Source: Tridacna crocea
Lineage: Eukaryota; Mollusca; Bivalvia; Cardiida; Cardiidae
DNA length: 64,000 bases
Assembly: GCA_943736015.1 (NCBI GenBank)
Contig: OX031063.1
Coordinates: 45,028,672 to 45,092,671, forward strand
Direction: 5' to 3'
Shown here: positions 1-64,000 of the stretch, piece by piece
How positions within the stretch are numbered: the stretch's first letter is position 1
Layout: every line of letters begins with the position of its first letter
Made by a program: the position numbers and the translations under genes
The notes under the pieces: generated by a model
What the model saw: only the letters and a program-made list of their open reading frames with translations
The model's database searches: none
Told to the model about the DNA's origin: nothing

Positions 1-155
1 ATTTTGCTTCTTTTCCTACAACGTTTTCTGCACTCTCCATCAATTTCAACGACATGTAATTTGTCGTGCGCAACCATGCAGGTCTTCGATATGGATAAAC
101 CTATAATTTTTGTCTGGTAAAGTGTTGAAATTACGGAACAATAATGACAAAGTGA

Positions 156-610
156 TTAACCCTTTACAACACAATCCCAACTTTTAACACCCCTGTGAAA
201 GAAGCCTTTTGAAAACATTGTGGGAAAAGGAAAAAATGCTGGTTACCAGCATTTTCTCCTTTTCCCACAATGTTTTTCTTCCCTTTTAACTCTTTCCCAA
301 ACAATCCCTGGTTTTTACGGCCCTGAGATAGAAGCCTTTTCAAAACATTGTACGAAAAGGAGAAAATGCTGGTAACCAGCATTTTCTCCTTTTCCCACAA
401 AGTTTTCTACCCTTCCCAAAGCAAATTTCAATTTTTGTGTTACATTCATTTTGTCGTCTGCAAGTGCTTTCAATTTGTACCACTCTAAAATTTTGTCGTT
501 TGGTAAAGGGATAAAGAAAAATCATTTCATGTGAGCCACATTGAAACTGTCATCGGCAAATGCTTTCAGTTTGGACAGGTCTAAAATCTTGTTATGTGGT
601 AAAGGGTTAA
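156..610. mobile_element. Two M221 elements, one nested in the other
   Basis: An inner copy with 221 internal bases (290-510) sits between TTAA at 286-289 and a decayed ATAA at 511-514. Outside it are the two pieces of an outer copy: left part from TTAA 156-159, right part ending TTAA 607-610. Removing the inner copy and one TTAA leaves about 222 bp. Both halves of the outer hairpin survive in the left piece. Confidence 0.85.
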
Positions 611-689
611 CTGGAAGGTAATGGTCTCTATGGCGACGGAACTGTAAATTTCCATGTTTCTCCTTTATTTTTTTTTTTTCACGTTGAGT

Positions 690-880
690 AATAGCCGATC
701 CCAGTCGCGCAGTCGATAGTGTACTGGACTTGAAACGAAGCTGGTGCAGGTTGGAATTTCCTGCTTGGTGAATTTCTTTCCTAAGATTTCACTGCTGGCT
801 ATTGTTTCGACCACTGTTTCGACGATGACAAGTTAGGAAAGCAGCCAGTGGCTTGGGAGGAATATTGTGTACCAATGTTT
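690..880 (+). mobile_element. Possible tRNA-derived SINE
   Basis: Weak A-box-like (CGCAGTCGATAGTG) and B-box-like (AGGTTGGAATT) segments lie about 40 bp apart, followed by a body containing AAAGCAGCCAGTG. That string is shared with the better SINE candidate at 49323. The remainder of 611-1260 shows no gene. Confidence 0.4.
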
Positions 881-1264
881 TAGTGACGTCATTTCCCAGT
901 GGCGTCAGTTTTCATTGAATTGGGGCACTCCTGAAGAAGGGAAATTCTATTTCGTCAGCGTACTCAATTTTTTTAAACAACAAATAAAAAAACATGTAAA
1001 ACTGGTTTAACAAACGTTGGAATGGTAAAACCTTCGGCTCGCTGCTACATGATTCACCACAGCCGTGAGCAAGTTTCCAAGTCCCCTGCCATCTGACCGT
1101 ACAACAAATAATGTCCAGTGACGACCGAACATTGATATTGCCTGTATTAAAATGCATTTAGATTTTAATAGTATGAAAATTTCTATGAATACGTCAATCT
1201 GTCATTGTACAGTCGATTCGAGTGATAGTCTCCGGCGAAAAAAGTGAATTTCATAATTAAGTAA

Positions 1265-1355
1265 ATAGAGTTTATTTCATCAGCTTGTGGTTAATATGGG
1301 GAAATATTTGCCGAAAAAGGGAAAGGTATGCGAAAATAACGAGTGCCGTGAGGCA
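1265..1355. repeat. Partial copy of palindromic family F
   Basis: About 90 bp (TTTATTTCATCAGCTTG through GTGCCGTGAGGCA) match the left arm of the full inverted-repeat copy at 11171-11333. The right arm is missing. Confidence 0.75.
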
Positions 1356-1892
1356 ATGATCAGTTGAATCATCAGTTGAATAGTTTAGTTACACCTCAAA
1401 ATATGTCAGAAGTTGTTCAACAGCAAGTTAATTGTTGCAAACATCTTTCAAACGGAAAGTCTTTCAGCAAGACTGAATATGGAACAGTTGCTAAAGGAAG
1501 AACTTAGTCATCGTCTCTAGTAATGCAAGTAGCTATCACAGGGAAACAAATTGGGGCTTTCTTAGAATTTTTAATTAAACCAGGAAACTTCTGACAGTTT
1601 TATCTATTATCGCGATGTTTAGCAATTATTACAGAATATTATTAATTAACTATTAGATATATAAAAGTTATACATGGAAACCGGTCCACGCGATACCAGT
1701 CACATTTCTGATTTCGTATAGTACACAGGTCGTGACCCCGGCTTAATACGACTTGACCTCCGATCAATACAGTTGATCTCGTATCAATATTGATGACCTG
1801 CGACCAATACAGAAATCCTTGAACGTGATTGGTCAAAAGTTCAGTTGCGTGAGCGTCTGCGCTTACTTTTAGCCAATCACGTTCAAAGAGGC

Positions 1893-2063
1893 GGCAAAGT
1901 AAACGTAACCCAAAAATTGATATTTGTTTTCAGCAGGGTAGAAAACATTGTGGGAAAAGGGAGAAAATGCTGGTTTCCAGCATTTTCTCCTTTTCTCACA
2001 ATGTTTTCAGAAGGCTTCTTTTTCAGGGTCTTAAAAACCAGAGATTGTTTGGTACAGGGTTAA
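1893..2063 (-). mobile_element. M221 copy, 5' truncated, reverse orientation
   Basis: Carries the M221 hairpin (AACATTGTGGG arm mirrored by CACAATGTTTTC) and the end GGTACAGGGTTAA. The outer end is missing. Confidence 0.8.
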
Positions 2064-2070
2064 TTAATAA

Positions 2071-2216
2071 AATTGTCATTAATCAAGTGATTTCGTATTG
2101 GCCCAGTTACAGGTCCGAGGTCAGCCGTATTGGCCCGAGGCTTCGGCCTCGGGCCAATACGGCTGACCTCGGACCTGTAACTGGGCCAACACGAAATAAA
2201 TTGATTAATAAAATTA
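2071..2216. repeat. GC-rich long hairpin
   Basis: Near-perfect inverted repeat. The arms TTTCGTATTGGCCCAG and CTGGGCCAACACGAAA fold back to a tiny TTCG loop at about 2142. Roughly 50 bp per arm pair closely, with a weaker AT-rich extension on each side. It lies just downstream of the MIEAP-like stop codon. Confidence 0.9.
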
Positions 2217-2278
2217 TATTATCGCGATGTTTAGCAATTATTACAGAATATTAAAATTCACACATTTTTGTTATTGCA

Positions 2279-3076
2279 TCAGATGTCAGATTCTGTTGTC
2301 CTTCGGTCTAAAAAGGCTATATTTGTTTTGAAGTTATTGAAATCATTACATAGGTCAAAGAGTTGATCCCCCATTTCCCTTCTAGCAGCCTGTGGAGACA
2401 TTCTGGTCATTAGACGGATAAAGCGTCTCATTTCGCTTTCTGTGGGCATTGCATGATTCCAAACCAACCTTGGATTCATTGCTTCTATCTGCTTTTGGTG
2501 GTCATGATTACTTGTTAAGTTCAGACTGCTCTGTTGGTATTTCTTTTGTTCCTGTCCATTTTGCCACGAGTATGTTTTCATTTGCTGTGTAAGGATTTGG
2601 GTATCAAATGTTTGCTGAGACATGGCTTGAGAGTGATCTTGTCTGTCATACAAGTTTTTAGGCTCCGTGATTTCACTCTTATACAAGTTCTGGGAATTCG
2701 AATAACTTTGTTGCTTATGTAACGGTATCCTTTGGTCACCAGTCAGATTTAATGGCATATGATAAGCGGATACGCCAGTCCATGGTTCTTTCTCTTCTCT
2801 GTGTGTCTGTGCAACTCCTTTACAAAGCAATGGCCCACCTTCCTGTAGATAGACAGGCGGCCAAACCACATATGAAATCAAATCACCTGTGCGTGTGAAT
2901 GGCTTGAATACTTTGGGGTCAAACTTATCCCCTTCTTTGCTTTCTGTACCAAAAACTACAGGAGGGTCTTGAGCGGCCATAAACCAACAAACTTCAACAC
3001 AACCTTTGATATACCGTTTGCATTCTGATGAATGAAAAATACGACGTGGCTCTCGTGCAACCATTTCGATAAAATT
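2279..3076 (-). CDS. MIEAP-like gene, terminal exon with the C-terminal domain
   Basis: Begins after TATTTGCAG on the minus strand and runs 265 codons to TGA at 2281-2279. The first 90 residues carry the family core: HSSECKRYIKGCVEVCW, AAQDPPVVFG, FTRTGDLISYVVWPP and LLCKGVAQ. The remaining residues form a Gln/Asn/Ser-rich tail ending in a helical segment, MRRFIRLMTRMSPQAARRE. The acceptor region is duplicated 80 bp upstream (3154-3233). Confidence 0.88.
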   Translation of the reverse strand, partial: NFIEMVAREPRRIFHSSECKRYIKGCVEVCWFMAAQDPPVVFGTESKEGDKFDPKVFKPFTRTGDLISYVVWPPVYLQEGGPLLCKGVAQTHREEKEPWTGVSAYHMPLNLTGDQRIPLHKQQSYSNSQNLYKSEITEPKNLYDRQDHSQAMSQQTFDTQILTQQMKTYSWQNGQEQKKYQQSSLNLTSNHDHQKQIEAMNPRLVWNHAMPTESEMRRFIRLMTRMSPQAARREMGDQLFDLCNDFNNFKTNIAFLDRRTTESDI

Positions 3077-6000
3077 CTGCAAATAAATATAAGCTAAATA
3101 ATCTCTGTATTTGCAGTTTATACTTTGCTGCAAATTTATATATGGCTAATAACATTCTGCAAATAAATATAAGCTAAATAATCTCTGTATTTGCAGTTTA
3201 TACTTTGCTTCAAATTTATATATGGCTCAGTGTTAGGGGTTCCAGTTTCGTATACTTTTTATTATTACTATTATTTATACACTTATAAGATATATAAAAC
3301 GAAGAGCAAAGAGCAAGCCTTACAAGCTGTCGGTGCTATCGATTTTAGTCGTAATCGTTTGCACCTGCTTTGAAGCATCGTACTATAAGTGTAACATTTA
3401 CTTTCATCTAAAGTATTTAGATAACTTAATAGACAATACTGAAATCTGATTTTGATTCATATGATAAAGAATGGTCTTTAACAGTCAGAGGACAGAGAAG
3501 GATATCTGAAATCAGTTTACCTTATATATAAATTCCACGAGCTGGGTTGCCATATTCTTGGCACAGTCCTTTAGTTGCTTTTTGACATAGTCGGGAATAT
3601 CTATATCCTAAAAAAAAACAGTGCATAAAAGCATCTAAAAATGATATAAAATCTGCCAATTTACGACCTTGCAAAACGTCAAATAAAACTGTTTTCTATC
3701 CGAACTTTTGAGTCCCAATTTGATGACCCTAGTAAAGAACCCTGGTTAACCCCTGGCATAACTGAAACCATGTCCTAATCCTGATCATGATGGTACCATG
3801 AATGCCCGAAACGAACCTCGGTGAATCGGCTTATATTCCTGGCTGATTTAAATGTTTTACGATAAGCAGGACACTTTGTGATGGATATTTGAATCTCTTA
3901 ATTTGGGCTCTACTGGATTAAAGCCGTAGCAAAACCATTTTCCGAGGTATGTCGGGCTTTTAAGAGGGAAGAGCCAGGGCCAATACCGTGATGCTATTAC
4001 TACGGTAGGCTACTACACTTGCAGTAAATTGAGGTTCATCGGCTTCTCTAGTCTTTTATTATAACTGATTGACAGTGGCAGGCATATGATTGTAACTGAC
4101 GCATAACCATAGTCAGACGGGATAGTAGTACCGACAGTCATCGGTACATTGCCTGAAAGAACCGTATACATGTACTCCATCCGGATCTTAACCTGTTTAA
4201 TCCATGATCAATTTATATGGTCCAGTTTTTTAGCCGTAAAACACCAGGGCCCGTATTCACCAACCATTCTTGAGAATATTCTTAGTCTTATTCTTCAAGG
4301 TTTTCCAAATCGTAAGTAACACAACTTCTGATTGGCTAAACCGAATGGTTTAGACATTCAGAAGTTGCGTTACTTACAAATGTAGAACATTCTGGAGAAT
4401 TAGACCAAGAACGTTCTTAAGAATGGTTGGTGAATACGGACCCAGGTGTATTAAGAGAACATAACTGGCAAGGCTACTTTTCATAAGGTGGAACCAAGAC
4501 CAATAACGGGACTAAGGGAAAGTTACGAGTAGAACAGGTAAGAGAGAGGAACGGTACTTTTGATTTCAATATTTAAGTCGATAAGCAATTAACTGACGCG
4601 GGCAATATTGTAACGTGTCGCAACTTTCAAGAAAATACATTGTGTTTGGGAACTGGGTCTGTATTTACCAAACACTTTTAAGAATGTTCCTAGTCTCATT
4701 CTCCAAGATTTTCTACATTTGAAAGTAACTTAACTTCTTATTGGCTATACCAAATGGCTTCCCATGCAGCTCGAAACAAACTCAAACCATCTGAAAGTTG
4801 TTGTAACACGTATTCCGTATTCATACAAGGTTTTATGATTTATATTCATCGCAAATGCAATGTTCTATTGAAGCTAAACTGTACTGTTTAATCACCTATA
4901 GTTGCTTTACTTTCATTGAAATTGTTGTGCGAGTTAATTTTTCCAATAAATCTGGTGCCCACAAACACCAACATTATACATCTATACCCCACACCCGTTT
5001 GTACGAAAGCTAGTCAGTTTTAACCACTGGCGCTCGATCTTAATTTAGAATCGTTGTGTGTATATAATCTAATATATAACATGGTAAGTTAGGCAAAATG
5101 ACCTCTCCCATATCGCAGTATTCTTTTCGATTAAAACACAATCGAGTGCAAAAAGTATAAAATTGGCTGGAGAGAAGATACATTTCTTTAAGTAGAAATG
5201 GTAAGAATCATGTTTTTTACTTACATTTATAGAAGAAATTGAATGTTTTCTTACGTGTGAATTTTGTCTGTAAGATTCACTTGCAGTCAACTTCCGGTTT
5301 GTGCGACCTTCACCAAACTTCAACAGGTCTACTGTTTTTAAAACAGGCGATCTGACTGGGCTAATAGAAAAGGTGCGTCAGGTGTAAAAACACTCGTCAC
5401 AACTCGGCCGATTCCGTACCTACATCTAACCTCAACCATGAAATATAACGTTAAAGGTTGAACCAATCAGATGAGCCGTATCATTTTGAAAAGGTCATAC
5501 GAGGTTACCGGAAGTGAGCCAGTGGGGAAACTGAGCTAAATCTGTTAAAACTGAGTACAACGAAAAAAGTGTCGGTCATAGTTCTAATTGAACTTCTATG
5601 AATAATTTTACTGTGTAAATGTTGATTTAAACATGTATTCTGATTAATAACATTCAATTATGGAGCCAATTACGCTCGTGATACAAATTACAACTGTCTG
5701 AAACGAAGTGAGTCTATTCTGCCTGTCTTACCATGTTATATATTAGGTTATATACACACAACTATTCTAAATAAAGATCGAGCGCCAGTGGTTTTAACAC
5801 AGGCCTTCGAAGCTCTATTAGTCCATCATGGAACACTAGAATTGTCCTTGGTCGATCATTGAACATTCATAATACATTGGTGCAACGCCTGTTTATCACG
5901 GTATATCCGTATACTCAAATTTTCAGTATCATCGTTTTTCTAAATAGCACCTTGGCGACTCCATCTATATCGTATATAGTACTTAAAACTATATTTACTT

Positions 6001-9000
6001 ATATAAGTCTTACTACCTATACGATACAGAGGGAATCCCCAATGTGCTATTTATAGTAATAGTGTTGGAGAATGAAAATTTCGTTATCCATTGATAGACT
6101 AATAGAGTTTCAAAGGCCTATGATTTTAACCACTGAATTGAAATCCTGGTCAAGAGAGACTGGTTTCAATACATCGTAACTCGGTAAAAATTTTAAGGTA
6201 ACTTCAATATATTGATGAACCAGTCAGGGTGCCTACCCTTGTTCCTGACCGACAAATCACTATGTAAGGGGCGGATATACTCTCAGTTGGAAGAAGTTGT
6301 TGTCTAACATTACATATGTTTACTTTGAATATGACAAGGAACATCCTTTAATTAGGCCGAGACGCTTTCGACAAAGTACCGCCCAATAGAATAGTCTACC
6401 TCAGTCTATTAAAGTATTCTTTGATTTTGATTAACATATTTACCTGTCCACCCGTCAGATTCCTTTCAATGATGGACATATACTGTTTCCATTGCTGTTT
6501 ACAGTGCTCGTAAATGTCCTGAAATAAAGCACGCACAAAGGGGATTTTCAGCTTTGCTGTTTTCAAAGAAAAGTCGACGTACTGTCAAAGCCACGTAGCC
6601 GTCTTCGACTTTGTCCTCGTCGGTCTCGTGCTGAAATTTTGACATTTTACAATAGCTTTATTATTACTGAATATATTTACTTCAAACTCGAAGTCGTTGA
6701 TAGTTTTCAAAATGGAACTAATACAGCAATGGGAGATAGCCATCAAAATACGTTTGACCCTTTTTTGACCGATAGAATGTTCACTGAAAATCAATCTAAT
6801 TTTGAAAGCAACTGCAGCCGAGCTTTGGTATTGCATACGGTGCTCTGGCTTGTTAGCATAAATGATATCTCTTGTAATCCAAACTAACACTGTTCTAAGA
6901 AAATCTGATTTCAATCGTTACAAAACGAGTGAATGAAACAAACAGATAGATTTAAATCTAGTACATGCTATTCGTGTAAATAGTGGGCTCAGTTTCTTCA
7001 TTCAACTAGACTTTAAAAAACCTGTCGTTTGAATTAATCGTTCATTTATATTATTTCCACAAAATCAACATCGGTACCAAAAGGAATTAAACATATGAAT
7101 TCATTATTCTGATTCATTGTTTGGTATAATTGCAGAGATGCACCAGACCCATTTTTCCAGAGTATAGCTCATATATATCTTACCATTAATGTCCTCAATA
7201 ATTCAGCCAATGTCTGTTCTTCGTTCTTTTCTTCACACAGGTCTGTATATGCATCGGTCCATTCATTATCATAGATTTCATTCAATCTCTCAGCAAGTTT
7301 GGAAGGTCGGTTTACGTCACTCAGGTCTGCTATATTCGGATTGTTGTTAGTGAGTTTGTTACCCATCACTTGACTCAAGCTGAAAAGTTGGAAGGCTTTT
7401 AAAGTGTGACACTTTCCTTTGAAAATCGTCTATCAAAAATCCATCGTTTTTACGACACCGAGAAATTATTTGAAAACTGTGGGAAAAAGAGAAATTTGCT
7501 GAAGGGATTCTTAGTTCTGATTATCGCTTTTAATTCTAACCTACATGTATCTGGTATTTTGTCCCTTGGTGAAGTGTTAAACCTTCTAAACAACTAAAGG
7601 GGCTACAAGTAAACAAAATTCAATTGCAGCGAATATGAAGTACAATCAAATCGAATATGAAGTACAATAAAAGTGGCTATCTCTACTACCGAATGTAACG
7701 ATCTCGCATTTCAATGTACTATCCAGTCAGTCAATCAATCAATCAATCAGTCAATCAATCAATCAATCAATCAATCAGAAACAAACGACGAATAAGTTTA
7801 GATTCCAGTGGCGGTTGAAAAATAAATTTTTACATTTTGCGTATTCCTGTTCTAGTCTTTACCATTCTAAAATACAATACGTAATGTTTCCGTCATGGCG
7901 GTAAACTGGGTAACAGCTCAGTCTACAAGGAACATGTAAACAATTACCGAGTTTTCGTTCGCTCTAGTTCGTCTGTCGTGCTTTTCATTTTTTCCTTAAA
8001 TTCTTTGATCGTTTTGTCTTTCCGCTCAATCTCTAGCTCATAATGCTTGTTTTGCTCCTTCAGTTGTTCCATTTCTATCATGTTTTTACTTTGATATTCT
8101 TCTTTCAGCAGGTAAACTGCAGCTTTGGTGTCTGCATACTGAAAATAAAAGGTTTACACGTCGATGTTTTGCCAAGGTTAAAGATAATCATCTTCGCGAG
8201 CCAAGGTTACGATGGACAAGGTGGATCTAAACTTGGCTGATTGAGCCCGATTTCGACATTCCTTCGATGCGCCCTCTATTGGATGCTGGTTATTACCCCC
8301 CTTTACATCATATTTCTAAAAACCAATGAAATATCGTTTTACAAACCGCTTACGAATACACATGAAGCGATTAGCACACATCCACGTGGGTTTCTATAAT
8401 TACCTTATTCGAAAGGTAGCGACTTTGTTCTATTTTTATCAAAGATGAAATACTACGAGCGATTTCATTCGTTGCAGTTAGAGCTGGCTGCATCCAATGA
8501 AAAAGCGCATTAGGGGAATGTAAAAATCAAGCTTGATTCGCCAAGGGTAGAGTAACGTAGTGAATCGTCAACCTTGGCTTGCGAAGATGAAAGATAATAT
8601 GATCGCTGAACATTTCAATATTCAGTAAGATCGGTTTTCTAAAGTTTTTGGTGCTCCACTTTGGCGCTGCCTATATCGGTACATAGGCTTCTGAAAACAG
8701 AGGTCTTTATAAGAGGGAGTAACTTATTTCTCATCCAAACCCTATTCTGTGGGTATTCATTAGAATCGTCTCGATTAGACGTGTCTAATAAGTACCCACA
8801 ACAAAGGGTTTGGTGAAGAATAATGAAATCAAAATCACTCCCTCTATTGGGAGATATAGATTTAACCCTTTACCCCATAAGGCATTTCTATGGTATCTCT
8901 AACTGACCCTAAATAACAGCAAGGATGAAGCCATTTCTTATGTGTATATGACACTTTTTGATAGTGAAGAAAACATTGTGGCAAAGGGTGATATTGCTCG

Positions 9001-11102
9001 TGACGAGCAATTTCACCTTTTGCCACAATGTTTTCCAAAGGCTCCTACAAGCAATGCGTAGAATGGACGGTATCTATGGAATAAAGGGTTAAGGGTTAAA
9101 CACAGCGCAGTTTACCAATCTAAATGTCCCCCCCCACCCCAGAAATTTTAACGAATGCTTCTTACTTCTGAAGACTATTCATCCAACTAATCTATCTATA
9201 TCTTTCTCCTTGTAACATGCATTATGTTGGCTTTCATTTCTGTTAACCAGAATATCTTATGATATTCATGTTCTAACTCCTGTTCAAATTCACCACTATG
9301 AGAAGAAATAAATGTTATGACTTGTTGAAAAAAAGAGAAAATTTACCCATTTATTACAGCGAATGAGGTACAGTAGAAACTAGTGGTTAGCAATATTCTT
9401 TGCAGCATGGAACTGTTTATACAATTCGGATACATTTAGAAGTATGGATTGAACCTCGTGATTAATGATAAACTGTACTTTGCTTTCATGTCTTCTTCCA
9501 CGACTTCAGTAACATGCACCTTTTCTTTACTCAAAGAATGTAGGCCTATAGTTTGTTCGTTCTTACTCGTATCGATCGTTTAGAAGTTTCGTATGTTTGT
9601 AAAACATTAAAAGTCATTTACGTTGCATATACAGTCTTTGTAAACTCTCTATAAAGTCTAGGAGAATTATACCATCGTGTGCGTTACGGCCTTAGTCAAA
9701 AAAAGTATTTAAGCTTAGCAGTATGGTATACATAATCTTGGCTCCATCTGCTCATTAAAAGTCGTCATTGTGGGGGATATAAAGAAAATAAAAACTTCGG
9801 ATCAACATTAATACATACTGTACCACAAATTGAACTTTTCTCAAACAGCAAATTTTCGCCGAACAAAATAGTGTGAAAAACAAATAATTTCATATGCTAC
9901 AACATGCTTTTTTCGCTAGATGTATTAGAAGTATTAGACTGAAATGGGCCCTTATATTAAGTGAGGCGTGATAGGGAAATGGTGCTTAATGCATCCGCAA
10001 AAAGTATCGACCTGGTCAGCCTGCGCAGTCCGCGCAGACTGACCTGGGTCGAAACTTTTTTGCTATTGGTCATTTTTCTTCATGTCCAAGGACCAGTTTA
10101 TCGCATGATTCCCTTGGTTGTTGGACAAAAATCATATTAGTGGTACCATAATTAGGTGTTGACTTGGTTGGTTAAGTGCATCATGGAGATGCATGAAGGG
10201 CCATTTTGCCAGAGCATGGCTGAAGTAAAATGGTGTCAATTTGGCTTGGACAATAGGGTATTCGTTTGTCTCTTTTTTTTTAAACTGAGACCAGGGTCTG
10301 TATTCACCAACCATTCTCAAGAACATTCTAAGTCTCATTCTTCAAAATTTTATCATTGTGAAAGTAACAAAACTTCTGATTGGCTAAACCAAATGGTTTA
10401 GCCAATCAGAAGTTTTGTTACTTTCACAGTCAGGAAATCTTGAAGAATAAGACCAAGAACGTTCTTAAGAATGGTTGGTGAACACCGGCCCAGGATCCGT
10501 ATTCACCAACCATCTTTAAGAACGATCTTTGTCTTCTTCCTGAAAATTTTCTGTTTGAAAGTAACAAAACGTCTGATTGGCTAAACCAAATTTGACGAAT
10601 TCTGAAGAATAAGCCTGAGAATGTTCTTAAAAATGATTGATCAATACGGACCCTGGAAGATGTGATGTCATCATACTGATCTGAATGCGATCAAATATAT
10701 CGACATAGGCATCGTCAGTTGCTTGACATTTCAGCAGACCTTTTGAAAATATCGACATAACCAGAAATATATCTATATGCTCTGTATCCCACTGAAGAAA
10801 TGATACCAAAATCTTATTTTCTTATTATCTCCTTATGGTTAAAAGTGGATTTATATTTTATCAAGTGACGACCTGCACTGTGCACGATGAAACCCTAAAT
10901 ATCCTGTATGAAAAAGTGTTACCTGCTGTTCCATCTTTCTCATTGTGTCATCAAATGATGGGAATTTTTTCTCCAGACTTTCTAATTGTTGTAAAAAATC
11001 CTCACTCCCTCTGTCATTGTTGCCCCAAGCCTCCCGCGAACTTGCCGGGCGAGTTCTATTCGAAGACGACATCGTTGCAGGCCTTCTAGATTTTGACGAC
11101 AT
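2279..11102 (-). CDS. SPATA18-like: Mitochondria-eating protein (MIEAP/SPATA18)-like gene, seven coding exons
   Basis: MIEAP-family proteins act in mitochondrial quality control; that role is known for the vertebrate protein and inferred here. Joining 11102-10923, 8138-7948, 7379-7184, 6630-6583, 6518-6444, 3607-3521 and 3076-2279 gives one open frame of 1575 nt (524 residues, human protein 538), with GT/AG at every junction and matching phases. Residues 1-60 are Ser/Arg/Asn-rich and then helical. Residues about 38-125 are Glu/Lys/Gln-rich coiled coil. Residues 125-189 contain IYDNEWTDA, which I recall from mollusc members of this family. Residues 260-350 are the MIEAP C-terminal domain, with QDPPVVFG, SYVVWPPVYL and CKGVAQ. 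A tail of about 175 residues is Gln/Asn-rich. The start is uncertain: an in-frame ATG also lies at 11135. The 16-residue exon at 6583-6630 is the weakest part. Bivalves often carry several divergent members, so one-to-one orthology is not claimed. Confidence 0.83.
3074..3233. repeat. 80-bp tandem duplication over the exon 7 acceptor
   Basis: Two nearly identical 80-bp copies, 3074-3153 and 3154-3233. Each carries ATTCTGCAAATAAATATAAG, the reverse complement of the acceptor and the first exon bases. The intron therefore has a second, decoy-like copy of the TTTGCAG acceptor 80 bp upstream. Confidence 0.9.
3521..3607 (-). CDS. MIEAP-like gene, coding exon 6
   Basis: Twenty-nine codons, DIDIPDYVKKQLKDCAKN and so on, ending EFIYK. 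The minus-strand acceptor is TTTTTTTTAG and the donor GTAAAC. Phase 0 on both sides. It joins exon 7 to give FIYK-NFIEMVAREP. Confidence 0.82.
4245..4445. mobile_element. Palindromic element, family B
   Basis: About 200 bp with inverted ends CCCGTATTCACCAACCATTC and GAATGGTTGGTGAATACGG, in intron 6 of the MIEAP-like gene (between exons 6 and 5). The interior also folds on itself (ACAACTTCTGATTGGCTAAA). No coding capacity. Confidence 0.85.
4654..4760. mobile_element. Family B, half copy
   Basis: The left half of family B (TCTGTATTTACCAAACAC, then AACTTCTTATTGGCTA) without its right arm. Confidence 0.65.
5022..5793. mobile_element. 0.77-kb non-autonomous TIR element
   Basis: About 67-bp terminal inverted repeats: AACCACTGGCGCTCGATCTT at 5022 and its inverse AAGATCGAGCGCCAGTGGTT ending 5793. 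A possible TTTA duplication flanks them. An 84-codon minus-strand reading frame inside resembles no protein I know. It is in the 2.8-kb intron between exons 6 and 5. The rest of that intron shows nothing recognisable. Confidence 0.8.
6444..6518 (-). CDS. MIEAP-like gene, coding exon 5
   Basis: Twenty-five codons, DIYEHCKQQWKQYMSIIE and so on, with a TTATTTCAG acceptor and GTAAAT donor on the minus strand. Phase 0 on both sides. It leads into the conserved C-terminal half. Confidence 0.78.
6583..6630 (-). CDS. MIEAP-like gene, tentative 16-codon exon 4
   Basis: A 48-nt exon reading HETDEDKVEDGYVALT, between AATTTCAG and a GTACGT donor on the minus strand. It is phase 0 on both sides, so the protein frame is intact with or without it. 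Its acidic composition fits the linker, but an exon this short needs transcript support. Confidence 0.5.
7184..7379 (-). CDS. MIEAP-like gene, coding exon 3 (YDNEWTDA motif)
   Basis: Bounded by CTTTTCAG on the minus strand right of 7379 and GTAAGA left of 7184. One base completes the Arg codon from exon 2, then 65 codons follow, including RPSKLAERLNEIYDNEWTDA and an acidic helix ending LLRTLM. The YDNEWTDA segment is the most recognisable part outside the C-terminal domain. Confidence 0.82.
7725..7778. repeat. (TCAA)n microsatellite
   Basis: TCAA/TCAG tetranucleotide tract in the intron between exons 2 and 3 of the MIEAP-like gene. Confidence 0.9.
7948..8138 (-). CDS. MIEAP-like gene, coding exon 2 (coiled coil)
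   Basis: Bounded by TTTTCAG on the minus strand right of 8138 and a GTAATT donor left of 7948. It enters in phase 0 and leaves two bases (CG) that complete an Arg codon with exon 3. The 63 codons begin YADTKAAVYLLKEEY and are rich in Glu, Lys and Gln with heptad-like Leu/Met spacing, so a coiled coil is likely. Confidence 0.8.
8181..8599. mobile_element. 0.42-kb inverted-repeat element
   Basis: Inverted ends of about 35 bp: AAGATAATCATCTTCGCGAG at left and its near inverse CTTGCGAAGATGAAAGATAA at right. It begins 43 bp from exon 2 of the MIEAP-like gene. Confidence 0.7.
8701..8856. mobile_element. Palindromic element, family C
   Basis: Inverted arms AAGAGGGAGTAACTT and CACTCCCTCTATTG outside, with GTGGGTATTCATTAG and AATAAGTACCCAC around the centre. 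Similar copies are at 23617 and 34786. Confidence 0.8.
8862..9092. mobile_element. M221 element, D subfamily
   Basis: TTAA on both sides, 223 bp between. The hairpin reads ACATTGTGGCAAAGGG to GCCACAATGTTTTC with centre TGCTCGTGACGAGCA. The flanks (CATAAGGCATTTCTATGG) differ from the A subfamily. Confidence 0.88.
9983..10072. mobile_element. GC-rich palindrome, family E
   Basis: AAGTATCGACCTGGTCAGCC pairs with its inverse around GCGCAGTCCGCGC. The same palindrome recurs at 14652, 18205, 18347 and 18482. Confidence 0.8.
10291..10493. mobile_element. Palindromic element, family B
   Basis: Full copy with CTGTATTCACCAACCATTC and AATGGTTGGTGAACACCGG ends. It abuts a second copy at 10494. Confidence 0.85.
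10494..10656. mobile_element. Family B, second abutting copy with shortened interior
   Basis: Begins CCGTATTCACCAACCATC and ends TCAATACGGACCC. One inner arm is deleted after TCTGATTGGCTAAACC. Confidence 0.75.
10923..11102 (-). CDS. MIEAP-like gene, coding exon 1
   Basis: Sixty codons from ATG at 11102, beginning MSSKSRRPATMSSSN and ending KMEQQ before a GT donor (AC at 10921-10922 on the plus strand). An ATG at 11135 is in frame and would add 11 residues. A CAG-less but plausible acceptor (CCTAG on the minus strand, next to 11106) would exclude it and leave 11102 as the start. The second half, with SEDFLQQLESLEKKF, begins the coiled coil continued in exon 2. Confidence 0.7.
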
Positions 11103-11170
11103 CGATCTAGGATTAATAGAAACAAGAAATATCATTCAACAAAGACAGACGGCGTAAAAGGTACCGGAAA

Positions 11171-11333
11171 TAGAGTTTATTTCATCAGCTTGTAGTTAAT
11201 ATGGGGAAATATTAGCCGAAAAAGGGAAAAGTATGCGAAAATAACGAATGCCGTGAGGCACGAGTTATTTTCGCGGACCTTTTCCTTTTGAGGCAAATAT
11301 TTCCCCATATTAACCACAAGCTGATGAAATGAA
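11171..11333. mobile_element. Palindromic element, family F, just 5' of the MIEAP-like start
   Basis: Inverted arms TTTATTTCATCAGCTTG and CAAGCTGATGAAATGAATT, with a GCCGTGAGGCACGAG centre. It lies 36-69 bp upstream (minus-strand sense) of the candidate start codons, so it falls in 5' UTR, promoter or a UTR intron. Confidence 0.85.
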
Positions 11334-11822
11334 TTATATATTTCTTCTTATTATTTTGTCAACGAATGCCCATTTTAAACCTTTTTAACACTAGAACAAA
11401 AAAAAGTAGTTCCAGATTTTCGGCAGGAGGAAAATATTCACTGTAAAGGGGAAATAATTCGCCACAGCTTTAATTACGACATTTCTAAAAATAGACACAT
11501 GAAATATAATATTAATGAATATTCCAACTCTTGTGTGTTTCACTATGAAAAGAAAGTAAGCCTACAAGGTGCCAACCGAATAAATATATCCACTTTGACT
11601 AGTCGAAATTTCTGCTTATTCAGGTATAACAATACCGAGAAATATGCAATAAGTCTGTGCACTCAGCTATGGCGAAAAGGTAAATGTCATAAAATCTCCT
11701 TTTAATCCTTTAGCTTATTAGTAAAACTCAATCTGCATTCTATGTAGTCTAATCATGATCTATGTTGTATGCGAAAGCGTTTGTTTTCACCTGTAGCACT
11801 GAAAATACGTAAGGACAGTCAC

Positions 11823-12051
11823 TTAACCCTTTACTCCATAGATACTCATTTCTACACATTGCTTGTAGGAGCTTTCGGAAAACATTGTGGCAAAAGGTGA
11901 AATTGCTCGTGACGAGCAATTTCACCTTTTGTCACAATGTTTTCTATACTATCAAAAGGTGTCATATACACATAAGAAACAGCTTTATCTTTGCTGTTAT
12001 TTAGGGTCAATTAGAGAAGCCATAGGAATGCCTTATGGGCTAAAGGGTTAA
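11823..12051. mobile_element. M221 element, D subfamily
   Basis: Exactly 221 bp between TTAA 11823-11826 and TTAA 12048-12051. Hairpin centre TGCTCGTGACGAGCA. Confidence 0.9.
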
Positions 12052-12251
12052 AATGTAACACTTATAAATATAGAAAAGTCAGTTACAGTATAGAGCTAAA
12101 AACGTCAGTTACAATCTAAAACTAAAAAAAAAAAAATACAGTACAATATTACACAAAAAGTCAGTTACAATATTATAGAAAACTAAAACATCAGTTATAA
12201 TTTGAAACTAAAAAGGTTAGTTACAATGTAAAAAGGGTCAGTTACAATATG

Positions 12252-12290
<39 letters not shown>

Positions 12291-12390
12291 TTACAATTTG
12301 AAATTGAAAAAGACAGTTACAATGTAAAAGGTAAAAGTCAGTTACACTATAAATAGAAAAAATAAGTTGCAATATAAAAAGTGGTACATG
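12052..12390. repeat. Degenerate GTCAGTTACAAT minisatellite with (CA)n
   Basis: Ten or so loose repeats of a unit containing AGTCAGTTACAATAT with A-rich spacers, interrupted by a (CA)n tract at 12253-12287. Confidence 0.75.
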
Positions 12391-12483
12391 TTTCTTAATC
12401 TAGAATAAATATTTAACGCCTAGTGCGAGATTTACTGTGGAAACTCTTTTCTAAATAATCTCGTGATTTATCAACCCGTACCT

Positions 12484-12678
12484 GTAAAGGTTTTGAAAAC
12501 ATTGTGGGAAAAGGAGAAAATGCTGGTAACCAGCATTTTCTCCTTTTCCCACAATGTTTTCTGACATTAAGAGAGAAATCCTGTTAGTTGATCATGATAT
12601 GATTTGTCGTCTGTAAACGCTTTTAATTTAGACAAGTCTTAAATATTGTCGATTGGTTATGTTTTAAATGTCGGGTTA
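12484..12678. mobile_element. M221 copy with a perfect hairpin and eroded ends
   Basis: The 67-nt core is an exact palindrome (centre GCTGGTAACCAGC). The terminal CCCTTT sequences have decayed. Confidence 0.82.
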
Positions 12679-13144
12679 ACATTAAAATTGATTTCCGATT
12701 ACGACGAAAGAATTCGAGCAAGTATGTTTAACCGAAATTAAGCGGTTCGTTGAGCATAATTTTCTGATCAAAAAAGATATTCCCGTCTTCGGCGTAAGAT
12801 AAGTATATTTACATGCACGTTGCTGATTATTTTCTTGAAATTATAAAATAAAAAAGAAATACAAGTGATTGTATACCGATGGAAAAAAAAAAATATATAT
12901 ATTTTTTCAAATGCTAGCTGAGTGGCCATTTATGGCCAAATAAAGTCGATAATTCGGGAGTCAAAATGCAAGCAAATTTCATTCATACTATTCCTTCATC
13001 CTTTACCATCTAGGCGCGAGTCAATGGCCTTCAATAATTCTGGATCTGCACACTCCGAGAAGGCGATATTACCCCCTCCCACCCCCTATCCCACACCCCC
13101 TGGAAAAAAAAAACATTGAGAAAACAATATTCGGGGATTTGTGT

Positions 13145-13262
13145 ATTTAAAGTTATCATTGAAGTTCCTTTGATGTCTGTCTTGAAATTATTTGTTGGTA
13201 CTTTTGTTAGTTTCCAGAAAAGGGAGGTAATAACTACCTCTGTTTGTAATATCGTTTTGAAA
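13145..13262. repeat. Fragment related to the 1.77-kb R block
   Basis: Contains TTCCTTTGATGTC, TTGTTAGTTT and AGGGAGGTAATAA, in the same order as in the duplicated block near 30536-30610 and 47396-47470. Confidence 0.6.
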
Positions 13263-13287
13263 AGTAGTCCGGTTTTATTCCTTAGGC

Positions 13288-13395
13288 TTCCAAGCGTGGT
13301 TCAGTGACCTTTCTCGGACAGCGTAGGTCAGGATCAAACTGCACAAAATGTGCAGTCTGATCTTGGATCTACATTGTTCGACTCGTAGATACTCT
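13288..13395. repeat. Palindromic repeat, family G
   Basis: GACAGCGTAGGTCAGGATCA pairs with TGATCTTGGATCTACATTGT around TGCACAAAATGTGCA. Other copies are at 13694, 17409 and 53576. Confidence 0.8.
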
Positions 13396-13413
13396 TCCCC
13401 CTAAAAATATTGT

Positions 13414-13610
13414 TTAACCCATTACCCCATAAGCCATTTCTATGGTATCTCTAATTGACCCTAAATAACAGCAAGGATGAAGCTGTTTTTTATCTGTATA
13501 TGACAACTTTTGATAGCATAGAAAACATTGTGGCAAAAGGTGCCACAATGTTTTCCAAAGGCTCCTTCAAGCAATGCGTAGAAATGAGTATATATGGAGT
13601 AAAGGGTTAA
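13414..13610. mobile_element. M221 D subfamily copy with a collapsed hairpin
   Basis: TTAA-flanked, 189 bp. About 33 bp of the palindrome centre are missing, so the arms ATTGTGGCAAAAGG and TGCCACAATG nearly meet. Confidence 0.85.
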
Positions 13611-13693
13611 ACAAAGTATCGGTTCTTAATAAACTTCTTATCTATGGGTTAGAACGTTTCATTTGATTAATTTGGCAGCGTAAGGGTTAACCT

Positions 13694-13800
13694 TCAGCCT
13701 GCTAAGCACGGCTGACTGACCTTTTGCGGACAGTATAGATCAAGATCAGACTGCACGGAATGTGCAGTCTGATCTTGAATCTACACTGTCCGATATAGAG
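13694..13800. repeat. Palindromic repeat, family G
   Basis: ATCAAGATCAGACTGCAC pairs with GTGCAGTCTGATCTTGAAT around a GGAAT loop. GCTAAGCACGGCTGACTGAC leads into it. Confidence 0.8.
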
Positions 13801-13825
13801 ATATTCTTTCTAACAAAGATACATT

Positions 13826-14054
13826 TTAACCCTTTACTCTATAGATACTCATTTCTACGCATTGTTTGTAGGAGCCTTTGGAAAACATTGTGGCAAAAGA
13901 TGAAATTGCTCGTGACGAGCAATTTCACCTTTTGTCACAATGGTTTCTATGATATCAAAAGGTGTCAAATACGCATAAAAAACGGCTTCATCCATGCTGT
14001 TATTAAAGTTCAATTAGAGATACCTTAGAAATTCCTTATAGGGTAAAGGGTTAA
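13826..14054. mobile_element. M221 element, D subfamily
   Basis: Exactly 221 bp between TTAA 13826-13829 and TTAA 14051-14054, with the TGCTCGTGACGAGCA centre. Confidence 0.9.
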
Positions 14055-14113
14055 TTAGCAAAATTTGGGTTCTTACTATTACCTTGAAAAGTTCATTTCA
14101 TTCATTTAGCAGG

Positions 14114-14346
14114 TTAACTCATTACCAAACAACAAAAATTTCAGTTTGTCCAAATTGAAAGTATTTGCAGACGACCAAAGAAAAGTGACTGAAAATTTGT
14201 AATAATTTTATTTTGTTAAGGGTAGAAAACATTGTGGAAAAAGGAGAAAATGCTGGTTACCAGCATTTTCTCCTTTTCCCACAATGTTTTCTAAAGGCTT
14301 CTTTCTCAGGGGAGTCAAAAGTAGGGATTGTGTGGTAATGGGTTAA
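14114..14346 (-). mobile_element. M221 element, A subfamily, reverse orientation
   Basis: TTAA at 14114-14117 and 14343-14346, 225 bp between. The right TTAA is shared with the next copy. Confidence 0.9.
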
Positions 14347-14513
14347 CTCTTTACCACACAATCACGACTTTTAACGACCCTGAGAAAGAAAGCCTTTGAA
14401 AACATTGTGGGAAAAGGAGACAAATTTCAATTTTTGATTCACATTTATTTTGTCGTCTGCAATTGCTTTCAATTTAGACTGGTCCTAAATTTTGCTGTTT
14501 GGTAAAGAGTTAA
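14343..14513 (+). mobile_element. M221 copy missing one hairpin arm
   Basis: Begins at the TTAA shared with the previous copy and ends TTAA 14510-14513. The sequence runs from the left arm (GTGGGAAAAGGAGA) straight into the right flank. Confidence 0.87.
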
Positions 14514-14651
14514 GGGTTGATAAAAAAGGCAAAGCAACCTACAAAACAAGTAATATGGGTAAAGGCCTTTAGATCTAGATGTTTAAAAAAGTATCATGTT
14601 AATAGCTTTTTCATTGTCGAATATAGGCTAAATGAGCCATGTTTTGTGAAA

Positions 14652-14735
14652 AAGGGGGCCTGAGGCATCTGCGAAAAGTTTCGGCCCAGGCCAGCCTGCG
14701 CAGTCCGCGCAGGCTGACCTGGGCCGAAACTTTTC
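14652..14735. mobile_element. GC-rich palindrome, family E
   Basis: AAAAGTTTCGGCCCAGGCCA and its inverse pair around GCGCAGTCCGCGC. Confidence 0.85.
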
Positions 14736-14971
14736 GGTAGTTTAAACATATTTTATTCAATATAATACCAGATATTATTCATGCACAACAACATATAGCG
14801 AATAGGATTAGAACGAAAGCATCAAAGCTTATATAGTTCTTCTCCCTAAAGAAGTCACGTGGTATGACAATTACAGTAAACAAAAATAGATTAAGACACC
14901 AAAACAATGAACTGACAGTGAAAAAATGAGGAATGAAAAAAAAGAATAATGATCAGAGGTTGTACAGAGTT

Positions 14972-16030
14972 AAAGGTGGGTATTTAGAATGTTCACATCA
15001 CACCAAATTGAAAAATATATTTGTCACTGAAATTTATATGAAAAAACTATACAAATCATCAGTAATTAAGAATCATAAAATTACCAAAAAAAAATTTTTG
15101 GTGGCATTCCCTTAAAAGGCTACGTAGCCTCTTAAGCTATTTTTAGATTTCCCGCCAAAATCAGAAAAGCATTGTGGGAATGTTAAGTGACTTCCACGTG
15201 ACTAATAATTATTAAATCCCATAACATAACAAACATGGTTTTCGACTACTGGGGTTTAATAAATGAAAATTATAAGCCTTGGCTTTGGGAGTATAAAGAT
15301 GATTTTTTTGTATTTTTGTAAAATTTTCATCCCAAAATCTGAAGGGCCATCTTTAAGGGAGAAACTGTAAAATTAACTTAAATAGGCCTCGTGAATATAC
15401 ATGTATGTGTCCGCGGCAGTACAATATCAACTTTTCGGTATGGGTCAATCTTCTGTATGTCCAAAGACCAGTCTATCTCATAGTTGGGGCAGTTGCTTAA
15501 AGGTGGCCCTTCAGGTTTTGGGACAAAAATTTTACAAAAATACAAAAAAAAAAAACAAACCCATCCTTATACTCCCAAAACCTTATAATTTTCATTCATT
15601 AGACCCCAGTAGTCGAAAACCATCCGACAACTAGATAAGATTTACTACAGGCCAGGTCGACACTAAAGGGAAACACAGTCTATTTTTACATTAGCAACTC
15701 GCTCATTTACAAACCGGAAATATACATACGAAGCTTCAAACATAGCATCCGAAGTTCTAGACATTATGGAAAATAATTACATGTTCGTTATGTTATGGAA
15801 TTCAATAGTCATTAGTCACGTGCAAATCACTTAGCATTCCCACAATGCTTTTTTGATTTTGGCGGTAAATCTAAAAATAGCTTAAGAGGCTACGGGAATA
15901 CCACCCCAATTTTTTTGTAATTTTATGATTCTTAATTACTAATGATTTGTATTGTTTTTTCATATAAATTATTAGTGACATATGTATTTTTTAATTTGGT
16001 GTGATGCAAAAATTCTAAATACCCACCTTT
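14972..16030. mobile_element. 1.06-kb foldback element
   Basis: A left arm of about 390 bp from AAAGGTGGGTATTTAGAAT is mirrored by a right arm ending ATTCTAAATACCCACCTTT. Paired internal landmarks include AATTATTAGTGACATA-like stretches, CTTAAGAGGCTACG, GCATTCCCACAATGCTTTT and CCAGTAGTCGAAAACCAT. The unpaired centre is about 15360-15497. No transposase is seen. Confidence 0.87.
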
Positions 16031-16072
16031 AAAAAATGAATATTATGTATCCCTAGGTATTTGATGGCCTGC

Positions 16073-16275
16073 TTGGCACCATGAATCATACAGATTCATT
16101 AAACCTCCTTTTGCCGGAACATGAAACAACATGGCAAATGAATAAAAAGTTACTGTTCGGCTCTATTAACAGATTGGCACCATGAATCATACAGAGACAA
16201 TAAGCCCCCTTTTGCCGGAACATGAAACAACATGGCAAGTGAATAAAAAGTTACTGCTCGGCTCTATTAACAGAA
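16073..16275. repeat. 101-bp tandem duplication
   Basis: Two copies offset by 101 bp, each with TTGGCACCATGAATCATACA and TTTTGCCGGAACATGAAACA. Differences are mostly single bases. Read in frame, each gives LLPEHETTWQ and NKKLL, but there is no longer gene model. Confidence 0.85.
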
Positions 16276-16879
16276 ACAAAGATCTTGATTCATGTGTATC
16301 AATTCAGTATTACTCACAACCGAAACAGGTTTCACCTACTGGTAATACCCGCTGTAGGCCCCAATTCTACTTTCGTTTTTCGACTGAAGTAACGAAAAAA
16401 AAAACCAAACTCGTAACTCGGTTAATTTAATACATGTACATATAACTTGTAAATAAGACATTATGCAGTCGAAAATTACTGGATTACTGGAAATCAGTCT
16501 ACCATTTTAAATCCATAATTATACAGTTCATTCTAGGAAATCACATCAAAATCTCGTTACTCTAAACTGAATATCGTACTCTTTGCAAAGAAGTAAACGA
16601 CAAGTAAAAAATACAAAAGAATGTTTCGATACTATATAGAAAACAGATAGAAAATTCTAAAAAACCTACGTTGTTTTATTATTGTTCTCAGTTATGATCC
16701 AGGGGTTATATATGATCCATCTATGATCCTACGAAAAAGATTTTTCCCCCTTTTCAAATAACACTTCCTGGTCTGCGTCAATCCGAGAAGTCGGTTATTA
16801 TTCAAACTACCTGACAACAAAACTTAAACCTTCTTCAAATTGAATTGCATACTAATTACATATACAGTACTGGAGTTCA

Positions 16880-17011
16880 AGATTTTATTTCTGATAGGGT
16901 AGAAAACATTGTGGGAAAAGAAGAAAATGCTTTTGTCCTTTCCCACAATGCTTTCAAAAGCTTTCTCTCTTATGGTCGTTTAATCCCGGGATTGTTTGGC
17001 AAACGGTTTAA
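16880..17011 (-). mobile_element. M221 copy, shortened hairpin
   Basis: GGGTAGAAAACATTGTGGG and CCCACAATGCTTTC arms with a lost centre, ending in TTTAA at 17007-17011. A scrap of the other end (ACTGGTCCAACCTC) lies at 17036-17080. Confidence 0.7.
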
Positions 17012-17408
17012 TCTTTATCTGATGAAAAAAATTCAGACTGGTCCAACCTCAAAGCAATTGCAGACGACAATCTAGAGTGGTAAAAAAAAAATAAGTAAAC
17101 TTTCAAAACAAATACACAAATAAAAAGTCTTGAATGTCAGTATTTCAGATGAAGGGCAAATAACGACCTATATTTATTTGAGTTTACTATAGTTGTGTAC
17201 CTTGTATATGAATATATTAATGTAATTACATAATTGAATGACTCAAATGCAGGGCCTGAATATCAAGCTAACGACAATCGTGTCTTTTACGATGGCATTT
17301 ATTTTTGAATGAGTGTAAAATATTGTGAGTAAATGAGAAGATGCTTGTTAATAACATTTTCTCCATTTCCAAAGATCTTTTGATAATAGCTTCCTCTTCT
17401 GAGTCGTT

Positions 17409-17520
17409 AACCTCTACGCTACTAAGCGTGACTCATTGACCTTTTCGCAGACAATGTAGATTAAAGATCAGACTGCACAAAACGTGCAGTCTGATCTTGA
17501 ATCTACATTGTCTGACTCGG
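17409..17520. repeat. Palindromic repeat, family G
   Basis: GACAATGTAGATTAAAGATC pairs with GATCTTGAATCTACATTGTC around TGCACAAAACGTGCA. Confidence 0.82.
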
Positions 17521-17576
17521 TAGATTTAATAATGTTTTACGATGCTTTCAACGTTATTTTCAATTATATCATGGCG

Positions 17577-17745
17577 GCAGCTCAAATTTCCTGGGTATCA
17601 TCAATTCCAGACCGGAGCTCTGAAGTGCCTTGCCCAAGGACAATTCCACAAAGGACTATTCTTAGTGGATCCAGTCCGACTCGAGCCTAGGGTCTCACGG
17701 TTGTCAGTCTTAAACTTCACCACTGAGCAACACAGAACCTCGTGT
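17577..17745 (-). mobile_element. Possible antisense SINE
   Basis: Contains GTGCCTTGCCCAAGGACA and CACCACTGAGCAACAC. On the opposite strand these read as a tRNA-related SINE head with a GGCTCGAGTC-like B box. Recognition is by resemblance only. Confidence 0.35.
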
Positions 17746-17790
17746 ATGACACAAGGACATATTTATCTCCAAAATATAACACTATGAAAA

Positions 17791-17963
17791 ATAACACTCT
17801 AACGTTCAATATTTCGGCTATTGCCGTTTTCAAGATTTAGAAACACGTTATCCTTCTAGAACATTTTCTTAGGGCGTATCATGCAGCCATATTGTAGAAG
17901 GATAAAGTGTTTCTAACTCTTGAAAAAGGCAATAGCCGAAATATTGAACATTAAACTGTTATT
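17791..17963. repeat. Inverted-repeat element, family H
   Basis: GTTCAATATTTCGGCTATTG pairs with CAATAGCCGAAATATTGAAC, extending through AAACACGTTATCCTTCT and AGAAGGATAAAGTGTTTC. Confidence 0.85.
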
Positions 17964-18204
17964 TAAAAAATGTTCGAGTCACAATTGATCGGTTGACTGT
18001 AAATGATTTCAGTTTAGAAAAGTCTCAGATATTTTCTCCATGTAGGGAGTTTGTAACTCCAAAAATACGAGTTCAAGTTCTTGTGGTAGATAGCGAAAGA
18101 GCTGAGGCATCACCGTAATTGCGAACAAAGAGGGTACTACATTTTCTATTCATTTATTGAGCGCATACTTACTTACAAGGCACATTCATATATTGCGTGT
18201 AACA

Positions 18205-18296
18205 TGCGAAAAGGGGCTTTCGGAAATTTGCGTAAAGTGTCGTATCGGATCAGCCTGCGCAGTCCGCGCAGGCTAATCCGAGACGGCACTTTACGA
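18205..18296. mobile_element. GC-rich palindrome, family E variant
   Basis: GCGTAAAGTGTCGTATCGGA and its near inverse pair around GCGCAGTCCGCGC, with AAAAGGGGC next to it. Confidence 0.82.
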
Positions 18297-18346
18297 CTAT
18301 ATTAAATTTTGTGCTACAGTAAACTTGCGCAAAGCAGAAAATTAAA

Positions 18347-18443
18347 TAAAAAAGGAAAGGTTCGTTTTGGATTAGCCTGTGCATACTGCGCAGGCTGATC
18401 CGAGATGACACTTTACGCAAATGTCCGAATGCCCCTTTTCATG
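18347..18443. mobile_element. Family E variant, diverged
   Basis: GGATTAGCCTGTGCATACTG and GCGCAGGCTGATCCGAGATG fold together and are followed by TTTACGCAAATG and CCCCTTTTCATG. Confidence 0.7.
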
Positions 18444-18481
18444 TGTTGAAGGCCATTGATATTACTATGGGCCTCGCTCTG

Positions 18482-18722
18482 GCAAAAGAGGGCTTAATGC
18501 ATCTTCGTGAATCGTTTTACATAACAAGTCATCACAAACTAATTGACTCATCATGAATAGCCGCTTTATGTAACAACTGATTCATCATGAGGTAGACTGG
18601 TCTATAGACATACAAGAAAAAATTAAACAATATCGAAAAGTTTCGGCCCTGGTCAGCCTGTGCGGGCTGCGCAGGTAGATCTTGCTCGATACTTTTTGCA
18701 ATTGCATTAAGCCCCCTTTTCA
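18482..18722. mobile_element. Family E copy with long insert
   Basis: Outer ends AAGAGGGCTTAATGCA and TGCATTAAGCCCCCTTTT are inverted. The inner palindrome (GTTTCGGCCCTGGTCAGCC) is near the right side. A further fragment is near 18862-18905. From about 18910 to 19930 I see no gene or clear repeat. Confidence 0.6.
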
Positions 18723-19935
18723 CAGAACGTTGGCTCATATAATTTTGTGTGTGTACATCTGAAGTTCTACGATCCCTGCACAAATTTTTAGATCAATAAA
18801 AATCATTATGTCAAACAGCCGATTGAGTCATGGTGAAGAATTGTCTTTGGACATACAAAGAATTCACTAATGGCAACAAATTTCGATTCAGGTCAGCCTG
18901 CCTATGTTAGCAACCTGTACAAACATTTACAAGTTAGCATAAATGAAGATTATTGACCTGTAGGCCCGCAGTATAAACATCACGAAGGGTTAAAATCGCA
19001 ATTTCTTGGTTGACTGTGTTGTTCGAAGGTGAAGGACGTCGCCATCGTTGGATTTTCCAAATTGCGAAATGAAAGTAGATTGGTTATTTTCCATTGGCAT
19101 GCACTAGAACGACTCTTGCACAAATTTGGAGACATCTAAAGGTAAATAAATGTGTGTTTGGAACTGTCAATTTGTTTTAGGCCAAAATTTTACATAATGC
19201 AGACAGGTACCGTTATCTCCGATTTTGTAGTTTTAAATCAAGAACTTCTTGAAGAATGTTCCCAATATCATTGGCTTTGCATACAATAGTATAGCCTATA
19301 GGCCTATACCTTTAGTCCGAAAGTTTGCTCCGATGCTATTTTTGTTATTTGTCATGGCAAACCTTCACATCAGTCCTCTTTAAATGCATCTGGAATTAAT
19401 ACGATTATGATCTACCTTCAGTCTGGAGGATCTGCTCCGATGCTATTTTTGTGATGGTCGCAGACCCCTTCATATCAGCTGTTCATTAAACACATCTGGC
19501 ATAAATACAATTTGACCTGCATCTTTTCAAACGGCTTTATGCGACAAAATCCCCCTCCCCCAGGTAAAACTAAATTGCATTCTTGAATTGAATCTTTCTT
19601 CTTCCAGGTCATTGAAACTTGTGATTGTGTTGTAAAGACTTAAACTTGATGGGGAGATTATGTAAATACCTTCATTTCATAGCTGTAGAATTGGGAAAGA
19701 CGCTTTCTCACAAAAAAGTGTGAATTAAATAAATCTGCTGTAAATCCAACAAACAAATTACCAAGGTTTTCCATGATGCACAAATCTTGCATCATACAAA
19801 TGATTCCCAAATTAAATGACAGTGTGTCATCAGTGATGCAACGTTCCAAAATCTAAATCATGTACGGACTTGAATAAAACGTTATGAATCCAAGTCTATT
19901 CTTCATTCTATATCAGACGAACACCGTTCTTTTTA

Positions 19936-20400
19936 TACCCCCACACACAAAGTTTGGGGGTATACTGGAGTCACCCTGTCCGTCCGTCTGTACGTCCGTT
20001 GGTGCGTCACGAATATTGTCCGGAGCATAACTAAAGTATAATAGCCAGTGACCTCAAACTTCACACACAGATAGATCACATTGAGGAAAAGTGCAGTGTG
20101 CAAGAACCATAATTCTATTCCATTTATTTTTCGAGTCATTGCCCTTTGTAATTTTAACTTTGGATTTTTGTCTGGGACATTACTTCCATAGTAAGAAAGC
20201 TAGTGACTTCAAACTTTATATACAGATAGGTCACATAGAGGAGAAGTGCTTTGTACAAGAATAAAACTCTATTCCAACAATTGGTTTTTTTTTTCCCTTT
20301 GTAAATTTTTCACTTTGGATTTTTGTCTGGGGCATAACTTCCAAAGATAAAAAGCTAGTAAATTCAATCTTTGGCATTTTCTACTTTTCCTACAATATTT
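19936..20400. mobile_element. Long-element fragment with about 155-bp internal units
   Basis: Starts TATACCCCCACACACAAAG with inverse TTTGGGGGTATA, then TGTCCGTCCGTCTG. Loose units of about 155 bp follow, keyed by TTTTGTCTGGGGCATAACTT (near 20019, 20171, 20326). The layout resembles the other CCGTCC-headed long elements in this window. Confidence 0.65.
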
Positions 20401-20640
20401 TCAAATCAGGGTCGTTAAAAGTCGGGATTGTGTGGTAAAGAGTCAATGCAGTTGTTCGGTTTTGATTTTATACGGAAAAAAGGAAAGATTTCCAGTAATA
20501 TTTGGCAAAGAGTGGAAAAAAGTGCATAATGTGAATAAAGCAGCCATAAAATATTCATCCTTTTCCTCTCTTTCAGAATATTTAAAGAGAGAAGGTAGCC
20601 ATTGTTACTGATTGGTTAAAGGTACCATACATTTTGAACC

Positions 20641-20973
20641 ATGACAGAACAAAATCTTCTCAACAGTTCCAAAAAGGATAAGATGCTGGTGGCTGCCATA
20701 GACTTCGGCACAACATACAGCGGATATGCATTCTCCTTTAAACATGACTACATGACAGACCCTTCAAAGGTTTCAACCAATCAAAATTGGGTGGCTGGTT
20801 CCATGGCCCTGGTATCATTCAAAGCACCCACTTGTATACTATTTGATGAAAACAAGAAATTTATGCACTTTGGATATGCAGCAGAAGATGCCTACTCAGA
20901 GTTTGCCTTGGATGGAGTCCATTTAAAGTACTACTTCTTTAAAAGGTTCAAAATGAGGCTACATGAGAAGAAG
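20641..20973 (+). CDS. HSPA12-like A, coding exon 1
   Basis: 111 codons from ATG at 20641, containing DFGTTYSGYAFSF and ending RLHEKK before GTAAAT at 20974. The reading frame would otherwise run on to a stop at 21001. Length and end phase are identical to paralog B exon 1. Confidence 0.93.
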
Positions 20974-23900
20974 GTAAATTTATCTGTACATGAACTAGCC
21001 TGAACCATAAAATTTACTTTATAACTCTTTACCAAACAATCCCTGGCTTTTACGGCCCAGAGGAAGAAGCCTTCTGAAAACATTGTGAGAAAAGGAGAAA
21101 ATGCTGGTAAGCATTTTCTCCTTTTCCCACAATGTTTTCTGCTCTTCTAAAGTCAAGTTTCAATTTTTGAGTCACATTTATATTGTCATCTGCAAATACT
21201 TCCAATTTGGGCAAGTGTACAATTTTGTGGTTTGGTAAAGAGTTAACCCAGAGCCAAAGTGTTACAACGATTTTTTAGACTCTGAGAAAGACAACTATTA
21301 AAAAGAATTTAGGAAAAGCACCTGTTCCTTTTTCCACAATTTTTCTATCCTTTCAAGCACAAATCTCATCTGTTGAGACACACTGGATATGTTACCTGCA
21401 AATGCTGTCAATATGTGCAAGAATTTCTCCTTTACTCACAAAATTTTCAAGAGTTTTCATGTTAAATCAGAGAATTGTTTGCTAAAAAGGAAACATTGTG
21501 ACAGATTCTTATTTTCATTCTGTTTTTTAGGTTTAAATGGCCCAGTCTTTTCAGTCATATTTATTACATAGATTTATATGGAGAAAAGCTAGCATTGAAA
21601 TAAAAGCTTAGAGCATTCTATTATTTCATATTACCATTTGTTACCTTTTATAACTGCTTACCAAACCATAAAGTTGTGACTAGTCTGATTTGAAAGCATT
21701 TGCAAAATGAAAAGAGAAACGTGATTAAAATATTGAAATTTGCTGTTGACGAGGTCACCAGCATTTACCCCTATTCCCACAGTGTTTTCAAGTCTTTTTT
21801 TTTTTAGGGTCGTTAAAAGTCTGGATAGTGTGGCAAAGGGATATCTAGCTTCAAACTTCCTTACAATAAACAACACAAGAAGTTGTTGTGAATGTGAACT
21901 GTGTAGATTAGTATCAACCTGCACAGACCATGCCCTCTGATCTCTGATTTACACTGTTTTTTCCTTTATCCTGGATTATTAATCAAATTGTCTGTTTTTC
22001 TTACAACAGCCATGTATTAATTTTTTAGCTGCTGAAAAAAGTATGTTGTGTTTATTTGGTAGTGATAGAGTTAACCCCTTCCCAAATGACAAATTTTGGA
22101 CTCTTCCAAACTGAAAGAGTTTGCAGACCAGAATTTTTAGTTTTCATAACAATGGCAGAAAATTATCCGAACGGACAGAAAACACTTTGGGAAAAGGAGA
22201 AATTGCTCGTTACGAGCAATTTCTCCTTTTCCCACAGTGTTTTCAAAAGACATGTACTGCAGACACGTAAAAACAAGGACTTGTTTGGGAAAGGGTTAAT
22301 TGTGGTGATGCTAGGAAATGAACTGTCATTGCCATCTTATTTTTTAGATAAGCCGGGATATTGAAATACAAGATGACAATGGGAGACCTTTAAAGGCCAT
22401 TATGGTTTTTGGGGAGATCATCAAATTCTTGAAGAACCATCTTCTACAACAGTTAGAGACGAGAGGTACTGGGGTGGACAACAGGGATGTACATTGGGTA
22501 CTGACTGTTCCGGCTATCTGGTCAGACTCGGCTAAGCAATTCATGAGGGAGGCATCATATCTTGTAAGTTGTTTTGTTCTGTAACGAATTACCAGCCTGG
22601 GTAGCTCAATAGGTACAGTGTAGGATTCGTGAACCCGATGTATCAGGTCACTTTAGGGTGTGTTTGATTCCAATGAGTGGCCGTCTAAAATTACGAACAG
22701 TCTTTTCGAAGAGACGATAACCTTTTACCAAATGACAGAATTCTAGACTGGTCCAAATTGAAAGCACTTGCAGATGACATAATAAAAATACCTCAAAAAT
22801 TGGAATTTGTTTCCAGCAGGGTAGAAAACATTGTGGGAAAAGGAGAAAAGGCTGGTTACTGTGTTTTCAAAAGGTTCCTATCTCAGGGTTGTAAAAACCA
22901 GGGATTGTTTGGTAAAGGGTTAAACCAAGGACCCATGTGAAGGTACTATACATGGAGCATGTTAAATAACCAGGCATGGATTTTGGCCTGTATCTGCACT
23001 ATTCCCAGTTACGATATTAACAGCCATGGGGGATTTGCGAGTATGAGCAACTCATGGTGAAGAGAACTAAATGCAAATTCAATTAATACTGTAATATTTG
23101 AGCCATACTATGGCAAAAGGGGGCTAAAAGCATTTCCATGATGCATTATAACCAAGGAAACCATCATATAATAATAAATCTTTAATATCTATTTTATCTA
23201 ACAAAATGACTGAAATAAGAAATAGACCACTTCCTTGGCATGAAGAAAAATTTACACACTATAGCAAAACTTTAGACCCATGTCAGCAGAAACAGTCTGC
23301 TTTTTGCAAATGCATTAATCCATTACCACACAATCCCTACTTTTGATGCCACCTGAGAAAGAAACCTTTTGAAAACACTGTAGGAAAAGGAGAAAATGCT
23401 GGTAACCAGCATTTTCTCCTTTTCCCACAGTGTTTTCTACCCTTCCCAGAACAAATTTCACTTTTTCAGTCACCTTTATTTTGTCGTCTGCAAATGCTTT
23501 CAATTTGAACCAGTCTAAAATTTTGTCATACGGTAGAGAGTTAAGCTTTCCTTTCACACAGCATGGCTGATCTATACAGAAAAGTAAGGGGAGCATTTTT
23601 GGATGCATCAAGTAACAGAGCTCAAGATAGAGGGAGAGATTTTGATTGCAAGATTTAAAATATCATTCTCCACAAAAACCCCCATGTTGTGGGTACTCAT
23701 TAGAATTGTCTCATCGAGACAATTCTTTTTAGTACCGACAACATAGGGTTTCAAATAGAAATAATGGATCTAGAAAACCCTCACTCCCTCTTGTTTGGAG
23801 CTCTGATGTAGTAACTCTTTGTCAGCGTAACTCTTTATCAACTGACAAAATTTTGGACATGTCCAAATTTGAAGCATTTACAGACAACGAATCAAAGGTT

Positions 23901-26900
23901 TATGTTGCTCAAATGACGAGAGTAGTCCTTGATATGGTAGAAATCTTTGTTGGAAAACGAGAAAATGCTGGTAACCAGCATTTTCTCCTTTTCCAAAAAT
24001 GTTTTCAAAAGCCTTCTTCCCCAGGGTTGAAAACATTGTGAGAAGAGGAGAAAATGCTGGTAACAGGCATTTCTTAGCTTTCAATTTGGACAAGTCGAAA
24101 AGTTTTGTAGTTGGGTAAAGAGTGTAACCCTTGCAGTGCTGGAGAAATATACTGATAAAGCAATTCCAAAGCTGTTTTTGTCAATATAATGGCAATGCTT
24201 GGAACATTGTACACTCAGATCAGATTGACCTGTGCAGTTTGCTTTTTATCTCCATTGTTGATATAGGCAAACTTTCCTCATCCTTACCCAAGTATGATGA
24301 TGATGATGATGATAAGGATAAGAATATCGGATATGAGCATAGCTTTACTCCTTCACCTAGATTTAAGTGATTTAACCCTTTCCCAAAACGACAAATTTTG
24401 GACTCTTCCAAGCCAAAAGAGTTTGCAGGCGACAATTTTAGATTTGGAGAAAATGCTAGAAAGTTCTAAAGGAAGGTAGAAAACACTGTGGGAAAAGGAG
24501 AAATTGCTCGTTATGAGCAATTTCTCCTTTTCCCACAGTGTTTTCAAAAGACGGGCTTGTTTGGGAAAGGGTTAACCCTTTCGCAAACAATCCCTGGTTT
24601 TCACGACCCTGAGAAAGAAGCCTTTTGAAAACATTGTGGGAAAAGGAGGAAATGTTGGTAACCAGCATTTCCTCCTTTTCCCACAATATTTTCTACCCTG
24701 CTGGAAACAAATTTCAGTCATTGAGTTACGTTTATTTTGTCGTCTGTAAGTGCTTTCAATTTAGACCAGTCTAAAATTTTATGGTTTGGTAAAGAGTTAA
24801 GTGAAGCAAGTACCTATTGATGTAGTTAAGTCCAAAAAATGCTCTAATTCAACTAGTGAAAATGAACTTTCTCTTATAAAATACAACATGGCACTTGTAG
24901 TGTTACAGAAAAGAACACATTCCAAATTGTTGGGCAATTATTTGGAAAACAGTGAAAGATAGAATATAGGAAGTGTCTACTTGTAGCCACTAAACCTTGG
25001 GCTGACATCGCTTATGTGGAATATCAGCCATTTTGACACTGTTGGCTGAATATAGCTTTGGTAAGGAAGTAGCAGGACAGCATGGATGGATGCTCTGGCT
25101 GCTGTTATTTAACCTTTTCCCAAACGACAAACTTTTGGACTCGACCAAATTGAAAGCATTGGCAGACGATAATCCAACTCTTGCTGAAAAGATGATTTCT
25201 GTCTATGATAGGGTAGAAAACATTGTGGGAAAAGGAGAAAATGCTGGTTACCAGCATTTTCTCCTTTTCCCACAAGGTTTTCAAAAGGCTACTATTCCAG
25301 ACCCGTAAAAACCAGGCATTGCTTGGGAAAGGGTTAACATACACTAAAATATTTTTCATTTACTGTAAAATTGTATTCTCAGGTGGGGGGGGGGGAAATG
25401 AACCATTTACTGGATGTTCAAAAAGAAAAGTCAAAACAGCTGGGAAAAAAAAAGAAGACTTTTTAGCTCACCTGAGCACAACGCTGAAATGTTCCTTGGG
25501 AGGTCCTCTTTAAAAATTGTTCACAGAATTTGATTCTGCCAAAAACTCCGGTGGCCATGGCAACCAAATGGAATTTTCTAAGAAATTCATTAAAAATCTT
25601 CTTCCCTGAAACCGCCTGCCAGATTTTAAAATAATTTCACAGAGATATTCCTTGGGTGACCCTTTTCAAAAAGTGTTTGCGAAATTTTGACCGGTCAATA
25701 AACATGACTCTGGTGAATGTGGGCTACTTGCACTATACAGAAATGAAGAAATTCTTAAAAATTCTTCTTCTTTTGAACAGCTGGTCAGATTTTGAAATAA
25801 TTTCACAGAGATGTTCCTTGGGTGACCTTTTTAAAAACTTGTTCGTGAAATTATGATTCGTCAAGAAACATGGCTCTGGTGAATGGGGGCTACTTACACT
25901 ATTTGGAAATGAAGAAATTCTTAAAAATTCTTCTTCTTTCGAATGGCCAGTCAGATTTGAAATAATTTCACAGAGATGTTCCTTGGGTGACCCTTTTAAA
26001 AAAAATGTTCATGATATTTTGATTCGTCAAGAAACATGGCTCTGGTGAATAGGGGATACTTGCTCTACATGGAAATGAAGATATTCTTGAAAATTCTCCT
26101 TCTCTGAAACCCGTTATCATATTTTGAAATAATTTCACAGAAATGTTATTTGAATGACCCTTTTCAAAAATTGTTAGCGAAATTTTGATAGGTTAAGAAA
26201 CATGGCTCTGCTGAATGGGGGCTACTCACACTGTACGGAAATTAAGAAACTCCTAAAAATTCTTCTTTTCTGAAACTGCTGGTCAGATTTTGAAAGGACT
26301 TTTACAGGTGACCTTTTGAAATTGCTTTGCAAAATAAAGATCTTGTTTCCAGTGTTTCAATACCTCAAAATAAAATGGCTATGGTCCTCTAAAAAATTTA
26401 GGTGAACGATACAGGGCCATCTTGGCCCTCTTGTTTACATGTTTTTTTTATATGTCTAGGCTGATATAGATGGTGGGCAGCTATCTATTGCCCTTGAACC
26501 TGAGGCAGCTTCCCTTTACTGTCAGCTGTTACCCACGGAAAAGCTTCTTGGATCAGAGGGTGCAAAGTTTGCTGTGGCCAGTCCAGGAACAAAGTACATG
26601 GTCATCGATCTTGGAGGTACTTTAAGATACATCTATATCGTTCTCAGGCAGTTTTTCTCCCATTTCATCATTATTTTAACCCTTCCCAAACAATCCTTGG
26701 TTTTCACAACCCTGGAAAAAAAGTAAGCCTTTTGAAAACATGGTGGGAAAAGAAGAAAATGCTGGTAACCAGCATTTTCTCCTTTTCCACAATGTTTTCT
26801 ACCCTTCCCACTACAAGTTTTAATTTTTCAGCCACATTTATTTTGTCATCTGCAAATGCTATTGTTTTAGACGAGCCCAAAATTTTATTTTTTGGTAGAG

Positions 26901-28751
26901 AGTTAATATATATCCAAAGGGTCAAAGTATGTGATGGCCATTCGGCCATTTGGCTATTAGCAATTTCTTGTGTGTGCACATCCTCCTACAGTTTCCTTTT
27001 GGAACATGCAGGCTGACCTGGGTCAAAACCTTTTACTTTTGGTAAATTTATTGCATGTCGGACTGCCACTCTAGTCCGGATTCAGCTGGTTGTAAGACCA
27101 AATGGATGTCATGGATTTGCGATTATGTGATGATTCTCTTGGTATAACCCTTTCCCAAATGGCAAAATTTTAGACTGGTCCAAGTTGAAAGCACTAGCAG
27201 ATGACAAAATAAACATAACTCAAAAATTGAAATTTGTTTCTGGCAGGGTAGAAAACATTATGAGAAAAACAGAAAATGCTGGTTACCAGCATTTTCTCCT
27301 TTTACCACAATGTTTTCTAAAGGCTTCTATCTTAGGGTCGTAAAAACCAGGGATTCTTTGGTAAAGGTGTAATGTATCCCTGGCATGCATTTTACTCCCT
27401 TCTGCCAGACCTTGGCCTCTTAACCCTTTACCACATGGCAAAATTTTAGACCTATTCAAATTGAAAGCATTTGCAGATGACAATATCACAGTGGCTCGCA
27501 TGATGCAGTTTTCCTTTGAAAGGGTAGAAAACTTTGTTGGATAAAGAGAAAATGCTGGTTTACGGCATTTTTTCTTTTCCCATGATGTTTTCAAAAGGCT
27601 TCTCCCTCAGGGTCATCAAAAGTTATCATTGTGTGGTAAAAGGTTAATTGATCACACTTCATAATTGAGTTACAAAAAATTTTTTTTGTCATTAAGGTGG
27701 GACGGCTGATATAACAGTGCATGAAAGACTGCCTGATGGAGGTCTCAAAGAATTACATAAAGCCAGTGGTGGTGCATGGGGAGGTACCAAGGTTGATGAG
27801 GAGTTTAATAAACTACTTGTAGCTATCATTGGTGCTCCTGTATTCCAAGCTTTTTGTGATCGAAACAAATCTGACCAACTAGATTTGTACAGGGAGTTGG
27901 AGACAAAAAAAAGGACAATCACTCCAAACTCAACAGGAAAAATTACTGTCAAAGTACCTGCGTCTTTAGCTCTAACTTTTGACCAAGAAAATCAGCTTGG
28001 AGAAAGTATTAGTGATGCAATTGAGAACTCTACGTACAAAGGTAAGGTACAGTGGATTAGAGATAAAATGAGAATAGATGCTGACGTATTCAAAGCCCTG
28101 TTTAAACCCTGCTGTAACAAGGTTGTGGAACATATAAAAGACTTACTTACAAAGAAGGAAGTTAGAGGAACATCTATATTCTTGATGGTTGGTGGATTTT
28201 CAGAATGTGTTATGATCCAGGATGCTGTGATGAAGGCATTACCAAACTATAAGGTCATCATACCAGAGGAAGCAGGTCTTGCTGTGTTAAAAGGAGCTGT
28301 GATATTTGGCCACCGCCCTGTTTGCATTGAGTCAAGGGTTGCTAAATATACCTATGGGATTAACATATCTCCTGCATTTGATAAAAGTGTACACCCTGAC
28401 GATCACAAAGTGACAGTCAGTGGAATTGATCGCTGTCGAGATGTCTTCAAGAAGTATATTCATGAGGGAGAAACTGTACGAGTTGGAGAAGCAAGGTCAG
28501 GAAAACATGTTACATTGAAACCTAATCAACGTGAAATGTTGTTGAAGATTTTTGCATCTCCTCGACATGACCCCAAGTTTGTTGATGAAGAAGATACAGA
28601 GTATTTAGGAAAACTTGTTGTGAATCTTCCTGATGTAGACCAGAAAATAAAAGTTGAGGTGAAAATGATGTTTGGAGAAACAGAACTAACAGTTGAAGCA
28701 CAAGAGTTGCATGACCATACAAAGTACAGAGCTTACTTCGACTTTCTGTGA
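20641..28751 (+). CDS. HSPA12A-like: HSPA12-like HSP70-family ATPase, paralog A (four coding exons)
   Basis: HSPA12 proteins keep the actin/HSP70 ATPase fold but lack a typical HSP70 substrate-binding domain; a cytosolic stress role is inferred. Exons 20641-20973, 22348-22563, 26460-26616 and 27697-28751 join to 1761 nt, 586 residues (human HSPA12A about 675). Phosphate-1 motif VAAIDFGTTYSGYAF is at residues 17-31, FFKRFKMRLHEK near 100-110, VLTVPAIW at 162-169, ALEPEAAS at 194-201, phosphate-2 DLGGGTAD at 233-240 and the adenosine-site LMVGGFSE at 398-405. The end, YRAYFDFL, matches the family C-terminus. All key ATPase motifs are intact. A pyrimidine-rich acceptor at 20576 just before the ATG implies a 5' UTR intron. 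All three coding introns are filled with M221 and other elements. HSPA12A versus HSPA12B cannot be settled here. Confidence 0.93.
21021..21246 (+). mobile_element. M221 element in intron 1 of HSPA12-like A
   Basis: 218 bp between ATAA and TTAA at 21243-21246. The hairpin centre has lost a few bases (GCTGGTAAGC). It begins about 47 bp after the exon 1 donor. Confidence 0.87.
21650..21843 (-). mobile_element. Decayed M221 copy, intron 1 of HSPA12-like A
   Basis: Recognisable ends (GCTTACCAAACCATAAAG, GTGTGGCAAAGGGATA) and half the hairpin, with many substitutions. Confidence 0.65.
22071..22299 (-). mobile_element. M221 element, intron 1 of HSPA12-like A
   Basis: Exactly 221 bp between TTAA 22071-22074 and 22296-22299. 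The hairpin centre is TGCTCGTTACGAGCA, as in the D subfamily, but the flanks are A-like: an intermediate form. Ends 48 bp before exon 2. Confidence 0.9.
22348..22563 (+). CDS. HSPA12-like A, coding exon 2
   Basis: 72 codons between TTATTTTTTAG and GTAAGT, phase 0 on both sides. Encodes ISRDIEIQDDNGRP, FGEIIKFLKNHL, VLTVPAIW and AKQFMREA, all HSPA12 family segments. Confidence 0.92.
22590..22705 (+). mobile_element. Possible tRNA-derived SINE fragment
   Basis: TGGGTAGCTCAATAGGTAC resembles a tRNA A-box region and GTTTGATTCC a B box. It lies just after exon 2 of HSPA12-like A. No folded tRNA gene could be drawn. Confidence 0.4.
22717..22923 (-). mobile_element. M221 copy with one arm deleted
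   Basis: Ends ATAACCTTTTACC and GGTAAAGGGTTAA. After GGCTGGTTAC the sequence jumps to TGTGTTTTC, so most of the right arm is gone. Confidence 0.85.
23315..23544 (+). mobile_element. M221 element, intron 2 of HSPA12-like A
   Basis: 222 bp between TTAA sites. The outer stem has ACACTGT on one arm and ACAGTGT on the other, a mirrored change from the usual ACATTGT/ACAATGT. Confidence 0.9.
23617..23805. mobile_element. Palindromic element, family C
   Basis: GAGCTCAAGATAGAGGGAG and CTCCCTCTTGTTTGGAGCTC ends, with TTGTGGGTACTCATTAGAAT in the inner arm and a GTCTCATCGAGAC centre. Confidence 0.87.
23827..24128. mobile_element. Composite of two M221 remnants
   Basis: One complete hairpin (GAAAATGCTGGTAACCAGC) is followed by part of a second one, with common outer ends CTCTTTATCAAC and GTTGGGTAAAGAGTG. 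Confidence 0.7.
24293..24313. repeat. (ATG)n microsatellite
   Basis: Seven ATG/GAT units in intron 2 of HSPA12-like A. Confidence 0.85.
24372..24575 (-). mobile_element. M221 element, shortened, TTAA shared with its neighbour
   Basis: 196 bp between TTAA sites. Stem arms ACACTGTGGG and CCCACAGTGT mirror each other. Centre TGCTCGTTATGAGCA. Confidence 0.87.
24572..24800 (+). mobile_element. M221 element abutting the previous one
   Basis: Exactly 221 bp between the shared TTAA 24572-24575 and TTAA 24797-24800, in opposite orientation to its neighbour. Confidence 0.9.
25109..25337 (-). mobile_element. M221 element, intron 2 of HSPA12-like A
   Basis: Exactly 221 bp between TTAA sites. Its inner region (TGAAAAGATGATTTCTGTCT) is shared with the copies at 44937, 53739 and 60102, which form a closely related subgroup. 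Confidence 0.92.
25461..26437 (+). mobile_element. Long element with AGCTCACC head and GGCCCTCTTGTTT tail
   Basis: Head TTTTAGCTCACCTGAGCAC, tail GGTGAACGATACAGGGCCAT followed by a GGGCCAT/TTGGCCC hairpin and TCTTGTTT. The interior has about four loose units of some 165 bp keyed by TTCCTTGGGTGACC. A 3' hairpin without terminal inverted repeats hints at Helitron-like ends, but CTRR is not evident. The tail ends about 22 bp before exon 3. Confidence 0.75.
26460..26616 (+). CDS. HSPA12-like A, coding exon 3
   Basis: 157 nt from GCTGATATAG after TATGTCTAG to the GTACTT donor at 26617. Encodes LSIALEPEAASLYCQLLP and KYMVIDLG. The Gly codon of the phosphate-2 motif is split with exon 4 (phase 1). 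The acceptor lies only about 22 bp beyond a long transposable element ending near 26437. Confidence 0.92.
26676..26906 (+). mobile_element. M221 element, intron 3 of HSPA12-like A
   Basis: 223 bp between TTAA 26676-26679 and TTAA 26903-26906, with a nearly complete hairpin. Confidence 0.88.
27144..27372 (-). mobile_element. M221 element, intron 3 of HSPA12-like A
   Basis: Ends ATAACCCTTTCCC and GGTAAAGGTGTAA. The hairpin has a few mismatches (ATTATGAGAAAAACAG against CTCCTTTTACCACAATG). Confidence 0.85.
27420..27647 (-). mobile_element. M221 element, intron 3 of HSPA12-like A
   Basis: TTAA-flanked with a decayed hairpin (ACTTTGTTGGATAAAG against CCCATGATG). Ends 49 bp before exon 4. Confidence 0.83.
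27697..28751 (+). CDS. HSPA12-like A, terminal coding exon
   Basis: Starts after TCATTAAG and completes GGGTADITVHE. It runs to TGA at 28749-28751 and encodes about 351 residues covering the second half of the ATPase fold: GGAWGG, LMVGGFSE, GLAVLKGAVIFGHRP and the C-terminal beta-rich region. No frameshift was seen. Confidence 0.95.
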
Positions 28752-28871
28752 TTTTTATAGCAGGATTGCATGGATGCTGATTATTTTTCTATCATTTTTT
28801 GAAATCTTTTTTTACCATGTGCTTCCATAGAGGCACATATTTTGCTCCTTTTTTCCCCTAAGCATATAGCA

Positions 28872-29050
28872 TTAATCCTTTACGACACGATAGTAATTCA
28901 GCTATCTCTAACTCCAAAGCATTTGCAGACTACAAATCAAATCTGGAAAAAGCAGAAAATGCTGGTTGCCTGCATTTTTTCTTTTCCTACCCATGTTTTG
29001 AAAATGTATCTTCCTTAGTGTCAACTTACACTTGTGTGGTAAAAGGTTAA
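28872..29050 (-). mobile_element. Shortened M221 copy downstream of HSPA12-like A
   Basis: 171 bp between TTAA sites. The left arm of the hairpin is mostly missing. Confidence 0.75.
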
Positions 29051-29129
29051 AGGCAACTTTAGCTCCTTACCAAACAATGGAGTGCTCACTCTGTCCATAG
29101 GCACCATCGTGTCCACTTCTTCTCTTACA

Positions 29130-29330
29130 GGGCCCGTATTCACCAACCATTCTTGAGAATATTCTTAGGCTTATTCTTCAGAATTTTGCCATTGTGAAAG
29201 TAACAGAACGTCTGATTGGCTAAACCGGATGGTTTAGCCAATCAGACGTTCTGTTACTTTCACAGTCAGAAAATCTTGCAGAATAAGACCAAGAACGTTC
29301 TTGAGAATGGTTGGTGAATACGGGCCCAGG
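29130..29330. mobile_element. Palindromic element, family B, well preserved
   Basis: GGCCCGTATTCACCAACCAT and ATGGTTGGTGAATACGGGCC ends. The inner palindrome AACGTCTGATTGGCTAAACC is mirrored exactly. Confidence 0.9.
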
Positions 29331-29394
29331 TTTCAACCAGTTTGGACTAACCTCTATCAGAGGATCTCCTTTCGTGGGAACTTACAATTTTCAT

Positions 29395-29780
29395 AATGAA
29401 TACTCATCTTTGACAGGAGTTGAAAATTCTCTTTCTCTGAAATCCGTGGTCAGATTTTAAAAGAATTTCTCAGCAATGTTCCTTTGGTGACCTTTTTCAA
29501 AATTTGTTCGTAAATTTTGATCCATCAAGAAACATGGGTCTTGTGGATGGGGGATACTTGCTCTTATACGGAAATGAAGAATTCTTAAGAAATCTTCATT
29601 TTGAAACTGATGGTCAGATTTTAAAATGACTTTCACAGGTGACCTTTTGAAAATTGCTTGGTAAATAATAATTTTGGTTCCAATGTTTCAATACATCAAA
29701 AAAAGAAAAAAAAAAAGGCTATGGTCATCTCAAAAATTCATGTGAGCGATTCCAGGGCCATCTTTGCCCTCCTGTTTGTT
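29395..29780 (+). mobile_element. Long-element 3' fragment
   Basis: Two loose internal units (GACAGGAGTTG, TTTGGTGACCTTTTTC) lead to the tail GAGCGATTCCAGGGCCATC and TTTGCCCTCCTGTTTG. Confidence 0.7.
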
Positions 29781-29802
29781 TAATTCTCTTCTTAAATAAT
29801 CA

Positions 29803-30110
29803 TCTCTAAACTGTTCAGCTGACAAATTCTGCTATTTTTTTTATGCAACAGATAGATTCAATCATTGAATGTCTTTTGTAAACTTTTTTCGACAAGAAAG
29901 AGTCTGTCCTCAACTCGTTGGTTTTTTCTTCCTCTTTGATTCTGGTGTTCTTCTGTAGTTGAAGTTTGTGAACGCTTAAAAAAAATGAAATTATTCTCCA
30001 ATATTTTGTGATTGTTTTAATGTATTTGCAACGATTTTTGGCCTGCATAAAAATGTGTATGACCAGTTTTTCATATTGGATGTCAATTCCTTTCTGTGTG
30101 TAGCTATTTC
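29803..30110. repeat. Duplicated block P, copy 1
   Basis: Shares TCTGCTATTT, TTCTTCCTCTTTGA and GAACGCTTAAAAAAAATGAA in order with 38118-38460. It runs straight into block R copy 1. Confidence 0.75.
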
Positions 30111-31885
30111 ATTTAGTGATTATTCTAGACCAGGCAAAAGGGCAGGGAGGCAGGAAAAAAGGGCAGGGAGGCAGGAAAAAGGGGCAGGGAGGAACAGTGC
30201 CTTGTTGAATGACCTCTCATATCAGACGAAGGCAAAACAGTGTCCTTTACTCTGTACGAAATAAGTTCTAACTATAATTTTGGATATGAATTGCATATTA
30301 AAGAAAAGAATAAGAAAAGATTCTAATCAACTCACAGACTCAAACAACACAATCTTACTATACTGGTTTTGATTGCCATGTAATATATGATCCTATGATG
30401 CACAGTCACACTTATAATATAGCTTTAAGGTAGTAGACCAGTAACACTTTTAGTGCAGCATGGAATAAAAGTTCTAGATAGTTGTTTAATACAGATTTAT
30501 AATGATATAATACTTCTGCACATTTTTAACCGACCAGAAATTCCTTTGATGTCCACCTTAAAAACAATTGTTGATCCTTTTGTTAGTTTTCAGAAAATGG
30601 AGGTAATTATTAATCTGCTTTGCAATGAGAATACAGTGGTTTAAGATATATAAATGATAATTCTAGGGAGGAAAAAAAGGAAAAAGTGGCTCAGTTAACC
30701 CATTACCACACAATTCCTACTTTTGAAGCCCCTGGGAAAGAAGCCTTTAGAAAACATTGTGGGAAAAGGAGAAAATGCTGGTGACCAGCATTTTCTCCTT
30801 TTCCCACAAAGTTTTCTACCCATCACGAAACAAATTTCAAATTCTTAGTCACTTTTATTTTGTCGTCTGCAATTCCTTTCAATTTGGACAAACCTAAAAT
30901 TTTGTCGTTTGGTAATGGGTTAAAGTAGTACAATAATACTCATTTTAATAGTACCAAATTTTGTTGGATAATATTATTGTGGAAATAGCTGTTTTCTATT
31001 ACAGGTCCACTACCTAACTTCTCATCAGATAACAACAATATCCAGAGTAATTATTAAAGAAAAACTTCTTCTCAGCTGTTTTAAGAAATGATAATTTTGA
31101 TTAAAAAACATCAAAAGGACTTAATTATTACATAGAAAGAATAACAAAATGTGTAGGTCTTCTGATGGAGTAGTGTACTTCTGCATAGCCATTCTATAAA
31201 TAGACTGCTAAAAATAGAATACTGCAATGCAGATTTTGCTTTCAAAAAATTGCCGATGCTTGAATAGCAAACATCGAGTATTTTCAAGAAAGTTGGCATC
31301 TTTGGTTTACCATCCATACTTGTAATTTATGCACAAAATATACGAAATGATAATTTCCAGATGTAAAAAGAGTTAATTCTTCTTTATTTTAAACTATTCA
31401 TGTATTGAGAAATATCATCAATTGTGTGACGTCATTTAAAGAAATCAGCAGACGTTAAAGTACCTGTTGGGGGGAAAAAAGTCAGGGTTTCGAGGGATAA
31501 AGGATAGTTTAGCAAGTAAGTGACAGATAAGGATCATAACACCCTGCTGTCCTGTCGTAACTGACGAAGTTGATAAAGGATAATTAGTGTCACCCTTAGT
31601 CTTAGATTTGCTGTATTTCATGAATATAGTCAGATCGGAAGAAATTTATGGCGAAATTTTGTGACTGTGCGAGCTTGACGAGACGGAGCCGAGACACTTC
31701 AGGCGAGTTTTTTTGCCCATGTAGCCTGGTTTCTCGTTCTCCGAAACCATAAGAATACACAAACAAGTTTTGTATGTATATGATAAGGGCAACAGGGCGG
31801 ATGATCACAGATTCGAGGGCACAAGGGCGGAGTGAAAAAGGGGCAGGGCGGGGCGCCCTGCTATTCCGCTCTAGAATAAACACTA
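30111..31885. repeat. Duplicated block R, copy 1 (about 1.77 kb)
   Basis: Near-identical to 46754-48521. Inverted bounds TTATTCTAGA and TCTAGAATAA, short GGGCAGGGAGGCAGGAAAA tandem units at the left, GGGGCAGGGCGGGGCGCCC at the right. It holds an M221 insertion at 30695-30923 that copy 2 lacks. No coding capacity recognised. Confidence 0.9.
30695..30923 (+). mobile_element. M221 element with a demonstrated TTAA target site
   Basis: 221 bp between TTAA 30695-30698 and 30920-30923. The paralogous block has the uninterrupted site GGCTCAGTTAAAGTAGTAC at 47550-47568. Confidence 0.95.
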
Positions 31886-31906
31886 ATTTCATTGTATGTT
31901 TGGTAT

Positions 31907-33094
31907 TTTTTATGCTCCCCGAAGGCCGAGCATATAGTCGCCGCTTCGTCCGTCCGTCCGTCTGTCCGTCCGTCCGAAGCCATTTCTCCACAACCCCTGG
32001 ACCAAATTGGATAAAACTTCATATATGAACTCCTTAGGGTAAGGCGCCGACATGTATTTCCCGGTTTTGCCATTTGACCCCATGTCATGGAAAAAAGGGG
32101 CTTAATGCAAAATTGCAATGTTTACTAATATCTCATTCAGTTTTTGTCAAAATTTCATGAAACTTTATTTTGTTTATGGAAAGATTCAGCATGTGCCCTT
32201 GCTATTTTTAATCTAGGCGTTTTTTAAGTTGACGTTCTGTCATGGAAAAAGGGGGTTTCTTGCAAAATTCCAATTTTTACTAATGTCTCATTCAGTTTTG
32301 GTCAAAATTTCATTAAACTTCATGGTTATGTTGTGTTTTTCAATTTGACCCTCTGTCATGGAAAAAGGGGGTTTCTTGCAAAATGCCAAGGAAAAAGGGG
32401 CCTTAATGCAAAATTGCAATTTTTACTAATATCTTGTTCAGTTTTTGTTAAGATTTCATGAAACTTCATGGTTATATCTTGTTTTACAAGTTTCAACTTG
32501 TGCACTTGTTATTTTCAATTTATGAATTATTAATGCACAAATACCTCTTTCCTGGTTTCTCAATTTGAGGCTGCATCACGGAAAAAGGGGACTTCATAGA
32601 AAATTGTTTTTCACTTGTATGTCCTACATCTGTGCTGAAAACTTTGTGAAATTTCAAATCTGAACTTGTCGAAACGTTGCCCAGGTATCTCTCTTCCAGT
32701 TTATCAATTTCAGGCTGTGTCACGGAAAAAGGGGGCTTCATGTAAAAAGTCGTTTTATGTAATATCTACTGCATGACTGGTCAAAAATTTTATGAAATTT
32801 CGAATTTTGAATTATTATTAAACAATGCCACAAATCACACACCAGTTGTATTTATTTCAATGATGCAATATTTTCTTACGGGAAAAGAGGGCTTAAAGGG
32901 GGCTTACTGGGCTTATTGTCCTCTACAAGTTTGTGTTGGCTATCTCTAAGATAGTAATTCCCTTTTCACTTCAATTTTTAGGGAGCATGAACAGGTCCTT
33001 TTAGGATAAAAGAAGGGAATTTATATCAATTTCATATATTTTATGACAAGCACTTGTTCAGGGAGCATAACCCGTCTCTGACGGCTCTTGTTTT
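31907..33094 (+). mobile_element. Long element, TATGCTCCCC head
   Basis: Head TTTTATGCTCCCCGAAGGCC, a (GTCC)n tract at 31946-31978, loose internal units keyed by CATGGAAAAAGGGG, and tail GGGAGCATAACCCGTCTC then GACGGCTCTTGTTTT. Head and tail hold short inverted GGGAGCAT/ATGCTCCC. Confidence 0.72.
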
Positions 33095-34385
33095 CACAGC
33101 AGTCACTATGGTTTCAAAGGTTGATATATTACTAACAGTACCAGTGTATGATTTATCAGTCCCAGTGTATAATTACTGTAATAGTGTGTGAGAACTCAAT
33201 GTAAGCTACTGAGTGTAAAACTGTATACCTAAACAACTCAACTTCTTCTCAGTAACTTTTGGAATAATCAAATGGAATTTTATATTCGGCTATTTTAGGA
33301 TAAAGAAGAAATACTGTGCAAAATCGGTCATAATCAAATTGCTGCCATTACTATGTCAAAAAGCATAAAAAGTCTCCATATAGAATAGAAGTCAGATGGC
33401 ATTGAAACCCGATACATCATTAACTAGTATTGCCAAAATCAGAGTCTTGCCATAAGTATGTAGGTTGGCTTTCAACTCTTTAGCAGAGGATGAAATGTTA
33501 GACTTGTCTAGTTTCAAATTTATTTTGCATTTTACAAATTACATGTATATGCAGTCTAAATAACAAGATTTGCTTTGAAAGGGCAGAAAATATTGTTGCA
33601 AATGGAGAAAATCTAGGTTACCAGCACTTTTTCACAATGTTTTCAAAAGCATTATCCCTCAAGGTCGTTAAAACTTGGGATTGTTTGGTGAAGAGTTATC
33701 TACTTTTTGATTGGTGAAAGTTTGACTAGTCTAGTTTCAAAGTATTTGCAGTTTACAAATCATATGCAGTCCAAATAACAAGATTTGCCATGAAATGTTG
33801 TTAAAAACATGGGATTGTTTGATGAAGGGTTATCTTCTTTTTGATTGGTGGAAAGTTGAATTATAAAGTTCTGTTGATTTCTATCAGGGAAAGATATGAT
33901 TTCCTTTTCTGAAATCATAAAGCCAAAAGTGTGGATATTTTGTATGAAGGATCATGAAGGGATCCTTTAACGAATAGCTCAAGTTAAGTTCCAAAAGTCA
34001 AAGTTTGTCCCATGGCATGGGGCTCATACTTTATGTAACTCTTTACCATGATAGCACCTAAATGTAATTGCACTGTATGATGGTAGAGAAAATTACATGT
34101 TAAACTTGTGTGTTTTTCAACAAATTTTGATTTGAAATAAACTCAGACGCCCCTTAAAGGGACAAGTTTTTTTTTTGCAGTGAATATTTCTTGTAAAACA
34201 CTAACATATAATACTAGATACCAGTATCTTTTCTTTGCTATTACTAAGAAACTGGATGATTACATTTCGTTAAAAGTTGTATTCTTGACCTTTAAATATG
34301 GCCATGATTGGTCTGTAATTATGATATTATTGTACTTTTTCAAATACTGTTTAATGTTATCATTTTGTAATATTCTGGACATTCA

Positions 34386-34613
34386 TTAACTCTTTACCAC
34401 ACGAGGAAATTATAGACTGGTCCAAATTGAAAGCATTTAAGACGACAAAATAATAGTGACTGAAAATTTGAAATTTGTTTTGTGAAGGGCAGAAAACATT
34501 GTTGGATAAGGAGAAAATGCTGGTTACCAGCATTTTCTCCTTTTCCAACAATATTTTCCGAAGACTTCTTTCTCAGGGGCGTCAAAAGTAGGGATTGTGT
34601 GGTAATGGGTTAA
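34386..34613 (-). mobile_element. M221 element
   Basis: 220 bp between TTAA 34386-34389 and 34610-34613. Stem arms ACATTGTTGGATAAGG and CCTTTTCCAACAATATT are partly mirrored (TTGG/CCAA in place of TGGG/CCCA). Confidence 0.9.
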
Positions 34614-34785
34614 ATGCCCTTGGAGGCTATATAGCCCATTAAGATATACCACCGAAAAAATCTTCTTTTTACTTTTGCTGTTCTTCTTTTACTGGTAGTT
34701 TCTATGCTATTGCCTCTCTAAATCCAAAGTTAAAATATTTTTGAAGTTTTCATTGATTTTAAAAATCACCCTTTAACTAATAACA

Positions 34786-34976
34786 CAGCTCCAGATAGAG
34801 GGAGTGAATTTGATTTCAGAATTAAAAATATTAATTATTCTCCACCAAACTCTTGGTTTTTGGTAATTATTAGAACCATTTGATTGAGACAATTCTTAAT
34901 GAGTACCCACAACATAGTGTTTCAAAGAGAAATAATGTTTTTAAAATACCATGACTTCCTCTTATCTAGAGCTCTG
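34786..34976. mobile_element. Palindromic element, family C
   Basis: AGCTCCAGATAGAGGGAGTG and CTTCCTCTTATCTAGAGCTC ends. The inner arms are more diverged than in the 23617 copy. Confidence 0.82.
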
Positions 34977-35532
34977 CTTTAATTACTTGTTTTTAACGAT
35001 CCATCCTTGATTACATATACAGTCATGTCATTAGTTACCGGTACTGTGCGTGTGTGTGTGATAATGTATGTTGATTAAGCTCAATTTCTGTTGTTAAAAG
35101 ATACAATACAATACAATACAGAATGACAATTGATTCAGTGTGCCTAAAGAATACCTTTTTGTACTTAATAAAGAATCTGTAAAGAAGTAATTTAGTTTTG
35201 TGTCAAATCTGCAACCAGGGTTGGGTTAATGCTTAAACACAGTTCCGAGTTTTATAGGCCTTGGAGAAAATTAGTAGGTTTGAAACATGGGAAAAGGATA
35301 AAATGCTTGTAACCACAAATTTCCCTATTTCTAAACACATTTTCCCTTACTAAGATAATTTCTATTTCAACCACATTAAAATTTAAATCAACAAGTGATT
35401 CCAATTTGGACAATCTAAACTTATATTGTTGGTAGAGTCAGTTGTACCCTTTATATATACAAAGTACATGTACAAGGGTAAAACATGCTTGCTTGCAGCA
35501 TGTTCAGATTTTAGTAAAAATCACTTGAACCC

Positions 35533-35660
35533 TTAACTCTTTGCCAGACGAAAACATTTAAAACAGTGGTCTAAAATGAAAGCATTTGCAGATGACAATT
35601 TGACAGTGGTTCTAATTGAGCAATGTTACTAAAATATGGTAGAAAACATTCTGTGAAAAG
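35533..35660 (-). mobile_element. M221 half copy cut off by the minisatellite
   Basis: TTAACTCTTTGCCAGACG through GGTAGAAAACATTCTGTG, then the 42-bp array begins. Confidence 0.65.
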
Positions 35661-37215
35661 GCAAGTTATTTAGGGCCATCATCATGCCCCAACTGCTCCT
35701 AGACAAGCAATCTAGGACCATCATGATTCCTCAACTGCTGCGAGGAAAGCAACCATAAGGGCCGCCATGATGCATTAACTGCTCCTAGGCAAGTAATCTA
35801 GGGCCGTCATGATACATAAACCGTTCTGAGACAAGAAATCTAGGGCAGTCATGATGACCTGGTCGTAAGCAAGCAATCAAGGGCCATCATGATGCCTAAA
35901 CTGATCTTAGGCAAGCAATCAATGGCCGTCATGATTCCTCAACTGCTCCCAGGAAAGCAACCTTAAGGGCCATCTTGGTACATAAATAGCTCCTAGCAAA
36001 AATTCTAGAGCAAACATGATGCCAAAACTGCTCCGAGGATAGCAATCTAGGGCCGCCATGATGGCTTAACTGCTCAGCAGCAAGTAATCTAGGGCCGTCA
36101 TGATGCATAAACTGCTCCGAGGCAAGAAATCTAGGGTAGTCGTGGTACCTAAACTGCTCGTAAATAAGCAATCTAGGGCCGTCATGATGCTTACACCGCT
36201 CCGAGGCAAGAAATCTAGGGCAGTCATGATGCCAGGACATGCTCCCCCGGAAAAATTTTGAAAATAGGACGCTCTCTGGTGCATTCTGGCGCATTTTTTT
36301 GAGGTTTATATTACGCATTTAAGCCATGCTAGGGGGGTCTGGGGGCATGCTCCCCCGGAAAAATTTTGAAAATAAGACGCTCACTGGTGCATTCTGGCGC
36401 ATTTTTTGAGGTTTATATTATGCATTTTTTTTCGAAAATTAGTCTGGCCATTTTTCATTTTCGGCCGAAAATTTGGTCCGGCCATAGCCGTACCGGCCGG
36501 ACCGCTTCCGACGGCCTTGCCTACACCGCCCCGAGGCAAGTAATCTAGGGCAGTCATGATGCCTAAACCGCTCCGATGCAAGTAATCTAGGGCCGTCATG
36601 ACGCCTAAACCGCTCCGATGCAAGTAATCTAGGGCAGTCATGACGCCTAAACCGCTCCGAGGCAAGTAATCTAGGGCCGTCATGACGCCTAAACCGCTCC
36701 GATGCAAGTAATCTAGGGCAGTCATGACGCCTCCGATGCAAGTAATCTAGGGCAGTCATGACGCCTAAACCGCTCCGAGGCAAGTAATCTAGGGCCGTCA
36801 TGACGCCTAAACCGCTCCGATGCAAGTAATCTAGGGCAGTCATGACGCCTAAACCGCTCCGAGGCAAGTTATCTAGGGCCGTCATGACGCCTAAACCGCT
36901 CCGAGGCAAGTAATCTAGGGCCGTCATGACGCCTAAACCGCTCCGATGCAAGTAATCTAGGGCAGTCATGACGCCTAAACCGCTCTGAGGCAAGTAATCT
37001 TGGGCAGTCATGATGCCTAAACCGCTCCGAGGCAAGAAATCTGGGGCAGTCATGATGCCTAAACTGCTTGTAAGCAAGCAATCTAGGGCCGCCATGATAC
37101 CTAAACTGTTCGTAAGCAAGCAATTTAGGGCCATCAGAATACCTAAACTGATCCAAGGCAAGCAATCTAGGGCCAACATGAAAAATTAAGTGCTCTGAGA
37201 CCTGCAAAAATAGGG
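35660..37215. repeat. 42-bp minisatellite, about 30 units in two blocks
   Basis: Units carry AAACCGCTCCGAGGCAAGTA then ATCTAGGGCCGTCATGA. The left block, about 35660-36234, is diverged; the right block, about 36525-37215, is more regular and tends to alternate GATGCAAG...GGCAGTC with GAGGCAAG...GGCCGTC, giving an 84-bp higher-order period. Minus-strand frames stay open because 42 is a multiple of three, reading 14-residue repeats such as SGLGVMTALDYLPR. Confidence 0.93.
36235..36524. repeat. Insert in the minisatellite with a 108-bp duplication
   Basis: CATGCTCCCCCGGAAAAATT recurs at 36238 and 36346. After the second copy comes a CCGGCC-rich palindromic stretch (GCCGTACCGGCCGGACCGC). It separates the two minisatellite blocks. 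Confidence 0.75.
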
Positions 37216-38117
37216 CCATCATTGTCTTGTATTTTTTTTTTTTTTGCGCTGCCCACAATAGTTTATACAACAAATAACTTTTTCCACATCAGCCTTGAGT
37301 ATCATCAATTTTATCTACCGGTGCTCATAATGAACCATTTTGATTCTTGTAAGTATGTCAGTATGTCCATTTACCAACACTCACTGGCCAAAACCGAGCA
37401 AAAAGAGTAATTTCATTATTTTCTCTCAACTACCATTCAGGTATACTGACAAAAATACACAGATATTTGGATAAAAAGTTTGATATATGGGTTTTTTGCC
37501 TTTCTGATTTCAAAATTTGTTTTCTAATATTGTTGTAAAGTTCGTTAAAATGGTCTACAGTTACGAAGGTCCTAGTTTCATTTACAATGTTTATAATGTC
37601 TTCTTGAGCTTAAATTTCATTCGGAATTTAACAAGCCATTTGTTCAAATTTCACCATAAATTTTCAATGATACCCAGGCCTTGGCTTGTAGGGATCGATT
37701 AAGGAGGACGAAATTGTTTTCTGCCTTTCAAGTATTTGTGGACCTAGACCTAGACACATGGTATGTTGCATTTTCTCTGTGAAAGTCCAGGGTTCAATTA
37801 TGAAATGTCGGGCTGAAACTGTCCAAAAGTGGTTCTTAAGAGTGAATATAATTATCGTTCTTCATTGGTCCTTTGGTTGACTAATCTGCCCACTCTGTCA
37901 AAGCAGAGACAGCTTCAAATAAGCTAGAAAAAGTTTACTCATTGTTCTTCCTCCAAATACAAACTTTCTTGCTCTTTCCTTTAACACTCTATATCGTATA
38001 GTTTTCACTGTTTTCAGTGACAGTTCATTTCAAATCTCCCTGCAAAGCAGTAGTCTTTTCTGTTCGCTCTAGAATCGGCATTTCTCAATGAAACTTTTCG
38101 TTAAATGATCATCTAAA
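37216..38117. other. Intergenic stretch without recognised features
   Basis: AT-rich, with homopolymer T runs. No coding frame over 62 codons and no palindromic family member was noticed. Confidence 0.6.
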
Positions 38118-38460
38118 AAGTGTAAGCTGACAATATTCTGCTATTTATTTTCATAAGACTGACAAGTTAAATCATTAAATGTCTCTTGCTTATCATTTTT
38201 TCGTGAGAAAAAGTCATTCGTCAGTTTTCAACTCGATTTTTTTCTTTTTCTTCCTCTTTGACTCTGACGTAATTCAGTGGCTGAAGTTTGTAAACGCTTA
38301 AAAAAAATGAAATCATTCTTCATTATTTTGTGATTAATTTGCCATGATTTTTCCCTGCTTAAATAAGTTATTTTGCCACGATTTTTTCCTTGCTTAAATG
38401 AGTGTGTGACCGATTTTCATGATGTGTATCAGTTTCTTTCTGTTTGTAGCCATTGCGGTA
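38118..38460. repeat. Duplicated block P, copy 2
   Basis: Diverged counterpart of 29803-30110. It ends at the insertion of the long element at 38462, whereas copy 1 continues into block R. Confidence 0.7.
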
Positions 38461-38461
38461 T

Positions 38462-40263
38462 TTTTAGCTCAGGTGCTCAAGGTGAGCTACTGTGATCGCC
38501 CTATGTCCGTCGTCCGTCGACAACTATTTCTTTAAACATCTTTTGTCCTAAACCACTGGGCCAACCTTGATAAAACTTTGCAGGGATATTTCTTGTGTGA
38601 AGCTCTACCAAAGTTGTTCAAAGAATTAAATTCCACAAATAACTCTGGTTGCCATGGCAACAAAAACAAACAGGATAAAAAAAAAACCAAAATCTTTCAA
38701 AATATTCTCCTCTGAAACGGGGAGATCACAAGTTCGAATATAGGTGCAAAGAAGGAAAACTTTAAAAGTTAAAAAAAAAAAAACCTTAAAAATTCTCCTC
38801 TAGAACTGGTAGGCATTTAGCTTTGATATTTGGTATATAGCATCTCTCAGTTCACCTCTATGCCAAGATTGTTCATTTGATGCTCCTGGGATCAAAACTG
38901 ACCTCTACCAAGTTCGTTCATATGATGCCCCTGGGGTTAAAACTTGTCCCGCCCCGGGGGGGGGGGTCACAAGTTTGAACATAGGAACAAAGAAGGAAAA
39001 CTTTAAAATTCTACTTCTGTGAAACTGGAAGGCGTAGAGCTTAGATATTTCGTACACAGCATCTCCTAGTGGACCTCTACCAAGTTTACTCGTATGATGG
39101 CCATGGAGTCAAAACTGGCCCCATCCAGGGGGTCACAAATTTGAACATAAAAAAAAATAAAAGAAAAACTTTACAATTCTTCTTTTTTGAAATAGGAAGG
39201 CGTAGGAATTCGATTTTTGTTATGTAGTAATCCTGTTCTAACTTTCTTAGTCCTCCTGACTACAATATGTTCAGTGAATTCAAAATTATGTCACCATGGC
39301 TCATGAATTAGCGCACAATATCCAATTAAAGAAATACCTCGTGAGCTTTCTAGAGGCCACATTTATGCCTCAAAAGGCCAGAAATTAAGTCAGGAAATTC
39401 GTCTTGTAAAAATATCGAATGATGTCGAGATTTGGTCAGCCGAACTCATAATCTAGGTCACTAGGTCAAACCAAACAAATACCTTGTGGGCACTTTAGAG
39501 GCCACATTTCTTACCTAATTGACGTGAAAGGTGGTCAGAGTATTTGTTTTGATTAAATCCCATAATGAATTGGAATTTGGGTCAACTTGGGTCATAAGAT
39601 AAGTCACTAGGTCAAATTAAGAAATACTTTGTGGACACTGTAAAGGTCGCATTTTTTGCTCAATTGACTCGAAAATTGGTAACAATGTTTCTCTTGATGA
39701 AAACGTTGAGGGCTATCCAGAGGCCTCATTCATTCGTCAAATGATTTGAAACTTGGTCACAATATTTGTCTTATCAAAATCTAAGATGTGTTCAAAATTG
39801 GGTCACCTTGGGTCATAATCTCGGACACTAGGTCAAAATAAGAAATACCTTGTGGACACTGTAGAGGCCGCATTTCTTGCTCAATTGACTTCAAAATTGG
39901 TCAGAATGTTTGTCTTGACGAAATTTCTGATGAGTTAGGAATTGGGTCACCTGGAATCATAAACTAGGTCACCAGATCGAGTTAAAGAAATATCTTGTGG
40001 GCAATCTAGAGGCTCAGTGTCCTTTAAAAAATGTCCAAAATGATTGCATTGACCATTCTTTTATGGGTTCAAAATTGGGTCACCTTTGGTGATAAAGTAG
40101 GTCACTAGGTCAACTGATGAAAATTTCTTGTGGACACTCTAGAGGCCACATTTCTTGTTCAGTTGACACGACAAATGGTCAGAATACGAATTATTCACAG
40201 GGAGTGAAATTTCGCCTATTGACTCAGATGAGCGATCAAGGGCCATCATGGCCCTCTTGTTTT
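38462..40263 (+). mobile_element. Long element, 1.8 kb, AGCTCAGG head and GGCCCTCTTGTTT tail
   Basis: Head TTTTTAGCTCAGGTGCTCAA, then TATGTCCGTCGTCCGTCG. The interior consists of loose units of two kinds (CTTTGATATTTGGTATATAG type, and ACTAGGTCAAAATAAGAAAT type). Tail GAGCGATCAAGGGCCATCAT and GGCCCTCTTGTTTT. No protein is seen. Confidence 0.78.
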
Positions 40264-41640
40264 AAAAAGCTGTCACCATGGTGTCATTGGTTATTATGTT
40301 CAAAACCAGTTTATAAGTTTTAGTTCTGGGTCAGAAAATTAAAGGTTTACTTTAAATCAGGCACATCTTTTCTGATCAAGTGGCTGTTTTGACCTTTATT
40401 GAGAGCTCAATTTTGGCTATTGGGTGTAGTAATATATGCCCATAAACAACTCAACTGCTCAGTAACTCTTGGAAAAATCAAAAGGAATTTCATATTCAGC
40501 TGTTTTAGGATGTATGTCAGAGAGAAGTACTGTTCAAAATTGATCATAATCGGATTGCTGCCATTAGTCTGTCAAAAACCATAAAAAAGTCTCCATGTGA
40601 AGTAGAAGTCAGATGGGATTAAAATTTGACACATCATTTACCGGTATTACCAGTATTAGAGTCTTGTCATTATTATGAAGGTTGACTTTTTTAATTCTTT
40701 AGCAGAGGATAACAAGTTAGACTTGTCCAGTCTCAAAGTATTTGCAGTTTACAAATTATATGCAGTCTAAGTATCAGGTTAGAAAATATTGTTGCAAATG
40801 GGGAAAATCCAGGTTACCAGCACTTTCTTATTTTCCACAATGCTTTCAAAAGCATTGCCCTTCAGGGTTGTTAAAACTTGGGATTGTTTGATAAAAGTAC
40901 CCACAACATTGGGTTTCAAAGAGAAATAATGATTTAGAATATAATACCATCACTTCCTTTTATCTGGAGCGCTGTTTGAATAACTTGTTTTTAATGACCA
41001 TTTGTTCATCACCTGTACAATTACATGTCATTAGTTGCCGGTAGTGTCTGTGATGGTGTGTGTTGATTAAGCTCAATTCTATTTTAATGTTGCTGAAAAA
41101 GAGGATAATCAACTGGTTGTTTTTGATATGAAGAATATCTCACGAGGATGCGTTGTTAGGCGTTGAAAAAACGAGTGCGCAGCACGAGTTTTTTTAACGC
41201 CTTACGACGCATCCGAGTGAGATATTTTTCATATCAAATATAACCAGTTGATTATTCTATTTATTATATACCTTACCAACATTATTATTTTCAATATTTC
41301 GTTTGAAAATCGAAAATAAAATGTAGTCGGAAAAAAAAGTAGTTCCTAAATTTCGGCAGAAAGTGGAAGTTGATATCGTCACTAGTGATGATATCAAAAT
41401 TTATTACACTTGGAAATTCCAGGATTTCACTGCTAGGTATATAATAATGAGAATTGATAATAATTAATACACTGTGCCTAAAGAATACCTCTATGTGCTG
41501 AATAAAGAATTTTTAAAGAGGTAATCTAGCTTAGTGTTAAATCTGTAACCAAGGTTGATTTTATACTTTATCACAATCGTGAGTTTTAATGATCCTGAAG
41601 AAAAAGGCAGTTGGAAACATTGTGGGAAAAGGAGAAAATG
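40263..41640. repeat. Duplicated block Q, copy 2
   Basis: Matches block Q copy 1 in pieces: 40420-40722 to 33195-33510, 40896-41095 to 34870-35100, 41470-41560 to 35125-35235. It includes decayed M221 copies (40695-40895, 41545-41645), half of a family C element (40896-40973) and the palindrome at 41102. No gene. Confidence 0.75.
41102..41260. mobile_element. Palindromic element specific to block Q copy 2
   Basis: AATCAACTGGTTGTTTTTGA pairs with TCAAATATAACCAGTTGATT. The arms continue through GATGCGTTGTTAGGCGTT to a CGAGTGCGCAGCACGAG centre. Block Q copy 1 lacks it. Confidence 0.85.
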
Positions 41641-42782
41641 CTTGAAACTGCAAGTTTATTCAAATGATGCCCCTGGGGTCAAAATTGGCCCCACCCCGGG
41701 GGTCACAAGTTTGAGCATAGGAACAAAGAAGAAAAACTTTAAAAATCTTCTCCTCTGAAACCTGAAGGGGTAGAGGTTTGATATTTGGTATGTAGCATCT
41801 CCTAGTGGACCTCTACCAAATTTGTTCAAATGATGCCCCTGGGGTCAAAACTTGTCCCACCCGGGGGTCACAATTTTGAGCATAGGAACAACGAAGGAAC
41901 ACTTTAAAAATCTTCTACTCTGAAACTAGAAAGCATCGAGCTTTGATATTTGGTCTGTGGCATCTCCTAGTAGTTTGTTCAAATGATGCCCCTGGGGTCA
42001 AAACTTGTCCCGTCCCGGGGGTCACAAGTTTGAGTTAGGAATAAAGAAGGAAAACTTTAAAGATCTTCTCCTCTGAAACTAGATGGCGTAGAGCTTCGAT
42101 ATTTGATATGTGGCATCTCCTAGTTGGTCTCTACCAAGTCTTTTTTTTTCAAATGATGCCCTTGGGGTGTAAACTGGTCAAAACTGGCCCCACCCCAGGG
42201 GTTACAAGTTCATAGGTACAAAGAATGAAAACTTCAATATTCTACTTCTCAAAACTAAAAGTCATAGAGCTTTGATATTTGGTATGTAGCATCTCCTAGT
42301 GGACCTCGACCTAGTTTGTTAATATGATGCCCTTTGGGTCAAAATTGGCCAAGCCCCGGGGGTCACAATTTGGAACACAGGAACAGAGACGGAAATCTTT
42401 AAAAAAAAAAATCTCTGAAACTTGAAGGCGTAGAGCTTTGATTAAAGGTATGTAGCTTCTTCTAGTGGACCTCTACCTAGTTCATTCAAATGATACCCCA
42501 GGTGTCAAAACTGGCGTTGCCCCGGGGGTCACAACTTCAAACATAGGAACAAAGAAAGAAAATTTTAAAATTCTTCTTCTCTAAAACTAGAAGGCATAGA
42601 GCTTTGATATTTGTTATGTAGCAACTCCTAGTAGACCTCTACCAGGTTTGTTCATATTATACCCTTGGGTCTCAAAGCTGCCTCAGTCCCGGGGGTCACG
42701 GGTTCGAACATAACAACAGAAGAAAAGAAACTTTTAAAATCTTCTTCTCTGAAACTTGAAGTTGCAGAGTTTTGATATTTGG

Positions 42783-43503
42783 CCAGGGTTTTCCCTCGGC
42801 TTTGAAAATTGGGGGTCATTGTGACCCCCTTCCTCATTAGTTGCGGGTCATTTCATTAATTTTGGGGGTCAAAAATACGGCTTTCTTCATCATCAACCTC
42901 AAACACGATTTACAATGCATTTTACCTTTAAACGCCGACTTCCAAGATTGAAAAGTCGGTCGATCATTTCTGACGGAAATGTCACTTTTTGACAGACCAA
43001 ACATTTTCGCCTGAATCGCTGCTTGACGTGGCTTGATCGGCAGTTGTACGAAGCAGACGATAGAAGAATTCTACAGTTTTCTTCGTCATGACATTATTTT
43101 TCCGCTAACAGAACAGACCGGTAATGTGTACTTTTATATACCAGAAGTCGTGTAAAATATGCTATGAAATACAGAGAACCCAACCACGACTTTGACCGGG
43201 CCCATATTTACGACACGTGTCCAATATACATTTCGGCAATAATGCGTAAACCAGTCTTATTCTATAAATAGATTACCGGAAAACCACTTTTATCTAAAAT
43301 AAACCCAGTAGTTAAAAAAAGAACGGTGTTCGTCTGACATTGAAGCAAGAACAAGCTTGGAATTATGACGCTTCATTCAACTTCGTACATTATTTAGATT
43401 TTGGAAAGCTGCGTCACCGATGACGCACTGTCATTTATTTTGGGGGTCATTTGAATTAAAATTGCGTCAATGACGCAGGATTTGTGCGTCATGGAAAACC
43501 CTG
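42783..43503. mobile_element. 0.72-kb TIR element with 5-bp target duplication
   Basis: Ends CCAGGGTTTTCC and GGAAAACCCTG, flanked by TTTGG at 42778-42782 and 43504-43508. The array consensus GATATTTGGTATGTAG shows the uninterrupted target. CAGGG-type ends recall hAT-like elements, which usually make 8-bp duplications, so the superfamily is open. Near both ends are inward GGGGGTCATT stretches. No transposase. Confidence 0.82.
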
Positions 43504-43664
43504 TTTGGTATGTAGAATCTTCTAGTGGACCTCTACCAAGTTTGGTCATATGATGTCCCTGGAATATAGGAACAAAGAAGGAAAGCTTTAATATTCTTCT
43601 GCTGTAAAACGGGAAGGTGTAGAGCTTTGATATTTGGTATCTCCTAGTGGACGTCTACTCAGTG

Positions 43665-43890
43665 TTTTTAGCTCACCTTAGCTCAAAGTGCTAACGGTGA
43701 ACTATTGTGATCGCCCTATGTCCGTCGTCCGTCAACAATTTCTTTAAACAACTTCTTCTCCAAAACCACTGGGCCAATCTTGATGAAACTTGGCAGGGAT
43801 GTTCCTTGGAGTAAGCTCTACCAAACTTGTTCAAAGAATTGAATTCCGCCCGTAACTCTGGTTGCCATGGCAACTAAAAGGAAAACAATC
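43665..43890 (+). mobile_element. AGCTCACC-headed element, 5' fragment
   Basis: Head TTTTTAGCTCACCTTAGCTC then TATGTCCGTCGTCCGTCAAC. It merges into the surrounding array without a clear tail. Confidence 0.65.
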
Positions 43891-44340
43891 TTCACTGAAA
43901 CTGGAATTATACTGTTGGGGTCAAAACTGCCCAAGCCCCGGGGGTCACGGGTTCGAACATAACAACAAAAGAAAAGAGATATTAAAAATCTTCTTCTCTG
44001 AAACTTGAAGGTGCAGAGTTTTGATATTTGGTATGCAGAATCATCCAGTGAACTTCTACCAAGTTTGTTCATATGATGTCCCTGGAGTCAAAACTGGGGA
44101 TGGAACATAGGAGCAAAGAAGGAAAACTTTAAATTTCTTTTTATCTTAAAAGGGCAGGGGTAGAGCTTCGATATTTTGTATGTAGCATCTTTGAATGGAC
44201 CTCTACCACGTTTGTTCCAAGGATGCTGCTTAGGTCAAACCTGACGCAGCCTCCGGGGATCACAAGTTAGAACATAGGAACACAGAAGGAAAATTTCAAT
44301 TTCCTATTTTAAACTGGAAGGCATAGAGCTTTGATATTTG

Positions 44341-44595
44341 TTAGCTCACCTTAGCACGAAGTGCTAAAGGTGAGCTATTGTGATCGCCCTGTGTCCGGCG
44401 TCTGTCCTTCGTCGGCCAGCGTCCGTCGTCCATCAAGAAATTCTTTAAACATCTTCCCCTAAGCCAGTAGGCCAATCTTGATGAAACTTGGCAGGGATGT
44501 TCCTTTGGTGAAGCTCTAAGTTGTTCAGAGAAATGAATTTCACTCATAAGCTATAGTGTAAGGTGAGCGTTCCAGGGCCAATGGCCCTTTTGTTT
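44341..44595 (+). mobile_element. Minimal AGCTCACC...GGCCCTTTTGTTT element
   Basis: A 255-bp version with both head (TTAGCTCACCTTAGCACGAA) and tail (GGTGAGCGTTCCAGGGCCAA then TGGCCCTTTTGTTT), without internal arrays. It is useful for defining the ends of the family. Confidence 0.75.
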
Positions 44596-44936
44596 TTCAA
44601 ATGATGCTGCTGGGATCACAACTGACCTTGTCCGGGGGGTCACAAGTTCGAGCATAGAACAAAAAAGAAATACTTCAAAATTCTTCTTTTCTGAAACTGG
44701 AAGGCGTAGGGCTTTGATATTTGGTTTGTAATCAACCTATTCTAACTTTGATAGCTCACCTGAGCACAACATGTTGATTAAGTTCAAAACTGGGACATAT
44801 ATATATATATATATAGCTGGAGTCAAAACCTAGGTCACAAGATTAAATTAAAGAAATACCTTGTGGGTTCTCTAGATGCCACATTTTTCGCTAAAATGAC
44901 TTGAACGGTATTTTGTGCAAAACAGAAGGAAATAGC

Positions 44937-45165
44937 TTAACCCTTTCCCAAACAATCCCTGGTTTTTACGGGTCTGGAATAGTAACCTTTTGAAAACATT
45001 GTGGGAAAAGGAGAAAATGCTGGTAACCAGCATTTTCTCCTTTTCCCACAATGTTTTCTACCCTATCATAGACAGAAATCATCTTTTCAGCAAGAGTTGA
45101 ATTGTCGTCTGCAAATGCTTTCAATTTGGTCTTGTCCAAAAGTTTGTTGTTTGGGAAAGGGTTAA
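44937..45165 (+). mobile_element. M221 element
   Basis: Exactly 221 bp between TTAA sites with a perfect 67-nt hairpin. Belongs to the subgroup with GACAGAAATCATCTTTTCAG. Confidence 0.93.
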
Positions 45166-46753
45166 AACAGTTCAACAAATCCGCTTTTCAAGACTTTCAG
45201 TCCTTTGATTGTATGTGTTGGTCAATGCCTTTCTACTCTCGGTATTTTCAGACATATACTGATTTAATCTAAACTTTGAAAAACATCGCCGCATAAGTTA
45301 GAAATTTCTAGTTTTGATTTCATTCTTTAAGTAAATGACTTTTGAGTGAGTACGATCACACTCTTGCGCTCCGGACCATGGTAACGAACGGCAACTCTGC
45401 TCGGAGATTGGAGGACGATGAGTCGATTGTCCGGATAGATAGGCCCGCTCCATAGAACCGGAAGTAAATTCCGACATTAAACGGCTGGTAAAATCTGTGC
45501 TGCACTGTAGATCTAAATAAAGACCTAAATTTTATGCATTGAGCCAAGTTGTATTGCAGATCAGGTGACTGACGCATTTAGATAACTCCTATTTCCTTTT
45601 TCATTTTTCTTATGCTAAGCTTGCTTTACATTTTGCATATTTAAGTTAGTTTATTCTCCGATCTTGTTGATCGTCCAACTTTTAATTTCTTGTTTCGTTT
45701 TCGGATCTTCGGGAAAATTGAAGTCCGAGACACATGCGAAGATTGAAATTCAACAAAGCTTGCAACATCTGATTGTTAATCTTGTACTTGTCAGTGACAC
45801 AATCCTAACAATCGCGACGCGTGTCAAAAACGTCTGTTACGAAGGGGTTGGAAGAGGATTCGGACCCAAGATGATTCGGCCCGAAGCAAAAATTCGAGAA
45901 AATTCAGCCTAATGTTAGATCATGTTCATTGGATTGATATTGTTATTTCCATATATTGTTGCATAACAATAGAATATCAACCTTCATTGACTTCAGAATT
46001 AATGCCTGGAAGTCCTTTTTTTATATTTTGAGGGCATTATCGTTGATTCTCATTACTTTGTGGTCCAATGTTTCTATCAATGTTTTCTTTGCTGCTGTAA
46101 ACAATTTCAATTTCTTAGTTATGTTTATTTTATTCAGCAAGTAGCCTTGTGGTTTGTTGGTATGCGGTAGTTACGGTCCGATCAAGAAAAACTAAAAATT
46201 TTAAAAGAGTATGAAATAATCACCACATAATTTTCTAATTTCATCTTTTAGTTGGTGTCATAGAAAATATGATGCAGTTTCAACCAAAAATCAACCTTGA
46301 CCTTCACCACTGTCCCGGCGCCATTCTGAAATTGATGCACATGACTTCGATGGTTTGCTTAAAAAAATCAATACAACTTGATAGAATTGGCGCCAATTTG
46401 CAGTCATATGATCTGAAAATATTACCACATGACCTAGCAGATGTGCTAAATACATCATCATGCATGTTTTGAAGTAAAACTGGTTAAAATGAAGGATTTT
46501 AGAGGGTAGGGTAAATAGTGTTTAGAATGTAGGTGCCGATTACATTGTTTTCACTTCCGTTATATTTTTTCTTCCTTTCTAATCTTTTATTTTGAAAAAT
46601 AAAGTTGGTTGAGGTACAGAAATGTTCAAGATATTTACAATCAAAATAGAGACCAGAGAAGCAGCTAAAGGGTGTTGGTTTTTGTTATGACGGAAAAATA
46701 CGGATTACCTCGAAGCAATATGCACCCTGAACTAACATGTTGTGGCTATACTA
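45166..46753. other. Low-repeat stretch upstream of HSPA12-like B
   Basis: No recognised palindromic family member and relatively more CpG near 45360-45480 and 45815-45900. Short frames (73 and 82 codons) resemble nothing I know. A promoter or non-coding first exon of HSPA12-like B could lie here or closer to 48730, but nothing proves it. Confidence 0.4.
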
Positions 46754-48521
46754 TTTTAGTGATTATTCTAGACCAGGCAAAAGGGCAGGGAGGCAGGAAA
46801 AAGGGGCAGGGAGGCAGGAAAAAGGGGCAGGGAGGAACATTGCTTTGTTGAATGACTTCTCATATCAGATAAAGGCAAATTAGTGTCCTTCACTCTTTTC
46901 GAAACAAGTTCTAACTATAACTTTGGATATGAATTGCATATTAAAGAAAAGAATAAGAAAAGATTCTTATCAACTCATAGACTCAAAGCAACACAATCTG
47001 ACTATACAGGTTTTGATTGCCATGTAATTTATGATCCCATGATGCACTGTCACACTTAGCTTTAATGTAGTAGACCCGTAACACTTCTGGTGTAGCATGG
47101 AACAAAAGTTCTTGACAGTTGATAAATACGGATTTATACAGATAAAATACTTAACCCATTACCACTCAATCCCTACTTTTGACGCCCCTGTGAAAGAAGC
47201 CTTTTGAAAACGCTGTGGGAAAAGGAGAAAATGCTGGTAACCAGCATTTTCTCCTTTTCCCACAGTGTTTTCTACCCTTTCCAGAACAAATTTCTATTTT
47301 TCAGTCACCTTTATTTTGTCGTCTGCAAATGCTTTCAATTTGGACCAGTCCAAAATTGTCTCGTGTGGTAATGAGTTAAGCATATTTTTTACTGACTAGA
47401 AATGCCTTTGATGTCTCTTAAAAACAATTGTTGATACTTTTGTTAGTTTTCAGAAAGGGGAGGTAATTATTAATTTGCTTTGTAATGAGAATACAATGGT
47501 TTTGGATTTATAAATAATAATTCTAGGGAAAAGAAAAAGGGAAAAATTGGCTCAGTTAAAGTAGTACAATAATACTCATTTTAGCAAATTTTGTAGGATA
47601 ATAATATTGTGGAAATAGCTGTTTTCTATTACAGGTCCACTACCTAATTTCTCGTCAGATAACAAAAAATGGCGAGAGTAATTATAAAAAAAAACAACCC
47701 TTCTTCTCAGCTGTTTTAAGAAATGACAATAATTTTGATTAAAAAGAAAAATAAAAAACTTAATTATTACATAGAAAGAATTACAAAATGTGTAGGCAAG
47801 CCTACTGATGGAGTAGTGTACTACTGCATAGCCATTCTATAAATAGACTGCTAAAAATAGAACACTGCAATGCAGATTTTGCTTTAAAAAAATTGCCGAT
47901 GCTTGAATAGCAAACATCGAGTATTTTCAAGATAGTTGGAAACTTTACCATCCATACTTGTAATTTATGCAAAAAATATACGAAATGATAATCTCCAGCT
48001 GTAATAAGAGTTAATTCAGCTTTATTTTAAAACTATTCAAGTATTCATAAATTTCACTGATTGTGTGACGTCAATTAAAGAAATTAGCAGACGTTAAAGT
48101 ACCTGTTGGGGGAAAAAAGTCAGGATTTCGAGGGATAAAGGGATGGTTTAGCAAGTTAATGACAGAGAAGGATTATAACACACTGCTGTCCTGTCTTAAC
48201 TGACGAAGCTGATAAAGGATAATTAGTGTCACCCTTAATCTTAGATTGGCTGTATTTCATGAATATAGTCAGGTCGGAAGAAATTTATGGCGACTTTTTG
48301 TGACTATGCAAGCTTGACGAGACGGAGCCGAGACACTGAAGATGAGTTTTTTGCCCATGTAGCCCGGTGGTTTGTTCTGAAACCAGAACAATACACAAAC
48401 AAGTTTTGTATGTATTTGATAAGGGCAACAGGGCCGGTGTTCACAGATTCGAGGGCAGAAGGGCGGAGTGAAAAAGGGGCAGGGCGGCGCGCCCTGCTAT
48501 TCTGCTCTAGAATAAACACTA
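46754..48521. repeat. Duplicated block R, copy 2
   Basis: Counterpart of 30111-31885. It carries its own M221 insertion at 47151-47379 and has an empty TTAA at 47556-47559 where copy 1 is filled. It ends 232 bp before the HSPA12-like B start codon. Confidence 0.9.
47151..47379 (+). mobile_element. M221 element private to block R copy 2
   Basis: Exactly 221 bp between TTAA sites. The matching place in copy 1 (ATACTTCTGCACA, about 30511) is uninterrupted. Stem arms CGCTGTGGG and CCCACAGTG. Confidence 0.93.
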
Positions 48522-48753
48522 CTATTTGTGATTTTTCTCCAAGTCACAGTAATTTCCATACTCTAAAAACTATATGATGGAAACTCAAATGCAATTTAAT
48601 ACTGACATTGTTTATTTTTGTTTATCACTAGGTCTTTAACAAAGTAGCTTATTCATGTCTATGTATTATGATGTGTCAGAAATTGTAAAATGTAGGATCA
48701 TGAAGGATAACTGATTTTTTTCCTTTTCAGGATTGTAGAGCAAGTTACAGCTA

Positions 48754-49086
48754 ATGGCCAGTGGAGGTTTCTGTATTCATGACAAGAAATCCAAATCTCT
48801 TGTTGTTGCCATTGATTTTGGGACTACTTTCAGTGGCTATGCATTCTCCTGGAAAGATGATTATAACAACGATCCTTGCCGTGTTTCCGTCAACCCCAAT
48901 TGGGCAGCTGGATCAATGGCTCTTGTTTCTATGAAGGCTCCAACATGTGTTCTTTTTGACGAGAACAAGAACTTTCACAGTTTTGGGTATAATGCAGAAG
49001 ATGCCTATTCAGAGCTGGCTCTGGATGGTGAACACGAGAAGTGGTACTTTTTCAAGCGGTTCAAAATGAGGCTGCATGAGAAAAGG
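48754..49086 (+). CDS. HSPA12-like B, coding exon 1
   Basis: 111 codons from ATG at 48754, with VVAIDFGTTFSGYAFSW, ending RLHEKR before GTATGT. Same 333-nt length and phase as paralog A. The exon itself probably begins at 48731. Confidence 0.93.
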
Positions 49087-52000
49087 GTATGTTTCACTTG
49101 AATAAAATAAAGCAGTATTTTGTCATTAACAGTTATACCTCACATTGCCCAATTTTAATGGCCCTAAGAAGGAAAACTCTTGAAAATATTGTGCAAAAAG
49201 AAGAAAATGCTCATAACCAGCATTTTCTTCTTTTTGCACAATGTTTTTTCTTATTTTTTCTGATAAAAATGCCATTATTTACTGTCAATGTTTCAAACAT
49301 AGATGTTAATCCTAAACTGGAAGCTCAGCCCCCATAGCTCATTTGATAGTGCACAGAACCTGGGAACAGGGGATCGCTGGTTCTATCCCCTTCTGCTGAC
49401 ACTGTTTGAAGAATATAAAGGTAGAAAAGCAGCCAGTGACTGGTAGAAAATATTGTAACGAGTACTGGTAAAAGAAACTCCAGGAAAACATAGAGAGCTG
49501 TACTGGCCACCACGATAACTGAAATAATTTTTAAAACAGCATTAAATGCCATGAAATCAATCAACAAACATAATCTTTTCCCAAACAATCCCTGGAAATT
49601 ACAATCCTGAGATAGAAGACTAAAAGCCCTTTGAAAACATTGTAGGAAAAGGAGAAAATGCTGGTAACCAGCATTTTCTTCTTTTCCTACAATGTTTTCT
49701 ACTCTGCTGGAAACAAATTTAAATTTTTTGTTTACATTTATTTTGTTGTCTGCAAGTCCTTTCAATTTGGACCAGTTTAAAATTTTGTCATTTGGTAAAG
49801 AAATATACTCCAAATGAGTGTTTTGTTATGGAATCTTTCAGTGCCTCAGGGATACAGAGATGGAGGATGACAAAGGTCGAACGATGCCAGCCATGAAAGT
49901 ATTTGCAGAGGTGATACGATATTTGAAAGGCCATTTGTTTGAATTACTCGAGAAAAGGGGCACTCAAATCACGGAGGATGATGTTCATTTTATATTAACT
50001 GTTCCAGCAATTTGGACTGATTATGCCAAACAGTTTATGAGGGAGGCTGCTTCTGAGGTGAGCCTTTTGCCCATTTTGTGTATCCGGGCCTTTTTTCACC
50101 AACGATTCTTGAGAACATTCTTGGTCTCAGTCTCCAGAATTTTCTGTATTTGAAAGTCACACAACTTCTGATTGGCTAAACCATTTGTGTTACTTTCAAA
50201 TTTAGAAAATCTTGGAGAATAAGATGAAGAATATTCATAAGAATGGTTGGTGAATACAGCCCTGGTTTTAAAACATGATTATGAATGATAAATGTAAATT
50301 ACAGACCATGTTTGAGGCCTTCTGTCATAGGTACCTAACTTGCTACCACACAATCCCAACTTTAAACAATCCTGAGAGAGAAATCTTTTGGAAACATTGA
50401 AAAAAGTAGAAAATAGAGGGTTTCTCATTAAAAGTAAGACTTTATTTTAGAAAATGGAGAGGTGCAAATGTATTGTAAATTTTTTATGGAAATGTTCATA
50501 GTAAGCAGTAGGGAATCATTACAGAGAATGAAAGATTGTTATGGCACATCAACAGCTTTGGTCATTTAGCATGCATATCTGTGTTAAAAAGTGCTGAACT
50601 CATTACCAAACAACAGTTTTAGGTTTGTCCAAATCGAAAGCATTTGCAGACGACAACATAAAAGTAACTGAAAATTTTTAATTTGTTTTATGAACGGAAG
50701 AAAACATTGTGGGAAAAGGAGAAAATGCTGATAACCAGCATTTTCTCCTTTTTCCACAAAGTTTTCTAAAGGCTTCTTTCTCAGGGTCGTCCAAAGTAGT
50801 GATTGTGTGCTAATGGGTTAAAGTGCTTTTTTTTTGGATTCCGAAAAAGATTGAAACAAAATGATGACAGAAATATTTATAAATTAAGAAGGATTGTGTG
50901 TGGTTTTCATGTGCATAAAAGACAATATTAGTAAAAGGGCAATCTACTCAGTAGTTTTAAATGATGAAGATAAGAGTATGATAAGAAATGTTGAGTTTAT
51001 AGTAAAAACTCTTTAGAGGGAAAGGGAGTATCCCATTACCACACAATCCCTACTTTTGACGTCCCTGAGAAAGAAGGCTTTAAAACACACTGTGGGAAAA
51101 GAAGAAAATGCTGGTAACCAGCATTTTCTCCTTTTCCCACAATGTTTTCTACCCTTCACAAAACAAATTTCAAATTTTCTGTCACTTTTATTTTGTTGTC
51201 TGCAAATGCTTTCGATTTGCACAAGTCTAAAATCTTGTCATTTGGTAATGAGTTAAGCATAACTTTAACCCTTTACCCCACAGCAAAATTTTAGACCTCT
51301 CCAAGTGGAAAGCATTTGCAGATGATAATTCTGTATTTGCTCAAATGATTCAGTTTTTCGTTGATAAAGAAGAAAATCTTGTGGGAAAAAGGAGAAAATG
51401 CTGATTACCAGCATTTCCCCCCTTTCTTCACAGTTTCAGAAGGCCTCTTCCCCAGGATTGTTAAAAGTTGTCATTGTGTGGTAATGGGTTAATATGCATA
51501 AAATGTAATTTTGAGTGGCTGGGCATCCCTGCCTACTCAAAAGGTTTAAATGAAAAGCTGAAGATTGTGATGAGCAGCTTCAAGGAAATGAGAGCTATAA
51601 AATAAAAAATATGTACAGCCTCCAATGGGATCAATACTCTCCCATTAACTTATTACCAAACAGCAAAATTCTAGGTTTGTCCAAACTGAAAGCATTTGCA
51701 GGCGACATAAGTGACTGAAAATTTGAAATTTGTTTTGTGAACGGTAGAAAAAATTGTGGGGAAGGGAGAAAATGCTAGTTACCAGCATTTTCTCCTTTTT
51801 CCAAAATGTTTTCGAAAGGACTTCTTTCATGGGGTCGTCAAAAGTAGGGATTGTGTGGAAATGGGTTAATATGTTACGCATGGCAAAATTTTAGACCTAT
51901 TCAAACTGAAAGTATTTGCAGACGACAATTCCAAAGTGGATCAAATGGTGCAATTTTGCTTTGATAGGGTAGAAAACTTTGTGGGAAAAGGAGAAAATGC

Positions 52001-55000
52001 TGGTAACCAGCATTTTCTTCTTTTCCCTCAATGTCTTCAAAAGTCTTCTTCCTCATGGGCATCAAAAAGGTTAAAGAGGTCATGTCTCCAATGAGATACA
52101 ATGCCCCAACAAGAGCTATTCCCCATCAGAAGGAGTGTAGGAGAAGTAGCAATTGCTGGAACAATTACTCCTTTTTTCCAAAAAGCTTACAACTTAAGGC
52201 CTGTAAAAAATTCATACTTGAAATATGGATTATCCCTTTACCACACAATGATGACTTTTAATGCCCCTGGGAAACAAGCCTTTTGAAAACATAGTGGGAA
52301 AAGGAGAAAGTACTGGTAACCAGCTATTCTCCTTTTTCCACAAGTGTTTTCTACTCTAACAAGGAAAAATTGCACCGTTTGAGCCACTTTGAAATTGTCG
52401 TGTGCAAATGCTTTGAATTTGGACAAAGTTTAAACTGTGTTCGTCTGGTAAAGGGTTAATTTTGTCCGTAGCAAAGTCTAGCTACAAAAGGTTTGTAACA
52501 TAAGGTGATACTCTGTATGGATTACATATTGACTCTGTGATCTTTACCAAACAACAAAATTTTGGGGCTAGTCCAAATTGAAAGTAAATGCAGATGACAA
52601 AATAGATGTGACTCAAAAATTGAAATCTGATATGAGAAGGGTAGAAAAAATTGTTGAAAAAGGAGAAAATGCTGGTTACCAGCATTTTCTCCTTTTCCCA
52701 CAATGTTTTCAAATGCTTTTTTTCTTCTCATGTTTGTTAAAAGTCAGGTTTATGTGGTAAAGAGTTAATTGTGTTTATCATTTATACAGGCTGGTATTGA
52801 GGGTGGACAGTTGTCTATTGCCCTTGAACCTGAGGCTGCATCCCTTTTCTGTCAGTTGATCCCTACTGAAAAACTGATAGGATCTGATGGGTCCAAGTTT
52901 GCTGCAGCCAGCCCTGGTACAAAGTATATGGTTATAGACCTCGGAGGTAATGTTTTAGTATTTATATAGTCCTCAATCAACAGAATACTCAGATTTAATG
53001 ACCCTGCAAACATTGTGGACAAAGGAGAAAATGTTTGTTACAATCATTCAATCATTTTCAGGCAATGTTTTCCGCCCTTTCAGAGCCAAATCTCAAAATT
53101 TCAGCCCCAGATGAACATGTATATCATTGTATATATCTGAAATTTGAAGTGTACAACAAATCGAGTGTTGCAGAAATGTTGGGATTTGTTCTTGAAAGGC
53201 TAGAGAGCATTATGAGAAAAGGAGAACATGCTAATTAATACCTAGCAGTAGTCTTCTTTTCCCTCAATGTTTGCCACATTGTTTCCATAAGCCTTTTTTT
53301 TCCAGAAAGTCATTAACCCTTAACTCATTACCAAACGACAATATTTTGGGCTCGTCCAAATCGAAAGCATTTGCAGATGACAAAATAAAAGTGACTGACC
53401 ATTTGAAATGTGTTTTGGGAGGGGTAGAAAACATTGTGGGAAAAGGAGAAAATGCTGGTTACCAGCATTATCTCCTTTTCTCACAATGTTTTCCAAAGGC
53501 TTCTTTTTCAGGGTCGTCAAAAGTAGGGATTGTGTGGTAATGGGTTAAAGCACTGGAACCAATTTAACTTGTTTCTGTGGACAGTGTAGATCAAGATCAG
53601 ACTGCACAGAATGTGCAGCCTGATCTTGGATCTTTATGACCACTGTTTTGTTTCATATTCTGGCAAAAATAACCTTGGCACAGCAACATTGCAGATGTTT
53701 CTCCTATTTTAAAATGTCTCTTGTTTTGATTCAGCACTTCAACCCTTTCCCAAACAACAAACTTTTGGACTAGACCAAATTGAAAACATTTGCAGGCGAC
53801 GATTCAACTCTTGCTGAAAAGATGATTTCTGTCTATGATAGGGCAGAAAACATTGTGGGAAAAGGAGAAAATGCTTGTTACAAGCATTTTCTCCTTTTCC
53901 CACAATGTTTTCAAAAAGCTACTATTCTAGACCCGTAAAAACCAGGGAATGTTTGGGAAAGGGTTAAAAGAGTTTATTTCGTGAATAATCATGTATAAAC
54001 TAGGGTAGTTTATTTTACATTCTAACATGACATGTAATTTCGGCTTTATAAACACAGTCCAACAAAAGTGTGATGAATTCTGTTACTCTATGTAGAGTGA
54101 CACCATTTAATATAGAGTGATGTCATTCGGTGTAAAGTAAGTAAGTTATTTAATAGAATAAAGTCTACATCTGAGTTTTTACTCTAAGTATAAATTTGTT
54201 TCCCTTTGATTAAGTGTTGATCATGTTAGAATCGAAATAATCTTCTTTCTATCATGGTTTATCGTTCCCTAAACTACATTGTGAGTTATGAGGTGCAATT
54301 AATAAACAATTTGGGCTGTCACTCTCATGGATTATTTTTTGTGCCTCATAACTCACAGCTGTGGTTTATTCAATGATAAACCGCAATTGAAAGAAGATCA
54401 TTTCATAATTAACCAGTTAAACCAGCAGAGATTATTTTTGTATTTTGGTTGTGGGAATGAGGTTATGCTGAAGCAATTTTGATTTGAAATGTCAAGTATC
54501 ATAGTACTGTCACGATTATGATTAAAAATTAAACATTTTAGTTGGTGTGTAAGGCCTCTGGCCCATCATTCATAAATATATGTACAGATGAATGTAACAC
54601 GGGGAATGATGTGAAAAAAGAAGTTTTCTATCCTTTCAGAAACAAATCAAATTATTTCAGACAACTTTAAACTGTTGTCTGAAAATGCTTTTAATTTTGA
54701 CCAGTCTATACTTTTGTTAGGTGGCAGAGAGTTAACCCATTACCACACAATCCCTACTTCTGATGACCCAAAGAAAGAAGCCTTTGGAAAACATTGTGAG
54801 AAAAGGAAAAAATGCTGGTAACCAGCATTTTCTCCTCTTCCCACAATGTTTTCTACTATTCACAAAACAAATTTTCAGTCACTTTTATTTTGTCATCTGT
54901 AAATGCTTTCTATTTGGACACGCCTAAAATATTGTTGTTTGATAATGAGTTAAATCTCCATTTCCCAAGCATCGCTGAAATAAACTGTTGTTTTACAGGG

Positions 55001-56059
55001 GGAACTGCTGATATAACAGTACATGAAAGAGAAGCTGATGGTGGACTGAAAGAGGTACATAAAGCAAGTGGAGGGGCATGGGGAGGAATAAAGGTAGATG
55101 AGGAGTTCTATCAATTATTGATTGCTATTATCGGTGCACCTGTTTTCAAAAAATTCTGTGATGAAAATAAATCGGATCAACTGGATTTGCAGCGGGAACT
55201 TGAAACAAAAAAACGTACAATAACACCATCTGTAACAGGTAAAATTACAGTGAAAGTACCAGTCGCTATTGCTAGGACATACGAGGAGGAAATGGGTGAG
55301 ACGATAAAAGAAGCGATTGCAAATTCTCCTTATGAAGGAAAAATCACCTGGTTAAATGACAAGCTCAGAATTGATGCTGATCTTTTTAAAAGTTTGTTTA
55401 CATCATGTACTGACAAAATTTGCCGCCATATAAGGGAACTTCTAAAAAAGCCTGGAGTGCTAGGAACCAAAATTTTCTTAATGGTGGGTGGATTCTCCGA
55501 GTCAGCCATGGTGCAAGATGCTGTAACAAAATGTATTCGACAAATATTACCGGACAGTAAAATTATCATACCAGAGGATGCTGGTATTACGGTACTTAAA
55601 GGAGCTGTTATATTTGGTCATCGTCCAATATCAATAACCCATAGAGTTTCTAAATATACTTATGGCATAAATATATCCCCTCCATTTGACGCAAAAAAGC
55701 ATCCAGATGACCACAAAGTATCTGTTGATGGTTTTGAACGTTGTAGAGATGTATTTAAGCAATACATTCAAGAAGGGGATTCTATACAAGTTGGGGAGGC
55801 CAAGTCAGGCAGACATATTACCTTAAAGCCAAACCAGAGAGAAATGTTATTAAAGATTTTTGCAACACCAAAACATGACCCAAATTTTGTTGATGAGGAT
55901 GACTGTGAATTTCTTGGTAATGTTGTTGTCAATTTACCTGACAGTGACGAAAGGATAAAAGTAGAAGTTAGAATGATGTTTGGTGAAACTGAACTGGCTG
56001 TAGAGGCAGAGGAATTGTACAAAAACACAAAGACAAGGGCTTATTTTGACTTTTTATGA
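48754..56059 (+). CDS. HSPA12A-like: HSPA12-like HSP70-family ATPase, paralog B (four coding exons)
   Basis: Exons 48754-49086, 49842-50057, 52790-52946 and 54999-56059 join to 1767 nt, 588 residues. Motifs are intact and at nearly the same positions as paralog A: VVAIDFGTTFSGYAF at 17-31, FILTVPAIW near 161-169, ALEPEAAS at 194-201, DLGGGTAD at 233-240, LMVGGFSE at 396-403, ending RAYFDFL. The terminal exon is two codons longer than in A: a two-residue deletion before the adenosine motif is outweighed by a four-residue gain after it (KCIRQILPDSK). Proteins A and B are clearly similar along their length but differ at many positions and in codon choice, so the duplication is not recent. A CTTTTCAG acceptor at 48730, 23 bp before the ATG, implies a 5' UTR intron. 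The function is inferred as for A, and the two could differ in induction or tissue. Confidence 0.94.
49160..49255. mobile_element. M221 hairpin with mirrored stem changes, intron 1 of HSPA12-like B
   Basis: Arms ATTGTGCAAAAAGAAG and CTTCTTTTTGCACAAT pair fully, although both differ from the common TGGGAAAAGGAG stem. The outer ends are decayed. Confidence 0.75.
49323..49560 (+). mobile_element. tRNA-derived SINE candidate
   Basis: CATAGCTCATTTGATAGTGC fits a tRNA A-box region and GCTGGTTCTATCCC a B box 40 bp later. A body with AAAGCAGCCAGTG follows, shared with the candidate at 690. Confidence 0.55.
49570..49803 (+). mobile_element. M221 element, intron 1 of HSPA12-like B
   Basis: Stem arms TTGTAGGAAAAGG and CTTTTCCTACAA carry mirrored changes. 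Ends about 40 bp before exon 2; the right TTAA is decayed. Confidence 0.85.
49842..50057 (+). CDS. HSPA12-like B, coding exon 2
   Basis: 72 codons between ATCTTTCAG and GTGAGC, phase 0 on both sides. Encodes CLRDTEMEDDKGR, VIRYLKGHLFELLEKRG, ILTVPAIW and AKQFMREAASE. Confidence 0.93.
50083..50265. mobile_element. Palindromic element, family B, intron 2 of HSPA12-like B
   Basis: Begins 26 bp after the exon 2 donor. Ends TTTTCACCAACGATTCTTGA and GAATGGTTGGTGAATACAG; the inner palindrome is partly deleted. Confidence 0.8.
50595..50821 (-). mobile_element. M221 element, intron 2 of HSPA12-like B
   Basis: About 219 bp between TGAA and TTAA, hairpin nearly perfect. A decayed fragment of another copy is at 50335-50410. 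Confidence 0.88.
51027..51256 (+). mobile_element. M221 element, intron 2 of HSPA12-like B
   Basis: Ends CCCATTACCACACAATCCC and GGTAATGAGTTAA with a nearly complete hairpin. Confidence 0.88.
51265..51492 (-). mobile_element. M221 element, intron 2 of HSPA12-like B
   Basis: TTAA-flanked, opposite orientation to the copy ending 9 bp before it. Hairpin diverged on the right arm. Confidence 0.85.
51645..51869 (-). mobile_element. M221 element sharing a TTAA with its neighbour
   Basis: 217 bp between TTAA 51645-51648 and 51866-51869. The second TTAA is also the start of the next copy. Confidence 0.87.
51866..52074 (-). mobile_element. M221 element, shortened, abutting the previous copy
   Basis: Starts at the shared TTAA and ends AAAGGTTAA at 52071-52074, having lost part of the right flank. 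Hairpin centre GCTGGTAACCAGC. Confidence 0.82.
52230..52459 (+). mobile_element. M221 element, intron 2 of HSPA12-like B
   Basis: Ends TTATCCCTTTACCACAC and GGTAAAGGGTTAA. Hairpin slightly shortened. Confidence 0.86.
52538..52768 (-). mobile_element. M221 element directly before exon 3 of HSPA12-like B
   Basis: Ends GGTAAAGAGTTAA at 52768, leaving 21 bp (including TTTATACAG) before the exon. Confidence 0.87.
52790..52946 (+). CDS. HSPA12-like B, coding exon 3
   Basis: 157 nt from GCTGGTATTG after TTTATACAG to the GTAATG donor, ending in phase 1 inside the phosphate-2 motif. Encodes LSIALEPEAASLFCQLIP and KYMVIDLG. An M221 copy ends 21 bp upstream of its first base. Confidence 0.93.
52985..53317. 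mobile_element. Decayed M221 remnants, intron 3 of HSPA12-like B
   Basis: Pieces such as ACATTGTGGACAAAGGAGAAA and GAAAGGCTAGAGAGC are recognisable, but ends and hairpin are broken. Confidence 0.55.
53320..53548 (-). mobile_element. M221 element, intron 3 of HSPA12-like B
   Basis: Exactly 221 bp between TTAA 53320-53323 and 53545-53548, good hairpin. Confidence 0.91.
53576..53636. repeat. Palindromic repeat, family G, partial
   Basis: GACAGTGTAGATCAAGATCA pairs with CTGATCTTGGATC around TGCACAGAATGTGCA. Confidence 0.75.
53739..53967 (-). mobile_element. M221 element, intron 3 of HSPA12-like B
   Basis: 221 bp between TCAA (decayed TTAA) and TTAA 53964-53967. The centre has changed on both sides to GCTTGTTACAAGC, a fully mirrored substitution. 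Confidence 0.91.
54233..54405. repeat. Inverted-repeat element, family I
   Basis: AATAATCTTCTTTCTATCAT with inverse AATTGAAAGAAGATCATTT, and GTGAGTTATGAGGTGCAAT with GTGCCTCATAACTCAC. It lies in intron 3 of HSPA12-like B. Confidence 0.82.
54617..54953 (+). mobile_element. M221 half copy followed by a full M221 element
   Basis: A decayed 3' half (54617-54735) ends at TTAA 54732-54735, which is also the left site of a full copy ending TTAA 54950-54953. The latter ends 45 bp before exon 4. Confidence 0.82.
54999..56059 (+). CDS. HSPA12-like B, terminal coding exon
   Basis: Starts after TTTTACAG, completes GGGTADITVHE and runs to TGA at 56057-56059. It covers the rest of the ATPase fold. The frame stays open upstream into intronic M221 sequence (to 54812), but the conserved acceptor and the paralog set the exon start at 54999. 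Confidence 0.95.
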
Positions 56060-56084
56060 ATTTATCTTTTTCTACAATCTAGCT

Positions 56085-56689
56085 TTTTAACCTTCTACCA
56101 CACACTCCTGACTTTAAATGATCATGAAAGAGAAAGTATTGAAAAAGATTGTAAGTAGAGTAGAAAATGTTGCTCTCTAGCATCATCTCCTTTTCTCACA
56201 TTTTCCACCCATTCAAAGACAAACACATATATAAGCATCATAAGCAGTCTTTTTAGTACTATAATATTTATATATTTATGAAACTTCAAAGAATGATATC
56301 ATTCAGATTATGCGGATAGTTTCATTATAGGGCTCATGTGTAAGTCAAGTACACAATTACTCAGTTCAATTAAAAGCATGACGCTCCTTGTATTTTTTTA
56401 TCACTAGATTCCATGTAGAAAAAGGAGAAAATGATTGTAACCAGCTGGCTTTACACTTTATGGAAAATCAGCCTAAGTTGTATTCAGCAGGTCAGGGATA
56501 AAATCTGGCTTTTTGAAGCTTTGTTGAAAATGTACATACAATCATGTATAATGAATGTACTTTGATTTTAGAGACAATAAAGAATAAGAGGTACCTACTA
56601 TTTATTTTAATACTTATCCAGAGAACAGTGTGGTAAATTGAGAGAATGTTAGTTTTGAGTAATTTTTAGTCTACTACCGGCGAAGACGG
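56085..56689. other. 3' flank of HSPA12-like B
   Basis: Decayed M221 scraps at 56090-56220 and 56400-56450 and the AATAAA noted separately. No other gene. Confidence 0.6.
56576..56581 (+). promoter_or_regulatory. Candidate polyadenylation signal for HSPA12-like B
   Basis: AATAAA about 515 bp after the stop codon, the first canonical hexamer seen downstream. The cleavage site cannot be verified from sequence alone. Confidence 0.35.
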
Positions 56690-59645
56690 AGGGGACTTTA
56701 AGTTTGCACTCCCTCCGTCTGTCCATCTGTCAGTCTGTCTGTCAGTCCGGCAGATCAGTTTTCCGGACTTTTTTTCTAAACACTGGCAGATATTGAGCTG
56801 ATTTTTGGTGGGTAAGTCAAACATGATGACTTACAGATCAAGTTCGAGTTTCGTTCTGGTCTACTGATTTTTAACGAAATAACGGGCCTTGGACTTAGTA
56901 ATTTTCAAGGATAAAACAGTTTTCCAGACTTTTTTTCTGAATGCTGGCAGATGTTGAGCTGATTTTTCAAGGATAGGTCAACCACCATGACTTACAGATC
57001 AAGTTCGAGTTTTGTTTCGGTCTACCAATTTTTAATGAAATTACAGGCCTTGAAGTTAGTAATTTTCTCGTAAAAAACAGTTTTCAGGACTTTCTTTAGC
57101 TCACCTGAACACGAAGTGCTCATGGTGAGCTTTTGTGATCGCCCAATGTCCTTTGTGCGTTGTGCGTCGTCCACAATTTCTTTAAACATCTCCTCCTCCT
57201 TAACCACTGAGCCAATCTTGATGAAACTTCGCAGGGATGTTCCTTGGGTGAAGCGCTACCAAAGTTGTTCAAGAGATTAAATTCCACTCATAACTCTGGT
57301 TGCCATGGCAACCAAAAGGAAAAAAATGGCAAATTCTTTGAAAATCTTCTCTGAAACTAGAAGGCGTAGAGCTTTGATATTTGGTATGTAGCATCTCCTA
57401 GTGGACATCTACCAAGATTGTTCATAAGATGTCCCTGGGGTCAAAACTGGCCACGCCCCAGGGGTCACAAGTTTGAAACATAAGAACAAAGAAGGAAAAT
57501 TTAAAATAATTCTTCTCTGAAACTAGAAGGTGCAGGTTTTTGATATTTGATATACAGCATTTCCTAGTGGACCTCTACCAAGATTGTTCTTTATGATGTC
57601 CCTGGGGTCAAAACTGGCCCCACCCTGGGGTCACAAGTTTGAAACATAGAAATAAAGAAGGAAAACTTTGAAATTCTTCGCCTCTGAAACTAGAAGATGT
57701 AGAGCTTTGATATTTGGTAAGTAGGATCTCCTAGTGGAGTTCTACAATGTTTGTTCATATAATGTCCCTGGGGTCAAAACTGGCCCTGCCCCGTGGGTCA
57801 CAAGTTCGAAACATAGGAACAAAGAAGGAAAACTTTAAAAATCTTCCTCTCCAAAACTGGAAGGAGTAGAGCTTTGATATTTGGTGTGTAGCATTTCCTA
57901 GTGGACCTCTACCAAGTTTGTTCATATGATGCCCCAGGGGTCAAAACTGGCCCTGCCCCCGGGGTCACAAGTTTGAACATAGGAACAAAGAAGAAAAACT
58001 TTAAAATTCTTCTTCTCTGAAACTGGAAGGTTTAGAGCTTTGATATTTTGTATGAAGCATCTCCTAGTAAACCTCTTCCAAGTTTGTTCATATGATGCCC
58101 CTGGGGTCCAAACTGGCCCTGCCCAATGGGTCACAAGTTCGAACATGGGAAAAAAAGGAAAACTTTAAAATTCTTCTTCTTTGAAACCAGAAGGTGTTGA
58201 GCTTTGATATTTGGTGTAAAGCCTCTCCTAGTGGATTTGTGCCAAGTTTATTCATATGATGCCCCTGGGGTCATAATTGGCCCAGCCCCGAGGGTCACAA
58301 GTTTAAATATGGGAACTAAAAAGGAAAAATTAAAAATTTTTCTTCTCTGAACATAGAAGGTGTAGAGCTTTGATATTTGGTATGTAGCATCTACTAGTGG
58401 ACCTGTAACAAGTTTGTTTATAAAATGCCCCAGGGGTCAAAACTTGCCCTGCCCAGGGGGTCACAAGTTCTAAACATAGGAACAAACAAGGAAAGCTTTG
58501 AAATTCTTCTCAGAGCTTTGATATTTGATATGTAGTGAACATTATCTAAGTTTATTAGCCCTCCCGAGCACATCATATTCAATGAAGTGAAAATTGAGTC
58601 ACCTTGGGTCATAAACTAGGTTACTATGTTAAATTAAAGAAATACCTTGTGGGCACTGTACATAGAGGCCACATTTTCTTGCTCAGCTGACTTGAAAATT
58701 AGTCAGAATGTTTGTCTTGACAAAATCTCACATGAGACTGCATTTAGTGCTTGTCTTGAGTATAACTTTGTCATCTCAAGTCATAACCACTTCGAACTTG
58801 GTATGCATGTTTGTTGCAATATCACTGAGTATTGTGTGCAAGAACAGTAACTCTACCTAGCACAGATTTTGAGTAATTCCACTTTGATATTTATTTTTAC
58901 AGTATTTCTTGCTTGTCCAGAATGGAACTGTGAAGTCTCAAGTCAAATTGACTTGAGACTTGGTGAACATGTTTGTTGTATTGCCTGCCCTGAGCAACTG
59001 TTATACCTCCTCGACAACTGCCGGTGGGATGGGCATATGTTGCGACAATTTGTTTCATTATCATTTGGCCTTGAACCTCAATATTTGATATTTATCTTCA
59101 TTGTAGACCTTTACTGCTTAGTACTCAGGAGAGCGATATAGGACCATCATGGTCCTCTTGTTCTTAACACTGGGAGATACTGAGCTGATTTTTGGAGGAT
59201 AAGTCAACAACCCAGACTTACAGATTAAGTTTGAGTTTCATTCCGTCTACTGATTTTTAACGAAATTACGGGCCTTTGACTTAGCAATTTTCACGGAAAA
59301 AACTGTTTTACGGATTTTTCTCTAAACACTGGGAGACATTGAGCTGATTTTTGGAGGATAAGTCACTCACCATGACTTACAGATCAAGTTTGAGTTTCGT
59401 TCCCGTCTACTGATTTTTAACGAAATTATGGGCCTTGGACTTAGGAATTAAAAAAAGAAAACAGTTTTCCGAACTTGTTTTCTAAACGATGGTGGATATT
59501 GACCCAACTTTTGCTTTGTAGGTAAACAGGCATAAAGTTCAACTTTCGTTCCACTCCACTGATTTTTCACAGATTTACGGCCCTTGGACTTTGAAATTTT
59601 CATTGATAAAACAGTTTTCCACACTTTTTTTCTAAACCCTCATAC
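56690..59645. mobile_element. Long element with 161-bp units, split by a second long element
   Basis: Head CCGGCGAAGACGGAGGGGAC with inverse CACTCCCTCCGTCTG, then units starting CAGTTTTCC at 56756, 56917 and near 57077 (161-bp spacing). The series is interrupted at 57095-59162 and resumes with AACACTGGGAGATACTGAGC, continuing to about 59645. Confidence 0.8.
57095..59162 (+). mobile_element. 2.07-kb AGCTCACC...GGTCCTCTTGTT element nested in the 161-bp array
   Basis: Head TTTAGCTCACCTGAACACGA, internal 150-170 bp units as at 41650-44910, then ACTAGGTTACTATG-type units, tail GAGAGCGATATAGGACCATC and ATGGTCCTCTTGTT. The tail hairpin GGACCAT/ATGGTCC is a mirrored version of the usual GGGCCAT/ATGGCCC. 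Confidence 0.82.
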
Positions 59646-60101
59646 ATATTCACTTCATTATACACCTGCATGTTCGTCTGTCTGTGTGTCTGTCTGTGTA
59701 CAAAGTACTAGCAATTTTGTGTCGTAAACTTCTCCCACAGTTTTCCTTCAATTGTATTGAAACTATGTACATATATTGGATATATATTGAAGATTTGCAA
59801 GATGCAATTTTTAAGTTTCAACTCCCCCTGGTCGAGGAATTATCTACCCTTGAACTTGACACTTTCTTCTGTCAAAGGGCTGGGGGGCGTGTTTGGTCAT
59901 ATTCAGTGACAGCTCTGGTTTAAATAATTAAATTATAACACTTATACACAGTAAGCTGGTACCTCTCGTTGGTACACACCTGCTGATGATAAGGTCATGG
60001 TCATCTCACAAGTTAAAGGTAATATTTCTGAAAATTTGCTTTTACAGGGGCAATTGTGTTTCACAAACACGTCTTTGTAAAACTTCTGCAATGAACTTAC
60101 T
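59646..60101. other. Intergenic stretch without recognised features
   Basis: A short (TGTC)n-like run near 59675-59697 and AT-rich DNA. A 79-codon frame at 59684-59923 resembles nothing known to me. Confidence 0.55.
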
Positions 60102-60330
60102 TTAACCCTTTCCCAAACAATCCCTGGTTTTTACGGGTCAAGAATAGAAGCCTTTTGAAAACATTGTGAGAAAAGGAGAAAATGCTGGTAACCAGCATTT
60201 TCTCCTTTTCCCACAATGTTTTCTATCCTATCATATAGAAAAATCATCTTTTCAGCAACTATTAATTTGTCATCTGCAAAATGCTTTCAATGTAGTCTGG
60301 TCCAAAATTTGCCGTTTGGGAAAGGGTTAA
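60102..60330 (+). mobile_element. M221 element
   Basis: Exactly 221 bp between TTAA sites, hairpin nearly perfect, same subgroup as 25109, 44937 and 53739. Confidence 0.92.
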
Positions 60331-60572
60331 CATGAAAAGTGCTTATATATTTGACTTTCGTTAAAGCATTACATACAAAGACAGACATGATGCTTATAAC
60401 TCTGAAAGTGGGTCAAATACCTTCTTTCTCCTCCACAGGGTTTTACAACTATACCTGCCTGCAATATATACGACCATTAAGGGACTCCGTATTGCTATGC
60501 AATACAATCAGAATGCTTGTTCTATTTGCCATTGTGGTGTGTGTTTTTCTGTTTGAATTTTAAGATTGATAG

Positions 60573-60803
60573 CTAAACCCTTTACTAAACAGTCCCTGGT
60601 TGACAAAATGTTAATCTTGTCCAAATTGAAAGCGCTTGCAGACAAACCTTTTAGGGTGATTGAAATGGTGCCATCTTGCTTTGATGGCATAGAAAACATT
60701 GTGGAAAAATGGAGAAAATGCATTTTCTCCTTTTCCCACAATGTTTTTAAAAGGCCTTTTCTACAGGGACATAAAAACCCAGGATTGTTTGGTAAAGTGT
60801 TTA
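60573..60803 (-). mobile_element. M221 copy with shortened hairpin
   Basis: Ends CCCTTTACTAAAC and TTTGGTAAAGTG. The hairpin is reduced to GAGAAAATGCATTTTCTC. Confidence 0.8.
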
Positions 60804-60814
60804 TAAAATTGTCT

Positions 60815-61018
60815 TTGACCCTTCAGCACATATTTCCAAGTTTAAACAACCCTGAGGAAAAAGTTGTTTCAAAATATAAAGGAGAAAACACTTGTAACCA
60901 ATATTTACTGCTTTATCCAAAGTGTTTTCTACCCTGTGCGATGATTAAAACGTCATCTGCAATTGTCCTGGCTTTTGGACAACTCCAAATATTTTGTTTT
61001 TGTTGGGTAAAGAGTTAA
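60815..61018 (+). mobile_element. M221 copy, decayed
   Basis: GACCCTTCAGCAC through GGGTAAAGAGTTAA with a broken hairpin. Confidence 0.7.
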
Positions 61019-61325
61019 TTCATAATTGATACTTGAAAGTGATAATGTTATACATGTACATGTACAATTATGTCTTATGTATACATATGTATTGTTAATG
61101 ATTAATTTTATTCAAATGGAATGGTGGTGTTTAATTGAAAGCTGGCCCAGTGATGGAAAGCTGGCCCAGAAAATTACTTTTACAGCATTGCTAGGATTAT
61201 CTTTCTCATTATTCACTCACATTCAAAGGATAGAATTATGCAGATCCAAGACACACTTTCATGAATTTATGCAGATATGCAGGCATCAGCAATGTATTTA
61301 CTATCTAAAGTTACTGTACATGTAC

Positions 61326-61745
61326 TTTTTAGCTCACCTGAGCAACATGCTCAAGGGGAGCTTGTAGGATCACCCGGTGACCGTCGTGCGTCGTCAACAA
61401 TTCTTTGGACATCAACTCCTCCTAAACCGTTGGGCCTCTTTGGACCAAACTAGTTCACAGAATTTGATTCCATCAAAAACTCTGGTTGCCATGGCAACCA
61501 AATGGAATTTTGTAAGAAGTTCTTCCAAAATCTTCTCTGAAACCGCAGGTCAGATTTTGATTTAATTTCACAGTGATATTCCTTCGGTGACCCTTTTCAA
61601 AAATTGTTTGCAAAATTTTGATCCGTCAAGAAACATGGCTCTGGAGAGTGGGGGCTACTTGCTTTATACAGAAATGAAGAAATTCTTGAAAATTCTTCTT
61701 CTCTTCACCAATGGTCAGACTTTGGAATAATTTCACAGAGATATT
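61326..61745 (+). mobile_element. AGCTCACC-headed long element, 3' truncated
   Basis: Head TTTTAGCTCACCTGAGCAAC, interior ATTCCTTCGGTGACCC units. It stops at a (GATA)n tract, 61748-61766. Confidence 0.72.
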
Positions 61746-61879
61746 GAAATAGATAGATAGATAGATTTATTAGTATGTTCAGGCCACCGGCCCATTATAC
61801 ATATATACAAAGTGTACAATATGTAAACATAGTTATCGTTACATATGCAAACTTACATTTTACATGGAAAATATACACA

Positions 61880-63780
61880 AATCTCATATTTACCAAATAA
61901 ACCCTGACTGTATGGCCCTGAGTGTTGATTCTGATCATTTAACTTTTCCTACATGAATGTTTTCTACAGGATTATTTCCCTTCGTTTCAGCCACAGTTAA
62001 TTTGTCGTCTGCAAATACTTTCAATCTGGACCAGATCAATGTTTTAATGTCATAGTCTGAATCAGTATATACATTTCTCAATGATATAGTCAAAATAAAT
62101 TCACATATGATGGGAAAGAAAGGAGGAAGCTGAAGAAGAAGGAGAAGAAGGAGAAAATGATAATAATAATAAATGCATATATCCCTCGACCTTTAACCAA
62201 ATAGACCCTAGTTATATGACCATGAAATGTGGAAAGCAGGCAATGCTTTAACTGAGTATTTTACTTTTCCTACAATGTTTCCTACATGTTAAATTCCTAT
62301 AATGTAAGTCAATTATTTGTCGTCTGCAAATACTTTCAATTTGGATCAGGTCAGTAGTTTTGGTCTTGTAAATAGCATAAAGCACTATACCCGTATAAAT
62401 GTGTACAATTGATTTCAATTAACATATAACCAAATATTTAATGTACACATTCCTCGACCCTTTACCAAATAATTCTGGTGAAGTAGCATTGTAGAGTAGA
62501 GAGCGTTTTTCACAATGTTTTCCACAAGAATCATTCCCATCGTTTCAATTGCTATTGATTTTTCATCTGCAAATACTTTCAATTTGAACAAGATCAATAT
62601 TTTATAATCTAAATAATAAAATTTTATAATCTAAATAATAAAATGCAATATACATGTAACAATAATTATGATTATATAAGACAATAATTATATACATTTC
62701 ATAAGAAAAGAAACTGACTCGTGCATATCACTCGACCCTTCACCAAATAAATCCTGGTTATATAGCCTTGACGTGAGGAAAGCAGGAAACGCTTTAACTG
62801 AGTATCTCCACTTTTCCTACAATGTTTACTATAAGATCAAATCCCATCATTCCAGTTTCAGTTATTTGTCGTCTGCAAATACTTTCAATTTGAACCGGGT
62901 CACAGTTTCTTAGTCCAGTAAACAGTTATATCAGTAAACACATATGGAATCTGCACAACAGATTAACCGGATTTATCGTCAAATATACATGTAAAATAAC
63001 ATTTTACATTATACCAAGATTAATGGAGATATCACTCGACCCTTTACCAAATAAATCCTGTTTATGTAGCATTGTATAAGGGAGAACATTTTCCTACAAT
63101 GTTTTCTACAAGTTCAAATTCCATCGCATCTGCTTTTGTTCATCTAGTGTCTACTAATGCTTTCAATTTGAACAAGATCAATATTCCTAGTCTAAGTAGT
63201 TCGATGCAATATATATGTAACAATAATTGTAATCAAACACAAGTTAAAATTTAGCAAGAAAAAGAAATACACCTACATAATCATTAATCCTTTACCAAAT
63301 GAACCCTGGTTATATAGCTTAAAGGTAGGGCAAGCAGGAAACGCTTGAACTAAATATTTTCACTTTTCCTACAATGTTTTCAATGAGACCCAACTCTATT
63401 GTACCAGCATCAGTTTTGTCGTCTGCAAATACTCTCAAGTTCGGCTGAATCAGTATTTCCTAATCAGGTAAATAGATTGACAAGTATAATGTCAAAAATA
63501 CAAAAAAAATGTACTTATCCCTCAACCCTTTACCAATTTAACCCTATTTATATGGCTCTGAAGTGGGAGATACATTTTCCTACAAAATGTTTTTCAGAGA
63601 ATATTTCCCATCCTTCAAGCTACAGTAATTTTACTGTCTCCAAATACTTTCAATTTGGACAAGAACAATATCTTTGTAAATAGTTTAAAGCAATATACAT
63701 GTATGTAATACAGACAGTATCTTAACAGTCAAATACAATATTGCTAAACACAAATTTACAATTCAAAATAAGTAAAGAAA
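61880..63780. repeat. Head-to-tail array of decayed M221-like units
   Basis: Seven units whose ACCAAAT-type starts fall near 61892, 62195, 62463, 62743, 63047, 63293 and 63532 (spacing 239-304 bp). Each keeps, in order, TTTACCAAATAAACCC-like, TTTTCCTACAATGTTTTC-like and TTTGTCGTCTGCAAATACTT-like segments of M221, but the hairpin's left arm is absent. Confidence 0.82.
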
Positions 63781-63844
63781 ATTAATTGTGCTATATAGCC
63801 TTCTGTTAAAGGGAGGTGGAAAAATACTTTTTACTCATCCATGA

Positions 63845-63960
63845 ATGTTTTACATACATACACGCAAACATACATACATACATGCATGCATACTTACGCA
63901 TATACATACGCTCATACATACGCACACACATACGTACATATATACATACATACACACGTA
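63845..63960. repeat. (ACAT)n-type microsatellite
   Basis: CATA/CATG/CACA tetranucleotide tract next to the right edge of the window. Confidence 0.88.
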
Positions 63961-64000
63961 TTACTGCGTATTTTGATTTTCTTTCACTTTCATTATTGCT

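Follow-up and report, generated by a model that had tools for sequence, protein, structure and literature searches.

The 221-bp element M221 of Tridacna crocea is very probably (roughly 93%) a non-autonomous MITE of the piggyBac superfamily that appears to be mobilised in trans by intact piggyBac elements belonging to one small clade, of which the 7.2-kb element PB7 provides the best end match. The evidence comprises an exact pair of a filled and an empty insertion site, the ancestral state of the empty site, TTAA flanks throughout the genome, matching ends, and an intact PB7 transposase ORF with three conserved Asp motifs. In the proposed mechanism, the transposase of the PB7 clade would act in trans on M221, cut and paste at TTAA would duplicate the four target bases exactly, the copy at 30695-30923 would have landed in a hAT-like element that was already inserted, and the present family number would have been reached via repeated transposition from few source copies. 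This mechanism is ordinary textbook piggyBac; the scale of the family and its shared core are not ordinary. All positions refer to the window, the stretch of 64,000 nucleotides of contig OX031063.1 that was analysed.

Ends of M221 and candidate autonomous partners

According to the sequence and the alignment, M221 occupies positions 30699-30919 on the plus strand, with the ends CCCATTACCA / TGGTAATGGG, which are the terminal CCC / GGG (CC[C/T]) inverted repeats of piggyBac MITEs. The preliminary description had assigned other terminal bases to this copy; CCCTTTACCA are the termini of other family copies, each 10-mer occurring nine times in the window. Many copies of the family have GAG in place of GGG at the 3' end, as in PB7. 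The copy at 30699 diverges by 6.1% from the majority sequence of the CATTACC subfamily (14 of 229 columns, TTAA counted), from which 26 copies of this subfamily differ by 2.2-27%, with a median of 7.0%. Self-matches on both strands reveal a 53-bp palindrome with 26-bp arms and one central base at 30757-30809, which lies at the heart of the conserved core (30748-30818), and the DNA fold of the element has a z of -9.0. A hairpin of this kind, its 26-bp arms being perfect, might enter small-RNA silencing.

The profile PF13843 has 118 matches. PB7, with the boundaries TTAACCCATTACC...GGTAATGAGTTAA, is present in five copies, each on a contig of its own; relative to one of these copies, the other four have 99.64-99.96% identity. 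TTAA is intact on both sides in three of the five (L039-L041) and altered at one end in L042 and in L043. Its 486-aa transposase ORF retains D156, D234 and D344, which we take to be the catalytic residues, together with a Cys/His-rich tail. The ORF matches piggyBat (9c0f, 9e-40) and the piggyBac of T. ni (6x67, 4e-36). Upstream lies a separate acidic ORF of 122 aa without a Pfam match, which is possibly an earlier exon of the PB7 coding part, and MITE-like copies are nested inside the element.

For the comparison of the ends, all elements were oriented by their transposase. Outside the TTAA, the 5' end of the M221 subfamily agrees with that of PB7 and with that of its sister L046 at 28/36 positions each, compared with 9-18/36 for a set of seven further piggyBac elements that includes two closely related ones; at the 3' end the values are 10/12 for PB7, 9/12 for L046 and 3-6/12 for the other seven. 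PB7 and the subfamily majority sequence also have the same asymmetry, with 5' CCC and 3' GAG, the copy at 30699 ending in GGG. The genome thus contains an autonomous piggyBac whose ends resemble those of M221 without being identical, and this end match to a single piggyBac clade upholds the earlier proposal of a non-autonomous piggyBac-like element. The search for an autonomous partner, which had been suggested at the same time, was successful in part: a clade with similar ends was found, but no autonomous element with the exact ends of M221. The interior of M221, including the palindrome, was not found in PB7 outside the embedded MITE-like copies. On a comparison of the sequences, M221 does not necessarily descend from PB7 itself, because the 5' ends differ at 8/36 positions and the 3' likeness fades beyond the terminal ~15 bases (12/20).

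A compatible refinement, to which we give somewhat less than an even chance, is that several piggyBac transposases mobilise the superfamily and that copies with different TIRs follow separate autonomous lines, among them PB7-like and L046-like ones. The TIR of L046, CTCTTTCCCACACA, is perfect over 14 bp, its transposase domain is 84% identical to that of PB7, and some window copies have CTTTCCCAAAC ends at both sides; however, L046 and the CCCTTTCCCAAAC copies do not have identical ends, and cross-recognition of similar TIRs may suffice.

TTAA duplication with CCC...GGG ends had been regarded as the hallmark of piggyBac. The piggyBac-type identity stands, but TTAA taken alone does not define it: passages of PMC6004289 describe TTAA duplication and MITEs for Kolobok as well, and Kolobok types are almost exclusive to bivalves according to passages of a bivalve survey. 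The identity is therefore settled by the end match and not by TTAA. That M221 belongs to Kolobok or another TTAA-targeting superfamily, its CCC ends being coincidental, is highly improbable, since the same passages give a terminal AG or RR beside the TTAA for Kolobok (PMC6004289), whereas M221 begins with CCC and its ends match two piggyBac elements with open transposase frames.

Filled and empty sites in a hAT-like host

The insertion of M221 as a piggyBac MITE can be read at a pair of filled and empty sites. The 5' copy of the target site, TTAA, lies at 30695-30698 (sequence and alignment to the empty copy) and the 3' copy, also TTAA, at 30920-30923 (sequence), downstream of which the host reads AGTAGTAC. 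The host is a hAT-like transposable element (30114-31885, plus strand) with the TIR TAGTGATTATTCTAGA / TCTAGAATAAACACTA, flanked on both sides by ATTTCATT (30106-30113 and 31886-31893), which is the 8-bp target-site duplication of hAT elements. A second copy of this element, placed by alignment at 46757-48521 on the plus strand, bears the empty site; its target-site duplication TACTATTT is present on both sides only if two bases are absent from the right end. After removal of the inserts, the alignment of the two copies shows 91.1% identity across 1501 aligned bases and contains 54 gap columns. The genome-wide search for relatives yielded 519 first-look candidates, 40 of which were scored. The two copies had been described as a duplicated 1.77-kb block, but a segmental duplication is ruled out by the block's own TIRs, its target-site duplication and its hundreds of relatives; judged by sequence, the block is two insertions of a multi-copy, dispersed hAT-like element. 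Of the proposal that M221 was active after the block had duplicated, one part remains valid, namely that M221 moved after this hAT-like copy had inserted, but there is no duplicated block.

In copy 2 the uninterrupted site reads GGCTCAGTTAAAGTAGTAC, with an intact TTAA at 47556-47559 that matches the insertion in copy 1, as seen in the sequence, a genome-wide 23-mer search and the aligned relatives. The empty-site 23-mer GGCTCAGTTAAAGTAGTACAATA is found at 703 places genome-wide with at most one mismatch, 65 of them exact, as opposed to 0 places for a control with the same pattern backwards, so that the match count is not due to chance. TTAA is intact and M221 absent at this site in all four fetched relatives of the hAT-like block. 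The empty site at 47556-47559 is the ancestral state, because the near-exact 23-mer is present at 703 places and the site is intact in 4/4 fetched relatives. The exact TTAA insertion that had been proposed for 30695-30923 is thereby confirmed, both by the alignment of the filled and the empty copy and by the 703 empty places. piggyBac excision leaves a precisely restored TTAA, and a single pair therefore cannot distinguish a lost insertion from a site that was never filled, but the reading of 47556 as a deletion or precise-excision scar, in which both copies once had M221 and copy 2 lost it, needs hundreds of M221 losses to explain these empty places and the empty relatives, and is highly improbable.

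A second, independent insertion of the M221 family is private to copy 2 (47155-47375, plus strand), with TTAA at 47151-47154 and 47376-47379. As already noted in the preliminary description for 47151-47379, the alignment of both copies shows no counterpart in copy 1; this relative is 221 bp long and its 3' end is GGTAATGAG, as in PB7. The corresponding site in copy 1 and the four fetched relatives reads TTCT in 4/5 and TTTT in 1/5, never TTAA. The TTAA version accounts for five among the best 100 of 792 matches, one of which has the copy 2 flank GATAAAATAC, the query itself having contained TTAA, which places TTAA versions first among the matches listed. Since the relatives mostly lack TTAA at this site, a minority TTAA variant served as the target of the private insertion in copy 2.

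Family size and shared core

Genome-wide, TTAA is present at 53,230 of the 60,961 exact M221 5' ends (87.3%) and at 6,972 of the 8,561 exact 3' ends (81.4%), while TTAA begins at 507 of the 64,000 window positions as background. The losses at exact ends amount to about 3-5% drift per base, and the earlier concern that many copies might lack the duplication does not hold for most of these ends. Among 102 non-redundant full-length copies, a set that includes old copies and was counted as a whole, TTAA is found on both sides in 61 and on neither side in 13.

The genome contains 354,434 exact core arms and therefore at least 177,278 core-bearing elements. A rough extrapolation from the window and from loci fetched for other reasons gives a family total of about 0.6-1.1 million elements, and the M221 family probably has hundreds of thousands of copies in the genome. 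The MITE superfamily makes up 19% of the window, in which exact cores are about as frequent as in the genome on average. The CCCTTTCCCAAA version of the end pattern followed by the next 12 bases of M221 occurs at 14 places, a figure that is no count of this subfamily, which, we take it, differs further in. An insertion preference beside another family member was rejected, as the five abutting pairs among 69 window elements are, roughly reckoned, at or below chance. Viral contigs searched for the core arm and the 5' end gave 0 matches, and of the end and core strings of the family that were sought in papers, one matched, in a zebrafish gene paper.

The palindromic core is common to copies with different TIRs (CATTACC, CTTTCCC, CTTTACC and CTTTACT). 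Between the members of close pairs, divergence in the core is about half that in the flanks. The corresponding values in 17 young copies, which include six loci picked for likeness to M221 and M221 itself, are 3.6% for the core and 6.6% for the flanks, or 4.0% and 5.2% with CpG/TpG/CpA columns omitted. Because the contrast shrinks without these columns, much of it is base composition, and a strong post-insertion constraint on the core was rejected. It is conceivable, albeit rather unlikely, that the palindromic core, carried by MITEs with at least four kinds of TIR, acts as a selfish amplification module, that it has been conserved among the source elements and kept palindromic by paired arm changes, and that the core and not the TIRs enables an Alu-like scale. 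If so, perhaps close to a million copies, amounting to roughly one fifth of the genome, would depend on transposase from a handful of piggyBac elements.

The 5' end of PB7, the best-matching autonomous element, is found at six places genome-wide, an asymmetry to the core-bearing elements that makes the M221 superfamily a natural system in which to study what allows certain MITEs to reach such numbers. In addition, the many dispersed TTAA insertions and empty sites in hAT-like hosts make insertion order, age and polymorphism directly measurable.

Comparison with known systems

Passages of PMC2872659 describe the CMITEs of Acropora as TTAA-flanked MITEs of the piggyBac type, like M221, with CC[C/T]T ends. 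CMITE families have different TIRs and a common internal region that is better conserved than the TIRs; beside these coral elements, M221 is a second case in which TIR types differ less in an internal segment than elsewhere. One CMITE family is linked by its ends to the piggyBac AmiPB1, the interior of which does not explain the MITE interior, which likewise applies to M221 and PB7, and the filled and empty alleles and tandem arrays of CMITEs can also be likened to M221 (PMC2872659). In contrast, CMITEs measure ~100 bp, with ~1,600 copies in A. millepora according to these passages, whereas M221 is 221 bp long, contains a 53-bp palindrome and belongs to a family with no fewer than 177,278 elements that bear the core. 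The likeness is one of descriptions, the conserved internal CMITE sequence given there being 75 bp long (PMC2872659).

The transposase of PB7 is homologous to those of piggyBat (9c0f) and T. ni piggyBac (6x67/6x68) over 433 and 464 query residues, respectively, including the three Asp motifs. Unlike these, PB7 is a 7.2-kb element with nested MITE-like copies and a 122-aa ORF upstream of the 486-aa ORF. Pokey of Daphnia, in the passages that describe it, belongs to the piggyBac superfamily and is accompanied in its genome by MITE groups of its own, mPok1 and mPok2, as is the case here, but it is known for a site in ribosomal DNA, besides occurring elsewhere, whereas M221 is dispersed genome-wide. 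T2-MITE and Kolobok of Xenopus resemble M221 in their TTAA duplication and in MITEs occurring beside rare autonomous copies; as far as passages of PMC6004289 describe them, they have a terminal AG or AGGRR and a Kolobok transposase, as opposed to the CCC ends and piggyBac transposase found here.

Filled and empty TTAA sites in a hAT-like host block

The 221-bp element M221 (30699-30919) lies between TTAA copies at 30695-30698 and 30920-30923 in copy 1 of a 1.77-kb block, and its termini are CCCATTACCA and TGGTAATGGG; the end CCCTTTACCA, attributed to it in the preliminary description, was found on other copies in the window instead. The filled and empty pair reported there was confirmed by sequence reading and alignment, with copy 2 showing a single TTAA (47556-47559) in the same context, as was the private 221-bp, TTAA-flanked insertion in copy 2 (47155-47375), which has no counterpart in copy 1.

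The block had also been described as duplicated. The two similar copies (30114-31885 and 46757-48521) stand, the genomic duplication does not: both have inverted ends TAGTG[A/T]TTATTCTAGA, copy 1 is flanked on both sides by ATTTCATT, and relatives occur genome-wide (519 first-look candidates, with 40 scored at 87-100% identity). By these features the block is a transposable element; its 8-base target site duplications and its ends fit hAT, and on these two traits it is termed hAT-like. The pair therefore dates M221 only against the arrival of one hAT-like copy, and not against a genomic duplication, the host block being a dispersed element.

A 23-base pattern of the empty site has 703 matches with at most one mismatch in the 1.05-Gb genome containing the window, a figure that covers empty sites; 65 of the best 100 are exact, including copy 2. 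All four fetched block relatives (from 39 listed places besides copy 1) have the TTAA at the M221 site intact and uninterrupted. These matches and relatives argue against a deletion scar at 47556, and M221 therefore entered copy 1 at an ordinary, ancestral TTAA. At the insertion point of copy 2, copy 1 and three of the four relatives read TTCT and the remaining one TTTT; since TTAA is a minority variant here (5 among the 100 listed of 792 matches), the M221 relative in copy 2 made use of a TTAA-bearing variant of the site.

Among 102 full-length copies (111 minus nine near-duplicates), which include old, strongly diverged ones, TTAA is found on the left in 77, on the right in 73, on both sides in 61 and on neither in 13; for the 41 copies in the window, the values are 28 left, 28 right and 22 both. 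Adjoining family elements with one common TTAA were seen at 24373-24799 and 54623-54952 of the window, and in two fetched loci (L043, 1991-2422; L049, 1225-1835).

PiggyBac elements with M221-like ends

A genome search for the piggyBac transposase family PF13843 gives 118 matches, and several groups among 30 excised loci show clear TTAACC...GGTTAA ends. The best end match to M221 is PB7, an intact 7.2-kb element of which five contigs carry one copy each; four of these copies are 99.64-99.96% identical to the remaining one, and two more, L044 and L045, reach 97.7% and 95.3% over their main stretch. TTAA is intact on both sides of three of the five copies, one end being altered in each of L042 and L043, and the PB7 5' end with TTAA occurs at six genomic places, all exact at a tolerance of one mismatch and excluding L043, whose 5' end is the altered one. 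Homologues of the PB7 ORF include piggyBat and T. ni piggyBac, and D156, D234 and D344, which we take to be the catalytic Asp residues, sit in the three conserved motifs.

PB7 and its sister element L046, with transposase domains 84% identical, each match the 5' end of the M221 subfamily at 28 of 36 positions, as opposed to 9-18 in seven other piggyBac elements, two of which are close mutual relatives. At the 3' end, PB7 matches 10 of 12 positions, L046 nine and the other elements three to six; the likeness of PB7 drops to 12/20 further inward. The M221 interior was looked for in PB7 and none was found outside the nested MITE-like copies present there.

The nearly identical 7.2-kb copy L042 is bordered by GATTTAACCC on the left and by GAGAATC without TTAA on the right, as if integration or repair had been imprecise. 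Another piggyBac element (L051, 2324-6578 in transposase orientation) has an open transposase frame, the ends TTAACCCTATCCTCCAC...GTGGAGGATAGGGTTAA and a transposase domain 57% identical to that of PB7.

Family size and the palindromic core

Exact M221-type 5' ends (27 fixed bases) number 60,961 genome-wide, 53,230 of them with TTAA, and far exceed exact GAG-type 3' ends (23 bases), of which 6,972 of 8,561 are TTAA-flanked; subterminal sequence may vary far less on the 5' side than on the 3' side, for which one type was counted. A 24-base core arm has 177,156 exact forward and 177,278 reverse matches. As no element can contribute more than one of these on each strand, the family numbers 177,278 elements or more, leaving aside any local core duplications. 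In the window, 19 exact arms were observed against 21.6 expected from the genome count, and the family comprises 69 elements (43 near full length, 53 core-bearing) covering 19.3%. Scaling by core-bearing elements (53 in the window, 133 in the loci) and their exact arms (19 and 55) yields about 0.9 million; since the loci are a non-random sample with near-identical PB7 copies among them, we give 0.6-1.1 million as a judgement, counting all profile-search members at E 1e-5, beyond close M221 copies.

Mean conservation across the 102 copies is highest in alignment columns 51-120, which in M221 contain a 53-bp palindrome with arms of 26 bp, and the M221 single strand folds far better than shuffled versions (z -9.0). 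This core is common to copies with the TIRs CCCATTACCA, CCCTTTCCCAA, CCCTTTACCACA and CCCTTTACTCCA, mostly at a constant position, roughly 50 bases in from one end and 100 from the other. The most distant copy pairs (n=801) differ by 59% in the flanks versus 26% in the core, a contrast biased upward because copies whose core is well preserved are more readily picked up by the search profile. Base composition explains much of the lower core divergence among young copies. Complementary double arm changes occupy 72 cells versus 18 ± 4 (500 shuffles, maximum 34) and comprise 22 distinct types versus 12 ± 2.8 (300 shuffles, maximum 22), counts inflated by kinship among copies, alongside 384 single changes and 27 double changes that are not complementary. 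That paired changes keep the core palindromic is thus only suggested.

Comparison with known repeats

Window positions 61943-63673 hold about three rounds of a ~550-bp repeat, each with M221-family pieces, possibly a satellite under construction from the MITE, and a 42-bp unit forms long arrays at 35659-37173, with 13.7 and 15.8 copies. Tandem arrays of a 166-bp unit with CCCCTGGGGTCAAA (41651-42782 and 57345-58510) resemble the bivalve satellite BIV160 in approximate length and in this motif, the complement of its reverse primer TTTGACCCCAGGGG (PMC5139131); the likeness spans no more than the primer region and points only weakly to a bivalve host.

A name for the M221 family was not found in literature listings, which is no proof of its being unnamed, and MITEs were left unclassified in a bivalve TE survey (PMC10294476). 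In every feature open to testing here, M221 agrees with a piggyBac MITE. The closest description is that of the coral CMITE group, which has in common with M221 different TIRs around a shared interior, TTAA and piggyBac ends (PMC2872659); M221 would work as the coral CMITEs do.
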